Shown here: one piece after another, positions 1-64,000 of the stretch
Numbering within the stretch: position 1 is the stretch's first letter
Layout: the number at the start of each line of letters is the position of its first letter
Assembly (NCBI GenBank): GCA_036873755.1
Contig: JAVTVY010020541.1
Location: 17,126-81,125, forward strand
Length of the DNA stretch: 64,000 nucleotides
DNA from: Hanleya hanleyi
Taxonomy: Eukaryota > Mollusca > Polyplacophora > Lepidopleurida > Hanleyidae
Direction of reading: 5' to 3'
Notes under the pieces: model-generated
What the model saw: the letters and a program-made list of their open reading frames with translations, nothing else
Databases searched by the model: none
Told to the model about the DNA's origin: nothing
Program-made: the position numbers and the translations under genes

Positions 1-405
1 GCTTATTGGGACCTGCCTATCAAGTCAATGGGGTGGGTGCATGTAAAATTAGGATTTTTTCCCGAAAATATAAAAAGCGGAACACGGACTTTTACCCCTA
101 AAATAGGGGAAAACCCCTATCAACCCTAGCCAAAAGGGCTAATATCGGTCCCCGGGCTTATCGGGGCCTGCCTATCAAGTCAATGGGGTGGGTGCATGTA
201 AAATTAGGATTTTTTCCCGAAACTATAAAAAGCGGAACACGGACTTTACCCCTAAAATAGGGGAAAACCCGTATCACCTCTAGCCAAAAGGGCTAATATC
301 GGTCCCCGGGCTTATCGGGGTCTGCCTATCAAGTCAATGGGGTGGGTGCATGTAAAATTAGGATTTTTTTCCGAAAATATAAAAAGCGGAACTCGGACTT
401 GTACA
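1..405. repeat. Tandem ~155-bp repeat, block A1 of unit 1
   Basis: Three tandem copies of about 155 bp start near 1, 156 and 310. Each has GGGTGGGTGCATGTAAAA, a CGGAACACGGACTT core, a CCCCTA/TAGGGG inverted pair and CCAAAAGGGCT. The same block occurs inverted at about 10130-10335, 22340-22550 and 46850-47060, and in this orientation at 35895-36120. It is the left outer satellite of unit 1, which is cut by the window start. No coding potential. Confidence 0.85.
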
Positions 406-1090
406 ATATACAATATAAGGCAAAAATCACCGAGGTCTGTATATAGGCTCATACTGGCTATATGGGGGGAGGGGTGGTCAAAAAATTTGGTGGACTTTAC
501 TATGGGTTGTGGGGTCTCGTTTTTCTCGTCTCGCCGAGAAAAAGACAATGGGAGGGGTCCCGGAGCGAATGGGTGAAATTTTTGGGAAAAGTCACCGAGG
601 TCTGTATATAGGATCATACTGGCTATATGGGGGGAGGGGTGGTCAATTTTTTTGTGGGCTTTACTATGGCTTGTGGGGTCTCGTTTTTCTCGTCTCGCCA
701 AGAAAATGACAATGGGAAGGGTCCCGGAGCGAATCGGTGAAATTTTTGGGAAAAGTCACCGAGGTCTGTATATAGGCTCATACTGGCTATATGGGGGGAG
801 GGGTGGTCAAATTTTTTTGTGGGCTTTACTATGGCTTGTGGGGTCTCGTTTTTCTCGTCTCGCCGAGAAAAACACAATGGGAGGGGTCCCGGAGCGAATC
901 GGTGAAATTTTTGGGAAAAGTACCGGGTAGGCCTGTATATAGGCCTGTAGGCTGGCTATATGGGGGTATAGGTTCAACCTGGGAAATTCACACACGTTCA
1001 TTGTGATATGGGTTGCTTGGATTTGTTTTTCACGTCTCGTCATTTAGAACACGATGGGAAGGGTCTCGGAGCGCAACGGTGAAATTTTTG
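406..1090. repeat. Tandem ~165-bp repeat, block A2 of unit 1
   Basis: Copies start with CACCGAGGTCTGTATATAGG at about 428, 593 and 757, with diverged copies to 1090. Each unit carries GGCTATATGGGG, CTCGTCTCGCC and GGTCCCGGAGCGAA. The overlapping short ORFs on both strands are repeat read-through. Inverted counterparts lie at 9360-10130, 21670-22340 and 46320-46850. Confidence 0.85.
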
Positions 1091-1560
1091 GAATTGACCG
1101 AGGCCTGGGTAGGCTCATATAGACCCATACAGGCTATCGGGGTATAGGCCCATACTGGGTGGACGTTTTGGGGTCTAGGTGAGCCCCTAATGATCCTATG
1201 GTGTCGTGTGAGGTCTTATTTTGAAGCTCTCGTGGAGGAGCATCCGACTGGTAGTTCGTCCGTTTTCAATATTCTGCGCATGCGCAGTCTGGTCGTAGTA
1301 TAGAAAGCAGGCATTTTGGGGGGTATGTGGGTGTGTGTTTGGGGTAGAGATGGACCGCTATGGGTCCGAATGGGTCGTCGAAGGTGTCAAAGTGAAGCCT
1401 GTGTGGGGTAGAGCCAGAGTGGCGTGTTTTTAAATGCAAGTCGCGTCAAACTGCGCATGCGCAGTTGGTTGTAGTAAGTAAAGTGGCCATTTTGGAGCAG
1501 TGCAGGAAGGTATTTGGTGTCGAGATGGACCATCCTTGGTCCGAATGCGTCCTGGGAGGT
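1091..1560. repeat. Block N: repeat units with NRF1-type palindromes
   Basis: Two related units each hold a perfect TGCGCATGCGCA palindrome (1275-1286 and 1452-1463), the NRF1 consensus. They lie between block A2 and the CRE units. Inverted copies are at about 9000-9350, 21335-21660 and 46050-46300. Whether any protein binds them is unknown. Confidence 0.75.
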
Positions 1561-1910
1561 GTCATTTTGTAGCTCTCGGGGTGTACATCCCGATTTGAGG
1601 GATGTTCACGTCATCTGTGACGTTATTGGTGACGTCATCAGTACGAGTAGTAGCCAAAGTGAACATTTTGGGGCAGTGAAGTAAGGTATTTGGGTAGAAA
1701 TGGACCACTATTGGTCCGAATGCGTTCTGCGAGGTGTCATCTTGTAGCTTTCGGGGTGTACATCCCGATTTGAGGGATGTTCGCGTCATCTGTGACGTCA
1801 TCGGTGACGTCATCAGTAGGAGTAGTAGCGAAAGTGTACATTTTGGGGCAGTGAAGGAAGGTATTTGGGGTAGAGAGGGACCATCCTTGATCCGCCTGCG
1901 TCCTGTGGGG
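1561..1910. repeat. Block B: ~176-bp units with paired CRE sites
   Basis: Two tandem units with TGACGTCA octamers (1630-1637, 1793-1800, 1805-1812), followed by an AGTAGTAG tract, GTGAAGGAAGGTATTTGG and TAGAGAGGGACCAT. The second unit has two perfect CRE octamers 4 bp apart; in the first unit one of the pair is GACGTTAT. The inverted version in the right half of the unit has five such pairs. Confidence 0.85.
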
Positions 1911-2185
1911 TGTGCATTATACTGATATCTTTCCTGTATTATACCATATCTGTCCACTGTTATACAATATCTGCCCTGTATTATACCAAATCTGTCCTGT
2001 ATTGTGTCATATTTGTCCTGTATTATACAATGTATGTTCTGTATTATACCAATTCTGTGCTGTATTATACAGTATCTGTCCTGTATTATATCAAATCTGT
2101 GCTGTATTATACCATATCTGTCCTGTATTGTATCATATATGTCCTGTATTATACAATATATATTCTGTATTATACAATCGCATAG
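1911..2185. repeat. 20-bp minisatellite (block C)
   Basis: About 14 tandem copies of a ~20-bp unit, CTGTATTATACCATATCTGT with variants. It occurs only next to ZFa genes (here and at 12785-13095), not next to ZFb genes. Tyr/Leu-rich ORFs across it exist in all three forward frames and are artefacts of the repeat. Confidence 0.9.
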
Positions 2186-2227
2186 CGGTTGTCATGAATA
2201 ACAACAAGTTCAGCAATGTTCATACAG

Positions 2228-2334
2228 TTTATTATCCCCAATGTTACATCATACCCAGGCTGGGGGAGCCGCCCTGGGTATGTTTAGTATGTTCACAGCA
2301 AAACAAATTGAAATATCAAACACCATGTTTTATT
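2228..2334 (-). promoter_or_regulatory. 3' end of ZFa copy 1: hairpin and poly(A) signals
   Basis: On the minus strand, downstream of the ZFa stop, AATAAA occurs at 2329-2334, then a hairpin at 2250-2282 with a 10-bp stem (CATACCCAGG pairing with CCTGGGTATG) and a C-rich loop, then a second AATAAA at 2228-2233. A related hairpin followed by AATAAA lies downstream of ZFb genes. The second signal is the better poly(A) candidate because it is the conserved one. Confidence 0.6.
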
Positions 2335-2454
2335 ATTTAACGCACCGTCACATTAGGTACAAGTGTTTACTGAGCTCAAGTCAACGATCAGCATGTAGAC
2401 ATATAGAGTATGTACGGCATGTTATGGTATTCATCAGTGCACGAGTGAATGCAT

Positions 2455-3585
2455 TCATCCGATGGGAAGATTCCGTAATTTGGTCACGAAAAACGTAACA
2501 TTGGTCACCCTCTCCACGAACCATTGGGTGTTGGGGCGTTGTTGTTGGGCCCATTCCAAGGGATCCACGGTGTCCAGTTTCTCCAGCATCGTCTCTAGCG
2601 AGGCCCGGTTAATGATGGTAAACGGTTGGTCAAATACCCGAATGTTACTGCTCGGGTAGAAGTATCTGACTTGATCTGTCTCCTTATGCTGCAGCACATA
2701 ACCAAACGCCAGATTTAATTTGAACGACGTAGCTTGGTCATTGAAGATGGCTTCCATGTAGCTGCGTAGACGGGCGAGATCGGTCAGTCGGAAATTGTAG
2801 ATATCTTGAATAGGGCGATGACGGTGGAAACCATGCCGTATCATGGGCCAATGGCGCCGATAGATGTCACTCACTGGATGGGCGTCCTGTAACAGATCGC
2901 TAGGAACAGCCACTGCATCTTCCAGAAAATGTTCGATGTCGTCAGGCGTATGACTCGAAACCGTAACGCTGGGGTCCGGCTGGATATCCAGGCCCTCCTG
3001 GACTGTGGGTATAGGCGGGCTCTTCGTCATCGCATCACCACTGGCGTTCGTCTCCCCGGGTTCATCTTCACTGGGTCTGACCTTCCGCAGCTCCTCTTTA
3101 GTGGAAAGTTGTCGCCCAAACGGTAGAGACGGGGCATGAATCAAACGTTGGTGCTGTCTTAACCAACTGGGTCGTTTGAAGAGTCGACCACAATAGTTAC
3201 ATTGTACCGTCGCACCCTCGTGGAGTGCCCTCTCATGGCGCAGTAAATTATCCTCCCGATTGAATGACCGTGCGCAGATTATACAAGTATACCGTGCATC
3301 GTTGTGGGTGGAGGCCTCGTGACGTCGTAAACTATCTATAAGAGTAAACTGCTTCTGGCAAGTTGTGCAAGTGAACATCTTGGTGGTTGACAGAGTGTCG
3401 GATGAAACGACCAGGCCGCTATCCTCGTGGAGTGCCCTCTCATGGCGCAGTAAATTATCCTCCCGATTGAATGACCGTGCGCAGGTTATACAAGTATACC
3501 GTGCATCGTTGTGGGTGGAGGCCTCGTGACGTCGTAAACTGTCTATACGAGTAAACTGCTTCTGGCAAGTTGTGCAAGTGAACAT
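2455..3585 (-). CDS. ZFa copy 1: five-finger C2H2 protein with transposon-type C-terminal domain (intact)
   Basis: The only intact member of the large zinc-finger family here. Starting at the MFTCTTC methionine (good context, CCAAGATGT) the protein is 376 aa; the frame opens 27 codons upstream, but that stretch spans the TATA box and the predicted transcription start. Five C2H2 fingers (C-x2-C-x12-H-x4-H) lie at about residues 2-25, 30-53, 70-95, 99-122 and 127-149; fingers 3-4 duplicate 1-2. A Pro/Glu/Asp-rich linker follows, then a ~145-residue domain running from RRHWPMIRHGFHRHRP to the final LPIG. From memory of family patterns, unverified, that domain resembles the region preceding the polymerase domain in invertebrate transposon PolB proteins; no polymerase follows here. 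Likely nuclear and DNA-binding by its fingers; target unknown. Confidence 0.8.
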   Translation of the reverse strand: MFTCTTCQKQFTRIDSLRRHEASTHNDARYTCITCARSFNREDNLLRHERALHEDSGLVVSSDTLSTTKMFTCTTCQKQFTLIDSLRRHEASTHNDARYTCIICARSFNREDNLLRHERALHEGATVQCNYCGRLFKRPSWLRQHQRLIHAPSLPFGRQLSTKEELRKVRPSEDEPGETNASGDAMTKSPPIPTVQEGLDIQPDPSVTVSSHTPDDIEHFLEDAVAVPSDLLQDAHPVSDIYRRHWPMIRHGFHRHRPIQDIYNFRLTDLARLRSYMEAIFNDQATSFKLNLAFGYVLQHKETDQVRYFYPSSNIRVFDQPFTIINRASLETMLEKLDTVDPLEWAQQQRPNTQWFVERVTNVTFFVTKLRNLPIG

Positions 3586-3628
3586 CTTGGTGGTTGACAG
3601 TGTCTGATGAAACGGCCAGGTCGTTTCC

Positions 3629-3663
3629 CTTTTATAGCAAGCTAGCTGTTGATCTATTTTTAG
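3629..3663 (-). promoter_or_regulatory. Core promoter of ZFa copy 1 (MEF2-like box + TATA)
   Basis: On the minus strand CTAAAAATAG (3654-3663, a perfect MEF2-type CTA(A/T)4TAG match) precedes TATAAAAG (3629-3636). Transcription would start near 3605, giving a leader of only about 20 nt before the ATG at 3585. The arrangement is the same at every ZFa and ZFb copy. Confidence 0.75.
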
Positions 3664-3714
3664 CACACTCAGTTCAACTACCCCAAGTCGAGGACCGAGA
3701 TGTATTGGTGTACG

Positions 3715-4610
3715 ACTGAGCTGTATTGCGCGCGCGCGCGTGTGTGTGTGCGCGTGTATGTGTGGGCAGTGGGTTTTCCATCCGGGACCTTGTCAACATC
3801 CGAGTTTCCCAGTGGGTTCTCCCATCCGGGTACTGTGGTTTTACATCCGGGTCTTCATCTTACATCCGGGTTTTCCATGTTTATGGTCACGTGACCGGAA
3901 CCGGAAGTTGTCACAAGACAGGTGGGACCCACTTGCGTCTGTGTGTATGTGTGTGTGCTTGCGTATGAGTGTGCACGTGTGTGCGTGTTTGTGCGTGTGC
4001 GTGCATGTGCGTGTGTGTGTTTATGCGTTTGTGAGTATGTGTCTGTGATTGCGCGCGTGCATGTGCGTGTGTGTTTATGCGTATGTGTGCGTGTGTATGC
4101 GTCTGTGTGCATGTGTGTGCGTGTGTGTGGGTGTTCGTGCATGTGCGTGTATGTGTGTATGCGTCTGTGTGCGTGTGTGTGTGCTTGCGTGTGTGTAGTC
4201 GTGTGTGCGTGCGTGTGCGTGCGTGTGTGTGTGTGTGTATGCCTCTGTGTGTGTATGTGTGTGTGCTTGCAAGTGTGTTTACGCGTGTGTGTATGTGTAT
4301 GTGCATGCGTCTGTGTGTATATGTGTATGCGTGTGTGTGCGTGTTTGTGTATGCGTGTGTGTGCGTGTTTGTGTATCCATGTATGTGTGTATGTCTTTGT
4401 GTATGTGTGTGTGTGTGTGTGCTTGCGAGTGTACGCGTGTGTATGCGTGTGTATGCGTACGTGTGTATATGCGTCTGTGTGTGTGTGTGTGTGCGTGTGC
4501 GTGTGTGTATGCATGTGTGTGTATGCATGTGTGTGTGTATGCATGTGTGTGTGTGTGTGTGCGTGTGTGTGTATGCATGTGTGTGTGTATACGTCTGTGT
4601 GTACATCCGG
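3715..4610. repeat. TG/CG-rich array with ETS-type repeats at its left flank
   Basis: An alternating purine-pyrimidine tract (GCGCGCGCGTGTGTG, then TGTGTGTATGCG variants) runs to about 4610. At 3775-3925 it is preceded by CATCCGGGT/CATCCGAG repeats, GGTCACGTGACCGG and CCGGAAGT. Long alternating purine-pyrimidine DNA can adopt Z-form. All open frames here (Cys-Val or His-Thr runs) are artefacts. Confidence 0.9.
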
Positions 4611-5665
4611 GTTTCCCAGTGGATTTTTCCCGTCGTTCCTCCGTCTTCCATCCGGATACAGTGGTTTTATATCCGGGTCCTCATCTTACATCCGGGTTTT
4701 TCCATGTTTACTCTCACATGACCGGAATCGGTGCGCTCTATTGTAGATGTATTGATAATAAGAAGTTTGAGTATCTATGATGACCCATATTGAACGGAAG
4801 TGACCTTCGACCCATGCGCACCATTATTATCCGGTATTCTGGAAGAGCATATGGACACCTGTTGACCTCAATAATTTGCATATGGCCTCTGTGAGGTCAC
4901 TTCCGCTTCCGTTCACGTGACCGGAACTGACCTTTAGCCCCTGCGCGCGCTGACAAAACAATACCGGATAAAAATTGCGCGCAGGGGCCAAAGGTCAGTT
5001 CCGGTCACGGGAACGAAAGCGGAAGTGACCTCATAGAGGTCATATGCAAATTATTGAGGTCAACAGGTGTCCAAATGCTCTTCCAGAATACCAGATAATA
5101 ATGGTGCGCATGGGTCAAAGGTCACTTTCGTTCAATATGGGTCATCATAGATACTCAAACTTCTTATTATCAATACATCTACAATAGAGCGCCCCGATTC
5201 CGGTCACGTGACAGTAAACGTGGAAAAACCCGGATGTAAGATGAGGACCCGGATATAAAACCACAGTATCCGGATGGAAGACGGGGGAACGACCGGAAAA
5301 ATCCACTGGGAAACCCGGATGTACACACAGACGTATACACACACACATGCATACACACACACGCACACACACACACACACATGCATACACACACACATGC
5401 ATACACACACATGCATACACACACGCACACGCACACACACACACACACAGACGCATATACACACGTACGCATACACACGCATACACACGCGTACACTCGC
5501 AAGCACACACACACACACACATACACAAAGACATACACACATACATGGATACACAAACACGCACACACACGCATACACAAACACGCACACACACGCATAC
5601 ACATATACACACAGACGCATGCACATACACATACACACACGCGTAAACACACTTGCAAGCACACA
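4260..5665. repeat. Palindrome at the centre of unit 1
   Basis: A ~1.4-kb inverted repeat with its axis near 4962. The arms match from the (TG)n/(CA)n arrays inward through ACATCCGGGT repeats, a GATAATAAGAAG segment, octamer-like TTTGCATAT, a CCGGAAC/E-box segment and a DR1-like TGACCTTT core. The stem closes on GCGCGC, leaving a ~27-nt spacer at 4949-4975. There are scattered mismatches between arms (for example CACGTGACCGG against CACGGGAACGA). Confidence 0.9.
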
Positions 5666-5799
5666 CACGCCTACACACACACACGCAAGCACACACACAC
5701 ACACACACACACACAGACGCATACACACACGCACACACAATATGACTGACTATTCACATGCAGGACATGAGAGCTTCTGGACCTGGGCCTGATAGAAGT

Positions 5800-5929
5800 C
5801 CGGGATGGTAGTACATTCGTGAACATCCGGCCACTTTTACATCCGGGACTTTTACATCCGGCTACATCCGGGTTCTTGTACATCCCTGATTGTAGAACAT
5901 CCGGGTACTCCTATGTTGGCCTATAAGAG
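5800..5929 (+). promoter_or_regulatory. Upstream region and TATA box of small zinc-finger gene, copy 1
   Basis: Five ACATCCGG-type (ETS-like) sequences between 5815 and 5905 precede TATAAGAG (5922-5929) inside CCTATAAGAGCCGAAAG. The ATG at 5974 follows 45 bp after the TATA box. The same block precedes the three other copies. Confidence 0.65.
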
Positions 5930-5973
5930 CCGAAAGTTTTACGGCATTCATCATTTCCAGATCCACAGCCGAT

Positions 5974-6261
5974 ATGTTCTCTTGCACAACTTGCTCGAAG
6001 CGCTTTCATCGCCTGGACAGTTTGCGTTGTCACACACGGGCACGCCACGAAGTACCCATGCATACATGTGCGGATTGTGATATAGCCTTTAAGCATCCCA
6101 GTCAATTGAGTCGTCACCGAAATGTCATACACGGATCACGCTCGCAACTCTCGAGACCGGATATTTCAGTTTCTATCGGAATGCATCTGAGAATAGAAGA
6201 ACCCATGGAGGTCGATTCGCCGCGGATTGAAGAGCCGATGGAGATTGATCTCAGTGTTTAG
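5974..6261 (+). CDS. Small two-finger C2H2 protein, copy 1
   Basis: A 95-aa protein. Two C2H2 fingers occupy about residues 2-26 (CTTC...RCHTRARH) and 30-55 (CADC...RHRNVIH). The tail contains a repeated acidic motif, RIEEPMEVDSP then RIEEPMEIDLSV, which could be an activation or interaction surface (inference). No introns; its own TATA box is 45 bp upstream. It lies about 270 bp upstream of the ZFb promoter on the same strand. Its finger 1 resembles the ZFb fingers but the C-terminal domain is absent, so it is a separate short gene rather than a fragment. Four copies exist in the window. This copy is intact. Confidence 0.7.
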   Translation: MFSCTTCSKRFHRLDSLRCHTRARHEVPMHTCADCDIAFKHPSQLSRHRNVIHGSRSQLSRPDISVSIGMHLRIEEPMEVDSPRIEEPMEIDLSV

Positions 6262-6394
6262 TGAGAGAAGTAAGAGCTTCGAGCTTCAGTATCATGGATT
6301 TCCCGAAGACGTTTAGGTGACACTGAACGAAGATTGAACTTTCTGAAATGATGGCTTCTGATTGGTCGATAGGCCGGTCACCTCCCCTCTAACT

Positions 6395-6480
6395 TCCGGG
6401 TTCTTGACGTCCGCCCCAACATCCGGGTTCTTGTAGCTGACGTCCGCGCCTACATCCGGGTTCTTGTCGCTGACGTCCAA
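6395..6480. repeat. ETS-like / CRE half-site repeats before ZFb copy 1
   Basis: Three ~37-bp repeats of (A/T)TCCGGGTTCTTG followed by TGACGTCC. They sit between the small gene and the ZFb promoter in every ZFb copy (18900-18990, 39700-39785, 43080-43165). Confidence 0.7.
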
Positions 6481-6495
6481 GTTGAACTGATTGTG

Positions 6496-6540
6496 CTAAA
6501 AATAGATCACCAGCTAGCTTGCTATAAAAGGGAAGCGGCC
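6496..6540 (+). promoter_or_regulatory. Core promoter of ZFb copy 1 (MEF2-like box + TATA)
   Basis: CTAAAAATAG at 6496-6505 and TATAAAAG at 6533-6540, with GCTAGCTTGC between, match the ZFa promoter nearly base for base. The core promoter is intact although the coding region it serves is broken. Confidence 0.75.
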
Positions 6541-6575
6541 TGGCCGTTTCATCAGACACTCTGTCAACCACCAAG

Positions 6576-7503
6576 ATATTCACTTGTACTACGTGCTCGA
6601 AATCATTCACTCGTCTGCACGACTTGCGCCGCCATGAGGCTACCAAGCACGACGGAACCGCCCGGTATAGCTGTACGATATGTAGGCCTACACTGTCGTT
6701 TCAGCGCTCGGATCATTTACAGCGCCATGAAAGTTCAATTCATGGGCCACCCAAGCGTCCATGCGAGGAATATGGTCAACTCTTCAAACGACCCAGTCAG
6801 TTAAAACGGCATGAGCGTTTGATTCATGGTCCGTCACCACGGCATGAGGGACAACTTTCCACTAAAGAGGCACCCAGGAGGGACAGACTCACTGAAGATG
6901 AACCCGGGGAGACGAATGCCACTGGTGATGCGATCACGGAGAGCCCGCCTATACCCACAGTTCAGAAGAGCCTAGATATCCAGCCGGTCCCTAGCATTAC
7001 TGTTCCCAGTCATACGCCTGACAACAACGAACATTTTCTGGAAGATGCAGTGGATGTTCCCAGCGATCTCTTACCCGAAGATCATCCAGTGAGTGAGATG
7101 TATCGACGCCATTGGTCCATGATCCGACACTGTTTCCACCGTCATCGCCCTATATTGGACTTGTACAATTTCCGACTGACCGACCTCGTCTACGCAGCTA
7201 CGTGGAAGCCATCTTCAATGACCAACCTACGTCCTTCACATTAAATGTAGCATTTGGGTACATCTTATGCCATAAGATGACGGGTGAATTGCGCTATTTC
7301 TATTCCAGTGCCATCAACCCAGTGTACGACCATCCTTTTACAATCACCAATCGGGCGTCGCTAGAGACGATGCTGGCCCAACTGGACACTGTGGATCCCT
7401 TGGAATGGGCCTATGAACAGCGCCCCAACACCAAGTGGATAGTGGAGATAATGACCAATGTTACGTTCTTCGTGGTTAAACTGACCACCCCCCCATCGGA
7501 TGA
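6576..7503 (+). pseudogene. ZFb copy 1: zinc-finger gene, start codon lost and frameshifted
   Basis: Homologous to the 39601, 43261 and 19084 copies. The start codon is ATA (6576-6578) where the others have ATG. A 6-bp in-frame insertion (AGGCCT) disrupts finger 2 near 6684. A 4-nt deletion near 7193 shifts the frame within the C-terminal domain (LTDLARLRSY reads LTDLVYAAT). A C-run near 7490 has seven Cs and moves the ancestral PIG-stop out of frame. Fingers: three C2H2, then the linker with TEDEPGETNATGDAITESP, then the domain containing RRHWSMIRHCFHRHRP. Called a pseudogene because the start is lost and the frame broken. Confidence 0.85.
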
Positions 7504-7763
7504 AAGTATTCACCCATGCACTGATAGATACTCAGAATGCGCAAACAACTATCTGAGGATATGTTGCCTCCCTTATATGTGTTGTAATCCTGACCTGCCC
7601 GATGACGATTAGAATAAACGGTTCAGAGCGAACATGCCCGAAGCTGGAACTTTCTGAAATGGAGACTTCTGATTGGACAAGAATACATCTAACGGACAGG
7701 AACGAATATGAAACATGCAAATGGTGGCCTCTGATTGGACAAGAATCTTCTTGAATTGTAAAT

Positions 7764-7817
7764 ATACCCAACGCGGCTCCCCCAGCGTGGGTATGATGTA
7801 ACGTTGGGGAGAATAAA
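7764..7817 (+). promoter_or_regulatory. 3' end of ZFb copy 1: conserved hairpin and AATAAA
   Basis: ATACCCA-A-CGC pairs with GCG-TGGGTAT (7764-7794) around a GGCTCCCCCA loop, followed by AATAAA at 7812-7817. This matches the ZFa 3' end in layout, with paired base changes in the stem. Confidence 0.6.
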
Positions 7818-7819
7818 CT

Positions 7820-8060
7820 ATATGAAAAAAACTTCTTGTTGTTGTTGTTCTCTCATGTGTCATCCTTGTTGTTGTTGCTGTTGTTGTTCTCTCTCCGGTC
7901 TATATCATGGCGTTATGTTAGAGTGTTAAGGTGTAACGACGGGCGTTGACGGGCGTCACTGCATTTCGAAGAATTAGTGACAATTCAATGGAATATCAGA
8001 GCTTCTGAGCTATTTCACCAGGGCGTTGAAGCATTAAGAATGGCGTTGGTGGGCGTTGCT
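7820..8060. repeat. GTT-run and GGCGTT-rich spacer
   Basis: TTGTTGTTG runs, then a stretch rich in GGCGTT/GGGCGTT and GGGCGTCACTGCATTTCG. The same spacer occurs at 20320-20560, 38110-38300 and 44510-44750, and diverged at 26140-26275. No coding potential seen. Confidence 0.7.
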
Positions 8061-8995
8061 ACAAGATGACACCTCACACGACGCATTCGCACCGCGGATG
8101 GTCCATCTCTACATCAAATAACATCCTTCACTGCTAAAAAATGCCCACTTTCGCTACTACTCGTACTGATGACGTCACCAATGACGTCACAGATGCTGTG
8201 GATATCCCTCAAATTGGGGTCTACACCCCGAGAGCTACAACATGACACCTCCCATGACGCATTCGCACCGCGGATGGTCCATCTCTACACCAAATAACAT
8301 CCTTCACTGCCCCAAAAGTCTTACTTTCGCTACTACTCCTACTGATGACGTCACCAATGACGTCACGGGTGCTGTGGACAGCCCTCAAATCGGGATGTAC
8401 ACCCCGAGAGCTACAACATGACACTTCCCTAGACACATTCGGACCAAAGATGGTCCCTCTCTACCCCAAATACCTTCCTTCACTGCCCCAAAATGCTCAC
8501 TTTCGCTACTACTCCTACTGATGACGTCACCAATGACGTCACAGATGCTGTGGACAGCCCTCAAATCGGGGTCTGCACCCCGAGAACTACAAGATGACAC
8601 CCCACACGACGCATTCGGACTGAGGATGGAGCATCTCTACCCCAAATACCTTCCTTCACTGCCCCAAAATGCTCACTTTCGCTACTACTCCTACTGATGA
8701 CGTCACCAATGACGTCACAGATGCTGTGGACAGCCCTCAAATCGGGGTCTGCACCCCGAGAACTACAAGATGACACCCCACACGACGCATTCGGACTGAG
8801 GATGGAGCATCTCTACCCCAAATACCTTCCTTCACTGCCCCAAAATGCACACTTTCGCTATTACTCGTACTGATGACGTCATCGATGACGTCACAGATGC
8901 TGTGAACAGCCCCCAAATCGGGGTCTACATCCCGAGAGCTACAACAGGACACCTCCCAGGACGCATTCGGACCAAGGATGGTCCATCTCGACCCC
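8060..8995. repeat. Block B inverted: five ~176-bp units with paired CRE sites
   Basis: Five tandem units, each with ACTGATGACGTCACC followed by AATGACGTCACAG or a close variant, at about 8170, 8345, 8520, 8697 and 8873. Two of the units (near 8460-8640 and 8640-8815) are almost identical, showing recent local duplication. Reverse complement of block B at 1561-1910. Confidence 0.9.
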
Positions 8996-9360
8996 AAACT
9001 CACCTCCACACACCCCCAAAATGGCCACTTTACTTACTACACCCAACTGCGCATGCGCAGATTGACGCGACTTGCACTTAAAAACACGCCATTCTGACTC
9101 TACCCCACACAAGCTTCACTTTGACACCTTCCACGACCCATTCGGACCCATAGCGGTCCATCTCTACCCCAAACACACACCCACATACCCCCCAAAATGC
9201 CTGCTTTCTATACTACGGCCAGACTGCGCATGCGCAGAATATTGACAACGTACGAACCATTAGTGTAGTCAAGTGCTCCTGCATGAGAGCTTCAAAATAA
9301 GACCTCATACGACACCATTGGACCACCAGGGACTCACCTAGACTCCAACACGTCCACCCA
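8996..9360. repeat. Block N inverted (NRF1-type palindromes)
   Basis: Two TGCGCATGCGCA palindromes near 9050 and 9228, between the CRE units and block A. It mirrors 1091-1560. Confidence 0.75.
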
Positions 9361-10335
9361 GTATGGATTTATACTTACATTGGGCTTATACCCCAGTATA
9401 TAGGTCTATATGGGGCTACAGACAGACCTCGAACTTTTTTCAAAAATTTCACCGTTTCGTGCCGGGACACTTCCTATCATGTTTGTCTTGACGAGACTAA
9501 GAAAACAAATCCAAACAACCATACCGCAAATGTATAGAAGTAGGTTTCCCAGTGGGACAAACATTGGACCTATACCTCCATAACCCGTATATGGGTCTAT
9601 ATGGGGCTATAGACAGACCTCGACCTTTTTTCAAAAATTTCACCGTTTCGTGCCGGGACACTTCCTATCATGTTTGTCTTGACGAGACTAAGAAAACAAA
9701 TCCAAACAACCATACCGCACATGTCTAGAAGTAGGTTTCCCAGTGGGACAAACATTGGTCCTATACCCCTAGTATGGGACTATATGGGTCTCCCTGAACT
9801 TTTTCCAAAAATTTCAACGATTTGCTCCGCGACACTTCCTATCATGTTTGTCTTGACGAGACTAAGAAAACGAGACCCCACAACCTATACCGCAAATGTC
9901 GAGAAGTAGGTTTCCCAGGATGGTCCTATACCCCCATATAGCCAGCCTATAGGCCTATATACAGACCTCGGTGACTTTTTCCAAAAATTCCACCGATTCG
10001 CCCCGGGACCCTTCCCATTGTCATTTTCTTGGCGAGACGAGAAAAACGCGACCCCACAAGCCATAGTAAAGCCCACGAAAAAAATTGACCATCCCCATAC
10101 CCCATACAGGCATTTTCCCGTATATTGTATAATACAGACCCCTATTGTAGGGGTGAAGTCCGAGTTCCGCTTTTTTTCTGAAGAAATTTTTACATGCACC
10201 CACCCCATTGACTTGATAGGCAGGCCCCGATAAGCCCGGGGACCAATATTAGCCCTTTTGGCTAGGGTTGATAGGTGTTTTCCCCTATTTTAGGAGTAAA
10301 GTCCGTGTTCCGCTTTTTTTCTGGAGAAAGTTTTA
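9361..10335. repeat. Blocks A2/A1 inverted, right side of unit 1
   Basis: Tandem ~160-180-bp units with CTATCATGTTTGTCTTGACGAG, AGTAGGTTTCCCAGTGGGAC and CACCGATTCGCCCCGGGACCC, ending in the A1 sequence (CCCCATTGACTTGATAGGCA, 10193-10220). Inverted relative to 1-1090. Confidence 0.8.
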
Positions 10336-10870
10336 CATGCACCCACGCATGACGGGATGCCCCTTCACATAGGCTTCACATTGATACCTCATACAACTCC
10401 ATCGGCCCATTAGGGGCTCCCCTAGATCCCAAAACGTCTATTTGCATACCCTTTTCCCACAATTCCCTGTCTGCGCATGCGTAGAATGGTGACAACGCTC
10501 GAGCCACTAGTCCAGTCAGATGCCCCCTCACATAGGCTTCACATTGATACCTCATACGACTCCATCGGCCCATTAGGGGCTCCCCTAGATCCCAACACGT
10601 CTATTTCCATACCCTTTTCCCACAATTCCCTGTCTGCGCATGCGCAGAATGGTGACAACGCCCGAGCCGCTAGTCCAGTCAGATGCCCCTTCACGAATGC
10701 TTCACTTTGATACCTCACTCGACCCAATCGGACCATGCAGCGTATTTGAATTCTGGGGACTACTTTTTCTCCGCGGAAGCTTTTTCCCGCGACCGCATCA
10801 CCGCCAGACATGACCGCATCACCGCGGAGGAATACAAAGGTCACGTGACCTTGTATCAGAGTTCAAGAGA
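10336..10870. repeat. Block H: ~175-bp units with NRF1-type sites, then a CCGCGG segment
   Basis: Units start GATGCCCC(T/C)TCAC and contain TTGATACCTCATACGACTCC, CTAGATCCCAA and a CTGCGCATGCGxAG site (near 10472 and 10636). After the last unit comes CTCCGCGGAAGC ... CACCGCGGAGG, an inverted CCGCGG pair, then GGTCACGTGACC. Homologous blocks: 22556-23200, 35230-35890, 47070-47720. Confidence 0.8.
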
Positions 10871-11925
10871 ATAAGCCGCTGTCACATTGGTCAAGTTTTT
10901 TTACCAAATTCAAGATGGCGGCCAAACTCTGGCAGAGGTCCCTTTCCAATCTCCAGCACCAACGTCTCAAGTTTAAGTGCAAAGAGGTCAATATGACTTT
11001 AAATCCGTAGACTATACTACTTGTCTCCAAACGATATGTTTATTTGGCTTATGATATGTGAAGATAGTTATATATTAAAACATTACACTGGCTTCATTGA
11101 ACTTGCCTTTCAGACCAGAACTGAGGCGTGATTTGATCTGTGACTGAAGCATTATGCTTCTTTTTTGCTCATTAAGACCGCTATTGGCGGGTAGTTCGTA
11201 TAGGCCCTATTTGACTGTGTCACCCAGTATTTGTTTATATAGATTCGTTTATTCATTCATTGGCAAATCAAATGCAATCATTAACTAAGTCAATCTGTGA
11301 TTTATATGTGATTAATTATTTCGTCAAATCAATTGTAATCATTAACTGTTATTCTGTGATTCTCATGCCTTATATGGGCGCTTGTAATTAGCAAATAAAT
11401 TCTATTCTATTCTATATGTAGATCGCGGCTCGCCTATGCCCATCATAGGGTTGTGGAGTCCGTGTTCCGCTTATTTCCGGAAAATGTGCATTCGCTATTC
11501 CACCCTTACCTCTCGCCTGGCCACAAGCCCCTGGGGACGAATGGATTAAGAATAATGATCAGCGATACGGATTTGATATTTTTGGAACATCATGATGTCT
11601 TGCCGGTGTCTCTTAGAATTTGGTTCTAATCATGGAATATGGAATATGTCTTTGGATTATGAACGCGGATATTCTTCAATGGACGACGGCTGAATGAATC
11701 AAGGACCAGACGCTTGTAATTTCAATTTCATGTCACAACTATAATCATAACGCAAGCGAGCTAGAAATTTCACATATTGGTACATATATTTTCTCTTGCC
11801 GTTACATTAAAAGACAGTTATATTTAGGACATTTTATTTTGTCGATTTCAACCATATCAGGTATAGGCCAAAATGCCAACTTATCGGCCCATCTCCTTTC
11901 CAGAAAGGGTGCCACGTCTGGTCAT
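10871..11925. other. Spacer between units 1 and 2, older repeats
   Basis: No gene recognised. A perfect YY1-type CAAGATGGCGGC is at 10911-10922. A stretch ending GCAAATAAATTCTATTCTATTCTAT (about 11380-11415) looks like the 3' end of a non-LTR retrotransposon. Part (about 11540-11720) is a dispersed repeat (GATCAGCGATACGGATT, GGAATATGGAATATG, GCGGATATTCTTCAATG) also found at 54420-54540 and inverted at 55600-55850. Confidence 0.55.
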
Positions 11926-12790
11926 TTAGAACACGATGGGAAGGGTTTCGGAGCGAAACGGTGAAATTTTTGGAAAAAGTTGACCGAGGCCTGGGTAGGC
12001 TCATATAGGCCCATACAGGCTATCGGGGTATAGGCCCATACTGGGTGGACGTTTTGGGGTCTAGGTGAGCCCCTAATGATCCTATGGTGTCGTGTGAGGT
12101 CTTATTTTGAAGCTCTCGTGGAGGAGCATCCGACTGGTCTAATAGTTCGTCCGTTTTCAATATTCTGCGCATGCGCAGTCTGGCCGTAGTATAGAAAGCA
12201 GGCATTTTGGGGGGTATGTGGGTGTGTGTTTGGGGTAGAGATGGACCGCTATGGGTCCGAATGGGTCGTCGAAGGTGTCAAAGTGAAGCTTGTGTGAGGT
12301 AGAGTCAGAAGGGCGTGTTTTTAAATGCAAGTCGCGCAGTTGGTTGTAGTAAGTAAAGTGGCCATTTTGGAGCAGTGCAGGAAGGTATTTGGTGTCGAGA
12401 TGGACCATCCTTGGTCCGAATGCGTCCTGGGAGGTGTCATTTTGTAGCTCTCGGGGTGTACATCCCGATTTGAGGGATGTCCACGTCATCTGTGACGTTA
12501 TTGGTGACGTCATCAGTACGAGTAGTAGCCAAAGTGAACATTTTGGGGCAGTGAAGGAAGGTATTTGGGTAGAAATGGACTACTATTGGTCCGAATGCGT
12601 TCTGGGAGATGTCATCTTGTAGCTTTCGGGGTGTACATCCCGATTTGAGGGATGTTCGCGTCATCTGTGACGTCATCGGTGACGTCATCAGTAGGAGTAG
12701 TAGCGAAAGTGTACATTTTGGGGCAGTGAAGGAAGGTATTTGGGGTAGAGAGGGACCATCCTTGATCCGCCTGCGCCCTGTGGGGTGTGC
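11926..12790. repeat. Unit 2 left satellite: truncated A2, then N and B blocks
   Basis: Starts abruptly in the middle of an A2 unit (GTCATTTAGAACACGATGGG), lacking the A1 and H blocks, then follows the order of 1040-1910: NRF1-type palindrome near 12166 and CRE pairs near 12490-12512 and 12668-12690. Very similar to unit 1, so a recent duplicate. Confidence 0.8.
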
Positions 12791-13095
12791 ATTATACTGA
12801 TATCTTTGCTGTATTATACCATATCTGTCTCGCATCATACCAAATATGTGCTGTATTATACCCTATCTGTCCACTGTTATACAATATCCGCCCTGTATTA
12901 TACCAAATCTGTCCTGTATTGTGTCATATTTGTCCTGTATTATACAATATATGTTCTGTATTATACCAATTCTGTGCTGTATTATACAGTATCTGTCCTG
13001 TATTATATCAAATCTGTGCTGTATTATACCATATCTGTCCTGTATTGTATCAAATATGTCCTGTATTATACAATATATATTCTGTATTATACAAT
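12785..13095. repeat. 20-bp minisatellite (block C), unit 2
   Basis: Same CTGTATTATACCATATCTGT array as 1911-2185, with two additional units near 12810-12870. It lies at the 3' side of ZFa copy 2. Confidence 0.9.
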
Positions 13096-13166
13096 CGCAT
13101 AGCGGTTGTCATGAATAACAACAAGTTCAGCAATGTTCATACAGTTTATTATCCCCAATGTTACAT

Positions 13167-13199
13167 CATACCCAGGCTGGGGGAGCCGCCCTGGGTATG
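13167..13199 (-). promoter_or_regulatory. 3' hairpin of ZFa copy 2
   Basis: Same 10-bp stem and loop as 2250-2282, downstream of ZFa copy 2 on the minus strand, again flanked by AATAAA signals on that strand. Confidence 0.55.
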
Positions 13200-13371
13200 T
13201 TTAGTATGTTCACAGCAAAACAAATTGAAATATCAAACACCATGTTTTATTATTTAACGCACCGTCACATTAGGTACAAGTGTTTACTGAGCTCAAGTCA
13301 ACGATCAGCATGTAGACATATAGAGTATGTACGGCATGTTATGGTATTCATCAGTGCACGAGTGAATGCAT

Positions 13372-14483
13372 TCATCCGATGGGAAGATTCCGTAATTTGG
13401 TCACGAAAAACGTAACATTGGTCACCCTCTCCACGAACCATTGGGTGGTGGGGCGTTGTTGTTGGGCCCATTCCAAGGGATCCACGGTGTCCAGTTTCTC
13501 CAGCATCGTCTCTAGCGAGGCCCGGTTAATGATGGTAAACGGTTGGTCAAATACCCGGATGTTACTGCTCGGGTAGAAGTATCTGACTTGATCTGTCTCC
13601 TTATGCTGCAGCACATAACCAAACGCCAGATTTAATTTGAACGACGTAGCTTGGTCATTGAAGATGGCTTCCATGTAGCTGCGTAGACGGGCGAGATCGG
13701 TCAGTCGGAAATTGTAGATATCTTGAATAGGGCGATGACGGTGGAAACCATGCCGTATCATGGGCCAATGGCGCCGATAGATGTCACTCACTGGATGGGC
13801 GTCCTGTAACAGATCGCTAGGAACAGCCACTGCATCTTCCAGAAAATGTTCGATGTCGTCAGGCGTATGACTCGAAACCGTAACGCTGGGGTCCGGCTGG
13901 ATATCCAGGCCCTCCTGGACTGTGGGTATAGGCGGGCTCTTCGTCATCGCATCACCAGTGGCGTTCGTCTCCCCGGGTTCATCTTCACTGGGTCTGTCCT
14001 TCCGCAGCTCCTCTTTAGTGGAAAGTTGTCGCCCAAACCGTAGAGACGGGGCATGAATCAAACCAACTGGGTCGTTTGAAGAGTCGACCACAATCGTTAC
14101 ATTGTACCGTCGCACCCCCGTGGAGTGCCCTCTCATGGCGCAGTAAATTATCTTCCCGATTGAATGACCGTGCGCAGATTATACAAGTATACCGTGCATC
14201 GTTGTGGGTGGAGGCCTCGTGACGTCGTAAACTTTCTATAAGAGTAAACTGCTTCTGGCAAGTTGTGCAAGTGAACGTCTTGGTGGTTGACAGTGTCGGA
14301 TGAAACGACCAGGCCGCTATCCTCGTGGAGTGCCCTCTCATGGCGCAGTAAATTATCCTCCCGATTGAATGACCGTGCGCAGGTTATACAAGTATACCGT
14401 GCATCGTTGTGGGTGGAGGCCTCGTGACGTCGTAAACTGTCTATACGAGTAAACTGCTTCTGGCAAGTTGTGCAAGTGAACAT
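13372..14483 (-). pseudogene. ZFa copy 2: zinc-finger gene broken by two deletions
   Basis: Nearly identical to ZFa copy 1. The start (14483) and first two fingers are intact. A 2-nt deletion near 14292, in the linker before finger 3, shifts the frame, and a 17-nt deletion near 14060 removes the start of the linker after finger 5. The C-terminal domain down to LPIG-stop remains open in its own frame. The promoter and 3' hairpin are preserved. It cannot make the full 376-aa product without frameshifting; a two-finger peptide is the most that could be made. Confidence 0.85.
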
Positions 14484-14526
14484 CTTGGTGGTTGACAGTG
14501 TCTGATGAAACGGCCAGGCCGTTTCC

Positions 14527-14561
14527 CTTTTATAGCAAGCTAGCTGTTGATCTATTTTTAG
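14527..14561 (-). promoter_or_regulatory. Core promoter of ZFa copy 2
   Basis: CTAAAAATAG (14552-14561) and TATAAAAG (14527-14534) on the minus strand, as in copy 1. Confidence 0.75.
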
Positions 14562-14619
14562 CACACTCAGTTCAACTGCCCCAAGTCGAGGACCGAGATG
14601 TATTGGTGTACGACTGAGC

Positions 14620-16110
14620 TGTATTGCGCGCGCGCGCGCGTGTGTGTGTGCGTGTATGTGTGGGCAGTGGGTTTTCCATCCGGGACCTTGTCAACATCCG
14701 AGTCTCCCAGTGGGTTCTCCCATCCGGGTACTGTGGTTTTACATCCAGGTCTTCATCTTACATCCGGGTTTTCCATGTTTATGGTCACGTGACCGGAACC
14801 GGAAGTTGTCACAAGACAGGTGGGACCTACTTGCGTCTGTGTGTATGTGTGTGTGCTTGCGTATGAGTGTACACGTGTGTGCGTGTTTGTGCGTGTGCGT
14901 GCATGTGCGTGTGTGTGTTTATGCGTTTGTGAGGATCTGTGTCTGTGATTGCGTGTGTGTGTGCGTGTGTGTATGCATGTGTGTGTTTGCGTCTGTGTGT
15001 GTTTGCTTGCGTGTGCATTGCGTATGTGTATGTGTGTACGTGTGTGTGTGTATTTGTGTGTATGAGTGTGTGTGTATCCATCTGTGTGTGTGTGCGTGCA
15101 TATGCGTGCATGTGCGTGTGTATACGTGTGTGTGTATGCGCGTGTGTGTGGGTGAGTGCGTCTGTGTGTATGTGTGCGCGTGCATGTGCGTGTGTGTTTA
15201 TGCGTATGTGTGCGTCTGTGTGCATGTGTGTGCGTGTGGGTGTATGCGTGTGTGTTTGCATGCGTGTGTGTATGTATGTGTATGCGTCTGTGTTTTTGTG
15301 TGTATGTGTGTCGCCGTATGAAGGCGCACGCTCCTGTGGTGCACCCGCACCCTGGCGTACCCTATGCCCGTCTTGTTACGCCCCTCGTATCTATGTGTGT
15401 GTGTGTGTGTGTGTGCGTGCATGTACAGGTGCATGTGTATGCGTGTTGCGTGTGCGTGTGTATACATGTCTGTGTGTTTGCGTCTGTGGGTGCGTGCTTG
15501 CGTGTACGCTTGTGTGTGTGTGTGAGTATGTGTGTGCGCGTGTGCATGTGTTTGTGTGTGTATGCATGTGTGTGTATGCGTCTGTGTGTGCGTGTGTGTG
15601 TTTGTATGTGTATGCATGTGTGCTTGCGTGGTTTTGTATGTGTGTGTGTGTGTATGCGTGTGTGTGTGTGTATGCTTGCGTGTACGCGTGTGTGTACGCG
15701 TGTGTGTATGCGTCTGTGTGTGCATGCGTGTGTGTAGGTGTGTGTGTATGCATGTGTGTGTGCGTGTGTGTTTGCATGCGTGTGTGTATGTATGTGTATG
15801 TGTATGCGTATGTGTTTCTGTGTGTATGTGTGTCGCCGTATGAAGGCGCACGCTCCTATGGTGCACCCGCACCCTGGCGTACCCTATGCCCGTCTTGTCA
15901 CGCCCCTCGTGCCTGTGTGTATGTGTGTGTGTGTGTGCGTGCATGTGCGTGTGTATGCGTGTTGCGTGTGTGCGTGCATGTGTGTGTATGCGTCTGTGTG
16001 CGTGTGTGTGTGTGCTAGCGTGTGTGTAATCGTGTGTGTGTGTGTGCGTGTGTGTGTGTGTGTATGCAGCATGTGTGTGTATACGTCTGTGGGTAGGTGT
16101 GTGTATGTCG
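14620..16110. repeat. TG-rich array of unit 2 with an internal ~520-bp duplication
   Basis: A long TGTGTG/TGCGTG array, preceded by the same ETS-type and E-box flank as unit 1 (14680-14825). A non-repetitive insert with TATGAAGGCGCACGCTCCT and CACCCGCACCCTGGCGTACC occurs twice (15310-15395 and 15833-15912), embedded in a ~520-bp tandem duplication. The insert resembles the apex of the unit 3 palindrome (41400-41470). Confidence 0.8.
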
Positions 16111-17680
16111 CCGTGTGCCATGATACAGACAGATGAGAGGAACACCAGGGTACCAGGAACTGACCTTTGACCCCTGCGCGCTAGCGCATATTGACCGTTG
16201 ACCTCAGAAATTTGCATATCACGTGACAGGTAAAGGTCAACATCATACCCAAGCTGGGGGAGCCGCGTTGGGTATATTTACAATTCAAGAAGATTCCTGT
16301 CCAATCAGAGGCCACCATTTGCATGTTTCATATTCGTTCCTGTCCGTTAGATGTATTCTTGTCCAATCAGAAGTCTCCATTTCAGAAAGTTCCAGCTTCG
16401 GGCATGTTCGCTCTGAACCGTTTATTCTAATCGTCATCGGGCAGGTCAGGATACCGTTGAGGCAACATATCCTCAGATAGTTGTTTGCGCATTCTGAGTA
16501 TCTATCAGTGCATGGGTGAATACTTTCATCCGATGGGGGTGGTGGGTCAGTTTAACCACACTCACTCACTCACTCACTCACTCACTCACTCACCGTCGTT
16601 AGTGCGTCCATGCGTTAAGACAGGCGTTGGGGACGCCTCACGGGCGTTTTGCACGCCTCACTCACTCACTCACTGACGCGCGAGGGCGTCAACGCCCGGT
16701 GGTGGTGGTGGGAGCTCCCGTGTGGCAGAGCTCTTGGATCGGAGCTCTTGGAGCTCAAAGCGTGTGGCTCAGAGCTCGGAAGTGACATTTGCATGTGACC
16801 TCTGTGAGGTCACTTCCGCTTCCGTTCACGTGACCGGAACTGACCTTTGACCCCTGCGCGCGCCAACAATACCGGATAAAAATTGCGCGCAGGGGTCAAA
16901 GGTCAGTTCCGGTCACGTGAACGGTAGCGGAAGTGACCTCACAGAGGTCACATGCAAATGTCACTTCCGAGCTCTGAGCTCCACACGCTTTGAGCTCCAA
17001 GAGCTCCGATCCTAGAGCTCTGCCACACGGGAGCTCCCACCACCACCACCGGGCGCTGACGCCCTCGCGCGTGAGTGAGTGAGTGAGTGAGGCGTGCAAA
17101 ACGCCCGTGAGGCGTCCCCAACGCCCGTCTTAACGCATGGACGCACTAACGACGGTGAGTGAGTGAGTGAGTGAGTGTGGTTAAACCCACCACCCCCATC
17201 GGATGAAAGTATGCACTGATAGATACTCAGAATGCGCAAACAACTATCTGAGGATATGTTGCCTCAACGGTATCCTGACCTGCCCGATGACGATTAGAAC
17301 AAACGGTTCAGAGCGAACATGGCCGAAGCTGGAACTTTCTGAAATGGAGAATTCTGATTGGACAAGAATACATCTAACGGACAGGAACGAATATGAAACA
17401 TGCAAATGGTGGCCTCTGATTGGACAGGAATCTTCTTGAATTGTAAATATACCCAACGCGGCTCCCCCAGCTTGGGTATGATGTTGGCCTTTGACCTGTC
17501 ACGTGATATGCAAATTTCTGAGGTCAAAGATCAATATGCGCTAGCGCGCAGGGGTCAAAGGTCAGTTCCTGGTACCCTGGTGTTCCTCTCATCTGTCTGT
17601 ATCATGGCACACGGCGACATACACACACCTACCCACAGACGTATACACACACATGCTGCATACACACACACACACGCACA
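16050..17680. repeat. Palindrome at the centre of unit 2
   Basis: A ~1.6-kb inverted repeat, axis near 16862. The arms include, from outside in: GTGTGTATGTCGCCGTGTGCC, a DR1/E-box segment (TGACCTTTGACCCCTG, ATATCACGTGAC), the 3' tail of a ZFb gene with its hairpin (16245-16275 and 17449-17479), a (CACT)n/(GTGA)n array, a GAGCTC-rich segment, and the CCGGAAC/DR1 core closing on GCGCGC with a ~23-nt spacer. The ZFb tails point outward from no coding region, so they are captured fragments. Confidence 0.9.
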
Positions 17681-18255
17681 CACACACACCCACCCACACA
17701 CACACACCCGCATACACACACATGCATACACAGACGCATATACACACGAACGCATACACACATGCATACACACACGCGTACACACACTCGCAAGCACACC
17801 AACATACACAAAGAGACATACATACACATGCATACACGCATACGCAGGCATACACACACGCACACATACACAGAGACGCATACACACATACACATAGACT
17901 CATATACACACGCACACACACACACGCGTAAAGACACTCGCAAGCACACACACATACACACAGAGGCTTACACACACACATGCACGCATACACGCACACG
18001 CACACACGCCTACACACACACACGCAAGCACACACACACACACACACACGCACACAGACGCATACACACAGATACACGCACACACACGCACATGCACGCA
18101 CACCCGCACATAAACACACACATGCATACCCACACACCTACACAAACACACGCATGCACACACACACACACACACACAGACACATACATACATTGCAGAC
18201 ACACAGACACACACACGCATACACGCACATGCACGCACACGCACACACAATACGA
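17680..18255. repeat. CA-rich array of unit 2
   Basis: ACACAC/GCATACACAC tract, reverse complement in type to 14620-16110. Open frames are His-Thr runs without meaning. Confidence 0.9.
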
Positions 18256-18429
18256 CTGACTTCACATGCAGGACATGAGAGCTTCTGGACCTGGGCCTGA
18301 TAGAAGTCCGGGATGGTAGTACATTCGTGAACATCCGGCCACTTTTACATCCGGGACTTTTACATCCGGCTACATCCGGGTTCTTGTACATCCCTGACTG
18401 TAGAACATCCGGGTACTCCTATGTTGGCC

Positions 18430-18437
18430 TATAAGAG
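18430..18437 (+). promoter_or_regulatory. TATA box of small zinc-finger gene, copy 2
   Basis: TATAAGAG in the same context as copy 1 (CCTATAAGAGCCGAAAG), with the ACATCCGG repeats upstream at 18330-18415. Confidence 0.65.
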
Positions 18438-18481
18438 CCGAAAGTTTTACGGCATTCATCATTTCCAGATCCACAGCCGAT

Positions 18482-18769
18482 ATGTTCTCTTGCACAACTT
18501 GCTCGAAGCGCTTTCATCGCCTGGACAGTTTGCGTTGTCACACACGTGCATGCCACGAAGTACCCATGCATACATGTGCGGATTGTGATATAGCCTTTAA
18601 GCATCCCAGTCAATTGAGTCGTCACCGAAATGTCATACACGGATCACGCTCGCCACTCTCGAGACCGGATATTTCAGTTTCTATCGGAATGCATCTGAGA
18701 ATAGAAGAACCCATGGAGGTCGATTCGCCGCGGATTAAAGAGCCGATGGAGATTGATCTCAGTGTTTAA
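18482..18769 (+). CDS. Small two-finger C2H2 protein, copy 2
   Basis: A 95-aa protein nearly identical to copy 1, with both C2H2 fingers complete. Differences include Arg to Cys in finger 1 (RACHEV), Gln to Pro after finger 2, and Glu to Lys in the acidic repeat (PRIKEPMEIDLSV). The frame is intact. It precedes ZFb copy 2 on the same strand. Whether it is expressed is unknown. Confidence 0.7.
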   Translation: MFSCTTCSKRFHRLDSLRCHTRACHEVPMHTCADCDIAFKHPSQLSRHRNVIHGSRSPLSRPDISVSIGMHLRIEEPMEVDSPRIKEPMEIDLSV

Positions 18770-19003
18770 TGAGAGAAGTAAGAGCTTCGAGCTTCAGTAT
18801 CATGGATTGCCAGAAGACGTTTAGGTTACACTGAACGAAGATTGAACTTTCTGAAATGATGGCTTCTGATTGGTCGATAGGCCGGTCACCTCCCCTCTAA
18901 CTTCCGGGTTCTTGACGTCCGCGCCTACATCCGGGTTCTTGTTGCTGACATCCGCGCCTACATCCGGGTTCTTGTCGCTGACGTCCAAGTTGAACTGATT
19001 GTG

Positions 19004-19038
19004 CTAAAAATAGATCACCAGCTAGCTTGCTATAAAAG
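19004..19038 (+). promoter_or_regulatory. Core promoter of ZFb copy 2
   Basis: CTAAAAATAG (19004-19013) and TATAAAAG (19031-19038), conserved spacing to the ATG at 19084. Confidence 0.75.
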
Positions 19039-19083
19039 GGAAGCGGCCTGGCCGTTTCATCAGACACTCTGTCAACAACCAAG

Positions 19084-20008
19084 ATGTTCACTTGTACTAC
19101 GTGCTCGAAATCATTCACTCGTCTGCACGACTTGCGCCGCCATGAGGCTACCAAGCACGACGGAACCGCCCGGTATAGCTGTACGGTATGTACACTGTCG
19201 TTTCAGCGCCCGGATCATTTACAGCGCCATGAACGTTCAATTCATGGGCCACCCAAGCGTCCATGCGAAGAATGTGGTCAACTCTTCAAACGACCCAGTC
19301 AGTTAAAACGGCATGAGCGTTTGATTCATGGTCCGTCACCACGGCATGAGGGACAACTTTCCACTAAAGAGGCACCCAGGAGGGACAGACTCACTGAAGA
19401 TGAACCCGGGGAGACGAATGCCACTGGTGATGCGATCACGGAGAGCCCGCCTATACCCACAGTTCAGAAGAGCCTAGATATCCAGCCGGTCCCTAGCATT
19501 ACTGTTCCAGTCATACGCCTGACAACAACGAACATTTTCTGGAAGATGCAGTGGATGTTCCCAGCGATCTCTTACCCGAAGATCATCCAGTGAGTGAGAT
19601 GTATCGACGCCATTGGTCCATGATCCGACACTGTTTCCACCGTCATCGCCCTATATTGGACTTGTACAATTTCCGACTGACCGACCTCGCCCGTCTACGC
19701 AGCTACGTGGAAGCCATCTTCAATGACCAACCTACGTCCTTCACATTAAATGTAGCATTTGGGTACATCTTATGCCATAAGATGACGGGTGAATTGCGCT
19801 ATTTCTATTCCAGTGCCATCAACCCAGTGTACGACCATCCTTTTACAATCACCAATCGGGCGTCGCTAGAGACGATGCTGGCCCAACTGGACACTGTGGA
19901 TCCCTTGGAATGGGCCTATGAACAGCGCCCCAACACCAAGTGGATAGTGGAGATAATGACCAATGTTACGTTCTTCGTGGTTAAACTGACCACCCCCCCA
20001 TCGGATGA
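19084..20008 (+). pseudogene. ZFb copy 2: zinc-finger gene with one frameshift
   Basis: ATG at 19084 is intact (MFTCTTCSKSF). Three C2H2 fingers at about residues 2-25, 31-54 and 59-82. A 1-nt deletion near 19506 (GTTCCAGTC where others have GTTCCCAGTC) shifts the frame between the linker and the C-terminal domain. The domain itself remains open in another frame from the ATG at 19551. The C-run near 19993 has seven Cs, so that second frame misses the ancestral stop and runs to 20249. Only the finger half could be made from the original start. Confidence 0.85.
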
Positions 20009-20258
20009 AAGTATTCACCCATGCACTGATAGATACTCAGAATGCGCAAACAACTATCTGAGGATATGTTGCCTCAACGGTATCCTGACCTGCCCGATGA
20101 CGATTAGAATAAACGGTTCAGAGCGAACATGGCCGAAGCTGGAACTTTCTGAAATGGAGACTTCTGATTGGACAAGAATACATCTAACGGACAGGAACGA
20201 ATATGAAACATGCAAATGGTGGCCTCTGATTGGACAAGAATCTTCTTGAATTGTAAAT

Positions 20259-20312
20259 ATACCCAACGCGGCTCCCCCAGCGTGGGTATGATGTAACATT
20301 GGGGAGAATAAA
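20259..20312 (+). promoter_or_regulatory. 3' hairpin and AATAAA of ZFb copy 2
   Basis: Hairpin 20259-20289 (ATACCCA...TGGGTAT stem) and AATAAA 20307-20312, as at copy 1. Confidence 0.6.
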
Positions 20313-20560
20313 CTATATGAAAAAAACTTCTTGTTGTTGTTGTTCTCTCATGTGTCATCCTTGTTATTGTTGCTGTTGTTGTTCTCTCTCCGGTCTATAT
20401 CATGGCGTTATGTTAGAGTGTTAAGGTGTAACGACGGGCGTTGACGGGCGTCACTGCATTTCGACGAATTAGTGACAATTCCATGGAATATCAGAGCTTC
20501 TGAGCTATTTTACCAGGGCGTTGAAGCATTAAGAATGGCGTTGGTGGGCGTTGCTACAAG
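20313..20560. repeat. GTT-run and GGCGTT-rich spacer, unit 2
   Basis: Same spacer as 7820-8060, almost identical. Confidence 0.7.
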
Positions 20561-21334
20561 ATGACACCTCACACGACGCATTCGCACCGCGGATGGTCCA
20601 TCTCTACACCAAATAACATCCTTCACTGCTAAAAAATGCCCACTTTCGCTACTACTGATGACGTCACCAATGGCGTCACAGATGCTGTGGATATCCCTCA
20701 AATTGGGGTCTACACCCTGAGAGCTACAACATGACACCTCCCATGACGCATTCGCACCGCGGATGGTCCATCTCTACACCAAATAACATCCTTCACTGCC
20801 CCAAAAGGCTCACTTTCGCTACTACTCCTACTGATGACGTCACTATAACGTCACAGATGCTGTGGACAGCCCTCAAATCGGGATGTACACCCCGAGAGCT
20901 ACAACATGACACTTCCCTAGACACATTCGGACCAAAGATGGTCCCTCTCTACCCCAAATACCTTCCTTCACTGCCCCAAAATGCTCACTTTCGCTACTAC
21001 TCCTACTGATGACGTCACCAATGACGTCACAGATGCTGTGGACAGCCCTCAAATCAGGGTCTGCACCCCGAGAACTACAAGATGACATCCCACACGACGC
21101 ATTCGGACTGAGGATGGAGCATCTCTACCCCAAATACCTTCCTTCACTGCCCCAAAATGCACACTTTCGCTATTACTCGTACTGATGACGTCATCGATGA
21201 CGTCACAGATGCTGTGAACAGCCCCCAAATCGGGGTCTACATCCCCAGAGCTACAACAGGACACCTCCCAGGACGCATTTGGACCAAGGATGGTCCATCT
21301 CGACCCCAAACTCACCTCCACACCCCCCCAAAAT
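20560..21334. repeat. Block B inverted, unit 2: four CRE units
   Basis: Paired CRE units near 20655, 20835, 21010 and 21187. One fewer than in unit 1, so copy number has changed since duplication. One pair is damaged (CACTATAACGTCACAG near 20840). Confidence 0.85.
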
Positions 21335-22555
21335 GGCCACTTGACTTACTATACCCAACTGCGCATGCGCAGATTGACGCGACTTGCACTTAAAAACACG
21401 CCATTCTGACTCTACCCCACACAAGCTTCACTTTGACACCTTCCACGACCCATTCGGACCCATAGCGGTCCATCTCTACCCCAAACACACACCCACATAC
21501 CCCCCAAAATGCCTGCTTTCTATACTACGGCCAGACTGCGCATGCGCAGAATATTGACAACGTACGAACCATTAGTGGAGTCAAGTGCTCCTGCATGAGA
21601 GCTTCAAAATAAGACCTCATACGACACCATTGGACCAACATGGACTCACCTAGACTCCAACACGTCCACCCAGCCGGGACACTTCCTATCATGTTTGTCT
21701 TGACGAGACTAAGAAACCAAATCCAAACAACCATACCGCAAATGTATAGAAGTAGGTTTCCCAGTGGGACAAACATTGGACCTATACCTCCATAACCCGT
21801 ATATGGGTCTATATGGGGCTATAGACAGACCTCGACCTTTTTTCAAAAATTTCACCGTTTCGTGCCGGGACACTTCCTATCATGTTTGTCTTGACGAGAC
21901 TAAGAAAACAAATCCAAACAACCATACCGCAAATGTCTAGAAGTAGGTTTCCCAGTGGGACAAACATTGGTCCTATACCCCTAATATGGGACTATAAGGG
22001 TCTCCCTGAACTTTTTCCAAAAATTTCAACGATTCGCTCCGCGACACTTCCTATCATGTTTGTCTTGACGAGACTAAGAAAACGAGACCCCACAACCTAT
22101 ACCGCAAATGTCGAGAAGTAGGTTTCCCAGGATGGTCCTATACCCCCATATAGCCAGCCTATAGGCCTATATACAGACCTCGGTGACTTTTTCCAAAAAT
22201 TCCACCGATTCGCCCCGGGACCCTTCCCATTGTCATTTTCTTGGCGAGACGAGAAAAACGCGACCCCACAAGCCATAGTAAAGCCCACGAAAAAAATTGA
22301 CCATCCCCATACCCCATACAGGCATTTTCCCGTATATTGTATAATACAGACCCCTATTGTAGGGGTAAAGTCAGAGTTCCGCTTTTTTTCTGGAGAATTG
22401 TTTACATGCACCCACCCCATTGACTTGATAGGCAGGTCTCAATAAGAGCGGGGACCAATATTAGCCCTTTTGGCTAGGGTTGATAGGTGTTTTCCCCTAT
22501 CTTAGGAGTAAAGTCCGTATTCCGCTTTTTTCTGGAGAAAGTTTTACATGCACCC
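21335..22555. repeat. Blocks N and A inverted, unit 2
   Basis: NRF1-type palindromes near 21360 and 21538, then A2 and A1 units as in 9000-10335. About one A2 unit is missing near 21670 relative to unit 1 (CACCCAG joins GCCGGGACAC directly). Confidence 0.8.
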
Positions 22556-23200
22556 ACCCATGACTGGATGCCCCCTCACATAGGCTTCACATTGATACCT
22601 CATACAACTCCATCGGCCCATTAGGGGCTCCACTAGATCCCAAAACGTCTATTTCCATACCATTTTTCCACAATTCCCTGTCTGCGCATGCGTAGAATGA
22701 TGACAACGCTCGAGCCATTAGTCCAGTCAGATGCCCCCTCACATAGGCTTCACATTGATACCTCAAACGACTCCATCGGCCCATTAGGGACTCCCCTAGA
22801 TCCCAAAACGTCTATTTCCATACCCTTTTCCCACAATTCCCTGTCTGCACATGCGCAGAATGGTGACAACGCCCGAGCCGCTAGTCCAGTCAGATGTCCC
22901 TTCACGAATGCTTCACATTGATACCTCATATGACCCCATTGGACCATTAGTGGCTCCCTGAGCTCCAAAACGTCTATGTTCATACCCTTTGGCCACCGCG
23001 CATGCGCAGAATGCCGATATTTCAATCCCACACCCAGCCCATCAGATGCCCCTTCACGAATGCTTCACTTTGATACCTCATTCGACCCAATCGGACCATG
23101 CAGCGTATTTCAAGTCTAGGGACTACTTTTTCTCCGCGGAAGCTTTCTTCCGCGACCGCATCACCGCCAGACCGCATCACCGCGGAGGAATACAAAGGTC
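22556..23200. repeat. Block H and CCGCGG segment, unit 2 right end
   Basis: Three H units (one more than unit 1), with CTGCGCATGCG-type sites, ending in the CTCCGCGGAAGC ... CACCGCGGAGG inverted pair. Similarity to unit 1 stops at AATACAAAGGTCA (about 23205), marking the right edge of unit 2. Confidence 0.8.
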
Positions 23201-23274
23201 AAAGAACTATTTTTGACCTGCAAAAATTGGAACTCTCCTGTATTCGGAGGTATTTTTTGGTCACAAGACTGGCG

Positions 23275-23289
23275 GCGCCCTCTGGCGGC
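23275..23289. promoter_or_regulatory. CTCF-like motif
   Basis: GCGCCCTCTGGCGGC differs at two positions from the classic CTCF core on this strand (GCGCCCCCTGGTGGC). It lies ~70 bp outside the right edge of unit 2. A single motif match; binding is not shown. Confidence 0.3.
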
Positions 23290-23329
23290 TATCTTCGGAA
23301 AAATTGTTCAAACAGAGTTATCTGCCCTT

Positions 23330-25530
23330 AAATGATCTAGAATTTCCACTTCATATACCACTCATGACAACCCGGCCTTCGGAACCTCTCGGAGATATTG
23401 CTTAGTTGATTTCTGTTCTGGAAGTCTCGTCAATTGTCAATTCATCTTGTACGTCAGGACATAGAAAATCACATGTATTTTCATCGTCTCAAAATACGCC
23501 GGTAGGCAAGTCACTCATTGTCTTCAGCTATATCAGTTTCACTGAATTACTATATTAAGTTATTGCATTCGATTATATACCAAGAAAGATGAACCTCCTG
23601 GTTGGTAATTTGAACTCGTATAAATGTCCAGTGATCGTGAGATGGCAACTCTGACAATTCTAAATCTGAGCGTCTTTAACAACTCAAATATTTCCAAGCT
23701 GAGTGATACTGAAAAATCGCTTTGGTCACAGCTTTCAAACTGTAACATTAAAAGTCTAACTTAAATGATTGTTTTTATTTGAGATAGCCATGTCTACCGT
23801 GAATGAAAAATACATCTAGATAGCATGCAGATTGGTAACCTTAAATGAAAAGAGTTGCAAGAAACTGGTTTGTAGTGTAGAACGTTATGTGGTGTCTTTT
23901 ATTTTGTTTTGAGGAGGTAGGGCAAATGTAGAAGGAGCAGTAGGGGCAAGAGCAGGCGTAACAGGAGCAGAGGAGGAGCACCATCAAGAGGAGGAGGAGC
24001 AATAGCAAGGCGGTTACCGTGACGAGAAAGAGCAGGAGTTGTAAACCCGATTTGGGGACCATAAGTAGGACGAGTAATTCAACAAATCAGAATTATGTAT
24101 ACAACCACCTTATTTGGTCACGTAACTATTTGTGCTCCCGTGGCTCCGTGCTGTCAATTTGACACTACTGTCCCTCAATAAACATGTATTACATTCTTAT
24201 CCGGGTCATATCTCGGTTAGTATTTAGCGAACAATTTTAAAACCAACACGGTAGATGCTTTGAACATCGCGAGTGTGCATCATCAGGATTTATATCCAAT
24301 CTAACTGTTTTTCCCCGAATTTTCCTCAACGTTACATATAATAAATGCTCTGTTGTAAATTCTTGTCCTGGTCGTATATCAGTTTGTTTGATAGCTTGTT
24401 TCCCAGAATGTTTGATATGAACTTGATACTCAGGACCTTGGCGAAGCCTGATACCCAATGTTCGAAATTATCATCTTTCATTCAACCGTTTTAATGTTGC
24501 CACCAAATCTGCTTTTAAGACAGAGCATTCGCCCGTGTCCGGTTACATTTCGAGATTTGATCTGACTGGTTTGGTACCGATGGCGTAGATCGGAATCGCC
24601 AAACTTATCGGATAGCACTATCATTGAGCCTACACTTTCCTGCACTGAATCTGCCAGTAGAGCTGATGTGAGATGGGTCACTTTCCGTTCCTCATTAACA
24701 GACACTGATTGTTATGGCACTACACAGGGTTAATCGTGTCCGGAACATTCTCGTCTCGCGAGACTCCCTACTGCGAGAAAGAGTCTCACGCATAAATGGG
24801 AGCCATCCCCCCAAAATTTGGGGGGTGAGTAGGCGGCGTATGATTATCTGGCTTGTCACTGACCTGCTGACTCCGCCGAGTTAGAAGCGAATTGCTAAAC
24901 ATAACGTGGGCTATATAATTGGGAAATGACTCTTTCCGTTTCGGAGCATATCAATCGCGAACAAATTATTGTCGGTATGTATAATTGGCCGTGAAAGCGA
25001 GTTATCTAATACAGGAAGTAGTTCGCGGGTAGACACGGCTCGCTTTGAGAATGATGTCATGCTGCCTCGCTTTGAGATTGGAGATTCAAAAATGTCACCA
25101 GTTTACATGAGAGTCGCTTTGGTCTCCCGCGGGTAGACACGGCTCTCTTTGAGAATGGTGTCCGGAATTGAATATATGGCAGGCCAAAATCCGCATTTTT
25201 TTCGGGGAGCGAAAACGATGATTCCTTTATGGCGATAAAATGTTACAAAAAAACGAGTACGTCAACCCCCTGTATTTTTCGCCATTTTAAATTGTCCTTT
25301 GGACGGGAAACACTTTAACATGCATAAAAAGAAAATCATTTCGTACGTTTTCTCTGTGATGTGGGTAGAATTTGACACATTTTCATATATTTTATGGAGT
25401 TTTTCAGAAAAGTTGATGAAGGTTTAAGGAGGATTGCACGTCTTTCGTTTTCAATTTTAATAGCTCACAAGTCTCCTCAAAATAATGGCATGAGTGCGTC
25501 CATTTAGAAAATATATATTTTTACAGGGTT
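23330..25530. other. Non-coding stretch with one dispersed repeat copy
   Basis: No gene recognised. Positions 23580-24110 are one copy of a ~520-bp dispersed repeat whose second copy is at 28980-29500. A CGCG element TCTCGCGAGA is at 24754-24763. Two short minus-strand ORFs (24237-24458, 24478-24705) match nothing I know. The rest (24780-25530) is AT-rich and unremarkable. Confidence 0.5.
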
Positions 25531-26275
25531 TTTGTTAAAAAGACCAGAACCCATGCCTGTTTTTAGCCACACATTATTTAGTTGTGGACTGCACCCTGGG
25601 CACGCGTCACGGGCCCTTTGGACCACAGATGGCCCATCACTATCCCAAAGACGTCCCTGTCCTCCTCAAATATGCCCACTTTGTCTACTACTCCTACTGA
25701 TGACGTCACAGATGACGTGGACACCCCTCAAGTCGTGGTCTATGCCACGAAACCTTCACTTTGAGACCTCACCCGACGCATTCGGACCAAGAATTTTCCT
25801 TCAGTTGCTCAAGCACACCCCCACGCACCCCTAAAACGCCCACTTTGGCTACTACTCGTACTGATGACGTCACCAATGACGTAACAGATGACATGGACAT
25901 CCCTCAAGTCGTGGTCTATACCACGAGAGCTTCAATTACACCTCACATGACGCATTCGGACCAAGAATGGTCCTTCAATCGCTCAAACGCACCCCACGCA
26001 CCCCCCAAAACGCCCACCTTGGCTACTACTCGTACTGATGACGTTACCAATGACGTCATAGATGACGTGGACATCCCCCAGCGTGGGCATGATGTGATGG
26101 AGGGGAGAATAAAATAATTGACCGGTCATCCTTGTTGTTGTTCTCTCATCTGTCCACATTATGGCGTCAAGGTGTTATGCTAGGGCGTTAAGGCGTTAAG
26201 ATAATGCGTTCGGGCGTTAAGATATAGCGTTAAGACGTTGAGAGGGGCGTTGAAGGGCGTCACTGCATTTCGATG
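25530..26275. repeat. Diverged block B units and GGCGTT spacer
   Basis: Three diverged ~170-bp units, each with ACTGATGACGTCAC, a TGACGT half-site, ACCCCTCAAGTCGTGGTC and CATTCGGACCAAGAATGG, followed by CCCCCAGCGTGGGCATGAT...GGGGAGAATAAAATAA (a damaged hairpin plus AATAAA) and the GGCGTT-rich spacer. An older, truncated relative of the unit 1-3 satellites. Confidence 0.75.
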
Positions 26276-26389
26276 AATTAGTTTCGGATTAGTAGGATGG
26301 TCCCCAATGAATGCTTACGATGACACCCCATTCCTTGCCCAATCGGACCACTAGGGGTCCACCTACACCTCAAAACGTCCATTCCAATA

Positions 26390-26545
26390 CACTTTAAACG
26401 GTACCTTTGAGAGCAAATTGATACCCCTTGACCTTTGAGAGCAAATTGATATCCCTTGATCTTTGAGAGCAAATTGATATTCCGTTGACCTTTGAGAGAC
26501 AAATTGATACCCCTTGACCTTTGAGAGCAAAGTTCCGCGCACGTG
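26390..26545. repeat. ~28-bp tandem repeat
   Basis: Five copies of CCTTTGAGAGCAAATTGATA with a CCCTTGA spacer. Confidence 0.8.
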
Positions 26546-26548
26546 AAA

Positions 26549-26930
26549 GGGGAAATTGAGCCTTATTGGCACACCAGTTTGCTCTTCGTGGAGGTCACGT
26601 GACCGGAAGTGACCTTTGACTCCTGCGCACCATTATTATCTAGTATTGGGCGCATACACAGGAGTCAAAGGTCACTTCCGGTCACTTGACCTCCACGTGC
26701 ATGTTTGGGCCCGTTGACCTCAAAATAGAAAGAGCATCTTTGGGCCCGTTGACCCGAGCATGTTTGGGCCCGTTGACCCGAGCATGTTTGGGCCCGTTGA
26801 CCTCAAAGGGGAAATTGAGCCTCGTTGACCTTTGTGCACTTAAAGAGAATCTTTGGGCCCGTGGACCCCAAAGAGCATCTTCGGGCCTTTTAAGTGCACA
26901 GAGGTCAATGAGGCTCAATTTCGCCCTATA
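26549..26930. repeat. Nested palindromic block with E-box, ETS and DR1-type motifs
   Basis: GGGGAAATTGAGCCT at the left and AGGCTCAATTTCGCCC at the right bound the block. Inside, GGTCACGTGACCGGAAGTG and TGACCTTTGACTCCTGCGC are inverted around 26637, followed by TGTTTGGGCCCGTTGACC tandem repeats. This is the same motif set as the palindrome apices of units 1 and 2. Confidence 0.75.
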
Positions 26931-26939
26931 TTACTACTG

Positions 26940-28975
26940 ACGATGATAATTGGGATGTGCACACGATCGACATAGAACGTTTATCAGATCACTATTTGTC
27001 CGTTTGGAGTTACAAAAATCTTCGTTTTCTCTATGAAGAAGGTAGGTTGTAACATTATAATCGGCCTACAATACCAAGAAGCTACAGAGACTGGAGATGT
27101 GAATATATTACTGAGACTGGAGATGTGAATATATTTTGGTGAGAAACGCGACTTAGTGTTGACTTAATAATGCATCATTATTGTTTCCAATTTGATTTGA
27201 AGTTTGCGTTGTGAAATGTTAGATGGTAAAAACAATATTGTTTAATACGGCTTCGGTATAAGACATTGTTTGTGCTTTTTATCCCGGAGAAGCTACTCAT
27301 CAAAAGACTTGGCGCGGTTTGGTGAGGTTTTGGCCCCCATCATGAGGTGCGGTTTGGTGCGAGCAAGAAATTGCTCAGCTATCTTAAAGCATGATTTCCA
27401 CGTAAAAGCGCCCGTCACCAAAAAAACGCCCTTTTTCGCACACAATCCCACATTTTTTCGAAGACGATATATTACCATGCTGTATTTTTCTACTCGCTTC
27501 TATTCTGCCATTCTGCAGAGAACTTTTAAGATGGAATTATTTTTCTCGTAATTTATAAACCTATCAACTCTGGAAATTCGAAATGGTCAAGGAAGAAACG
27601 TTGCATTTTACTGAAAGGTATACTATTAAAAAACATCTGCATAAAATATAAACATTTGATAGGCACTGTATACATTGAACAAAGTAAGAGTTCAGTCTTA
27701 ATTTTATAATTAGAAGTGCTAAATTCATCCTAGGTATATTGTTTGGAGAAAATGTGTAATTAATAGAGCTTTTTTTACCGAGAAGATTTAGATAAAACTA
27801 ACACCAGAGGTTGAATGTCAATGCAAGATTTTTTCCCTTCATATAATACTTCAGCTGTGTTTCAAAATATGAGAGAGAGAGCCGCCAGAGATTCGTGCTT
27901 TCCCGTTTGGCTCCTGCGAAACCTTTCCCCTTCGTATATACATGTATGAGAACGAACACTTATCATCAGTCAACTAGCTTTATTCCATCGTTATGATATT
28001 GGATGATGATACATGTCTTTTATCGTGGAATCAAGTCACAACGTGGTAATGATACTACTGATGGTTTTGTTTTATTCAGAATATGCCCCAGTTTCGGTTT
28101 CGAGTCATCTTCAAGGCCATACTCATCCACATCGGTACAACTGAGTTTACCGGTGTCCTCACACGATCTCTACACAGCAGATTTCTCCAACGAGGCATCC
28201 GCTAAAGTTAACGTCATCTATCTCTGTGTTGGGAAAGAGAGCACAAAAGGAACTCTCTTCGCAGTTGCGGCGATCCACGCCATTCTCGCATGCTGTGAAC
28301 GAAATAAATTGCACAATTAGTTTATTCAATAGTTCCCAAAGCTCGAAGACTACGGAAATGCATCCATCAAAGTTTTTAAACCTGTGAAACAGATTTCCAC
28401 AATCGGCTCTGCTGACTTTCTAACTCACGAACTCATATGCGATTCGTTGATTGAGCATTGACACAAGGGGCTTAATGTTGCCAAATCCATACAGCTTGAT
28501 GTATCTGGTAGGTCAATTCGGATAGCACATGACAACCCTGCCTTCGGCATGTATTCCTATATTACGTTATTGCATGTGCTTGTATACTAAGGACGATGAA
28601 CCTCAACCTTGCCAGTGGTTAAGCAAATTTGCGTACATTTCAAATACGATTGTGTTACGTTTCAGGTTTAAGGGAGGCAACTCATCTAGATAATTAAACA
28701 CAATAAACCGATATATACAACATAATACATTAGATACCGGTTAGATATATTAACATATTACGGGGTAATACTAGATTGTTAAATATGATAAGTTAGTAAA
28801 GTAATAGGGCATTTCATTGTGAGTCGACTGCGCATGCTCTACGAGAAATGGAACTCTCTGTGGACAACAGCAGAGGTTAGAGACATCAGAGTTTCACCAA
28901 ATGATACCCCTAGAACCAGCCATACGTTATAGAGCATTATGATTGGCTAAGTTTGTCTTCAATTCTCGTTCATGC
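26940..28975. other. No recognised feature
   Basis: AT-rich sequence. The longest open frame (28003-28320, plus, 105 codons) has no recognisable domain and ordinary composition; I cannot support it as a gene. GAGACTGGAGATGTGAATATAT occurs twice near 27090-27130. Confidence 0.4.
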
Positions 28976-28979
28976 ACCT

Positions 28980-29500
28980 ATTGACTCCTGGCTGGTAATT
29001 TGAACTCGTATAAATGTTCAGTAATCGCAAGATGGCAACTCTGACCATTATAAATCTGTGCGTCTAAAACAACTCAAATATTTCCAAGCTGAGGGATACT
29101 GAAAATTCGCTTTGGCCACAGCTAAAATTGTAACGTTAAATGAAGTCTAACTTAAATGAGTTTTGTTTTTCATTTGAGATAGCCTTGCCCAACGTAAATG
29201 ACTGGCAACCTTAAATGAAAAGAGTTGCAAGAAACTGGCTTGTAGTATAGAGCCTTATAGAGCCTGGCTTGTAGTATAGAACAGGAGGATGAAGGGCAAA
29301 TGTAGAAGGATCGATAAGAGCAAGAGCTGGCGGAACAGGAGCAGACGAGGAGCACGATCAAGAGAAGGAAGAGCAAGAGCAAGGCGGTGACCAGGACGAG
29401 AAAGAGCAGGAATTGTAAAACCGGTTTGGGGATCATAATTAGGGTGTAAGAACGAGTAATTCAAGGAATCCGAATTATGTATACAACCTTCATATTTGAT
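28980..29500. repeat. Second copy of ~520-bp dispersed repeat
   Basis: Matches 23580-24110 in the same order: CTGGTAATTTGAACTCGTATAAATGT, AAGATGGCAACTCTGAC, TTCCAAGCTGAG, AAATGAAAAGAGTTGCAAGAAACTGG, then a GAG-rich tract and GAATTATGTATACAACC. Both copies keep a minus-strand Leu-rich open frame over the purine-rich tract. Confidence 0.7.
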
Positions 29501-29624
29501 CACGTAACTATTTGTGCTGATAGTATGAAAGACCATTCGCGCCATAAATCCCTCTTTTAAACGTTCAAACTTATAAAACGTTTAGAAATTGTGAACGTTT
29601 AAACCTAATTTTCAAAAAAAAAAT

Positions 29625-29945
29625 CACCGCATGAGTTCGAGACCCCTCCCATCGTGTTCTACAGCTCGAGATGAAGAAAAGAATGGGCCATACCCCATAC
29701 CGCAAATGTCCATGAGTGGGTTTCCAACTGGGACCAACCTTGTCGACTGCGCCAGTATGGACCTATCCTGTCCACCCCAGACCTACCTGAACTTTTCAAA
29801 AAAAATTCACCGCATGTCTTCGACACCGCTCTCATCGTGTTCTACATCGCGAGACGAAGAAAACAAACCTGCCCCATGGTAAAATCCGCAAGAAAAAAAA
29901 ACAAAAAAACGCCCACCCCTATCCCATACATGCATTCCTCGTATA
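29625..29945. repeat. Diverged A-block units
   Basis: Two units with CACCGCATG, CTCCCATCGTGTTCTACA and GATGAAGAAAA correspond to the A2 block (CACCGATTCG..., CCCATTGTCATTTTC, GAGACGAGAAAA). A truncated older copy. Confidence 0.6.
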
Positions 29946-30002
29946 GATTAACATTGGAATTCACTGGAGCTTACATGTAGGGAGAGATGACTGTTGCTGG
30001 GC

Positions 30003-30100
30003 CGTCACGTGACCGAAATGACGTTACCGAAAGTGACCCGTATGTGACCTTTGACCCGGGTGTGACGTCAACCGTGACGTCATCATGACGTCACGCCGCC
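30003..30100. promoter_or_regulatory. Cluster of E-box, DR1-like and CRE motifs
   Basis: Within 100 bp: CGTCACGTGACC, TGACCTTTGACCCGG and three TGACGTCA-type sites. The same motifs build the satellites. Function not shown. Confidence 0.45.
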
Positions 30101-30175
30101 CGCCCCTCAGCCTCAGGCTCATTTTCCCGACAGAATTTGCGGTCTTCCTACTACTACCCACACTCTCAGAAATAT

Positions 30176-30501
30176 TCAGGGAATAATCCTGAATAGATCA
30201 GGCTGCACATCCACAACTCAATTTCAGGGATTTTACCTGAAATCCAGGGATAATTTCATGAATTTCAGAAAAAAGATCCCTGAATGAGAGGATTTCTCCT
30301 GAAATTCAGGCAAATTTACCACCGTTATTAGTAAGTTCCCGACCCTATTCGGGTACGTAAAATCCCCTAAAATTCAGGTAATTTAGCTTTAATTCATGGA
30401 TGATATACCTGAATTTCAGGAAATTATCCCTGAATTTCAGGTAAAATCCCTGAAATTGAGTTGTGGATGTGCAGCCTGATCTATTCTGGATTATTCCCTG
30501 A
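30176..30501. mobile_element. MITE-like element with 68-bp inverted repeats
   Basis: Ends TCAGGGAATAATCC ... GGATTATTCCCTGA. The first and last 68 bp are inverted copies with one mismatch. The 190-bp interior holds several CCTGAATTTCAGG-type motifs. Total 326 bp, no ORF. I see no convincing target-site duplication at either edge, so the family is unassigned. Confidence 0.75.
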
Positions 30502-30594
30502 GATTGCAGGGTCTGGGAAATACGCAAACCACACCCAGACCAAGATAAAATATTTTAAGCTTCAAAATGAGACCTCACACGGTCCATTTGAGGG

Positions 30595-30823
30595 AGGGAG
30601 GGAATTTGGCTTAATGTCACACTCAAGTTTGTTTCACTCATATGGCGACAGTCAGTTTGGTTGGTGGAGAAAGCCGGAGTACCCGGAGAGAACCACCGCC
30701 CTTCGGCAAGTAACTGACAAACTTTCACACATGGACCAGCTGGGCTCGAACCCGTGCCGGTTCAGCGGTGTGAGGCTAGCGGTCACCAGCGAAGCGCCTT
30801 AGACCACTCGGCCACCGAGGGGC
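30595..30823 (-). mobile_element. tRNA-derived SINE
   Basis: On the minus strand the head resembles a Leu/Ser-type tRNA: A box TGGCCGAGTGG (30804-30814) and B box GGTTCGAGCC (30743-30752). The body contains CCGAAGGGCGGTGGTTCTC and TCCGGCTTTCTCC, with a tail near 30600. The tRNA part cannot fold as a normal tRNA, so this is a retroposon, not a tRNA gene. Confidence 0.75.
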
Positions 30824-30829
30824 CCCTCG

Positions 30830-32250
30830 GTCCATTTGATCACGAATGATGCACTTCTACCCCGAAACATGCCCTTCTCTACTACTCCACGACTGCGAAT
30901 GCGCAGATTGACAACACTTCCACCTGTAACTGGAACTCTTCAATATGACAGCTCACACGACCCATTTTCGCCCGAGAATAGTTCATCTAGACCCTAAAAC
31001 GCGCATGCGCATCATAACTTTTCAACGACGGTCGATCTGTGGCCCCGAAACCGCTCCCATCTTACTCTACAGCGTCAGACAGATAAAAACAAGTACCCAC
31101 ACTCCATAGTGTACTCTTTAAGAGTTAATAACCTTGAGTGTGACATTAAAACCAAATCCCCCCGCCTCCCTCCACAAGAAAAGTGTCCAAGGGTTGGTTC
31201 CCAACTTGTTGGACATTGTGCTGGAGAAAGGTTTATAATGGTATTTTCATATTATGTACGTGCCGTGGCCGAGATGACAACGTACCAGCCTCCGGTGCCG
31301 GTGTGATGGATAAGAATGCCCTGGTGATTACTGTCCCTTTTTTTCACCTGTTTTCATATCCTTTTCTATTGGAACCAAGGACGAACAGTTGTCTCCAATG
31401 TGGAGAAATGTGCTGGGTTAGACATGTCATACGAAATAGATATTTCGATTAATGACGCGGAAATTGTTTTATGGACGACGGCTGAATACTGGATGTCGGA
31501 TTTGACGCTTGCTATGTATTTATATGCAGTTTACCTAGAAGCGATAGGGCCGTTTTCGATTGACCTCTGGAAATTAACGGACATTCCCAGAGATTCAGGC
31601 GAAACGACAAGCGTATTTGGAGTCTCCTTGCCCCGGACTACCTTCTGTCTGTAAAAGTAGTGATGCGAACCGGACGGGACCGCCTTACCGCGGAGGAAAA
31701 ACAATGGGTCACTTCCGATTCCGCGACCGGAAGTGCACTCAATGACCATTGACCCTCCACAATCCTCCACAAAGATCGAAGGTCAACGGGTGTCTATGTC
31801 ACTTTTACTACTACTTACTTATGCAATATTAATAAATTGTTATTTATTTTACATATCGATAGCTTGCTAGTACCCAGGAGTCCTATCATTCCCGGGGACT
31901 TTACGGGGCTCACAGATTATGAAAAAATAGTTATGCCTCTCATTATTATGTCTGGTTTTTGCAGTAATTCAGAAGGGTTATCAGAACGTTTTCAAATTGT
32001 ATGGCAAAGTCATATGTTGTTGCAAATTCTGGAGTGAGGCAGAAAATTGAACGAATTTATGGACTAACCTTGGCAGACCCGTCATTTAAGACAACTTCAA
32101 TCGGCAACACTTTGCGTGCAATATACTTGGCCCTTTTCACTCATTGGTTGAATGGTTCCCCACATGTAATCACCTATTGTATGTGTCTTACATGACGGAT
32201 TTACCCTAATTTTTAACCTTAAATTCGAAAGATTGGGTTTCGCAACATGT
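30830..32250. other. Spacer with scattered motif fragments
   Basis: 30880-31010 holds fragments of block H/N (ACTGCGAATGCGCAG, GCGCATGCGCATC). 31455-31520 shares TATGGACGACGGCTGAAT with the dispersed repeat at 11680 and 54490. 31665-31760 has CCGCGGAGG with CCGGAAGTG. The short ORFs are unsupported. Confidence 0.4.
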
Positions 32251-32324
32251 CTAGCTCCATTATCTTTACTGAATGACGGATAAATTTATCCGAGCTCTGT
32301 CATTCAGGAAGGTTAAACAACAGT

Positions 32325-32573
32325 CTAGAGCATCTGCTTGGAAATTGAGGAAATAAAAAACATACGTGGCTTCGTCGTGGGTTCCGTCGGGGGTTCCGTC
32401 GTGGGTTCCGTCGGGGGTTCCATCGGAGGCAACAACGGGAGGGCCGCCGGAGTCATTATTGCCTCTTCCGACTCTTTCGACTCTTCCGAGCTCTTCTTCT
32501 TCTTTTTGGCCGTGATGGAATGCAGCACGGCACAGGAACATACCAGCAGGAAAAGCACGGAAGCGATATTCAT
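32325..32573 (-). CDS. Putative secreted peptide, probably a first coding exon
   Basis: Starting at MNIASVLFLLVCSC (ATG 32573; an in-frame ATG 8 codons earlier is less likely because it lies near the cap site), the product begins with a clear signal peptide of ~20 residues. A Lys/Ser/Glu-rich stretch (KKKKKSSEESKESEE) and a Pro/Thr/Glu repeat (PPTEPTTEPPTEPTT) follow. TATATAAG lies ~60 bp upstream (near 32632-32640 on the minus strand). A strong donor-like GTATGT near 32365 suggests the exon ends there, in which case the last ~14 residues read here are intronic. No family recognised; downstream exons were not found. Confidence 0.45.
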   Translation of the reverse strand: MNIASVLFLLVCSCAVLHSITAKKKKKSSEESKESEEAIMTPAALPLLPPMEPPTEPTTEPPTEPTTKPRMFFISSISKQML

Positions 32574-32614
32574 GGTTTTGATAATTGACTTGTGCAAAGT
32601 GTGTATGTACTGAA

Positions 32615-33015
32615 AGTGCCAATTAACACTACTTATATAGGACCAAGCGAAAACAATGCGAACGTCAGCTGGGTGGTTATCACATTTAATCTTTCAAACT
32701 AATGAAGGGACAACAATAGACTCTTTAGGGGAAACTATCAGCTGAATTTTTCATTTCAAGAGCGGATCTTCTGGAAATGCATGACAATAGATACAGATAC
32801 AATATTTCTTTATAAAGTGCCAATTAACACTACTTAAAAAAAGACCAAGTGATAACAATGACATGGTCAGCTGGATGGTTATCATATTTAACCTTTCAAC
32901 TAATGAAGGGACAACAATAGACTCTATAGGGAAAAATATCAGCTGAATGTTTCATTTCAAGAGCGAATAATCTGTAAATGCATGATAAAAGATACAGATA
33001 CAATATTTCTTTATT
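32615..33015. repeat. ~200-bp tandem duplication including the promoter of the secreted-peptide exon
   Basis: 32615-32815 and 32816-33015 are direct repeats (AAGTGCCAATTAACACTACTTA, AATGAAGGGACAACAATAGACTC, CAGCTGAAT...TTTCATTTCAAGAGCG). The copy next to the exon has TATATAG, while the distal copy reads TTAAAAAAAG at the same place, so only one TATA box survives. Confidence 0.75.
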
Positions 33016-33019
33016 GTCA

Positions 33020-33735
33020 ATATTGTGAATAAACAGCTTTAAGCTACTGGATCGACCCGGTGATCCTAGTGGTAGCACAGTGGCCGACCCATATTTGCTT
33101 ATACACTCCGCTTGGTATGGCTGCATTTACTTTGGGTCGCACATGCAGATAAAGGTTAAAAAATCACTAGCGATAATAGTTTTGATATATTAGACTCATT
33201 AAAGTTAATGGTTCCCTTGTTATCGCCTGCTCGCCAGGAAACGGAGACGGGCGGTTGAAGTTATTTTTATTTTTTATTTTTATTTTTAGCTGGGTATATT
33301 CTATACGAAATATGCGTTGAAACAAGCTGAAAAGAGAACTGTTAATTCTATTTGCAGAGTAAATAAATGTATGATTGTTCCCTAACAAATAAATCAGCTC
33401 TCTAATCCCTGGCGAATCGTGCTAAATGGGACTAGCTCTGATGGGTGGAGTGCCCATGAGCAACCGGAAGCGGAACGCTTCACCGATATCGAGAGCGGGG
33501 CGAGACATCGAGGTTTCACCCAACGAGACTCACGGGTCAAGGCATGCGCCATAGGTCAGGATAGGTAGGGCATGATGGATCTGGCCACCCTGGTAGAATT
33601 ACCTCCGCTGCCTACCGCGTGCAGTCTACGTTTCTTGTTCTTGTTCACTGAATAAAATAAAGTTGAGATCCTAATCAACACGATGACGTGTATTACAGTG
33701 GAGTTGGGTATTATATGAAAATAAAAGGATCGATG
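33020..33735. other. No recognised gene
   Basis: 33240-33290 is a TTTTTATTTT tract. 33410-33665 (CTGATGGGTGGAGTGCCCATGAGC ... GAATAAAATAAAG) is GC-richer than its surroundings and ends at a poly(A)-like signal. It may be a retroposed RNA or an unidentified repeat, which I cannot name. Confidence 0.3.
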
Positions 33736-33737
33736 CG

Positions 33738-33786
33738 TGTCAGGAGTGGGATTCGAACCCTCGCCCGCATGTGCAGACCAGTACCC
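33738..33786 (-). pseudogene. tRNA-Leu-like 3' half
   Basis: On the minus strand it ends in GGGTTCGAATCCCACTCCTGACA, a T-arm plus 3' acceptor strand as in leucine tRNAs. No matching 5' half (GTCAGGA..., A box) follows upstream, so it is a fragment or retroposon remnant. Confidence 0.5.
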
Positions 33787-33863
33787 GCGAGGAAGGAACT
33801 GGGTTGTCGCGTTAGGTTAGGGCGTTATGGCGATAAGATAAAGCGTTGAGACGAGCGTTGAAT

Positions 33864-34860
33864 TAAATTGAATTGAATTGAAGTTTATTCTCAGAACCAA
33901 GCATATAATGGTATGAGAATCTAATACGATACAATCATAATCATATGGCGACTGTCTCAGAATCAAAACATTTTGGAGAAAACAACAGATAAGAGTACAA
34001 CAGATCACATTAGAATGATATGTAATACAGTAAAACGGAACTATAATAATATAATAATCAATATGGGAGGGATTTCTACTAAACAATACGTTTGACCCCT
34101 CTCTGTACAAATGTAGCTACTTTATTCAGCACACTGGCAGTTCTGTTAGCCATCATGGAAATGAACTTGTTTTCTGATGGTCTGGTCCAAAATTTAGCAG
34201 GAATAAAATCTTTTCTTAAATCTTGGAAGAAAGGACACACGAGTAGAAAGTGGTACTCGTCACCAATGGATGCTAAATCACAATATGTACAAATACGTTC
34301 CTCTCTCGGGACGTCTGTATACCTGCCTCTTACAACCGACAGTTTGTGATTATTACATCTGAACTTACACAATGACAACGCTTTGTTGGTCGACAAACAT
34401 ACAAGATATCTTTCTAAATCAAATGACTGCTTGAATTCTTTGTAAAAAATGAATTGACTACAATCTTCATTAGCTGCACGCCAACTCTGTAAATACTGGT
34501 CTTCTAATTTCAACCTGACAACAGTGTTCAACCAATCAATACTTAAAAACGTTTGATTATCCCATATATAATTTAAACCACATGAAGTAAATATATGTTC
34601 GACATGGGAAATCCATATCGAAGCAAAACTCCCTGATCTATGAAGACGAAAAAGAAATTTATACACAAGGCTCGAGTATTTGTCAGAGGAACACATTAAT
34701 AACTTTCCCCAAAATTTAACCATACGCAGTTTTATTTTGATAGATAAAGGGTAACGACCAGTTTCACCATAGACTAATGCGCTGGCTGTACTTTTGTTAA
34801 GTCTTAAGATGAATTTACAATAATGAAGTTGGAGTCTTTCTACTAGGTTTTCAAATCAAG
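33864..34860 (-). mobile_element. 5'-truncated non-LTR (LINE) retrotransposon
   Basis: The minus-strand frame is open from 34860 to 34079 and encodes the C-terminal end of a LINE reverse-transcriptase protein: a VYGETGRYPL segment, then LSLCKFRCNNHKLSVVRGRY, then a C-x2-C ... H-x4-C zinc knuckle (ICTYC ... YHFLLVC). The annotated Met at 34723 is internal, and the catalytic RT domain is missing. The 3' UTR ends in a (CAATT)n-type tail at 33864-33890. Non-functional copy. Confidence 0.85.
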
Positions 34861-35057
34861 CGTCACGATGGATTGGTGTCAATTCCATGGGATATCACGT
34901 GGTGATTTAGACCAATCAGAGCTTTTGAACACACTTTCGCTCTCTCTCTTTCTCTCTCTCTCTTGGGCGTTGAAGCAGATCGATAGGCGTTGGTGGGGGC
35001 TACGTTGTTACGTCCAAAAAAAGCAACCCTGTCCGATAGACGTTCACAGTCGACGTT

Positions 35058-35230
35058 AGTAGTATAGTAAGCGTAAATTCCTTAGTATTTTCAGGGTACC
35101 CGAAAAAGAGCGCCAATCGGGAACCCTCCAAATGAGGTAGAATTTCCTTTTATGACATCCAGGAGTGTGAACATGATAGGACATGTACTGAAGTGTGACG
35201 TCATGTATGACGTCACTTCCGGTCTGCGTG
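35058..35230. repeat. Terminal segment, left end of unit 3
   Basis: Terminal inverted repeat with AAATTCCTTAGTATTTTCAG and GGTACCCGAAAAAGAGCG, then two CRE octamers (TGACGTCA near 35200 and 35209) and CACTTCCGGTC. Its mirror is 47735-47906. Units 1 and 2 lack it in the window. Confidence 0.85.
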
Positions 35231-35890
35231 AATCGGGCGTGTGTATTCCTCCGCGGTGATGTGGTCTGGTGGTGATGCGGTCTGCCTCCGCGGACAGAAA
35301 GTAGTCCCAAATTCTCCGGCATTCTCCGGCAATCTTCAGGGGCGAGAGGGCTCCCTAGTGTGCCGATTGGGTCGTATGAGGTATCAATGTGAAGCATTCG
35401 TGAAGGGGCATCTGATGGGATGGGTGTGGTGTTGAAATATCGTCATTCTGCGCATGTGCGGTGGCCAAAGGGTATGAAAATAGCCGTTTTGGAGCTAGGG
35501 GAGCCACTAATGGTCCAATGGGGCCATATGAGGTATCAATGTGAAGCATTCGTCAAGGGGCATCTGACTGGACTAGCGGTTCGGGCATTGTCGCCATTCT
35601 GCGCATGCGCAGACAGGGAATTGTTGGAAAAGGGTATGGAAATAGACTTTTTGGGATCTAGGGGAGCCCCTAATGGGCCGATGGAGTCATATGAGGTATC
35701 AATGTGAAGCCTATGTGAGGGGGCATCTGACTGGACTAGTGGCTCGGGCGTTGTCACCATTCTGCGCATGCACAGACAGGGAATTGTGGGAAAAGGGTAT
35801 GGAAATAGACGTTTTGGGATCTAGGGGAGCCCCTAATGGGCCGATGGAGTTGTATGAGGTATCAATGTGATGCCTATGTGAAGGGGCATC
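35231..35890. repeat. CCGCGG segment and block H, left arm of unit 3
   Basis: CCGCGGTGATG ... CTCCGCGG inverted pair, then H units with NRF1-type sites at about 35446, 35600 and 35762 (the first and last degraded by one base). Mirror at 47070-47720. Confidence 0.8.
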
Positions 35891-36640
35891 TATTCATGGG
35901 TGGGTGCATGTAAAACTTTCTCCAGAAAAAAAGCGGAAAACGGACTTTACTCCTAAAATAGGAGAAAACACCTATCAACCCTAGCCAAAAGGGCTAATAT
36001 TGGTCCCCGGGCTTAACGGGGATTGCCTATCAATAGAGTTATCTCCCCCTAGTTCCAGGGTTGGTGTATTTAAAATTTTTCCTGAAAAAATACGGAACAC
36101 GGACTTTATCCTAAATTACGGGAAAATGCCTCCCACTGGGAAACCTACTTCTATACATTTGCGGTATGGTTGTTTGGATTTGTTTTCTTAGTCTCGTCAA
36201 GACAAACATGATAGGAAGTGTCCCGGCACGAAACGGTGAAATTTTTGAAAAAAGTTCGAGGAGACCCATATAGTCCCATACTAGGGGTATAGGTCCAATG
36301 TTTGTCCCACTGGGAAACCTACTTCTATACATTTGCGGTATGGTTGTTTGGATTTGTTTTCTTAGTCTCGTCATTTAGAACACGATGGGAAGGGTCCCGG
36401 AGCGAAACGGTGAAATTTTTGGAAAAAGTCACCGAGGTCTGTATATAGGCCTATAGGCTGGCTATATGGGGAGTATAGGTCCAACCTGGGAAATTCACAC
36501 ACGTTCATTGTGATATGGGCTGTTTCGATTTGTTTTTCAAGTCTCGTCATTTAGAACACGATGGGAAGGGTCCCGGAGCGAAACGGTGAAATTTTTGGAA
36601 AAAGTCACCGAGGCCTGGGTAGGCCCATAGGCCTATACTG
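35891..36640. repeat. Block A, left arm of unit 3
   Basis: A1 then A2 units, including two copies of GACAAACATGATAGGAAGTG/AGTAGGTTTCCCAGTGGGAC-type sequence. Mirror at 46320-47060, slightly shorter or longer per unit. Confidence 0.75.
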
Positions 36641-36979
36641 CATGGCTATGTGTGTATAGGTCCATACGAGGTGGACGTTTTGGGGTCTAAGTCCCTAATG
36701 ATCCGATGGGGTCGTATGAGGTCTTATTTTGAAGCTGTCGTGGAGGAGCATCCGACTGGACTAATAGTTCGTAAGTGTTCAATATTCTGCGCATGCGCAG
36801 TCTGGCCCGTAGTATAGAAAGCAGGCATTTTGGGGGGTATGTGGGTGTGTGTTTGGGGTAGAGATGCACCGCCATGGGTCCGAATGGGTCGTGGAGGATG
36901 ATATGACATGTACAGACCTGTCTGTGTCGTTCATCTCCGTATCTTTTCGGTGAGAGGAGCCTGTACTGGGGTTTTTCCC

Positions 36980-37300
36980 CACAATGGCGTTCACCTTCGG
37001 GTCTTTCCGGTCAACGTATTCTCCATTTTCCCACAATGGCGTTCACCTTCGGATCTTTCCGGTCAACGTATTCTCCATTTTCCCACAATGGCGGTGGATC
37101 CGCAATTATCCGCCATTTTCCCACAATGGCGATGTATCCGCCATTATCCGCCATTTTCCCACAATGGCGGTGTATCCGCCATTATCCGCCATTTTCCCAC
37201 AATGGTGGTGTATCCTCCATTATCCGCCATTTTCCCACAATGGCGGTCACCTTTGGGTCAACGTATCCGCCATTTTCCCACAATGGCGTTCACCTCCGTG
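36980..37300. repeat. YY1-type hairpin array, left arm
   Basis: About 38-bp repeats, each with CCGCCATT, a TTCCCAC spacer and AATGGCGG (a perfect 8-bp stem), separated by TGTATCCGCCATTAT. The GCCATTTT/GCCATTAT cores match the YY1 motif. Flanking longer units carry TTCACCTTCGGGTC and TCAACGTATTCTCC. Mirror array at 45525-45960 is ~70 bp longer. Confidence 0.85.
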
Positions 37301-37369
37301 TCTTTCCGGTGAGGTCCGTGAAGATGCGAATGCCACATTTTTGGTACCGTGCCAGGAGCCAGCCAGAGA

Positions 37370-38110
37370 TGCACCGCTATGGTTCCGAATGGGTCGTGGA
37401 AGGTGTCAAAGTGAAGCTTGTGTGGGGTAGAGTCAGAATGGCGTGGTTTTAAATGCAAGTCGCGTCAATCTGCGCATGCGCAGTTGGTTGTAGTAAGTAA
37501 AGTGGACATTTTCGGGCAGTGAAGGAAGGTATTTGGTGTAGAGAGGGGCCATTCTCAGTCCGAATGCGTCGTGTGAGGTGTCATGTTGTAGCTCTTGGGG
37601 TGTAGACCCCGATTTGAGGGATGTTCACGTCATCTGTGACGTCATTGGTGACGTCATCAGTACGAGTAGTAGCCAAAGTGGACATTTTGGGGCAGTGAAA
37701 GGAATGTATTTGGTGTAGAGAGGGGCCATTCTCAGTCCGAATGCGTCGTGGGAGGTGTCATCTTGTAGTTCTCGGGGTGCAAACCCCGATTTGAGGGCTG
37801 TCCACAGCATCTGTGACGTCATTGGTGACGTCATCAGTAGGAGTAGTAGCGAAAGTGAGCCTTTTGGGCCAGTGAAGGTTGTTATTTGGTGTAGAGATGG
37901 ACCATCCGCGGTGCGAATGCGTCATGGGAGGTGTCATGTTGTAGCTCTCGGGCTGTAGACCCCAATTTGAGGGATATCCACAGCATCTGTGACGTCATTG
38001 GTGACGTCATCAGTACGAGTAGTAGCGAAAGTGGGCATTTTTTAGCAGTGAAGGATGTTATTTGGTGTAGAGATGGACCATCCGCGGTGCGAATGCGTCG
38101 TATGAGATGT
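37370..38110. repeat. Blocks N and B, left arm of unit 3
   Basis: NRF1-type palindrome near 37470, then CRE pairs near 37637, 37815 and 37990. Mirror at 44750-45420. Confidence 0.85.
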
Positions 38111-38400
38111 CATATTGTAGCAACGCCCGTCAACGCCAAGCTTAACGCTTCATCGCCCTGGCGAAATAGCTCAGAAGTTCTGATTTTCTAGATATTCCAT
38201 GGAATTGTCACAAACTGGAAATGCAGTGACGCCCGTCAACGCTTGTAGTTACGCCTTAACGCTCTAACATAACGCCTTGACGCCATGATATAGACAGGAG
38301 AGAGAACAACAACAACAACAAGGATGACACATGAGAGAACAACAACAACAAGAAGTTTTTTCATATAGTTTATTTTCCCCAATGTTGCATCATATCCACG
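38111..38400. repeat. GGCGTT-rich spacer, left arm
   Basis: CAACGCC and AACAACAAC runs, reverse complement of 7820-8060-type spacer, followed by the AATAAA of ZFb copy 3 on the minus strand. Confidence 0.7.
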
Positions 38401-38672
38401 CTGGGGGAGCCGCGTTGGGCATATTTACCATTCAAGAAGATTCTTGTCCAATCAGAGGCCACCATTTGCATGTTTCATATTCGTTCCTGTCCGTTAGATG
38501 TATTCTTGTCCAATCAGAAGTCTCCATTTCAGAAAGTTCCATCTTCGGCCATGTTCGCTCTGAACCGTTTATTCTAATCATCGTCGGGCAGCCCAGGATA
38601 CCGTTGAGGCAACATATCCTCAGATAGTTGTTTGCGCATTCTGAGTATCTATCAGTGCATGGGTGAATACTT

Positions 38673-39601
38673 TCATCCGATGGGGGGTGGTGGTCAGTTT
38701 AACCACGAAGAACGTAACATTGGTCATTATCTCCACTATCCACTTGGTGTTGGGGCGCTGTTCATAGGCCCATTCCAAGGGATCCACAGTGTCCAGTTGG
38801 GCCAGCATCGTCTCTAGCGACGCCCGATTAGTGATTGTGAAAGGATGGTCGTACACTGGGTTGATGGCACTGGAATAGAAATAGCGCAATTCACCCGTCA
38901 TCTTATGGCATAATATGTACCCAAATGCTACATTTAATGTGAAGGACGTAGGTTGATCATTGAAGATGGCATCCATGTAGCTGCGTAGACGGGCGAGGCC
39001 AGTCAGTCGAAAATTGTACAAGTCCAATATAGGGCGATGACGGTGGAAACAGTGTCGGATCATGGACCAATGGCGTCGATACATCTCACTCACTGGATGA
39101 TCTTCGGGTAAGAGATCAATGGGAACATCCACCGCATCTTCCAGAAAAGGTTCGTTGTTGTCAGGCGTATGACCGGGAACAGTAATGCTAGGGACCGACT
39201 GGATATCTAGGCTCTTCTGAACTGTGGGTATAGGCGGGCTCTCCGTGATCGCATCACCAGTGGCATTCGGTCTCTCCGGGTTCATCTTCAGTGAGTCTGT
39301 CCCTCCTGGGTGCCTCTTTAGTGGAAAGTTGTCCCTCATGCCGTGGTGACGGACCATGAATCAAGCGCTCATGCCGTCTTAACTGACTGGGTCGTTTGAA
39401 GAGTTGACCACATTCTTCGCATGGACGCTTGGGTGGCCCATGAATTGAACGTTCATGGCGCTGTAAATGATCCGGGCGCTGAAACGACAGTGTGCATATC
39501 GTACAGCTATACCGGGCGGTTCCGTCGTGCTTGGTAGCCTCATGGCGGCGCAAGTCGTGCAGACGAGTGAATGATTTCGAGCACGTAGTACAAGTTAACA
39601 T
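38673..39601 (-). pseudogene. ZFb copy 3: zinc-finger gene with one frameshift (left arm of unit 3)
   Basis: Start MLTCTTCSKSF at 39601 (Phe to Leu at residue 2 relative to other copies). Three complete C2H2 fingers. One extra G near 39269 shifts the frame just after TEDEPGET. The C-terminal domain is open from 39357 in the other frame and overruns the ancestral stop because of an extra C in the C-run near 38685. The 3' hairpin at about 38391-38424 is also damaged (ATATCCACGC against GTTGGGCATAT). It is the counterpart of copy 4 but its lesions differ. Confidence 0.85.
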
Positions 39602-39646
39602 CTTGGTGGTTGACAGAGTGTCTGATGAAACGGCCAGGCCGCTTCC

Positions 39647-39681
39647 CTTTTATAGCAAGCTAGCTGGTGATCTATTTTTAG
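39647..39681 (-). promoter_or_regulatory. Core promoter of ZFb copy 3
   Basis: CTAAAAATAG (39672-39681) and TATAAAAG (39647-39654) on the minus strand. Confidence 0.75.
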
Positions 39682-39908
39682 CACAATCAGTTCAACTTGG
39701 ACGTCAGCCACAAGAACCCGGATGTAAGCGCGGACGTCAGCAACAAGAACCCGGATGTAGGCGCGGACGTCAAGAACCCGGAAGTTAGAGGGGAGGTGAC
39801 CGGCCTATCGACCAATCAGAAACCATCATTTCAGTTCAATCTTCGTTCAGTGTAACCTAAACGTCTTCGGGCAATCCATGATACTGAAGCTCGAAGCTCT
39901 TACTTCTC

Positions 39909-40190
39909 TCATTCAACACTGAGATCAATGTCCATCGACTCTTCAATCCGCGGCGAACCGACCTCCATGGGTTCATCTATTCTCAGATGCATTCCGATAG
40001 AAACTGAAATATCCGGTCTCGAGAGTGGCGAGCGTGATCCGTGTATGACATTTCGGTGACGACTCAATTGACTGGGATGCTTAAAGGCTATATCACAATC
40101 CGCACATGCATGCATGGGTACTTCGTGGCGTGCACGTGTGTGACAACGCAAACTGTCCAGGCGATGAAAGCGCTTCGAGCAAGAGAACAT
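39909..40190 (-). CDS. Small C2H2 protein, copy 3 (finger 1 damaged)
   Basis: A 93-aa open frame. A 9-nt in-frame deletion after codon 3 removes the first two metal-binding cysteines' spacing (MFSCSKRFH instead of MFSCTTCSKRFH), so finger 1 has lost its C-x2-C. Finger 2 (CADC...RHRNVIH) is intact. The stop has moved, adding a Glu (DLSVE). The acidic repeats remain. It probably encodes a one-finger protein, or nothing. TATA box (TATAAGAG) at 40235-40242 on the minus strand. Confidence 0.55.
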   Translation of the reverse strand: MFSCSKRFHRLDSLRCHTRARHEVPMHACADCDIAFKHPSQLSRHRNVIHGSRSPLSRPDISVSIGMHLRIDEPMEVGSPRIEESMDIDLSVE

Positions 40191-40409
40191 ATCGGCTGTG
40201 GATCTGGAAATGATGAATGCCGTAAAACTTTCGGCTCTTATAGGCCAACATAGGAGTACCCGGATGTTCTACAGTCAGGGATGTACAAGAACCCGGATGT
40301 ACCCGGATGTAAAAGTGCCCGGATGTTCACGAATGTACTACCATCCCGGACTTCTATCAGGCCCAGGTCCAGAAGCTCTCATGTCCTGCATGTGAATAGT
40401 CAGTCATAT

Positions 40410-41205
40410 TGTGTGTGCGTGTGCGTGCATGTGCGTGTATGTGTGTGTGCGTCTGTGTGTCTGCGTCTGTATGTATGTGTCTGTGTGTGTGTGTGTGTGT
40501 GTGCATGCCTGTGTTTGTGTAGGTGTGTGTGTGTGTATGCATGTGTGTGTATGTGTGCGGGTGTGCGTGCATGTGCGTGCGTGTATGTGTGTGTATGCGT
40601 CTGTGTGTGTGTGTGTGTGTGCGTGTGTGTGTGTGCGTGTGTGTGTATGCAGCATGTGTGTCTATACCTCTGTGGGTAGGTGTGTGTATGTCGCCGTGTG
40701 CCATGATACAGACAGATGAAAGGAACACCAGGGTACCAGGAACTGACCTTTGACCCCTACGCGCTAGCGCATATTGACCTTTGACCTCAGAAATTTGCAT
40801 ATCACGTGACAGAGGTCAAAGGTCAATGAGTGCACTTGGAGCTCAGAGCTCGGAAGTGACATTTGCATATGACCTCCGTGAGGTCACTTCCGCTTCCGTT
40901 CACCTGACCGGAACTGACCTTTGACCCCGGCGCCCTCCGTGTCACTTCGGTAACCTCCGTGACATCTTCGGCCACCTCCGTGTCTCTTCGGTGACTTCCG
41001 TGACATCTTCGGTAACCTACGTGTCTTTTCGGGCACCTCCGTGACATCTTCGGTGAAGCATGTGCGTATGCGTGTATGTGTGTTTGCGTCTGTGTGTATG
41101 CGTCTGTGCGCGTGTGTATGAGTCTGTGTATATGTGTGCATTGCGTCTGTGTGTATGTGTGTATGCGTGTATGCGTCTGTGTGTATGCGTGTGTGTGTGT
41201 GTATG
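40410..41205. repeat. TG arrays, DR1/E-box segment and CTTCGG repeats, left arm
   Basis: TG arrays at 40410-40690 and 41055-41205 enclose 40730-40930, with TGACCTTTGACCCC, ATATCACGTGAC, GAGCTC, TTTGCATATGACC and CACTTCCG, and 40930-41055, a ~30-bp repeat of CTCCGTGACATCTTCGG/CTTCGGTAAC. Mirror at 41655-42440. Confidence 0.8.
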
Positions 41206-41660
41206 CAACCACCACCACCACCACCACCACCATCACCACTACCACCACCACACACCACCGCACACCACCACCACCACACACCACCACACACCACCACTAC
41301 CACCACCACCACCACCGGGCCTTGACGCCCGTCAACGCCACCACCACCACCACACACCACCACACCACCACCACCACCACCACGACCACCACCACTGGGC
41401 ACACGTACCTGGTGCACCCTGTACCCGCATAGGGTACACCAGGGTGTGGGTGCAACAGGTACGTGTGCCCAGTGGTGGTGGTCGTGGTGGTGGTGTGGTG
41501 GTGTGTGGTGGTGGTGGTGGCGTTGACGGGCGTCAACGCCCGGTGGTGGTGGTGGTAGTGGTGGTGTGTGGTGGTGTGTGGTGGTGGTGGTGTGTGGTGG
41601 TGTGTGGTGGTGGTAGTGGTGATGGTGGTGGTGGCGGTGGTGGTGGTTGCATACACACAC
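41206..41660. repeat. Apex of unit 3: CCA/TGG arrays and 5-nt loop
   Basis: (CCA)n with CACACCACC variants up to 41395, then a unique apex, then (TGG)n from 41471. TGTACCC (41420-41426) pairs with GGGTACA (41432-41438) around GCATA. GGGCACACGTACCT and AGGTACGTGTGCCC form the next stem. This is the symmetry centre of the 12.85-kb palindrome. Confidence 0.9.
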
Positions 41661-42211
41661 ACACACACGCACGCATACACACAGACGCATACACGCATAC
41701 ACACATACACACAGACGCAATGCACACATACACACAGACTCATACACACGCGCACAGACGCATACACACAGACGCAAACACACATACACGCATACGCACA
41801 TGCTTCACCGAAGATGTCACGGAGATGCCCTAAGAGACACGTAGGTTACCGAAGATGTCACGGAAGTCACCGAAGAGACACGGAGGTGACCGAAGATGTC
41901 ACGGAGGTTACCGAAGAGACACGGAGGGCGCCGGGGTCAAAAGTCAGTTCCGGTCAGGTGAACGGAAGCGGAAGTGACCTCACGGAGGTCATATGCAAAT
42001 GTCACTTCCGAGCTCTGAGCTCCAAGTGCACCCATTGACCTTTGGCCTCTGTCACGTGATATGCAAATTTCTGAGGTCAACGGTCAATATGCGCTAGTGC
42101 GCAGGGGTCAAAGGCCAGTTCCTGGTACCCTGGTGTTCCTCTCATCTGTCTGTATCATGGCACACGGCGACATACACACACCTACCCACAGACGTATACA
42201 CACACATGCTG

Positions 42212-42248
<37 letters not shown>

Positions 42249-42440
42249 GCATACACACACATACACGCACGCACATGCACGCACACCCGCACACATACAC
42301 ACACATGCATACACACACACCTACACAAACACACGCATGCACAGACACACACACACACACAGACACATACATACAGACGCAGACACACAGACACACACAC
42401 GCATACACGCACATGCACGCACACGCACACACAATATGAC
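41655..42440. repeat. CA arrays, CTTCGG repeats and DR1/E-box segment, right arm
   Basis: Mirror of 40410-41205: CA array 41655-41800, CCGAAGATGTCACGGAGGT repeats 41805-41935, CCGGTCAGGTGAACGGAAGCGG, AGGGGTCAAAGGCCAG, then CA array 42175-42435. Confidence 0.8.
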
Positions 42441-42615
42441 TGACTATTCACATGCAGGACAGGAGAGCTTCTGGACCTGGGCCTGATAGAAGTCCGGGAT
42501 GGTAGTACATTCGTGACCATCCGGGCACTTTTACATCCGGGACTTTTACATCCGGGTATATCCGGGTTCTTGTACATCCCTGACTGTAGAACGTCCGGGT
42601 ACTCCTATGTTGGCC

Positions 42616-42623
42616 TATAAGAG
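42616..42623 (+). promoter_or_regulatory. TATA box of small zinc-finger gene, copy 4
   Basis: TATAAGAG in the conserved context, with ACATCCGG-type repeats upstream at 42510-42600. Confidence 0.65.
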
Positions 42624-42667
42624 CCGAAAGTTTTACGGCATTCATCATTTCCAGATCCACAGCCGAT

Positions 42668-42949
42668 ATGTTATCTTGCTCGAAGCGCTTTCATCGCCTG
42701 GACAGTTTGCGTTGTCACACACGTGCACGCCACGAAGTACCCATGCATACATGTGCGGATTGTGATATAGGCTTTAAGCATCCCAGTCAATTGAGTCGTC
42801 ACCGAAATGTCATACACGGATCACGCTCGCCACTCTCGAGACCGGATATTTCAGTTTCTATCGGAATGCATCTGAGAATAGATGAACCCATGGAGGTCGA
42901 TTCGCCGCGGATTGAAGAGCCGATGGAGATTGATCTCAGTGTTGAATGA
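42668..42949 (+). CDS. Small C2H2 protein, copy 4 (finger 1 damaged)
   Basis: A 93-aa open frame, MLSCSKRFH..., with the same 9-nt deletion as copy 3 in the opposite arm, so finger 1 lacks its C-x2-C. Finger 2 and the acidic repeats (RIDEPMEVDSP, RIEEPMEIDLSVE) are intact. The deletion shared by both arms shows they descend from one parental arm or have been homogenised. Functional status doubtful. Confidence 0.55.
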   Translation: MLSCSKRFHRLDSLRCHTRARHEVPMHTCADCDIGFKHPSQLSRHRNVIHGSRSPLSRPDISVSIGMHLRIDEPMEVDSPRIEEPMEIDLSVE

Positions 42950-43180
42950 GAGAAGTAAGAGCTTCGAGCTTCAGTATAATGGATTGCCCGAAGACGTTTA
43001 GGTTACACTGAACGAAGATTGAACTTTCTGAAATGATGGCTTCTGATTGGTCGATAGGCCGGTCACCTCCCCCCTAACTTCCGGGTTCTTGACGTCCGCG
43101 CCTACATCCGGGTTCTTGTTGCTGACGTCCGCGCCTAATTCCGGGTTCTTGTCGCTGACGTCCAAGTTGAACTGATTGTG

Positions 43181-43215
43181 CTAAAAATAGATCACCAGCT
43201 AGCTTGCTATAAAAG
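43181..43215 (+). promoter_or_regulatory. Core promoter of ZFb copy 4
   Basis: CTAAAAATAG (43181-43190) and TATAAAAG (43208-43215), 45 bp before the ATG at 43261. Confidence 0.75.
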
Positions 43216-43260
43216 GAAAGCGGCCTGGCCGTTTCATCAGACACTCTGTCAACCACCAAG

Positions 43261-44187
43261 ATGTTCACTTGTACTACGTGCTCGAAATCATTCACTCGTC
43301 TGCACGACTTGCGCCGCCATGAGGCTACCAAGCACGACGGAACCGCCCGGTATAGCTGTACGATATGTACACTGTCGTTTCAGCGCCCGGATCATTTACA
43401 GCGCCATGAACGTTCAATTCATGGGCCACCCAAGCGTCCATGCGAAGAATGTGGTCAACTCTTCAAACGACCCAGTCAGTTAAGACGGCATGAGCGTTTG
43501 ATTCATGGTCCGTCACCACGGCATGCGGGACAGCTTTCCACTAAAGAGGCACCCAGGAGGGACAGACTCACTGAAGATGAACCCGGAGAGACGAATGCCA
43601 CTGGTGATGCGATCACGGAGAGCCCGCCTATACCCACAGTTCAGAAGAGCCTAGATATCCAGTCGGTCCCTAGCATTACTGTTCCCGGTCATACGCCTGA
43701 CAACAACGAACCATTTCTGGAAGATGCGGTGGATGTTCCCAGCGAACTCTTACCCGAAGATCATCCAGTGAGTGAGATGTATCGACGCCATTGATCCATG
43801 ATCCGACACTGTTTCCACCGTCATCGCCCTATATTGGACTTGTACAATTTCCGACTGACTGGCCTCGCCCGTCTACGCAGCTACGTGGAAGCCATCTTCA
43901 ATGATCAACCTACGTCCTTCACATTAAATGTAGCATTTGGGTACATATTATGCCATAAGATGACGGGTGAATTGCGCTATTTCTATTCCAGTGCCATCAA
44001 CCCAGTGTACGACCATCCTTTCACAATCACCAATCGGGCGTCGCTAGAGACGATGCTGGCCCAACTGGACACTGTGGATCCCTTGGAATGGGCCTATGAA
44101 CAGCGCCCCAACACCAAGTAGATAGTGGAGATAATGACCAATGTTACGTTCTTCGTGGTTAAACTGACCACCACCCCCATCGGATGA
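43261..44187 (+). pseudogene. ZFb copy 4: zinc-finger gene with two nonsense codons (right arm of unit 3)
   Basis: The frame matches the inferred ancestral one throughout, with two premature stops: TGA at 43792-43794 (Trp of RRHW) and TAG at 44119-44121 (Trp of TKWIV). Three C2H2 fingers at about residues 2-25, 31-54 and 59-82 are intact. This is the only ZFb copy whose C-run leaves the ancestral PIG-stop in frame (TGA 44185-44187). Both stops are TGG changes. Confidence 0.85.
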
Positions 44188-44437
44188 AAGTATTCACCCA
44201 TGCACTGATAGATACTCAGAATGCGCAAACAACTATCTGAGGATATGTTGCCTCAACGGTATCCTGGCCTGCCCGACGATGATTAGAATAAACGGTTCAG
44301 AGCGAACATGGCCAAAGATGGAACTTTCTGAAATGGAGACTTCTGATTGGACAAGAATACATCTAACGGACAGGAACGAATATGAAACATGCAAATGGTG
44401 GCCTCTGATTGGACAAGAATCTTCTTGAATGGTAAAT

Positions 44438-44468
44438 ATACCCAACGCGGCTCCCCCAGCGTGGGTAT
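44438..44468 (+). promoter_or_regulatory. 3' hairpin of ZFb copy 4
   Basis: ATACCCA-A-CGC with GCG-TGGGTAT around a GGCTCCCCCA loop, followed by AATAAA about 15 bp downstream. Confidence 0.6.
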
Positions 44469-44509
44469 GATGTAACATTGGGGAAAATAAACTATATGAA
44501 AAAACTTCT

Positions 44510-45420
44510 TGTTGTTGTTGTTCTCTCATGTGTCATCCTTGTTGTTGTTGTTGTTCTCTCTCCGGTCTATATCATGGCGTCAAGGCGTTATGTTAGAGCG
44601 TTAAGGTGTAACTACAAGCGTTGACGGGCGTCACTGCATTTCGGAGAATTGGTGACAATTCCATGGAATATCTAGAAAATCAGAACTTCTGAGCTATTTC
44701 ACCAGGGCGTTGAAGCATTAAGCTTGGCGTTGACGGGCGTTGCTACAATATGACACCTCATACGACGCATTCGCACCGCGGATGGTCCATCTCTACACCA
44801 AATAACATCCTCCACTGCTAAAAAATGCCCACTTTCGCTATTATTCGTACTGATGACGTCACCAATGACGTCACAGATGCTGTGGATATCCCTCAAATTG
44901 GGGTCTACAGCCCGAGAGCTACAACATGACACCCCCCATGACGCATTCGCACCGCGGATGGTCCATCTCTACACCAAATAACATCCTTCACTGCCCCAAA
45001 AGGCTCACTTTCGCTACTACTCCTACTGATGACGTCACCAATGACGTCACAGATGCTGTGGACAGCCCTCAAATCGGGGTTTGCACCCCGAGAACTACAA
45101 GATGACACCTCCCACGACGCATTTGGACTGAGAATGGCCCCTCTCTACACCAAATACCTTCCTTTCACTGCCCCAAAATGTCCACTTTGGCTACTACTCG
45201 TACTGATGACGTCACCAATGACGTCAAATCGGGGTCTACACCCCAAGAGCTACAACATGACACCTCACACGACGCATTCGGAGCAAGGATGGTCCCTCTC
45301 TACACCAAATACCTTCCTTCACTGCCCCAAAATGTCCACTTTACTTACTACAACCAACTGCGCATGCGCAGATTGACGCGACTTGCATTTAAAACCACGC
45401 CATTCTGACTCTACCCCACA
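44510..45420. repeat. GGCGTT spacer, blocks B and N, right arm of unit 3
   Basis: Mirror of 37370-38300. CRE pairs near 44855, 45030 and 45205; the third unit is shortened (ATGACGTCAAATCGGGG). NRF1-type palindrome near 45358. Confidence 0.8.
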
Positions 45421-45524
45421 CAAGCTTCACTTTGACACCTTCCACGACCCATTCGGAACCATAGCGGTGCATCTCTGGCTGGCTCCTGGCACGGTGCCAA
45501 AAATGTGGCATTCGCATCTTCACG

Positions 45525-45960
45525 GACCTCACCGAAAAGACACGGAGGTGAACGCCATTGTGGGAAAATGGCGGATACGTTGACCCGAAGGTGACCGCCA
45601 TTGTGGGAAAATGGCGGATAATGGCGGATACACCGCCATTGTGGGAAAATGGCGGATAATGGCGGATACACCGCCATTGAGGGAAAATGGCGGATAATTG
45701 GGAAAATGGCGGATAATGGCGGATACACCGCCATTGTGGGAAAATGGCGGATAATGGCGGATACACCGCCATTGTGGGAAAATGGCGGATAATGGCGGAT
45801 ACACCGCCATTGTGGGAAAATGGCGGATAATGGCGGATACACCGCCATTGTGGGAAAATGGAGAATACGTTGACCGGAAAGACCCGAAGGTGAACGCCAT
45901 TGTGGGAAAATGGAGAATACGTTGACCGGAAAGACCCGAAGGTGAACGCCATTGTGGGGA
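45525..45960. repeat. YY1-type hairpin array, right arm
   Basis: Same CCGCCATT...AATGGCGG units as 36980-37300 but about two units longer, with one partial unit (GGATAATTGGGAAAATGG near 45690) showing recent slippage or unequal exchange. Confidence 0.85.
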
Positions 45961-46049
45961 AAAACCCCAGTACAGGCTCCTCTCACCGAAAAGATTCTGA
46001 GATGAACGACACAGACAGGTCTGTACATGTCCTATCATCCTCCACGACC

Positions 46050-47060
46050 CATTCGGACCCATAGCGGTGCATCTCTACCCCAAACACACACCCACATACC
46101 CCCAAAATGCCTGCTTTCTATACTACGGGCCAGACTGCGCATGCGCAGACTATTGAACACGGACGAACTATTAGTCCAGTCGGATGCTCCTCCACGACAG
46201 CTTCAAAATAAGACCTCATACGACCCCATCGGATCATTAGGGACTTACCTAGACCCCAAAACGTCCACCCCGTATGAACCTATACACCCATAGCCATGCA
46301 GTATAGGCCTATGGGCCTACCCAGGCCTCGGTGACTTTTTCCAAAAATTTCACCGTTTCGCTCCGGGACCCTTCCCATCGTGTTCTAAATGACGAGACGT
46401 GAAAAACAAATCCAAACAGCCCATATCACAATGAACGTGTGTGAATTTCCCAGGTTGGACCTATACTCCCCATATAGCCAGCCTATAGGCCTATATACAG
46501 ACCTCGGTGACTTTTTCCAAAAATTTCACCGTTTCGTGCCGGGACACTTCCTATCATGTTTGTCTTGACGAGACTAAGAAAACAAATCCAAACAACCATA
46601 CCGCAAATGTATAGAAGTAGGTTTCCCAGTGGGACAAACATTGGTCCTATACCCCTAGTATGGGACTATATGGGTCTCCTCGAACTTTTTCAAAAATTTC
46701 AACGATTCGCTCCGCGACACTTCCTATCATGTTTGTCTTGACGAGACTAAGAAAACGAGACCCCACAACCTATACCGCAAATGTCGAGAAGTAGGCTTCC
46801 CAGGATGGTCCTATACCCCCCATACCCCATATAGGCATTTTCCCGTAATTTAGGATAAAGTCCGTGTTCCGTATTTTTTTCAGGAAAAATTTTACATACA
46901 CCCACCCTGGAACTAGGGGGAGATAACTCTATTGATAGGCAAGCCCCGTTAAGCCCGGGGACCAATATTAGCCCTTTTGGCTAGGGTTGATAGGTGTTTT
47001 CCCCTATCTTAGGAGTAAAGTCCGTTTTCCGCTTTTTTTCTGGAGAAAGTTTTACATGCA
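46050..47060. repeat. Blocks N and A, right arm of unit 3
   Basis: Mirror of 35891-36880: NRF1-type palindrome near 46136, then A2 and A1 units ending CCCGGGGACCAATATTAGCC. Confidence 0.75.
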
Positions 47061-47906
47061 CCCACCCATGACTAGATGCCCCTTCACATAGGCTTCACAT
47101 TGATACCTCATACAACTCCATCGGCCCATTAGGGGCTCCCCTAGATCCCAAAACGTCTATTTCCATACCCTTTTCCCACAATTCCCTGTCTGTGCATGCG
47201 CAGAATGGTGACAACGCCCGAGCCACTAGTCCAGTCAGATGCCCCCTCACATAGGCTTCACATTGATACCTCATACGACTCCATCGGCCCATTAGGGGCT
47301 CCCCTAGATCCCAAAAATCTATTTCCATACCCTTTTCCAACAATTCCCTGTCTGCGCATGCGCAGAATGGTGACAACGCCCGAGCCGCTAGTCCAGTCAG
47401 ATGCCCCTTGACGAATGCTTCACATTGATACCTCATATGACCCCATTGGACCATTAGTGGCTCCCCTAGCTCCAAAACGGCTATTTTCATACCCTTTGGC
47501 CACCGCGCATGCGCAGAATGACGATATTTCAACACCACACCCATCCCATCAGATGCTCCTTCACGAATGCTTCACATTGATACCTCATACGATCCAATCG
47601 GCACAATAGGGACCCCTCTCGCCCCTGAAGATTGCCGGAGAATGCCGGAGAATTTGGGACTACTTTCTGTCCGCGGAGGCAGACCGCATCACCACCAGAC
47701 CACATCACCGCGGAGGAATACACACGCCCGATTCACGCAGACCGGAAGTGACGTCATACATGACGTCACACTTCAGTACATGTCCTATCATGTTCACACT
47801 CCTGCATGTCATAAAAGTAAATTCTACCTCATTTGGAGGATTCCCAATTGGCGCTCTTTTTCGGGTACCCTGAAAATACTAAGGAATTTACGCTTACTAT
47901 ACTACT
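47061..47906. repeat. Block H, CCGCGG segment and terminal segment, right end of unit 3
   Basis: Mirror of 35058-35890, with NRF1-type sites near 47190, 47354 and 47507, and CRE octamers near 47749 and 47761. It ends CGCTTACTATACTACT followed by the GACGTT duplicate. Confidence 0.85.
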
Positions 47907-47912
47907 GACGTT

Positions 47913-48420
47913 CAACCTTTCAACATGGCTTACCGTTGCCAGGCCTTGAGTGCTAGCGTATGTTTACCAGCATTAAGATATGATTCGGTACAAGAAGGAT
48001 ATACCTGGACACGAAAACACCGATGCGCCAAAAGCCGAGGAGCCTGCTGAGAGCATAGGCGGTATAGGGGATTCCCCTAGGACGAGCGATGGCGTGTACC
48101 AGGATATAGCAGAACAAAACTTGCGATGTGATCTTGGGTGCGTGTATCGGTCGCCCCGGCGAGATTTCTCATTGTGCACATATACAGTCAACAGACCATG
48201 TTGATAGGTTTCTAAGATAGGGCGGGGTTCCCAATAGCTTCAGACTTTTCCCTTAACTCGGTACTGATTGGTGCAGCAGAGGCGATTCTCTGATTGGCGG
48301 GCATCTATCTATCCCGCTCCTGAGTGGGGGTCAACTAAAAACAATCTTCTGATTGGCGGGTCGGTTGAAAATCTTGTTAGAATCGGAAGAGCTAACAATA
48401 GCCACCGAGAGTGGATGGGT
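47913..48420. other. Right flank of unit 3
   Basis: No recognised gene. A 74-codon plus-strand frame (47980-48204) is Asp/Glu/Pro-rich without a known domain. CTGATTGGCGGG occurs twice (near 48290 and 48350), each a CCAAT-type box on the opposite strand. Confidence 0.35.
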
Positions 48421-48513
48421 GCATAAATAGGGCCGGGCTCTGAGCTCAAATCCCAAAGCTCTTCTCTCACGAAGTCGTCATTTCACATCGCGAATTTCAC
48501 ATCTTACGAAAAC

Positions 48514-48988
48514 ATGCAACGTGCGAGATCCAGATCACCGTTCTCCATAAATCCAAGACCGTTCGAGGAGGAAGACTTCACCGCCGACCTTTAGTGACGA
48601 ACCGCACCGGGAGGTGTTACCGGAACATGATGCCGTGAGCTGTATGACCACGCTATTAGTCAATCATCCCTCGCGGTTTCACTGCCATCGTCTTGGGCTG
48701 GGCCTGTACACTTTCCGGATAATCGACCACACCAGTCTGACCAACTAGACCGACACCATGTTTTGCCGATCAACCCACGGCCTTCCGGTTGAATCTGACA
48801 TTCGGGTGCATACAGCGGCAATAAAGGAGATGGACCAGCGCCGGTACCGCGCATCACTGAAGACGGTCCTGGACCAAATGGTCACCTTGGATCCCTTGAA
48901 CGGGCCGCGAATCCATCTTCCTCAGCCTCAGGATTATTTTATATATGCAATGTGTGCAAAAATCCGCATGGTCAACCCCATGTTTTGA
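48514..48988 (+). pseudogene. Decayed relative of the ZFa/ZFb C-terminal domain
   Basis: A TATA-like CATAAATAG lies at 48422-48430. ATG at 48514 opens only 26 codons (MQRARSRSPFSINP...) before TAG. In the same frame the text then resembles the family domain: LPEHDAVSCM (compare LPEDHPVSEM), FHCHRLGLGLYTFRI (compare FHRHRPILDLYNFRL), then another TAG, and later YRASLKTVLDQMVTLDPL (compare NRASLETMLAQLDTVDPL). No zinc fingers precede it. It lies ~600 bp outside unit 3, and its divergence indicates a much older copy or a separate lineage. Confidence 0.65.
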
Positions 48989-48999
48989 GTAACTTTTTT

Positions 49000-51900
49000 A
49001 TCTCGCTTCTAGACTGGGAACGCTGGTGAAAAATCTTATTGAAATCAATTATCCAGGTTTCCCCAGGACATCACTCCCACCACGAAAAGCTCGATACTCG
49101 TGTTGCACTAATTACAACCCGATATAGACATCATACAGGACATACCGGTTTCTGTGTATTACAAATATCCATGGATATTATCCGTATTAGGCCAGTTATT
49201 CACAGGTCTAAAAAGCTTTACACTATACGTCGGGTTTACTCCCAGACCATTTATCCGAAACCATGTCGAATGGAATTTCCCCTCCCTCGTGCAAAATGGC
49301 TCACTCCACAGTTTGGTAGGAATGACCTTTGTCTAATTTAAGAATAGGGTAGGATTCTGTTACATCAGATTTTAAGGTCACCCCCCTCCCCCCCCCCCAC
49401 CACCACCATCCCGAAGGAGCGGGAGCCTTCATGGGATGGGTTTAGTGTATGATTCAGTCGTGCTTGGTTTCCAATAATTTCCGAGTTCAAATCCCTGGAT
49501 AAAATGTAGAGGAGATTTTGATCTAGCTAGGGATTGAATTTGGGATGTCTCAGATAAACGGAAGTGTGTCTTTCAAGCCCAAATTGTTCATCTGAAATTC
49601 TAAACCGGAAGTTTGAAAAGACATTTAACAACAACAACTGTGCGGAAACGTCTTTCCGCATACTGTAAAATTGACTCTTGCACAGGCCTGCAAGGAGTGA
49701 CGTCGGACAACTCCAAACCAAACACAATGCGAGGCGTCAGCGCCTTGAGTTCTCATCCCAAGGGAGGTAATATGAAGGGCACAACAGTACTTGCGACCCC
49801 CCGACAGTTCCATCTGCACTGGATTGACCCACAACACTGCCACTGTGTCCGGCTGCTCTAATCGGCATGTCAGAAAATGAACTGTAAAGAAAAAAATGAA
49901 CTGTACCATTAGAAGTTATCAATAAACAAAAATAATACACCAATTTGATGGATGCTGCGACAAATTAAAGCACGTAGTGTGTATTTCATTAATTTCGTGC
50001 TCAAATTATTTTATCTGGGAGAAAATTATATGAACCTGTGCGAAAATGGCTTGACATTTTGAAAATAAATTTGCCGTCCAGATTGCTTGATACTCCTCTA
50101 ATAACGTCATCGACTCGATGTCAAAATTTAGTCAACGTATCTCGTAAAATCAGCTATTATTGTACACCTAATTTATTTTGTATCCCATAATTCTAGTCTT
50201 GCCTACCACGCATGCGCAGAGATATGTTAATGAGCGTGACACAACTTTAGTCCAATCAAACGGCTGGAACGATATTGGCGGTAAACCCCACGTGTTAATG
50301 CGTTTATTTCCGCCCGAAGGCATCCTCCCCACAGCGCATGCTCCATTTCGCAGGCTCATTTACCATCCCTGCCTCAAATAGCGGAAGTTGACCTTTACTA
50401 CGTTGCTATGACGTATAGGGGAAAACCAACGAACGCACGGTTCAGTTTCAACCTGTAACCATTTCGGTCATCTATACGCGGTAAGACTGATCCTGGGATC
50501 GTGTGTATCCATTCTCAGCCTACTTTCGGCAACTGCAAGACGGAATTTCCAGAAATCAAAAACACGTGACTTTGTCAGCCAATCAGCTAAAGTCTACCGA
50601 CGTAACCCCAACGTAATCCGCCATTTTCGAGTCATGTGATGTCCTACTTGTTGAAAATTACAGATCTACCACACCTCTTGGATGATACGAAAGTTATTCA
50701 TACCTATATATTTTGTAAGCTGAGGCAATATCTGTTTCCGAAGTGGTATGAAAACCCTGTAATTTATCAGATTTCTCGAGTCTGTTCTCCGCCGGATGAA
50801 GGCCGAACAGAATCCGGTAAAGTACCGGATATCGCTCCGCGAAAATGAAGACACACGATTCGCAAGCTATCTTATGGATGGCGAAGTGTACGCAAATGGG
50901 TTCAGTTTGAATCAGTTTGAGTGGCCGAAAGTTTGAAACAACTCCTTCAGTACGTGTTGCACATGAACGAACTACTTTTCATATGCTCTGTCCAGATAAA
51001 CAGGGAAAATTATCTCCAGATAATTCTTTTTAACGCTAGGTCAACAGAGGTATTATGCAGACTTGAAAAGTAATCGAAATGTTCGGTAAACATCTATTTT
51101 ACTATATATGATGTCACTTCCGGCGATGTGCGCGAAGGCCCCGAATCCGGTCCAAAAATCTGACTGGTGGCTGGGGTGTTATTAGACACCCAGCGAGGTG
51201 GTTGGCCCGAAGGCAGCATTATTACTATTTTTGTCCAATAAAATTACCTCGATTTTGTTACTGCAAGACGGAAACAAATTTAGCAGGAAGCAGAGTAGTT
51301 CCCCTTGATGCTGATATCAGCCAGGCCAAAATGAAGTGAACTCAATATTTTAAGCGATGAAAGGAGGTTAGTTATACACTCGTTTGTCCGAACTTGTTTT
51401 CACACCATCGTGTACCTTTTATTCAAGAAATAAAGATTAAATTACCCATTTTTTTCGCAAGACAGTACAAAAGTTGGCCAGAGTTTTAAGCAGTTTATCT
51501 TCCATCATATCACAGAGGACAAGCAGAAAGTAGCTATCTTGCCAGACGCCATATAAAAAATCATAGATGTATCTAATGTATTATTTTCCTGAGAAGATCA
51601 TTATAATTAAATATCTGAGATTAAGATCAGCTACTTTGCTTGTCTTCCAGTCAAGGGTTACTTCACAGGCACTGGTCACTGACTGTTTCCATGGATGTGA
51701 TGAGGTCGAAATGGGGGAAAGCTCCCATATAGTTAACATGACCGAATACCGAGAAATCACTTCAATATAAAAGTCTGTATTCTCGCTAGCTGAGAATAAC
51801 TATTTTTGTCCAGAATATCTATACTTACAGATACTTTTTTCATTTTGTGGGGTATGGGAAGCCACATATTCATAAATACGGTCTTTGTCCATGTTTAACC

Positions 51901-53225
51901 TCACATATCTGTTCAGTTAAAGTTCATTTATTCCAATCTAGGTACCGATCTTAGTTCTTGTTAGTGAGTGTTGTATGGAAGACGTTCCCGCGGCGGCGAT
52001 GCTTGTCCTATCTATTCCCAATAGCTAGCAATGAATATATTTGGCAAGGGTATCTATTTTCCAGAAAATACTGAACCTTTTTCTCGGCATATAGAAAACC
52101 AAATTATTTATAACAAACGAACATCTGTCCGTCTTTAACACGAAAATCTTTCAGCACATCTGTGGATAACCAGCAATTGATAACGGTTCTAGTTCTTTGT
52201 TCTCATTGACGACTGTTAAGTGTATCTGGGAGGCATTACCTGCATGCGACAACGAGTCTGGGGAGTATAGATGCGAATCTTCTGCTCATATATTGTGTAT
52301 TTAATAAATAATACAATCCTACATGTACTATAATATCTGTACCAATCTAAAAATTTTGATGGCCTTTCGAATTTCTTGATAGCTTATACATGTATTTATA
52401 ATACCATCCTGTTCAGAATTGTCACTGCTACAAACGGGCATATACGGATCGACGGCTGGATTCATGTACACCGTGATCGGCGTCAGGATTTTGTCCTGCT
52501 TCATTTTTGTCCCTTGTCTGAAAGGGCTAGGTCGATCCACACAATTTTCGCCTTTTGAAATTGGCACTGGAGTTCGAAACACGGGACAAAGCCGAATTTG
52601 ACACTTTTTCGAGCTTTTAATGCGTTTTCTAGAAGAAATGAAGCAAATTTGGAGGGGTATGTCCGAGCTTCAGTTTTCTATAATATATCAGTGCTGTGTC
52701 TTAAAATAATGGTTCAATCATGCTCTTTCAGAAAATATATATATATAAGTGATTTGGAATGCACATTATACGAAAATGATTGGTGGCCGAAAAGCGAACC
52801 CATTGTTCATTCCCTGCCGAATAGAAGAATCTCTGGAGGCCACCCTAAGCCACCAGATATGTTCAGTCCTGTCACCTGCCATGGCTCCAGGCAGTTTTTC
52901 CTCCCACTCACCAACTACAGACTCACTCCTAATTCAATACAGATCAATAGCCATGGCGGTATTGAACATAGCGTGGGCCGATAGTGATAATACATTTGAA
53001 GGATTATACTACGGTTTACGATACTATAACTAACGCTGTAGTATTATAATATGGTATACGCTGACATACCACCCCTGTAGTATTATCCTACGGTATACAC
53101 TTATATTCTGCATGTAGCGAAACAAAATGGCGGTGTGATATTGGGAGTGTGTATCGGGTAGGGGATCGCCGTTTTCTGTTTGCTACGCCAAGCTCAGACT
53201 TGTCCGACCTGTTCAGACTTGCCCG
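49000..53225. other. Long non-coding stretch
   Basis: No gene recognised. Landmarks: C-run at 49380-49400; NRF1-like ACGCATGCGCAGA near 50208; CRE-like and CACGTG motifs near 50290 and 50563; several AT-rich segments. ORFs are all under 130 codons and lack recognisable domains; 50636-50848 and 52598-52984 (plus) are the longest coherent ones and remain unsupported. Confidence 0.4.
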
Positions 53226-53229
53226 ACAG

Positions 53230-53375
53230 GTTCGGACTGATTTACCGGACGTCAAATGACCGGAAGTCACGTGACCGGAAGTTGCGTACCCGGAAAGGCG
53301 AAATTCAGTCACATATACATGCTCAACTACAAGTGCGCAACAGGAAGTGCGGAAAAACCGGAAGTCTCCACTGTG
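53230..53375. promoter_or_regulatory. ETS-rich motif cluster
   Basis: ACCGGAAGT or close variants occur at least four times in ~120 bp, with a CACGTGACC E-box and GTACCCGGAAAG. GCATGCGTATGCG follows. Possibly a fragment of the satellite system or a real promoter; no transcript is evident. Confidence 0.35.
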
Positions 53376-53604
53376 CATGCGTATGCGATTGAATTTCGCC
53401 TTTTTCTACTACTCTGGACTTCTCGAGCGATGAAATTTGAAATCAACTGTATACACCAAGTTGCCAGAGGAGTTGGTTGATCCAATGCGTAGATGTAAAT
53501 ACAGCTCCATGGATAATCGATAGTTAATTCTCAACAAAAAGCAACAAGAGCGCGTCTCAATAATGCAGTCACGTGGGACATCATTTTTGCTTCGGGCAGC
53601 CTTT

Positions 53605-53900
53605 GGGGTATACAGGGTTGGTTGGTTGGTTGTTTGAAGTTTAACGTCGCACCTAACCTTATTAGTCACACGGCGACGATGACCCAAACAAACATACCCT
53701 AGCAAAACCCTAACCCTAACAAAAAACCTAACCAAAACTACAAAAAAAAAAATTTTGAATTTTGAAAAGTAGGCTCTACAGACACTGGTGATCACAATGG
53801 ATCGTCAGAGAGCCTAATTTGTTTGGCACTTTAATCTACCTCCTGTGCCAGACAAACATGGTATGGTAAACCATGCTGCCCTAAGCTGGAGGGCGGGGGT
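53605..53900. mobile_element. Dispersed retroposon-like repeat
   Basis: Begins GGTTGGTTGGTTGTTTGAAG and TTTAACGTCGCACCTAACC, a motif set common in molluscan repeats, then an A-rich tract and TGGCACTTTAATCTACCTCC. It includes a short telomere-like ACCCTAACCCTAAC run. No ORF of its own. Confidence 0.55.
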
Positions 53901-54349
53901 ATACAGGGTAGACAATTGGAACACCTGTGCAGCATGTCGCATGTTGGTTACTTTCCATCAAATCCAATATGTCATAATCATAAACCATCATCCAAGGTCC
54001 TCAGTTTTCAGGAAACACAGAGGATCGTGTATTTGTGTCAGGAGTGTTCACACCATACATTGAAGCAATTGGGAGCTGTATATCTGAAATCATGTGACAA
54101 TAACCGGATTTCTTCGCATAAAAACCTTGCGATAACCATTCTATGGCGTTTTACGTCAATACATCGCGTTCAACTGGAAAGCCAGCTTATCAAGAAACAT
54201 TAAATGACTACAATGTGGTGGCAAACATATTTTAAATTCCAAAAGATTAACATCAGTAGTTCCTTGGGAAAATATTGCATCCAGTTCTTATTGACGTTCC
54301 AAGGAATTTGCAAACATTATTGATGGGACATCCATCTATGGGCATCATT

Positions 54350-54560
54350 GAAAACTGTTGACCGCTTCTCTCTTGCAGGAAACTAGCCTATGTTCATGTA
54401 TACTATGATTGTCTTTTGAATTTGGTGCTAATGCTGTTATATGGAATATGGAATAGGTCTTTGGATTATGGACGCGGATATTCTTCAATGAACGTCGGCT
54501 GAATTATGAATGACGGACCAGACGCTTGTAATCCGCACTAATTTGCTGTTCGAATTTCAA
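54350..54560 (+). repeat. Dispersed repeat D, forward copy
   Basis: Contains AACTGTTGACCGCTTCTCTC, TAGCCTATGTTCATGTATAC, GGAATATGGAATAGGTCTTTGG and GCGGATATTCTTCAATG. It is inverted relative to 55590-55860 and similar to 11590-11720. Confidence 0.7.
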
Positions 54561-54939
54561 TAAAGTATATATAGTACAATCACTCACCAGGATCTGATTG
54601 ACCGTCTTAGTACATTAATAGTGTCGATGTTTAAGAAACTGATCGCCCATATATTAATGTCCGAAATCATATAGACATGTACAATAATCTGAGACACGGG
54701 CGTGATGTTCAAGCGTGCGCACACTGCAGTTCAAAACAAAATACGTCAAAACACGTGATAGTGAGCGAAATTCAAGTGTTTTGGGTGAGGCACGGTCGGT
54801 TGCACACTAACCGCGGTTTCTGATTGGCCGAAAGCTAATACGCTGAGCAGTGACCGCTGGCATACACATGGTCGGTTTAGCGCACGCCAGTTAACACCTC
54901 TTACATTCTGACTGGAATTTCTCGGAATGGCATTCTTTA

Positions 54940-55025
54940 TATATAAGACTATATGCTGTGAAGTCATGTGACTGTCAGTATGTCAGCACTTCTTCCCACT
55001 TCCCTTATATGCGTTGCAATTTTTA
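54940..55025 (+). repeat. Direct repeat, left copy
   Basis: GAAGTCATGTGACTGTCAGT and CTTCCCACTTCCCTTATATG recur in the same orientation at 57515-57590, flanking the 55385-57440 composite. Confidence 0.65.
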
Positions 55026-55384
55026 CCTGTATATGGCGAGATTCTGCTGGTGGACTTTTCGTCTCCGAGGCCCGACCTCTGTACAGACGTTTTGGTCTTT
55101 GATATGTGTTGGCATTGTGGGAAGTTGATGCTGCGTTGACATCGTGCCTTACAGACTAGTCTTTTGTGTTAAATGCCGTCATTTTCATCTGATGACGATA
55201 CAGCTCACCATTCCCCAGTGTTCGAGTTGTCAAAGCGACACAGCTCACCAATTACCATTTATACGATTTGTCACAGCATTTCCATCATAGCTCTCTAGAT
55301 TTGTATCTGATACCGCTTATGGCGGTGCTAGGGGCCGCGTGGTCATGTCATCCAAGTTGCCACATGAACAGGTACAATAAAAGG

Positions 55385-57440
55385 TGTACGGACATTTCTC
55401 CCACCGGACATTTCCCCCAGTGGGCATTTCCCCCAGTGGACATTTCCCCCACCCTATATTTTGTGGTTATTTTGAACATAGTTTTCAAATAATTTGGCAA
55501 TAACACACATTTTTTAATATTTTTTTATTTTATATATAAAAAGGATTTCCACATATGTTTTACGATAAATGAGTCACATAGTGATAATACAAGCGTCTAG
55601 TCCGTCATCCATAATTCAGCCGTCGTCCATTAAAGAATATCCGCGTCCATAATTCAAAGACCTATTCCATATCCATATAACAGTATTAGCACCAAATTCA
55701 AAAAAGACAATCATAGTATACATAAACATAGGCTAGTTTCCTGCAAGAGAGAAGCGGTCAACAGTTTCAATGATGCCGACAAGACATCATGATGTTCCAA
55801 AAATATAAAATCCGTATCGCTGATCAGTATTCTTAATCCATAATAATCGTTCTAAAGTCGTTATCTAGAGAATGGTGTATCTCAGTCACGCTTTGATTGT
55901 GACTGTTCATATGAGCACCATGAGGATCTTGAAGTACATGGGTTCATACGGCCCCTAGCCCCGGGTTAAGCGGAATTAGACACAAGTTACGAAACGTAGC
56001 GCCATAGATCTTGCACGCTACGTTCGTATTTTGCTATCAGCATGCGATATGTATCGCCAAATTTGAGAAACTTTGAGTGGAGGCGCTTGGGGGAATAGCC
56101 CTGTTTTATAAGTTTCTGCAACAATGTTTTGTGACGTTGATTGAAATCGTCACAATTAACACAGGATCTAGCAAATGCTACTAGGTGAGATATGTATACG
56201 CCATATGCAGGTCCCACTGGAATATTACTGTCCAGAAAGGGATAGTTTACGATGTCGAAATTGTAATCATCTCTTTTGTCATAAAGTCGACGAGAGAGAA
56301 TGCCCGCTTCATTTTTATAGAGATAGAGATCTAAATATGATGTGCCTGTAGGGCTATCTGTAGTTTCCTTCAAATCCAGTGAAGGTGGATATATATCCTT
56401 CACTGCGTCATTTATATAGCGATTATCCACAGCGAGAAGATCGTCTATATAGCGTTTGGTGAATGAAAAGGAACGGGCTTTGAATGGATCGGTTTTTGAA
56501 AGCGCCTGCATATAGTCATATTCATAAGAGAACAGATACAGGTCAGCCAACAGGGGTGCGCAATTAGTACCCATTGGAATACCTATATGCTGTTGATATA
56601 TTGTGTTGCCAAATTTCACATAGATATTTTTGATGAGAAATTCATGCAACTCTATAAACAAAGAAACATCCCATGAATGATATCTCTTGTATGTAGTAGA
56701 GCTAAAGAATGCTTTATGGCTTCCGACATTAATATATCTACGATCTGTTTTCTTGAACACAGATACTATTAATGAACTTAGACGGTCAATAAGGTCCTAA
56801 TGAGGGATTGTAGTATAGAGAGTCGAGAAATCCCATGTGGATACATGTCTGTACGGTATGTGACCTTTAGCATCAAGTTCCTCCGTAAGACATTTTGATT
56901 TTTTAATATCCACATACATTCAACGCCAGACATTATACATATACACAGTATACATCAGTATTATACAGTCCTATATCACATTTGAAAACAATATAAAAGT
57001 TATATGAATATTATATGTTATCACTATGTGATTCATTATATTGTTTAAAAATGTGCTATATAATATATAATGTGCTTTCTCGTAAAACTTATTATAAAAA
57101 TAGGCCTATGTGCTATATTGTTTTAAAATGTGCTATAAGACTGTATAATACTGCTATATACAGTGTATATGTATAATATCTTATCACTATTTGACTCATT
57201 TATCGTAAAACATATGTGGAAATCCTCACATCCTTTTTATAGAAAATAATAAATATATATTTAAAAAAATTGTGTTTTTTTTTTTTTGTCGACGAGAAAA
57301 CCTAAAACTATAGGGTGGGGGAAATGTCCACTGGGGAAAATGCCCACTGGGGAAATGCCCACCGGGGGAAATGTCCATGGGGAAAATGTCCGCTGGGGGA
57401 AATGTCCACTGGGGGAAATGCCCTGGATTCACAATAAAAG
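55385..57440. mobile_element. Composite element with ~200-bp inverted ends around a reverse-transcriptase relic
   Basis: The left end (55385-55590: repeated GGACATTTCCCCCA, then CCACATATGTTTTACGATAA) is inverted at the right (57185-57440: CGTAAAACATATGTGG, then GGGGGAAATGTCC repeats). Between them lie a repeat D copy (55590-55860, minus), a Penelope-like RT fragment and an AT-rich stretch (56950-57180). Best read as nested insertions, or as one Penelope-like copy with inverted flanks. Confidence 0.6.
55987..56930 (-). pseudogene. Penelope-like reverse transcriptase fragment
   Basis: Catalytic motifs are visible on the minus strand: motif A as TWDFSTLYTTIPH upstream of a premature TAG (56797-56799), motif B as GIPMGTNCAPLLADL, motif C as RYIDDLL (YIDD), then YDKRDDYNFDIVNYPF and the C-terminal RHKTLLQKLIKQGY region. 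The open frame from MFKKTDRR (56760) is 257 codons and starts after the stop, so it is not a true start. The wider RT frame begins near 56930. No endonuclease domain is seen. RT identity is secure; the Penelope assignment is likely but from memory of related sequences. Confidence 0.75.
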
Positions 57441-57585
57441 CGTATCTGAGATACAACACATGTCACGAATCGTTAGATTCTTGGTAATGTGCTTTAGAAT
57501 AGGTTAACCAGAAGACTATACTCTGAAGTCATGTGACTGTCGGTATGTCGGCACCTCTTCCCACTTCCCTTATATGCGTTGTAAT

Positions 57586-57870
57586 TTAGCTCTACATACA
57601 AGCGATATCATTCATGAGATGTTTCCTTGTTTATAGAGTTGCTTTAATTCCTCATCAATAATATCTGGCAACACAAGATATCTACAGCATATAGGTATTC
57701 CAAGGGTACTAATTGTGCACCCATTTTGGCCGAATTATATGTGTTCTCTTATCAATACGACTATATGCAGACTCTTTCAAAAACCGGACATTTCAAAACC
57801 CGTTCCTTCTCATTCACCAAACGCTATATACCCGATCTCGATGTGAATATCCGCTATATATATATGATGC
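57586..57870 (+). pseudogene. Second, decayed Penelope-like RT fragment
   Basis: The plus strand encodes AELYVFSYQYDYMQTLSKTG and RSFSFTKRYIPDLD, matching ADLYLFSYEYDYMQALSKTD and RSFSFTKRYIDDLL of the 55987 copy, but the YIDD motif is destroyed and the frame broken. Opposite orientation to the first copy. Confidence 0.7.
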
Positions 57871-59700
57871 AACGAAGAATATATATCCATAATTCATCCT
57901 GTGACCCGATTTTCTTGCGGTATCGGCCTGCATTATACCCGGAATTGAAACATTTACCTTCAGCTCCAGTAAGCTCTTTATATACCTCTGCAATTTGGCA
58001 CTCGCGCATGTATAATTTATCTTTTTCTTGAATAACTTTGGAATTATCTACTGTTTCAATAACAGCAATGGGAGCTATATTCGATAAGTTTACCAAATAG
58101 CTTGTGACTCCATAGTTTTTTTTTGGTGCAATTATATCGAAAGAATATCTAGCATTAATTGCTGGATTAGATGCATTTTTTTCAGGTATTTTCTGGATGA
58201 TTAAATTTATAAAACGACGACAGTATATCATCGATATAGCTTCACATGAATCGTTAACTCTATACATTACACGGTAAATTCTGTCATATATTCTTCGAAT
58301 TGTCTGGAAGCAAGACATAAAAAAACTTTGTCTCATCTTATAATAATAGCCTAAGCTAACTAGCATTTTTCCCGTAATTTATATCGTGCAACGTCAAAAA
58401 TGTATGAAAAGGATTTTAACAGATCCTAGATCCATCGGTTGAACCACATGCAATTAAATGGTTCCTAGGGTATTGTTTACCAGGTCTTAAGATCACGAAC
58501 TAGAACAGGCTAGTATACCACACTAACTTACCTAAAATATTTTGAATTTGTTGTAGCATTTATAAATAAGTCTCAACTTAATGGGCCTATCCATACACAT
58601 AATACCCAAGCAATAACACCTATACAGCTACCCGGCCAATCAGGGGATGTAGTTTCAGCTACTAACTCAAGTAACATTACATCAAACCGATTGTCAGATA
58701 CAGTTCCCAATTAGCAATCAATATATGCTCTTGCTGGGGTTCTCCACCATATTACGTTGTTCGCCCCACCGCTTAAGTTATTCTCTATTTAGGCCTCCCA
58801 TTCACTCAAGACCGGAAAGGGAGTTCTAGAGAATTACCAGTGTAATCCTCTGCCGGGCCGGGAAGGTTGAAACATGCTCGGGAATCATTACTCAATAGTT
58901 TGAGAATTGATTGCCAATTTCTAATTACAGGAACCGAACAACAACCAGTTTGGTAAAATGATGAGATTACTGATTTATTAATAGAATCACAAATAACACA
59001 TCATGGTAAGTTTCACCTTATGTAAGCCATACCATAACAAGAGAATCTGTTTTACACATCAGTAAAAGCATGCACGATTCCATGTTAAAATGTCCTATTC
59101 GGTTAATAACATGTGATCTTGAAACATCGATCACAATTTGTGAATTCGTCATTCAGTGAATGCGCACAGAGAAACATCACCTCACCCAGGCTCCACTCCA
59201 ACCACCACCACTTCTGCACGCACTTCCCCTGTGGATAGAAGCCGTCCCCTGGGCTCTGTAATACCCCCTGCATGTATCTCTTAGACGAAACTTCATCGCA
59301 TCTCATAGATATATTATGAAAGAAGTAACCGCTGTCCCTGGCTGGATCTAAACTGATCACCTAAACTATAAGCGAATATAACACTATAAATTTTGAAGGT
59401 AACGGCATAGTCAACTGTAAGCCTATGATTGGTCAAATTATATTTTTCAGAGCGGCGAACTCGTTGTTCAGTCCAAAAAACTAAAATGAACAAACCATAG
59501 ATATCTAATCAATATAGTCATACCTTGTCGGATCTAATAAATATATTCGTCTGTGTTCATATCTGATGAAATTTAAGTTACCGATATATGTTGTCATCTT
59601 TTACTCCTATATGGATAGTGAAATCCACTCCAGTTGAACTGTTGACCACGACTTAAAAAAAAGATAGTAATAGAGTAATTGTACAAACATAGTCACTGAT
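57870..59700. other. Non-coding stretch downstream of the EF-hand gene
   Basis: No recognised gene. A 170-codon minus frame (57854-58366) is AT-rich, lacks a domain I can name and overlaps the RT relic; unsupported. A minus frame at 59103-59360 (Cys/Trp-rich) could be an exon but has no recognised family. Confidence 0.35.
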
Positions 59701-59702
59701 AA

Positions 59703-60254
59703 TTACGCCTTTCGGAAATTCTTAGCCTGGTCGTGATCGTAAAGTTCCGGAATTTTTTCGGGGCCATCCTCCAAGACGTAATCCAGAATCTCGTCCACAA
59801 ACTCGTCCCTGCTAATACCGCCGTTTCCGTCCCTATCGATCTGCCTGAAGATGTGCTCTATGTAATCCCGGTTATGGATACCAAAAGCATTTTGGTAGAT
59901 CGCGTATTCTTCTAGAGATATTTCTCCATCTCCATTGGAATCGATAACATCAAAGCTTATCTCGGCATATTTCCCAATATTGAACTTCAAAACATCCCTT
60001 TCGTGATTCCAGAAGTGGACCCAGCAGCCAACCCATTGTTCTTCAGACACGGCTTCCTTATAGCCCCTGGATCCATATACTTCCCAGATCAATTCACAAA
60101 CATCCAAAGCAGGGGCAGCTCTGGCTCCGTATATGGTCACCAAGCGTTCGCCATAGCTTCTGAAGTCGTTTTTTGTCACAATTCCATCTTTATCTGTGTC
60201 ACGGTAGTGAAAACGTTTTTTCCACTTCCGGATCAATGCGTCAGATGCTTCCAT
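59703..60254 (-). CDS. Calexcitin / sarcoplasmic calcium-binding protein-like EF-hand protein
   Basis: A 183-aa soluble protein, the usual length for calexcitins and invertebrate sarcoplasmic calcium-binding proteins, which buffer or sense Ca2+ in muscle and neurons. EF-hand loops: residues 19-30 (D19, D21, D23, G24, D30), 105-116 (D105, N107, D109, G110, E116) and 140-151 (D140, D142, N144, G145, E151). The second EF-hand position (about 60-72) lacks ligands, as is common in this family. The ATG has a strong context (CACCATGG) and MEASDALIRKW fits a family N terminus. A pyrimidine-containing tract ending TTGTAG lies ~17 bp upstream, so a 5'-UTR intron is possible. The coding region has no intron; a retrocopy is an alternative. 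The frame is intact. Confidence 0.88.
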   Translation of the reverse strand: MEASDALIRKWKKRFHYRDTDKDGIVTKNDFRSYGERLVTIYGARAAPALDVCELIWEVYGSRGYKEAVSEEQWVGCWVHFWNHERDVLKFNIGKYAEISFDVIDSNGDGEISLEEYAIYQNAFGIHNRDYIEHIFRQIDRDGNGGISRDEFVDEILDYVLEDGPEKIPELYDHDQAKNFRKA

Positions 60255-60299
60255 GGTGGAGCTTGGTACTCTACAACATTAAGACATTAATACCTGTCA

Positions 60300-63200
60300 T
60301 AAAGAATTCTACAACATGTGGACGTTGGTGATGATTCTACAGCATGTGGACATTGATAGAGGTGATGGTGATTCTACAACATATGGACATTGATAGAGGT
60401 GATGATGATTCTACAGCATGGACATAGGTAGAGGGGATGATGATTCTACACCATGTGAACATTGAAAATAAGATGGTGATCCTACATCATCTGAACATTG
60501 ATAGAGGTGATGATGATTCTACTGCATGGACATTGGTAGAGGTGATGATTATTCTACACCATGTGGAGACTTTGAAGTGATGATGATTCTACACCATGTG
60601 GACATTGATAAAGGAGATGGTCATTCTACAACATATGAACATTGATAGAGGAGATGATGCTTCTACAACATGGACATAGGTAGAAGTGATGCTGAATCTA
60701 CGCCATGTGGACATTGATTAAGGACATGGTGATCCTACACCATGGGGACATTGATAAAGGTGATGCTGATTCTACACCATGTAGACGCTGATAAAGGTAA
60801 TGGTGATTCTACACCATGTGGACGTTGAAAGTGGGGATGGTGATTCTATGGACATAGCTAGAGATGATGATGATGATTTTACACCATGTGAATATTGATA
60901 GACGTGATGTTGATTCCACACCATATAGACATTGAGAAAGGAGATGGTGATTCTACAACATATGGACATTGACAGAGGTGATGATGATTCTACAACATGG
61001 ACATTGATAGATTTGATGATGATTCTACACCATATGGACTTTGATAAATGTGATGATGATTCTACACCTTGGTGAAATTGACAAATGTGATGACGATTCT
61101 ACACGATATGGACATTGATAAAGCTGATGATGCTTTTACGCCAAATGGACATTGCCAAAGGTGATGATGATTCTACACCACGTGGACATTGATAAGGGAG
61201 ATAGTGATTTTAGAAAACGGAAACATTGATAAAGGTGATGATGATTCTACACCAAGTGGACATTGATAAGGGAGATAGTGATTTTACAAAACGGAAACAT
61301 TGATAAAGGTGATGATGATTCTACACCATGTGAACATTGATAAATGTGATGATGATTCTACACCTTGTTGAAATTGATAAATGTGATGACGATTCTACAC
61401 CATATGGACATTGATAAAGCTGATGATGATTCTACGCCAAGTGGACATTTACAAAGGTGATGATGATTCTACACCACGTGGACATTGAAAAATGTGATGA
61501 TTATTCTCCACCATGTGGGCAATGATAAAGGTGATGATGATCTACACCGTGTGGACAATAATATAGATCATGATGATTCTGCACCATGTGGACCTTGATA
61601 AATGTGATGATGAGTCTACATTATGTGGGCATTGATAAAGATGGTGATGAGTCTACTCCATGTGGACATTGATAATGGTGATGATGATTCTTCTCTATGT
61701 AGACATTGATAAATTTGATGATTATTCTACACCATATGGGCATTGCTAATGGTCATGGTGATTCTACACCGTGTGGACGATTTGATGATGACTACATTGA
61801 TCAAGGTGATGATGATTCTACACCATGTGGACATTGTTAAATGTGATGATTATTCTACACGTGATCATGATTCTACACCATGTGGACATTGATAAAGGTC
61901 ATGATGATTCTACACCGTGTGGACATTGATGATTGTGATGATGACTCTACACCATGTGGACATTGATAAAGGTGATGATGATTCTACATCATGTGGAAAT
62001 TGATAAAGGTGATGATGGTTACACACCATGTGGAAATTGATAATGTTGATCATGATTCTGCACCATGTGGACATTGATAAAGGTGATGTTAATTCTACAG
62101 CATGTGAACATTGATAGAGGTAATGATGATTCCACACCATGTGGAAATTGATAATAGTGATCATGATTCTGCACCATGTGGACATTGATAAAGGTAATGT
62201 TAATTCTACAGCATGTGGATATTGATAAAGGCGATGATGATTCTACATCATGTGGAAATTGATAAATGTGATGATGATTCTACACCATGTGGAAATTGAT
62301 AATGGTGATCATGATTCTGCATCATGTGGACATTGATAACGGTGATGGTGATTCTACACCATGTGGACATTGATGAACGTGATAGTGATTCTACACCATG
62401 TGGACATTGATAATGGTGATGGTGATTCTCCACCATGTGGACATTGATAAATGTGATGATTATTCTACACCATGTGGGCAATGATAAAGGTGATGATGAT
62501 CTACATCTTGTGGACAATAATATAGCTCATGATAATTCTGCACCATGTGGACCTTGATAAATGTGATGATGAATCTACATTATGTGGGCATTGATAAAGA
62601 TGGTGATGATTCTACTCCATGTGGACATTGATAAAGGTGATGATGATTCTACTCTATGTAGACAATGATCAAGGTGATGATGGTTCTACACCATGTGGAC
62701 ATTGTTAAATGTGATGATTATTCTACACGTGATCATGATTCTACACCATGTGGACATTGATAAAGGTCATGATGATTCTACACCGTGTGGAAATTGATAA
62801 TGGTGACCATGATTCTGCACCATGTGGACATTGATAAAGGTGATGGTGATTCTACACCATGTGGGGGAAGTGTTCTGATAATGAGTGATGTGGAGTTCCT
62901 GCTCCACCATTTAGACAATGATAAAGGTGATGGTGATTCTACATCATGTAGATACTTATCAAAGAGATGGTGATTTTACAGCACGGAAACATTGATAAAG
63001 GTGATCGTGATTCTGCACCATGTAGACATTGATACAGGTGATCATGATTCCACATCATGTAGACATTGATGGAGGTGATCGTGATTCTACATCATGTAGA
63101 CATTGATAATGGTGATCATGATTCCACATCATGTAGACATTGATGGAGGTGATCGTGATTCTACACCATGTAGACATTGATAATGGTGATCATGATTCCA

Positions 63201-64000
63201 CATCATGTAGACATTGATGGAGGTGATCGTGATTCTACATCATGTAGACATTGATAATGGTGATCATGATTCTACACCATGTAGACATTGATAAAGGTGA
63301 TCAGGATTCTACACCATGTAGACATTGATAAAGGTGATCAGGATTCTACACCATGTAGACATTGATAAAGGTGATTGTTATTCTACACCATGTAGACATT
63401 GATAAAGGTGATCATGATTCTACACCATGTAGACATTGATAAAGGTGATTGTTATTCTACACCATGTAGACATTGATAAAGGTGATCATGATTCTACTCC
63501 ATGTGGACATTGATAAAGGTGATGATGATTGTATACCATGTGGACATTGATAAAGGTGATGATGATTGTATACCATGTGGACATTGATAAAGGTGATGAT
63601 GATTGTATACCATGTGGACATTGATAGAGGTGATGATGATTGTACACCATGTAGACATTGATAAAGGTGATCATGATTCTACTCCATGTGGACATTGATA
63701 GAGGTGATTGTTATTCTACACCATGTAGACATTGATAAAGGTGATCATGATTCTACTCCATGTGGACATTGATAAAGGTGATGATGATTGTATACCATGT
63801 GGACATTGATAGAGGTGATTGTTACTCTACACCATGTGGACATTGATAAAGGTGATGATGATTGTACACCATGTAGACATTGATAAATGTGATCATGATT
63901 CTACACCATGTAGACATTGATAGAGGTGATTGTTACTCTACACCATGTGGACATTGATAAAGGTGATGATGATTGTATACCATGTGGACATTGATAAAGG
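60300..64000. repeat. 37-bp minisatellite, at least 3.7 kb, running off the window
   Basis: Tandem units of about 37 bp with consensus GGTGATGATGATTCTACACC plus ATGTGGACATTGATAAA. Units nearest the gene (60300-62000) are the most diverged. From 63000 on they become regular, with higher-order alternation of GATCATGATTC, GATTGTTATTC and GATGATGATTG variants. It lies 5' of the EF-hand gene, perhaps in its first intron or promoter. All ORFs within it are artefacts. Confidence 0.95.

Follow-up and report, generated by a model that had tools for sequence, protein, structure and literature searches.

A 12.85-kb inverted structure in the chiton Hanleya hanleyi raises the question of whether a palindrome of this size is a mobile element that was integrated as a unit, a rearranged copy of a more ordinary element or an error of the assembly and, if it is an element, to which kind it belongs. 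The window is the whole stretch of DNA analysed, 64,000 nucleotides long (C17925:17126-81125). The features of the palindrome, referred to as C, are given below in window positions, with the strand where one applies.

35058-47906: palindrome C, whole, 12.85 kb
35052..35057, plus strand: left target-site duplication GACGTT, in the flank directly outside the left end
35058..41426, plus strand: left arm, starting with AGTAGTATAGTAAGCG
41420..41438: centre, a 7-bp stem (TGTACCC/GGGTACA) with the loop GCATA
41427-41431: the 5-nt loop
41432..47906, minus strand: right arm, terminating in ...CTATACTACT
47907..47912, plus strand: right target-site duplication GACGTT
35467..35891: 163-bp tandem repeats by the left end (mirror 47074-47497)
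37499..38121: 176-bp tandem repeats (mirror 44742-45226)
40410..42433: inner region about the centre, with GT/AC-rich and ACC/GTG-rich simple repeats

The earlier note had described two inverted halves reaching inward to a 5-nt loop, and this was borne out along the entire length when 35058-41429 was aligned, with gaps, to 41434-47906 in reverse complement. The arms of 6,372 and 6,473 bp were identical at 6,153 of 6,315 aligned positions (97.4% end to end). When the alignment was cut into 27 blocks of 250 columns, 26 had 92-99% identity and the last (26 columns, at the centre) had 69%. Because the arms differ by substitutions (2.6%) and by gaps, the larger being of 95, 25, 22, 15 and 14 bases, an ungapped comparison falls out of register past about 600 bp. 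Tandem repeats of 163, 174, 38 and 176 bp were among those found in the arms, followed further inward by GT- and ACC-rich simple repeats. The ends were also as described, with the same terminal sequence at 35058 (plus) and 47906 (minus), and the GACGTT copies bordering them are the direct repeats that had been claimed as a 6-bp target duplication. The terminal sequence of the family (terminal 50-100 bp) begins AGTAGTATAGTAAG..., and the end motif had nine matches in the window at ≤3 mismatches, a number reached in none of 100 shuffles.

Two related elements, A and B, share the window with C and were absent from the earlier note.

1..11021: sister element A, starting before the window (left end at C17925:16689); left arm type 1, right arm type 2; without a matching target duplication
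2455..3792, minus strand: type-1 gene of the left arm of A, with zinc fingers and a polymerase N-terminal domain in a single open frame of 445 aa
about 11913..23201: sister element B, laid out as A, its main pieces 92-97% identical to those of A

No terminal sequence was seen at the edges of B. As the arms of A and B are unlike, with one of each type per element, and A has no matching duplication, both look like products of recombination between palindromes.

The 2.48-Gb assembly (52,793 contigs) was searched for further copies. The terminal 39 bases occurred 16 times at ≤3 mismatches, including the two occurrences in the window, compared with none for the reversed control. Both ends could be read for five elements, namely C, C781, C47045, A and C16974, all of which had AGTAGT at both ends. 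Perfect 6-bp direct repeats flanked three of the five, each with a different sequence: GACGTT for C, AGTATC for C781 and GATATT for C47045. A was bordered by GACGAT at its left end and by TGTCTC at its right, which do not match. C16974 had one and the same right flank on each side, 98.1-99.8% alike to the flank of C in the window, and was read as a fold-over contig from the assembly. Two other elements with these ends thus have perfect 6-bp duplications of their own, and A and C16974 speak against a general rule. GACGGA also borders two ends that grouped together in a tree (100/99), the left one located on C43329 and the right one on C18143; as these ends sit on different contigs, the pair was left out of the duplication count.

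These flanks also bear on the explanation that a read or graph path was folded over at the centre of C. Judged by its flanks, C16974 is exactly such a case. C, C781 and C47045, however, have unlike left and right flanks together with their perfect duplications, and the divergence and gaps between the arms of C speak against folding as well, making an artefact highly improbable for C. The palindrome is real: it does not stand alone, and a simple error of assembly does not account for it.

The flanks of C were then joined over one GACGTT and searched against the assembly, a match being taken as spanning when it had at least 15 bases on each side of the joint. Of 278 candidates, 40 were scored, five of them being flanks adjoining the element itself, and 26 of the 40 crossed the junction uninterrupted at 72-92% identity. 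C lies within a dispersed repeat, and paralogous empty sites exist for this insertion. No same-locus empty allele was found in this search of the assembly. Together with the separate duplications of C781 and C47045, the paralogous empty sites support the proposal that C is a mobile element that was integrated as a whole palindrome or was formed from an integrated one.

Each arm of C contains a gene directed outward, in which C2H2 zinc fingers are followed by a domain of about 160 aa.

38620..39649, minus strand: left-arm gene, type 2, with C2H2 zinc fingers and a DNA polymerase B N-terminal domain; outward, split across two frames
43213..44184, plus strand: right-arm copy of the type-2 gene; outward, with in-frame stops
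39909..40268, minus strand: inner short zinc-finger ORF of the left arm, 119 aa, one weakly matched finger
42590..42949, plus strand: inner short zinc-finger ORF of the right arm, 119 aa, one weakly matched finger

The domain is homologous to the N-terminus of a larger protein, P0001 (E 7.7e-22), one of 16 homologous proteins that all matched the left-arm gene of A. In the homologues an OTU-like stretch comes after the N-terminal domain, and the longer ones have exonuclease and polymerase motifs, including DTDS in P0013 (motifs and OTU likeness were read by eye). As Pfam matched no polymerase family in P0001 or eight of its homologues, the polymerase assignment rests on these motifs, the OTU-like neighbour and the folds. 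When six long homologues, P0013 and P0015 among them, were compared with six window arms (tblastn, E ≤ 0.01), every match stopped at the end of the domain; for P0013 (989 aa), residues 1-43 alone matched. The OTU-like, exonuclease and polymerase parts of the six, and likewise of P0001, had no tblastn match in the window arms. Four arm copies were compared, and in each the domain is followed by the same stop, with a frame shift just ahead of it in two of them. Modelled alone, the domain gave a confident structure, with a pLDDT of 91.1 and a pTM of 0.86. The sole viral match at E ≤ 0.001 was an adintovirus C2H2 protein (E 2.7e-5), and weaker matches to the domain came from densovirus and MELD-virus DNA polymerases (E 0.007-0.03). 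The arm gene thus consists of zinc fingers joined to the front domain of a DNA polymerase B of the adintovirus/Maverick type. Its predicted product most likely binds the DNA of the element. The 13 ORFs of C scanned with Pfam (3 + 10, with some short frames outside the scan) matched zinc-finger families only; no transposase, integrase, ATPase, protease or capsid family was found among them.

The two types of arm domain were also searched for in the assembly. For type 1, the best 150 of 36,068 candidates were scored and all 150 were matches; for type 2, the best 150 of 35,867 were scored, the candidates in both searches being a first look rather than confirmed copies. Among the matches listed, 45 of 53 pairs of neighbouring genes less than 20 kb apart were divergent (type 1, 25 of 29; type 2, 20 of 24), which is the arrangement that palindromes require. 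The start-to-start distance in these divergent pairs was 2.2-9.5 kb, and in at least 17 of the 45 both genes lay in stop-free, stop-to-stop frames of ≥323 aa (hand-picked). The remaining eight listed pairs comprised seven in the same direction, one of them between A and B, and one convergent pair between B and C. One more element is complete: C47045, a 9.65-kb palindrome whose centre lacks a spacer and differs from that of C. In C781 (16.8 kb) the ends are inverted, one piece measuring 2,558 bp at 96.3%, and the middle is asymmetric and partly duplicated, with both genes on one strand; full palindromy is therefore common in the family and not universal. Taken together, the sequence matches suggest that C belongs to an abundant family of palindromes in which each mirrored half typically carries the front piece of a polymerase.

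Comparison of the arm genes gave dN/dS values of 0.18-0.23 between type 1 and type 2, at dS 0.72-1.05 (107-157 codons). Within types the values were 0.18-0.96, leaving aside a single pair with 2.0 and three in which no synonymous change was present. Purifying selection thus acted while the two arm types diverged, either on the gene as retained or on its ancestor. The short gene itself was probably the target, because type 1 and type 2 share the stop; full-length ancestors may also have been selected.

Over the terminal 430 bp, the two arms of one element were 97.9, 98.9 and 99.3% identical in three elements, compared with 94.9-98.6% in four comparisons between elements. This tendency would also result from conversion, and would suit ordinary Maverick copies whose two ends became alike once they had inserted, through inverted duplication or gene conversion in the chromosome. 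Tree support for pairing the arms within elements was modest: 83/78 for C781, with C and C47045 mixed with contigs of the same sites. The divergent arrangement in 45 of the 53 listed pairs is too general for a chance rearrangement repeated many times. Beyond the front of the polymerase nothing was matched in the window, and capsid and integrase families were missing from the ORFs scanned. Such later homogenisation is accordingly judged improbable.

The terminal sequences point to the class of element more directly. In PMC8097293, vertebrate Mavericks are described as most commonly having (AGT)2//(ACT)2 ends, with (AG)3//(CT)3 as an alternative, inverted repeats of 46-1,447 bp, 6-bp target duplications and, in most of them, a polymerase module directed inward. 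C shares with Maverick/Polinton elements, adintoviruses included, the (AGT)2//(ACT)2 ends, the 6-bp duplication and the N-terminal part of a polymerase B gene. It differs in that the inverted repeat is the entire element rather than the 46-1,447 bp of vertebrate elements, and in that no complete polymerase, integrase, ATPase or capsid gene was recognised in C. The element, which the earlier note could not name, is placed with Maverick/Polinton elements by its ends and coded domain, and this placement is well supported. Since the ends and duplication size match and the gene content differs, these elements are named Maverick-derived non-autonomous elements and not Mavericks. A full-text literature search found no report of a fully palindromic Maverick.

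The long inverted arms of C, rich in tandem repeats, and the lack of a transposase or integrase among the 13 ORFs scanned would also be consistent with a DNA transposon of the foldback kind, to which FB, Galileo and Tetris belong. Its inverted ends, long and with internal repeats, would have come together at mid-element; an unrelated cut-and-paste transposase would have moved it, and the polymerase fragment would be captured cargo. This would require a double coincidence, namely ends and a 6-bp duplication matching those of Mavericks and, in addition, cargo from a Maverick/adintovirus-type replication gene, and a foldback origin is considered unlikely.

Two findings make it plausible that the host has enzymes able to act in trans. 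Polymerases of the Maverick/adintovirus kind occupy open frames as long as 1,487 aa there (27,955 candidates, 44 of them scored), and for Pox_A32-type ATPases 143 of the 150 scored candidates, out of 5,235, were matches, the profile also matching two of 14 control genomes, both prokaryotes. One full-length polymerase, C41754, has an N-terminal domain about two thirds identical to the arm gene. No element-type end was present in the 4 kb around its start, and the search there yielded no autonomous element with C-type ends.

The reading preferred here, with a probability of roughly 0.6, is that C is one copy of an abundant non-autonomous, self-complementary family of Maverick/Polinton type that was born by snap-back copying and is moved by Maverick enzymes. 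Both the snap-back birth and an autonomous Maverick-type partner are inferred. The parent would have been a Maverick-type element under protein-primed copying, which displaces a single strand. This strand would fold back at a short inverted repeat and then prime itself, and its copying would yield a linear duplex with the same terminus at both ends. With an end for replication and integration at either side, this duplex could be copied and then inserted with a 6-bp duplication by Maverick polymerase and integrase provided in trans. Snap-back copying accounts for the single type of end, the very small loop and the difference between centres; the two centres compared, a hairpin in C and a spacerless palindrome in C47045, are unlike, as expected from separate fold-back events. 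An extra inversion, or a parent with another gene order, would be needed, because the arm gene points toward the end and, in most vertebrate Mavericks described, the polymerase module points inward. Counted against the preferred reading were the missing autonomous partner, the unlike arms of A and B, the unmatched flanks of A and the asymmetric middle of C781. The silence of Pfam on the polymerase, the Pox_A32 matches in controls and the within-type spread of dN/dS, with its one value of 2.0, were counted likewise.

A more far-reaching version is put forward tentatively: the elements may be true Maverick/adintovirus satellite replicons, that is, self-propagating snap-back genomes of very high copy number that repeatedly form new centres and keep the DNA-binding front of the polymerase as a selected stand-alone gene, which would recruit helper enzymes to two identical ends. 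If the preferred reading holds, mobilisation in trans is open to elements that have Maverick ends. The family would then point to snap-back replication of the protein-primed kind within an animal genome, and would preserve a fossil record of how defective genomes form, akin to what is known from DNA viruses. It would also account for a class of giant assembly-breaking palindromes, such as C16974.

Among known systems, foldback elements (FB, Galileo, Tetris) have long inverted arms rich in tandem repeats as their hallmark and are linked to P- or Mutator-type transposases. C resembles them in its very long inverted repeats with internal tandem repeats, and differs in its Maverick-like ends, in the replication-gene fragment in each arm and in arms that meet at a 5-nt loop. 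The snapback genomes of adeno-associated virus, as presented in PMC8235507, are self-complementary and defective, the 5' kind retaining part of rep along with the P5 promoter, and the authors there favour end joining as their origin. They belong to a particle-borne parvovirus, in contrast to the integrated transposon family of C. The 5' snapback genome, like the arms of C, keeps part of a replication gene, and these genomes serve here as a working parallel.

The two sister elements of palindrome C (the Maverick-ended inverted element at 35058-47906), A (1-11021) and B (11913-23201), were each found to carry one type-1 and one type-2 arm, the two diverged arm types. They are neighbours in the window with the arm order identical in both, as though a tandem duplication of one hybrid palindrome had produced the pair. 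Element A was without a matching target duplication.

Immediately to the right of palindrome C, a weak and broken match to the polymerase N-terminal domain was observed at 48677-48943 (27-30% identity, E-values of 5e-5 and 0.001). This is probably an older remnant.

The arm repeat of the 176-bp type also occurred outside any palindrome, at 25617-26080, in a copy with an identity of about 74-75%. At 60329-64000, a tandem array of about 99 copies of a 37-bp unit reached the end of the window. Two other reading frames were judged by eye:

55987-56796, minus strand, reverse-transcriptase-like frame
59703-60278, minus strand, frame resembling an EF-hand calcium-binding protein

Another contig of the same assembly, C16974, folds back through a palindrome of the same family as C (69794-77581). 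Both sides of this palindrome carry the same flank, in two versions that are 98.1% alike. Such a fold-back is a caution for the assembly of genomes with these palindromes.
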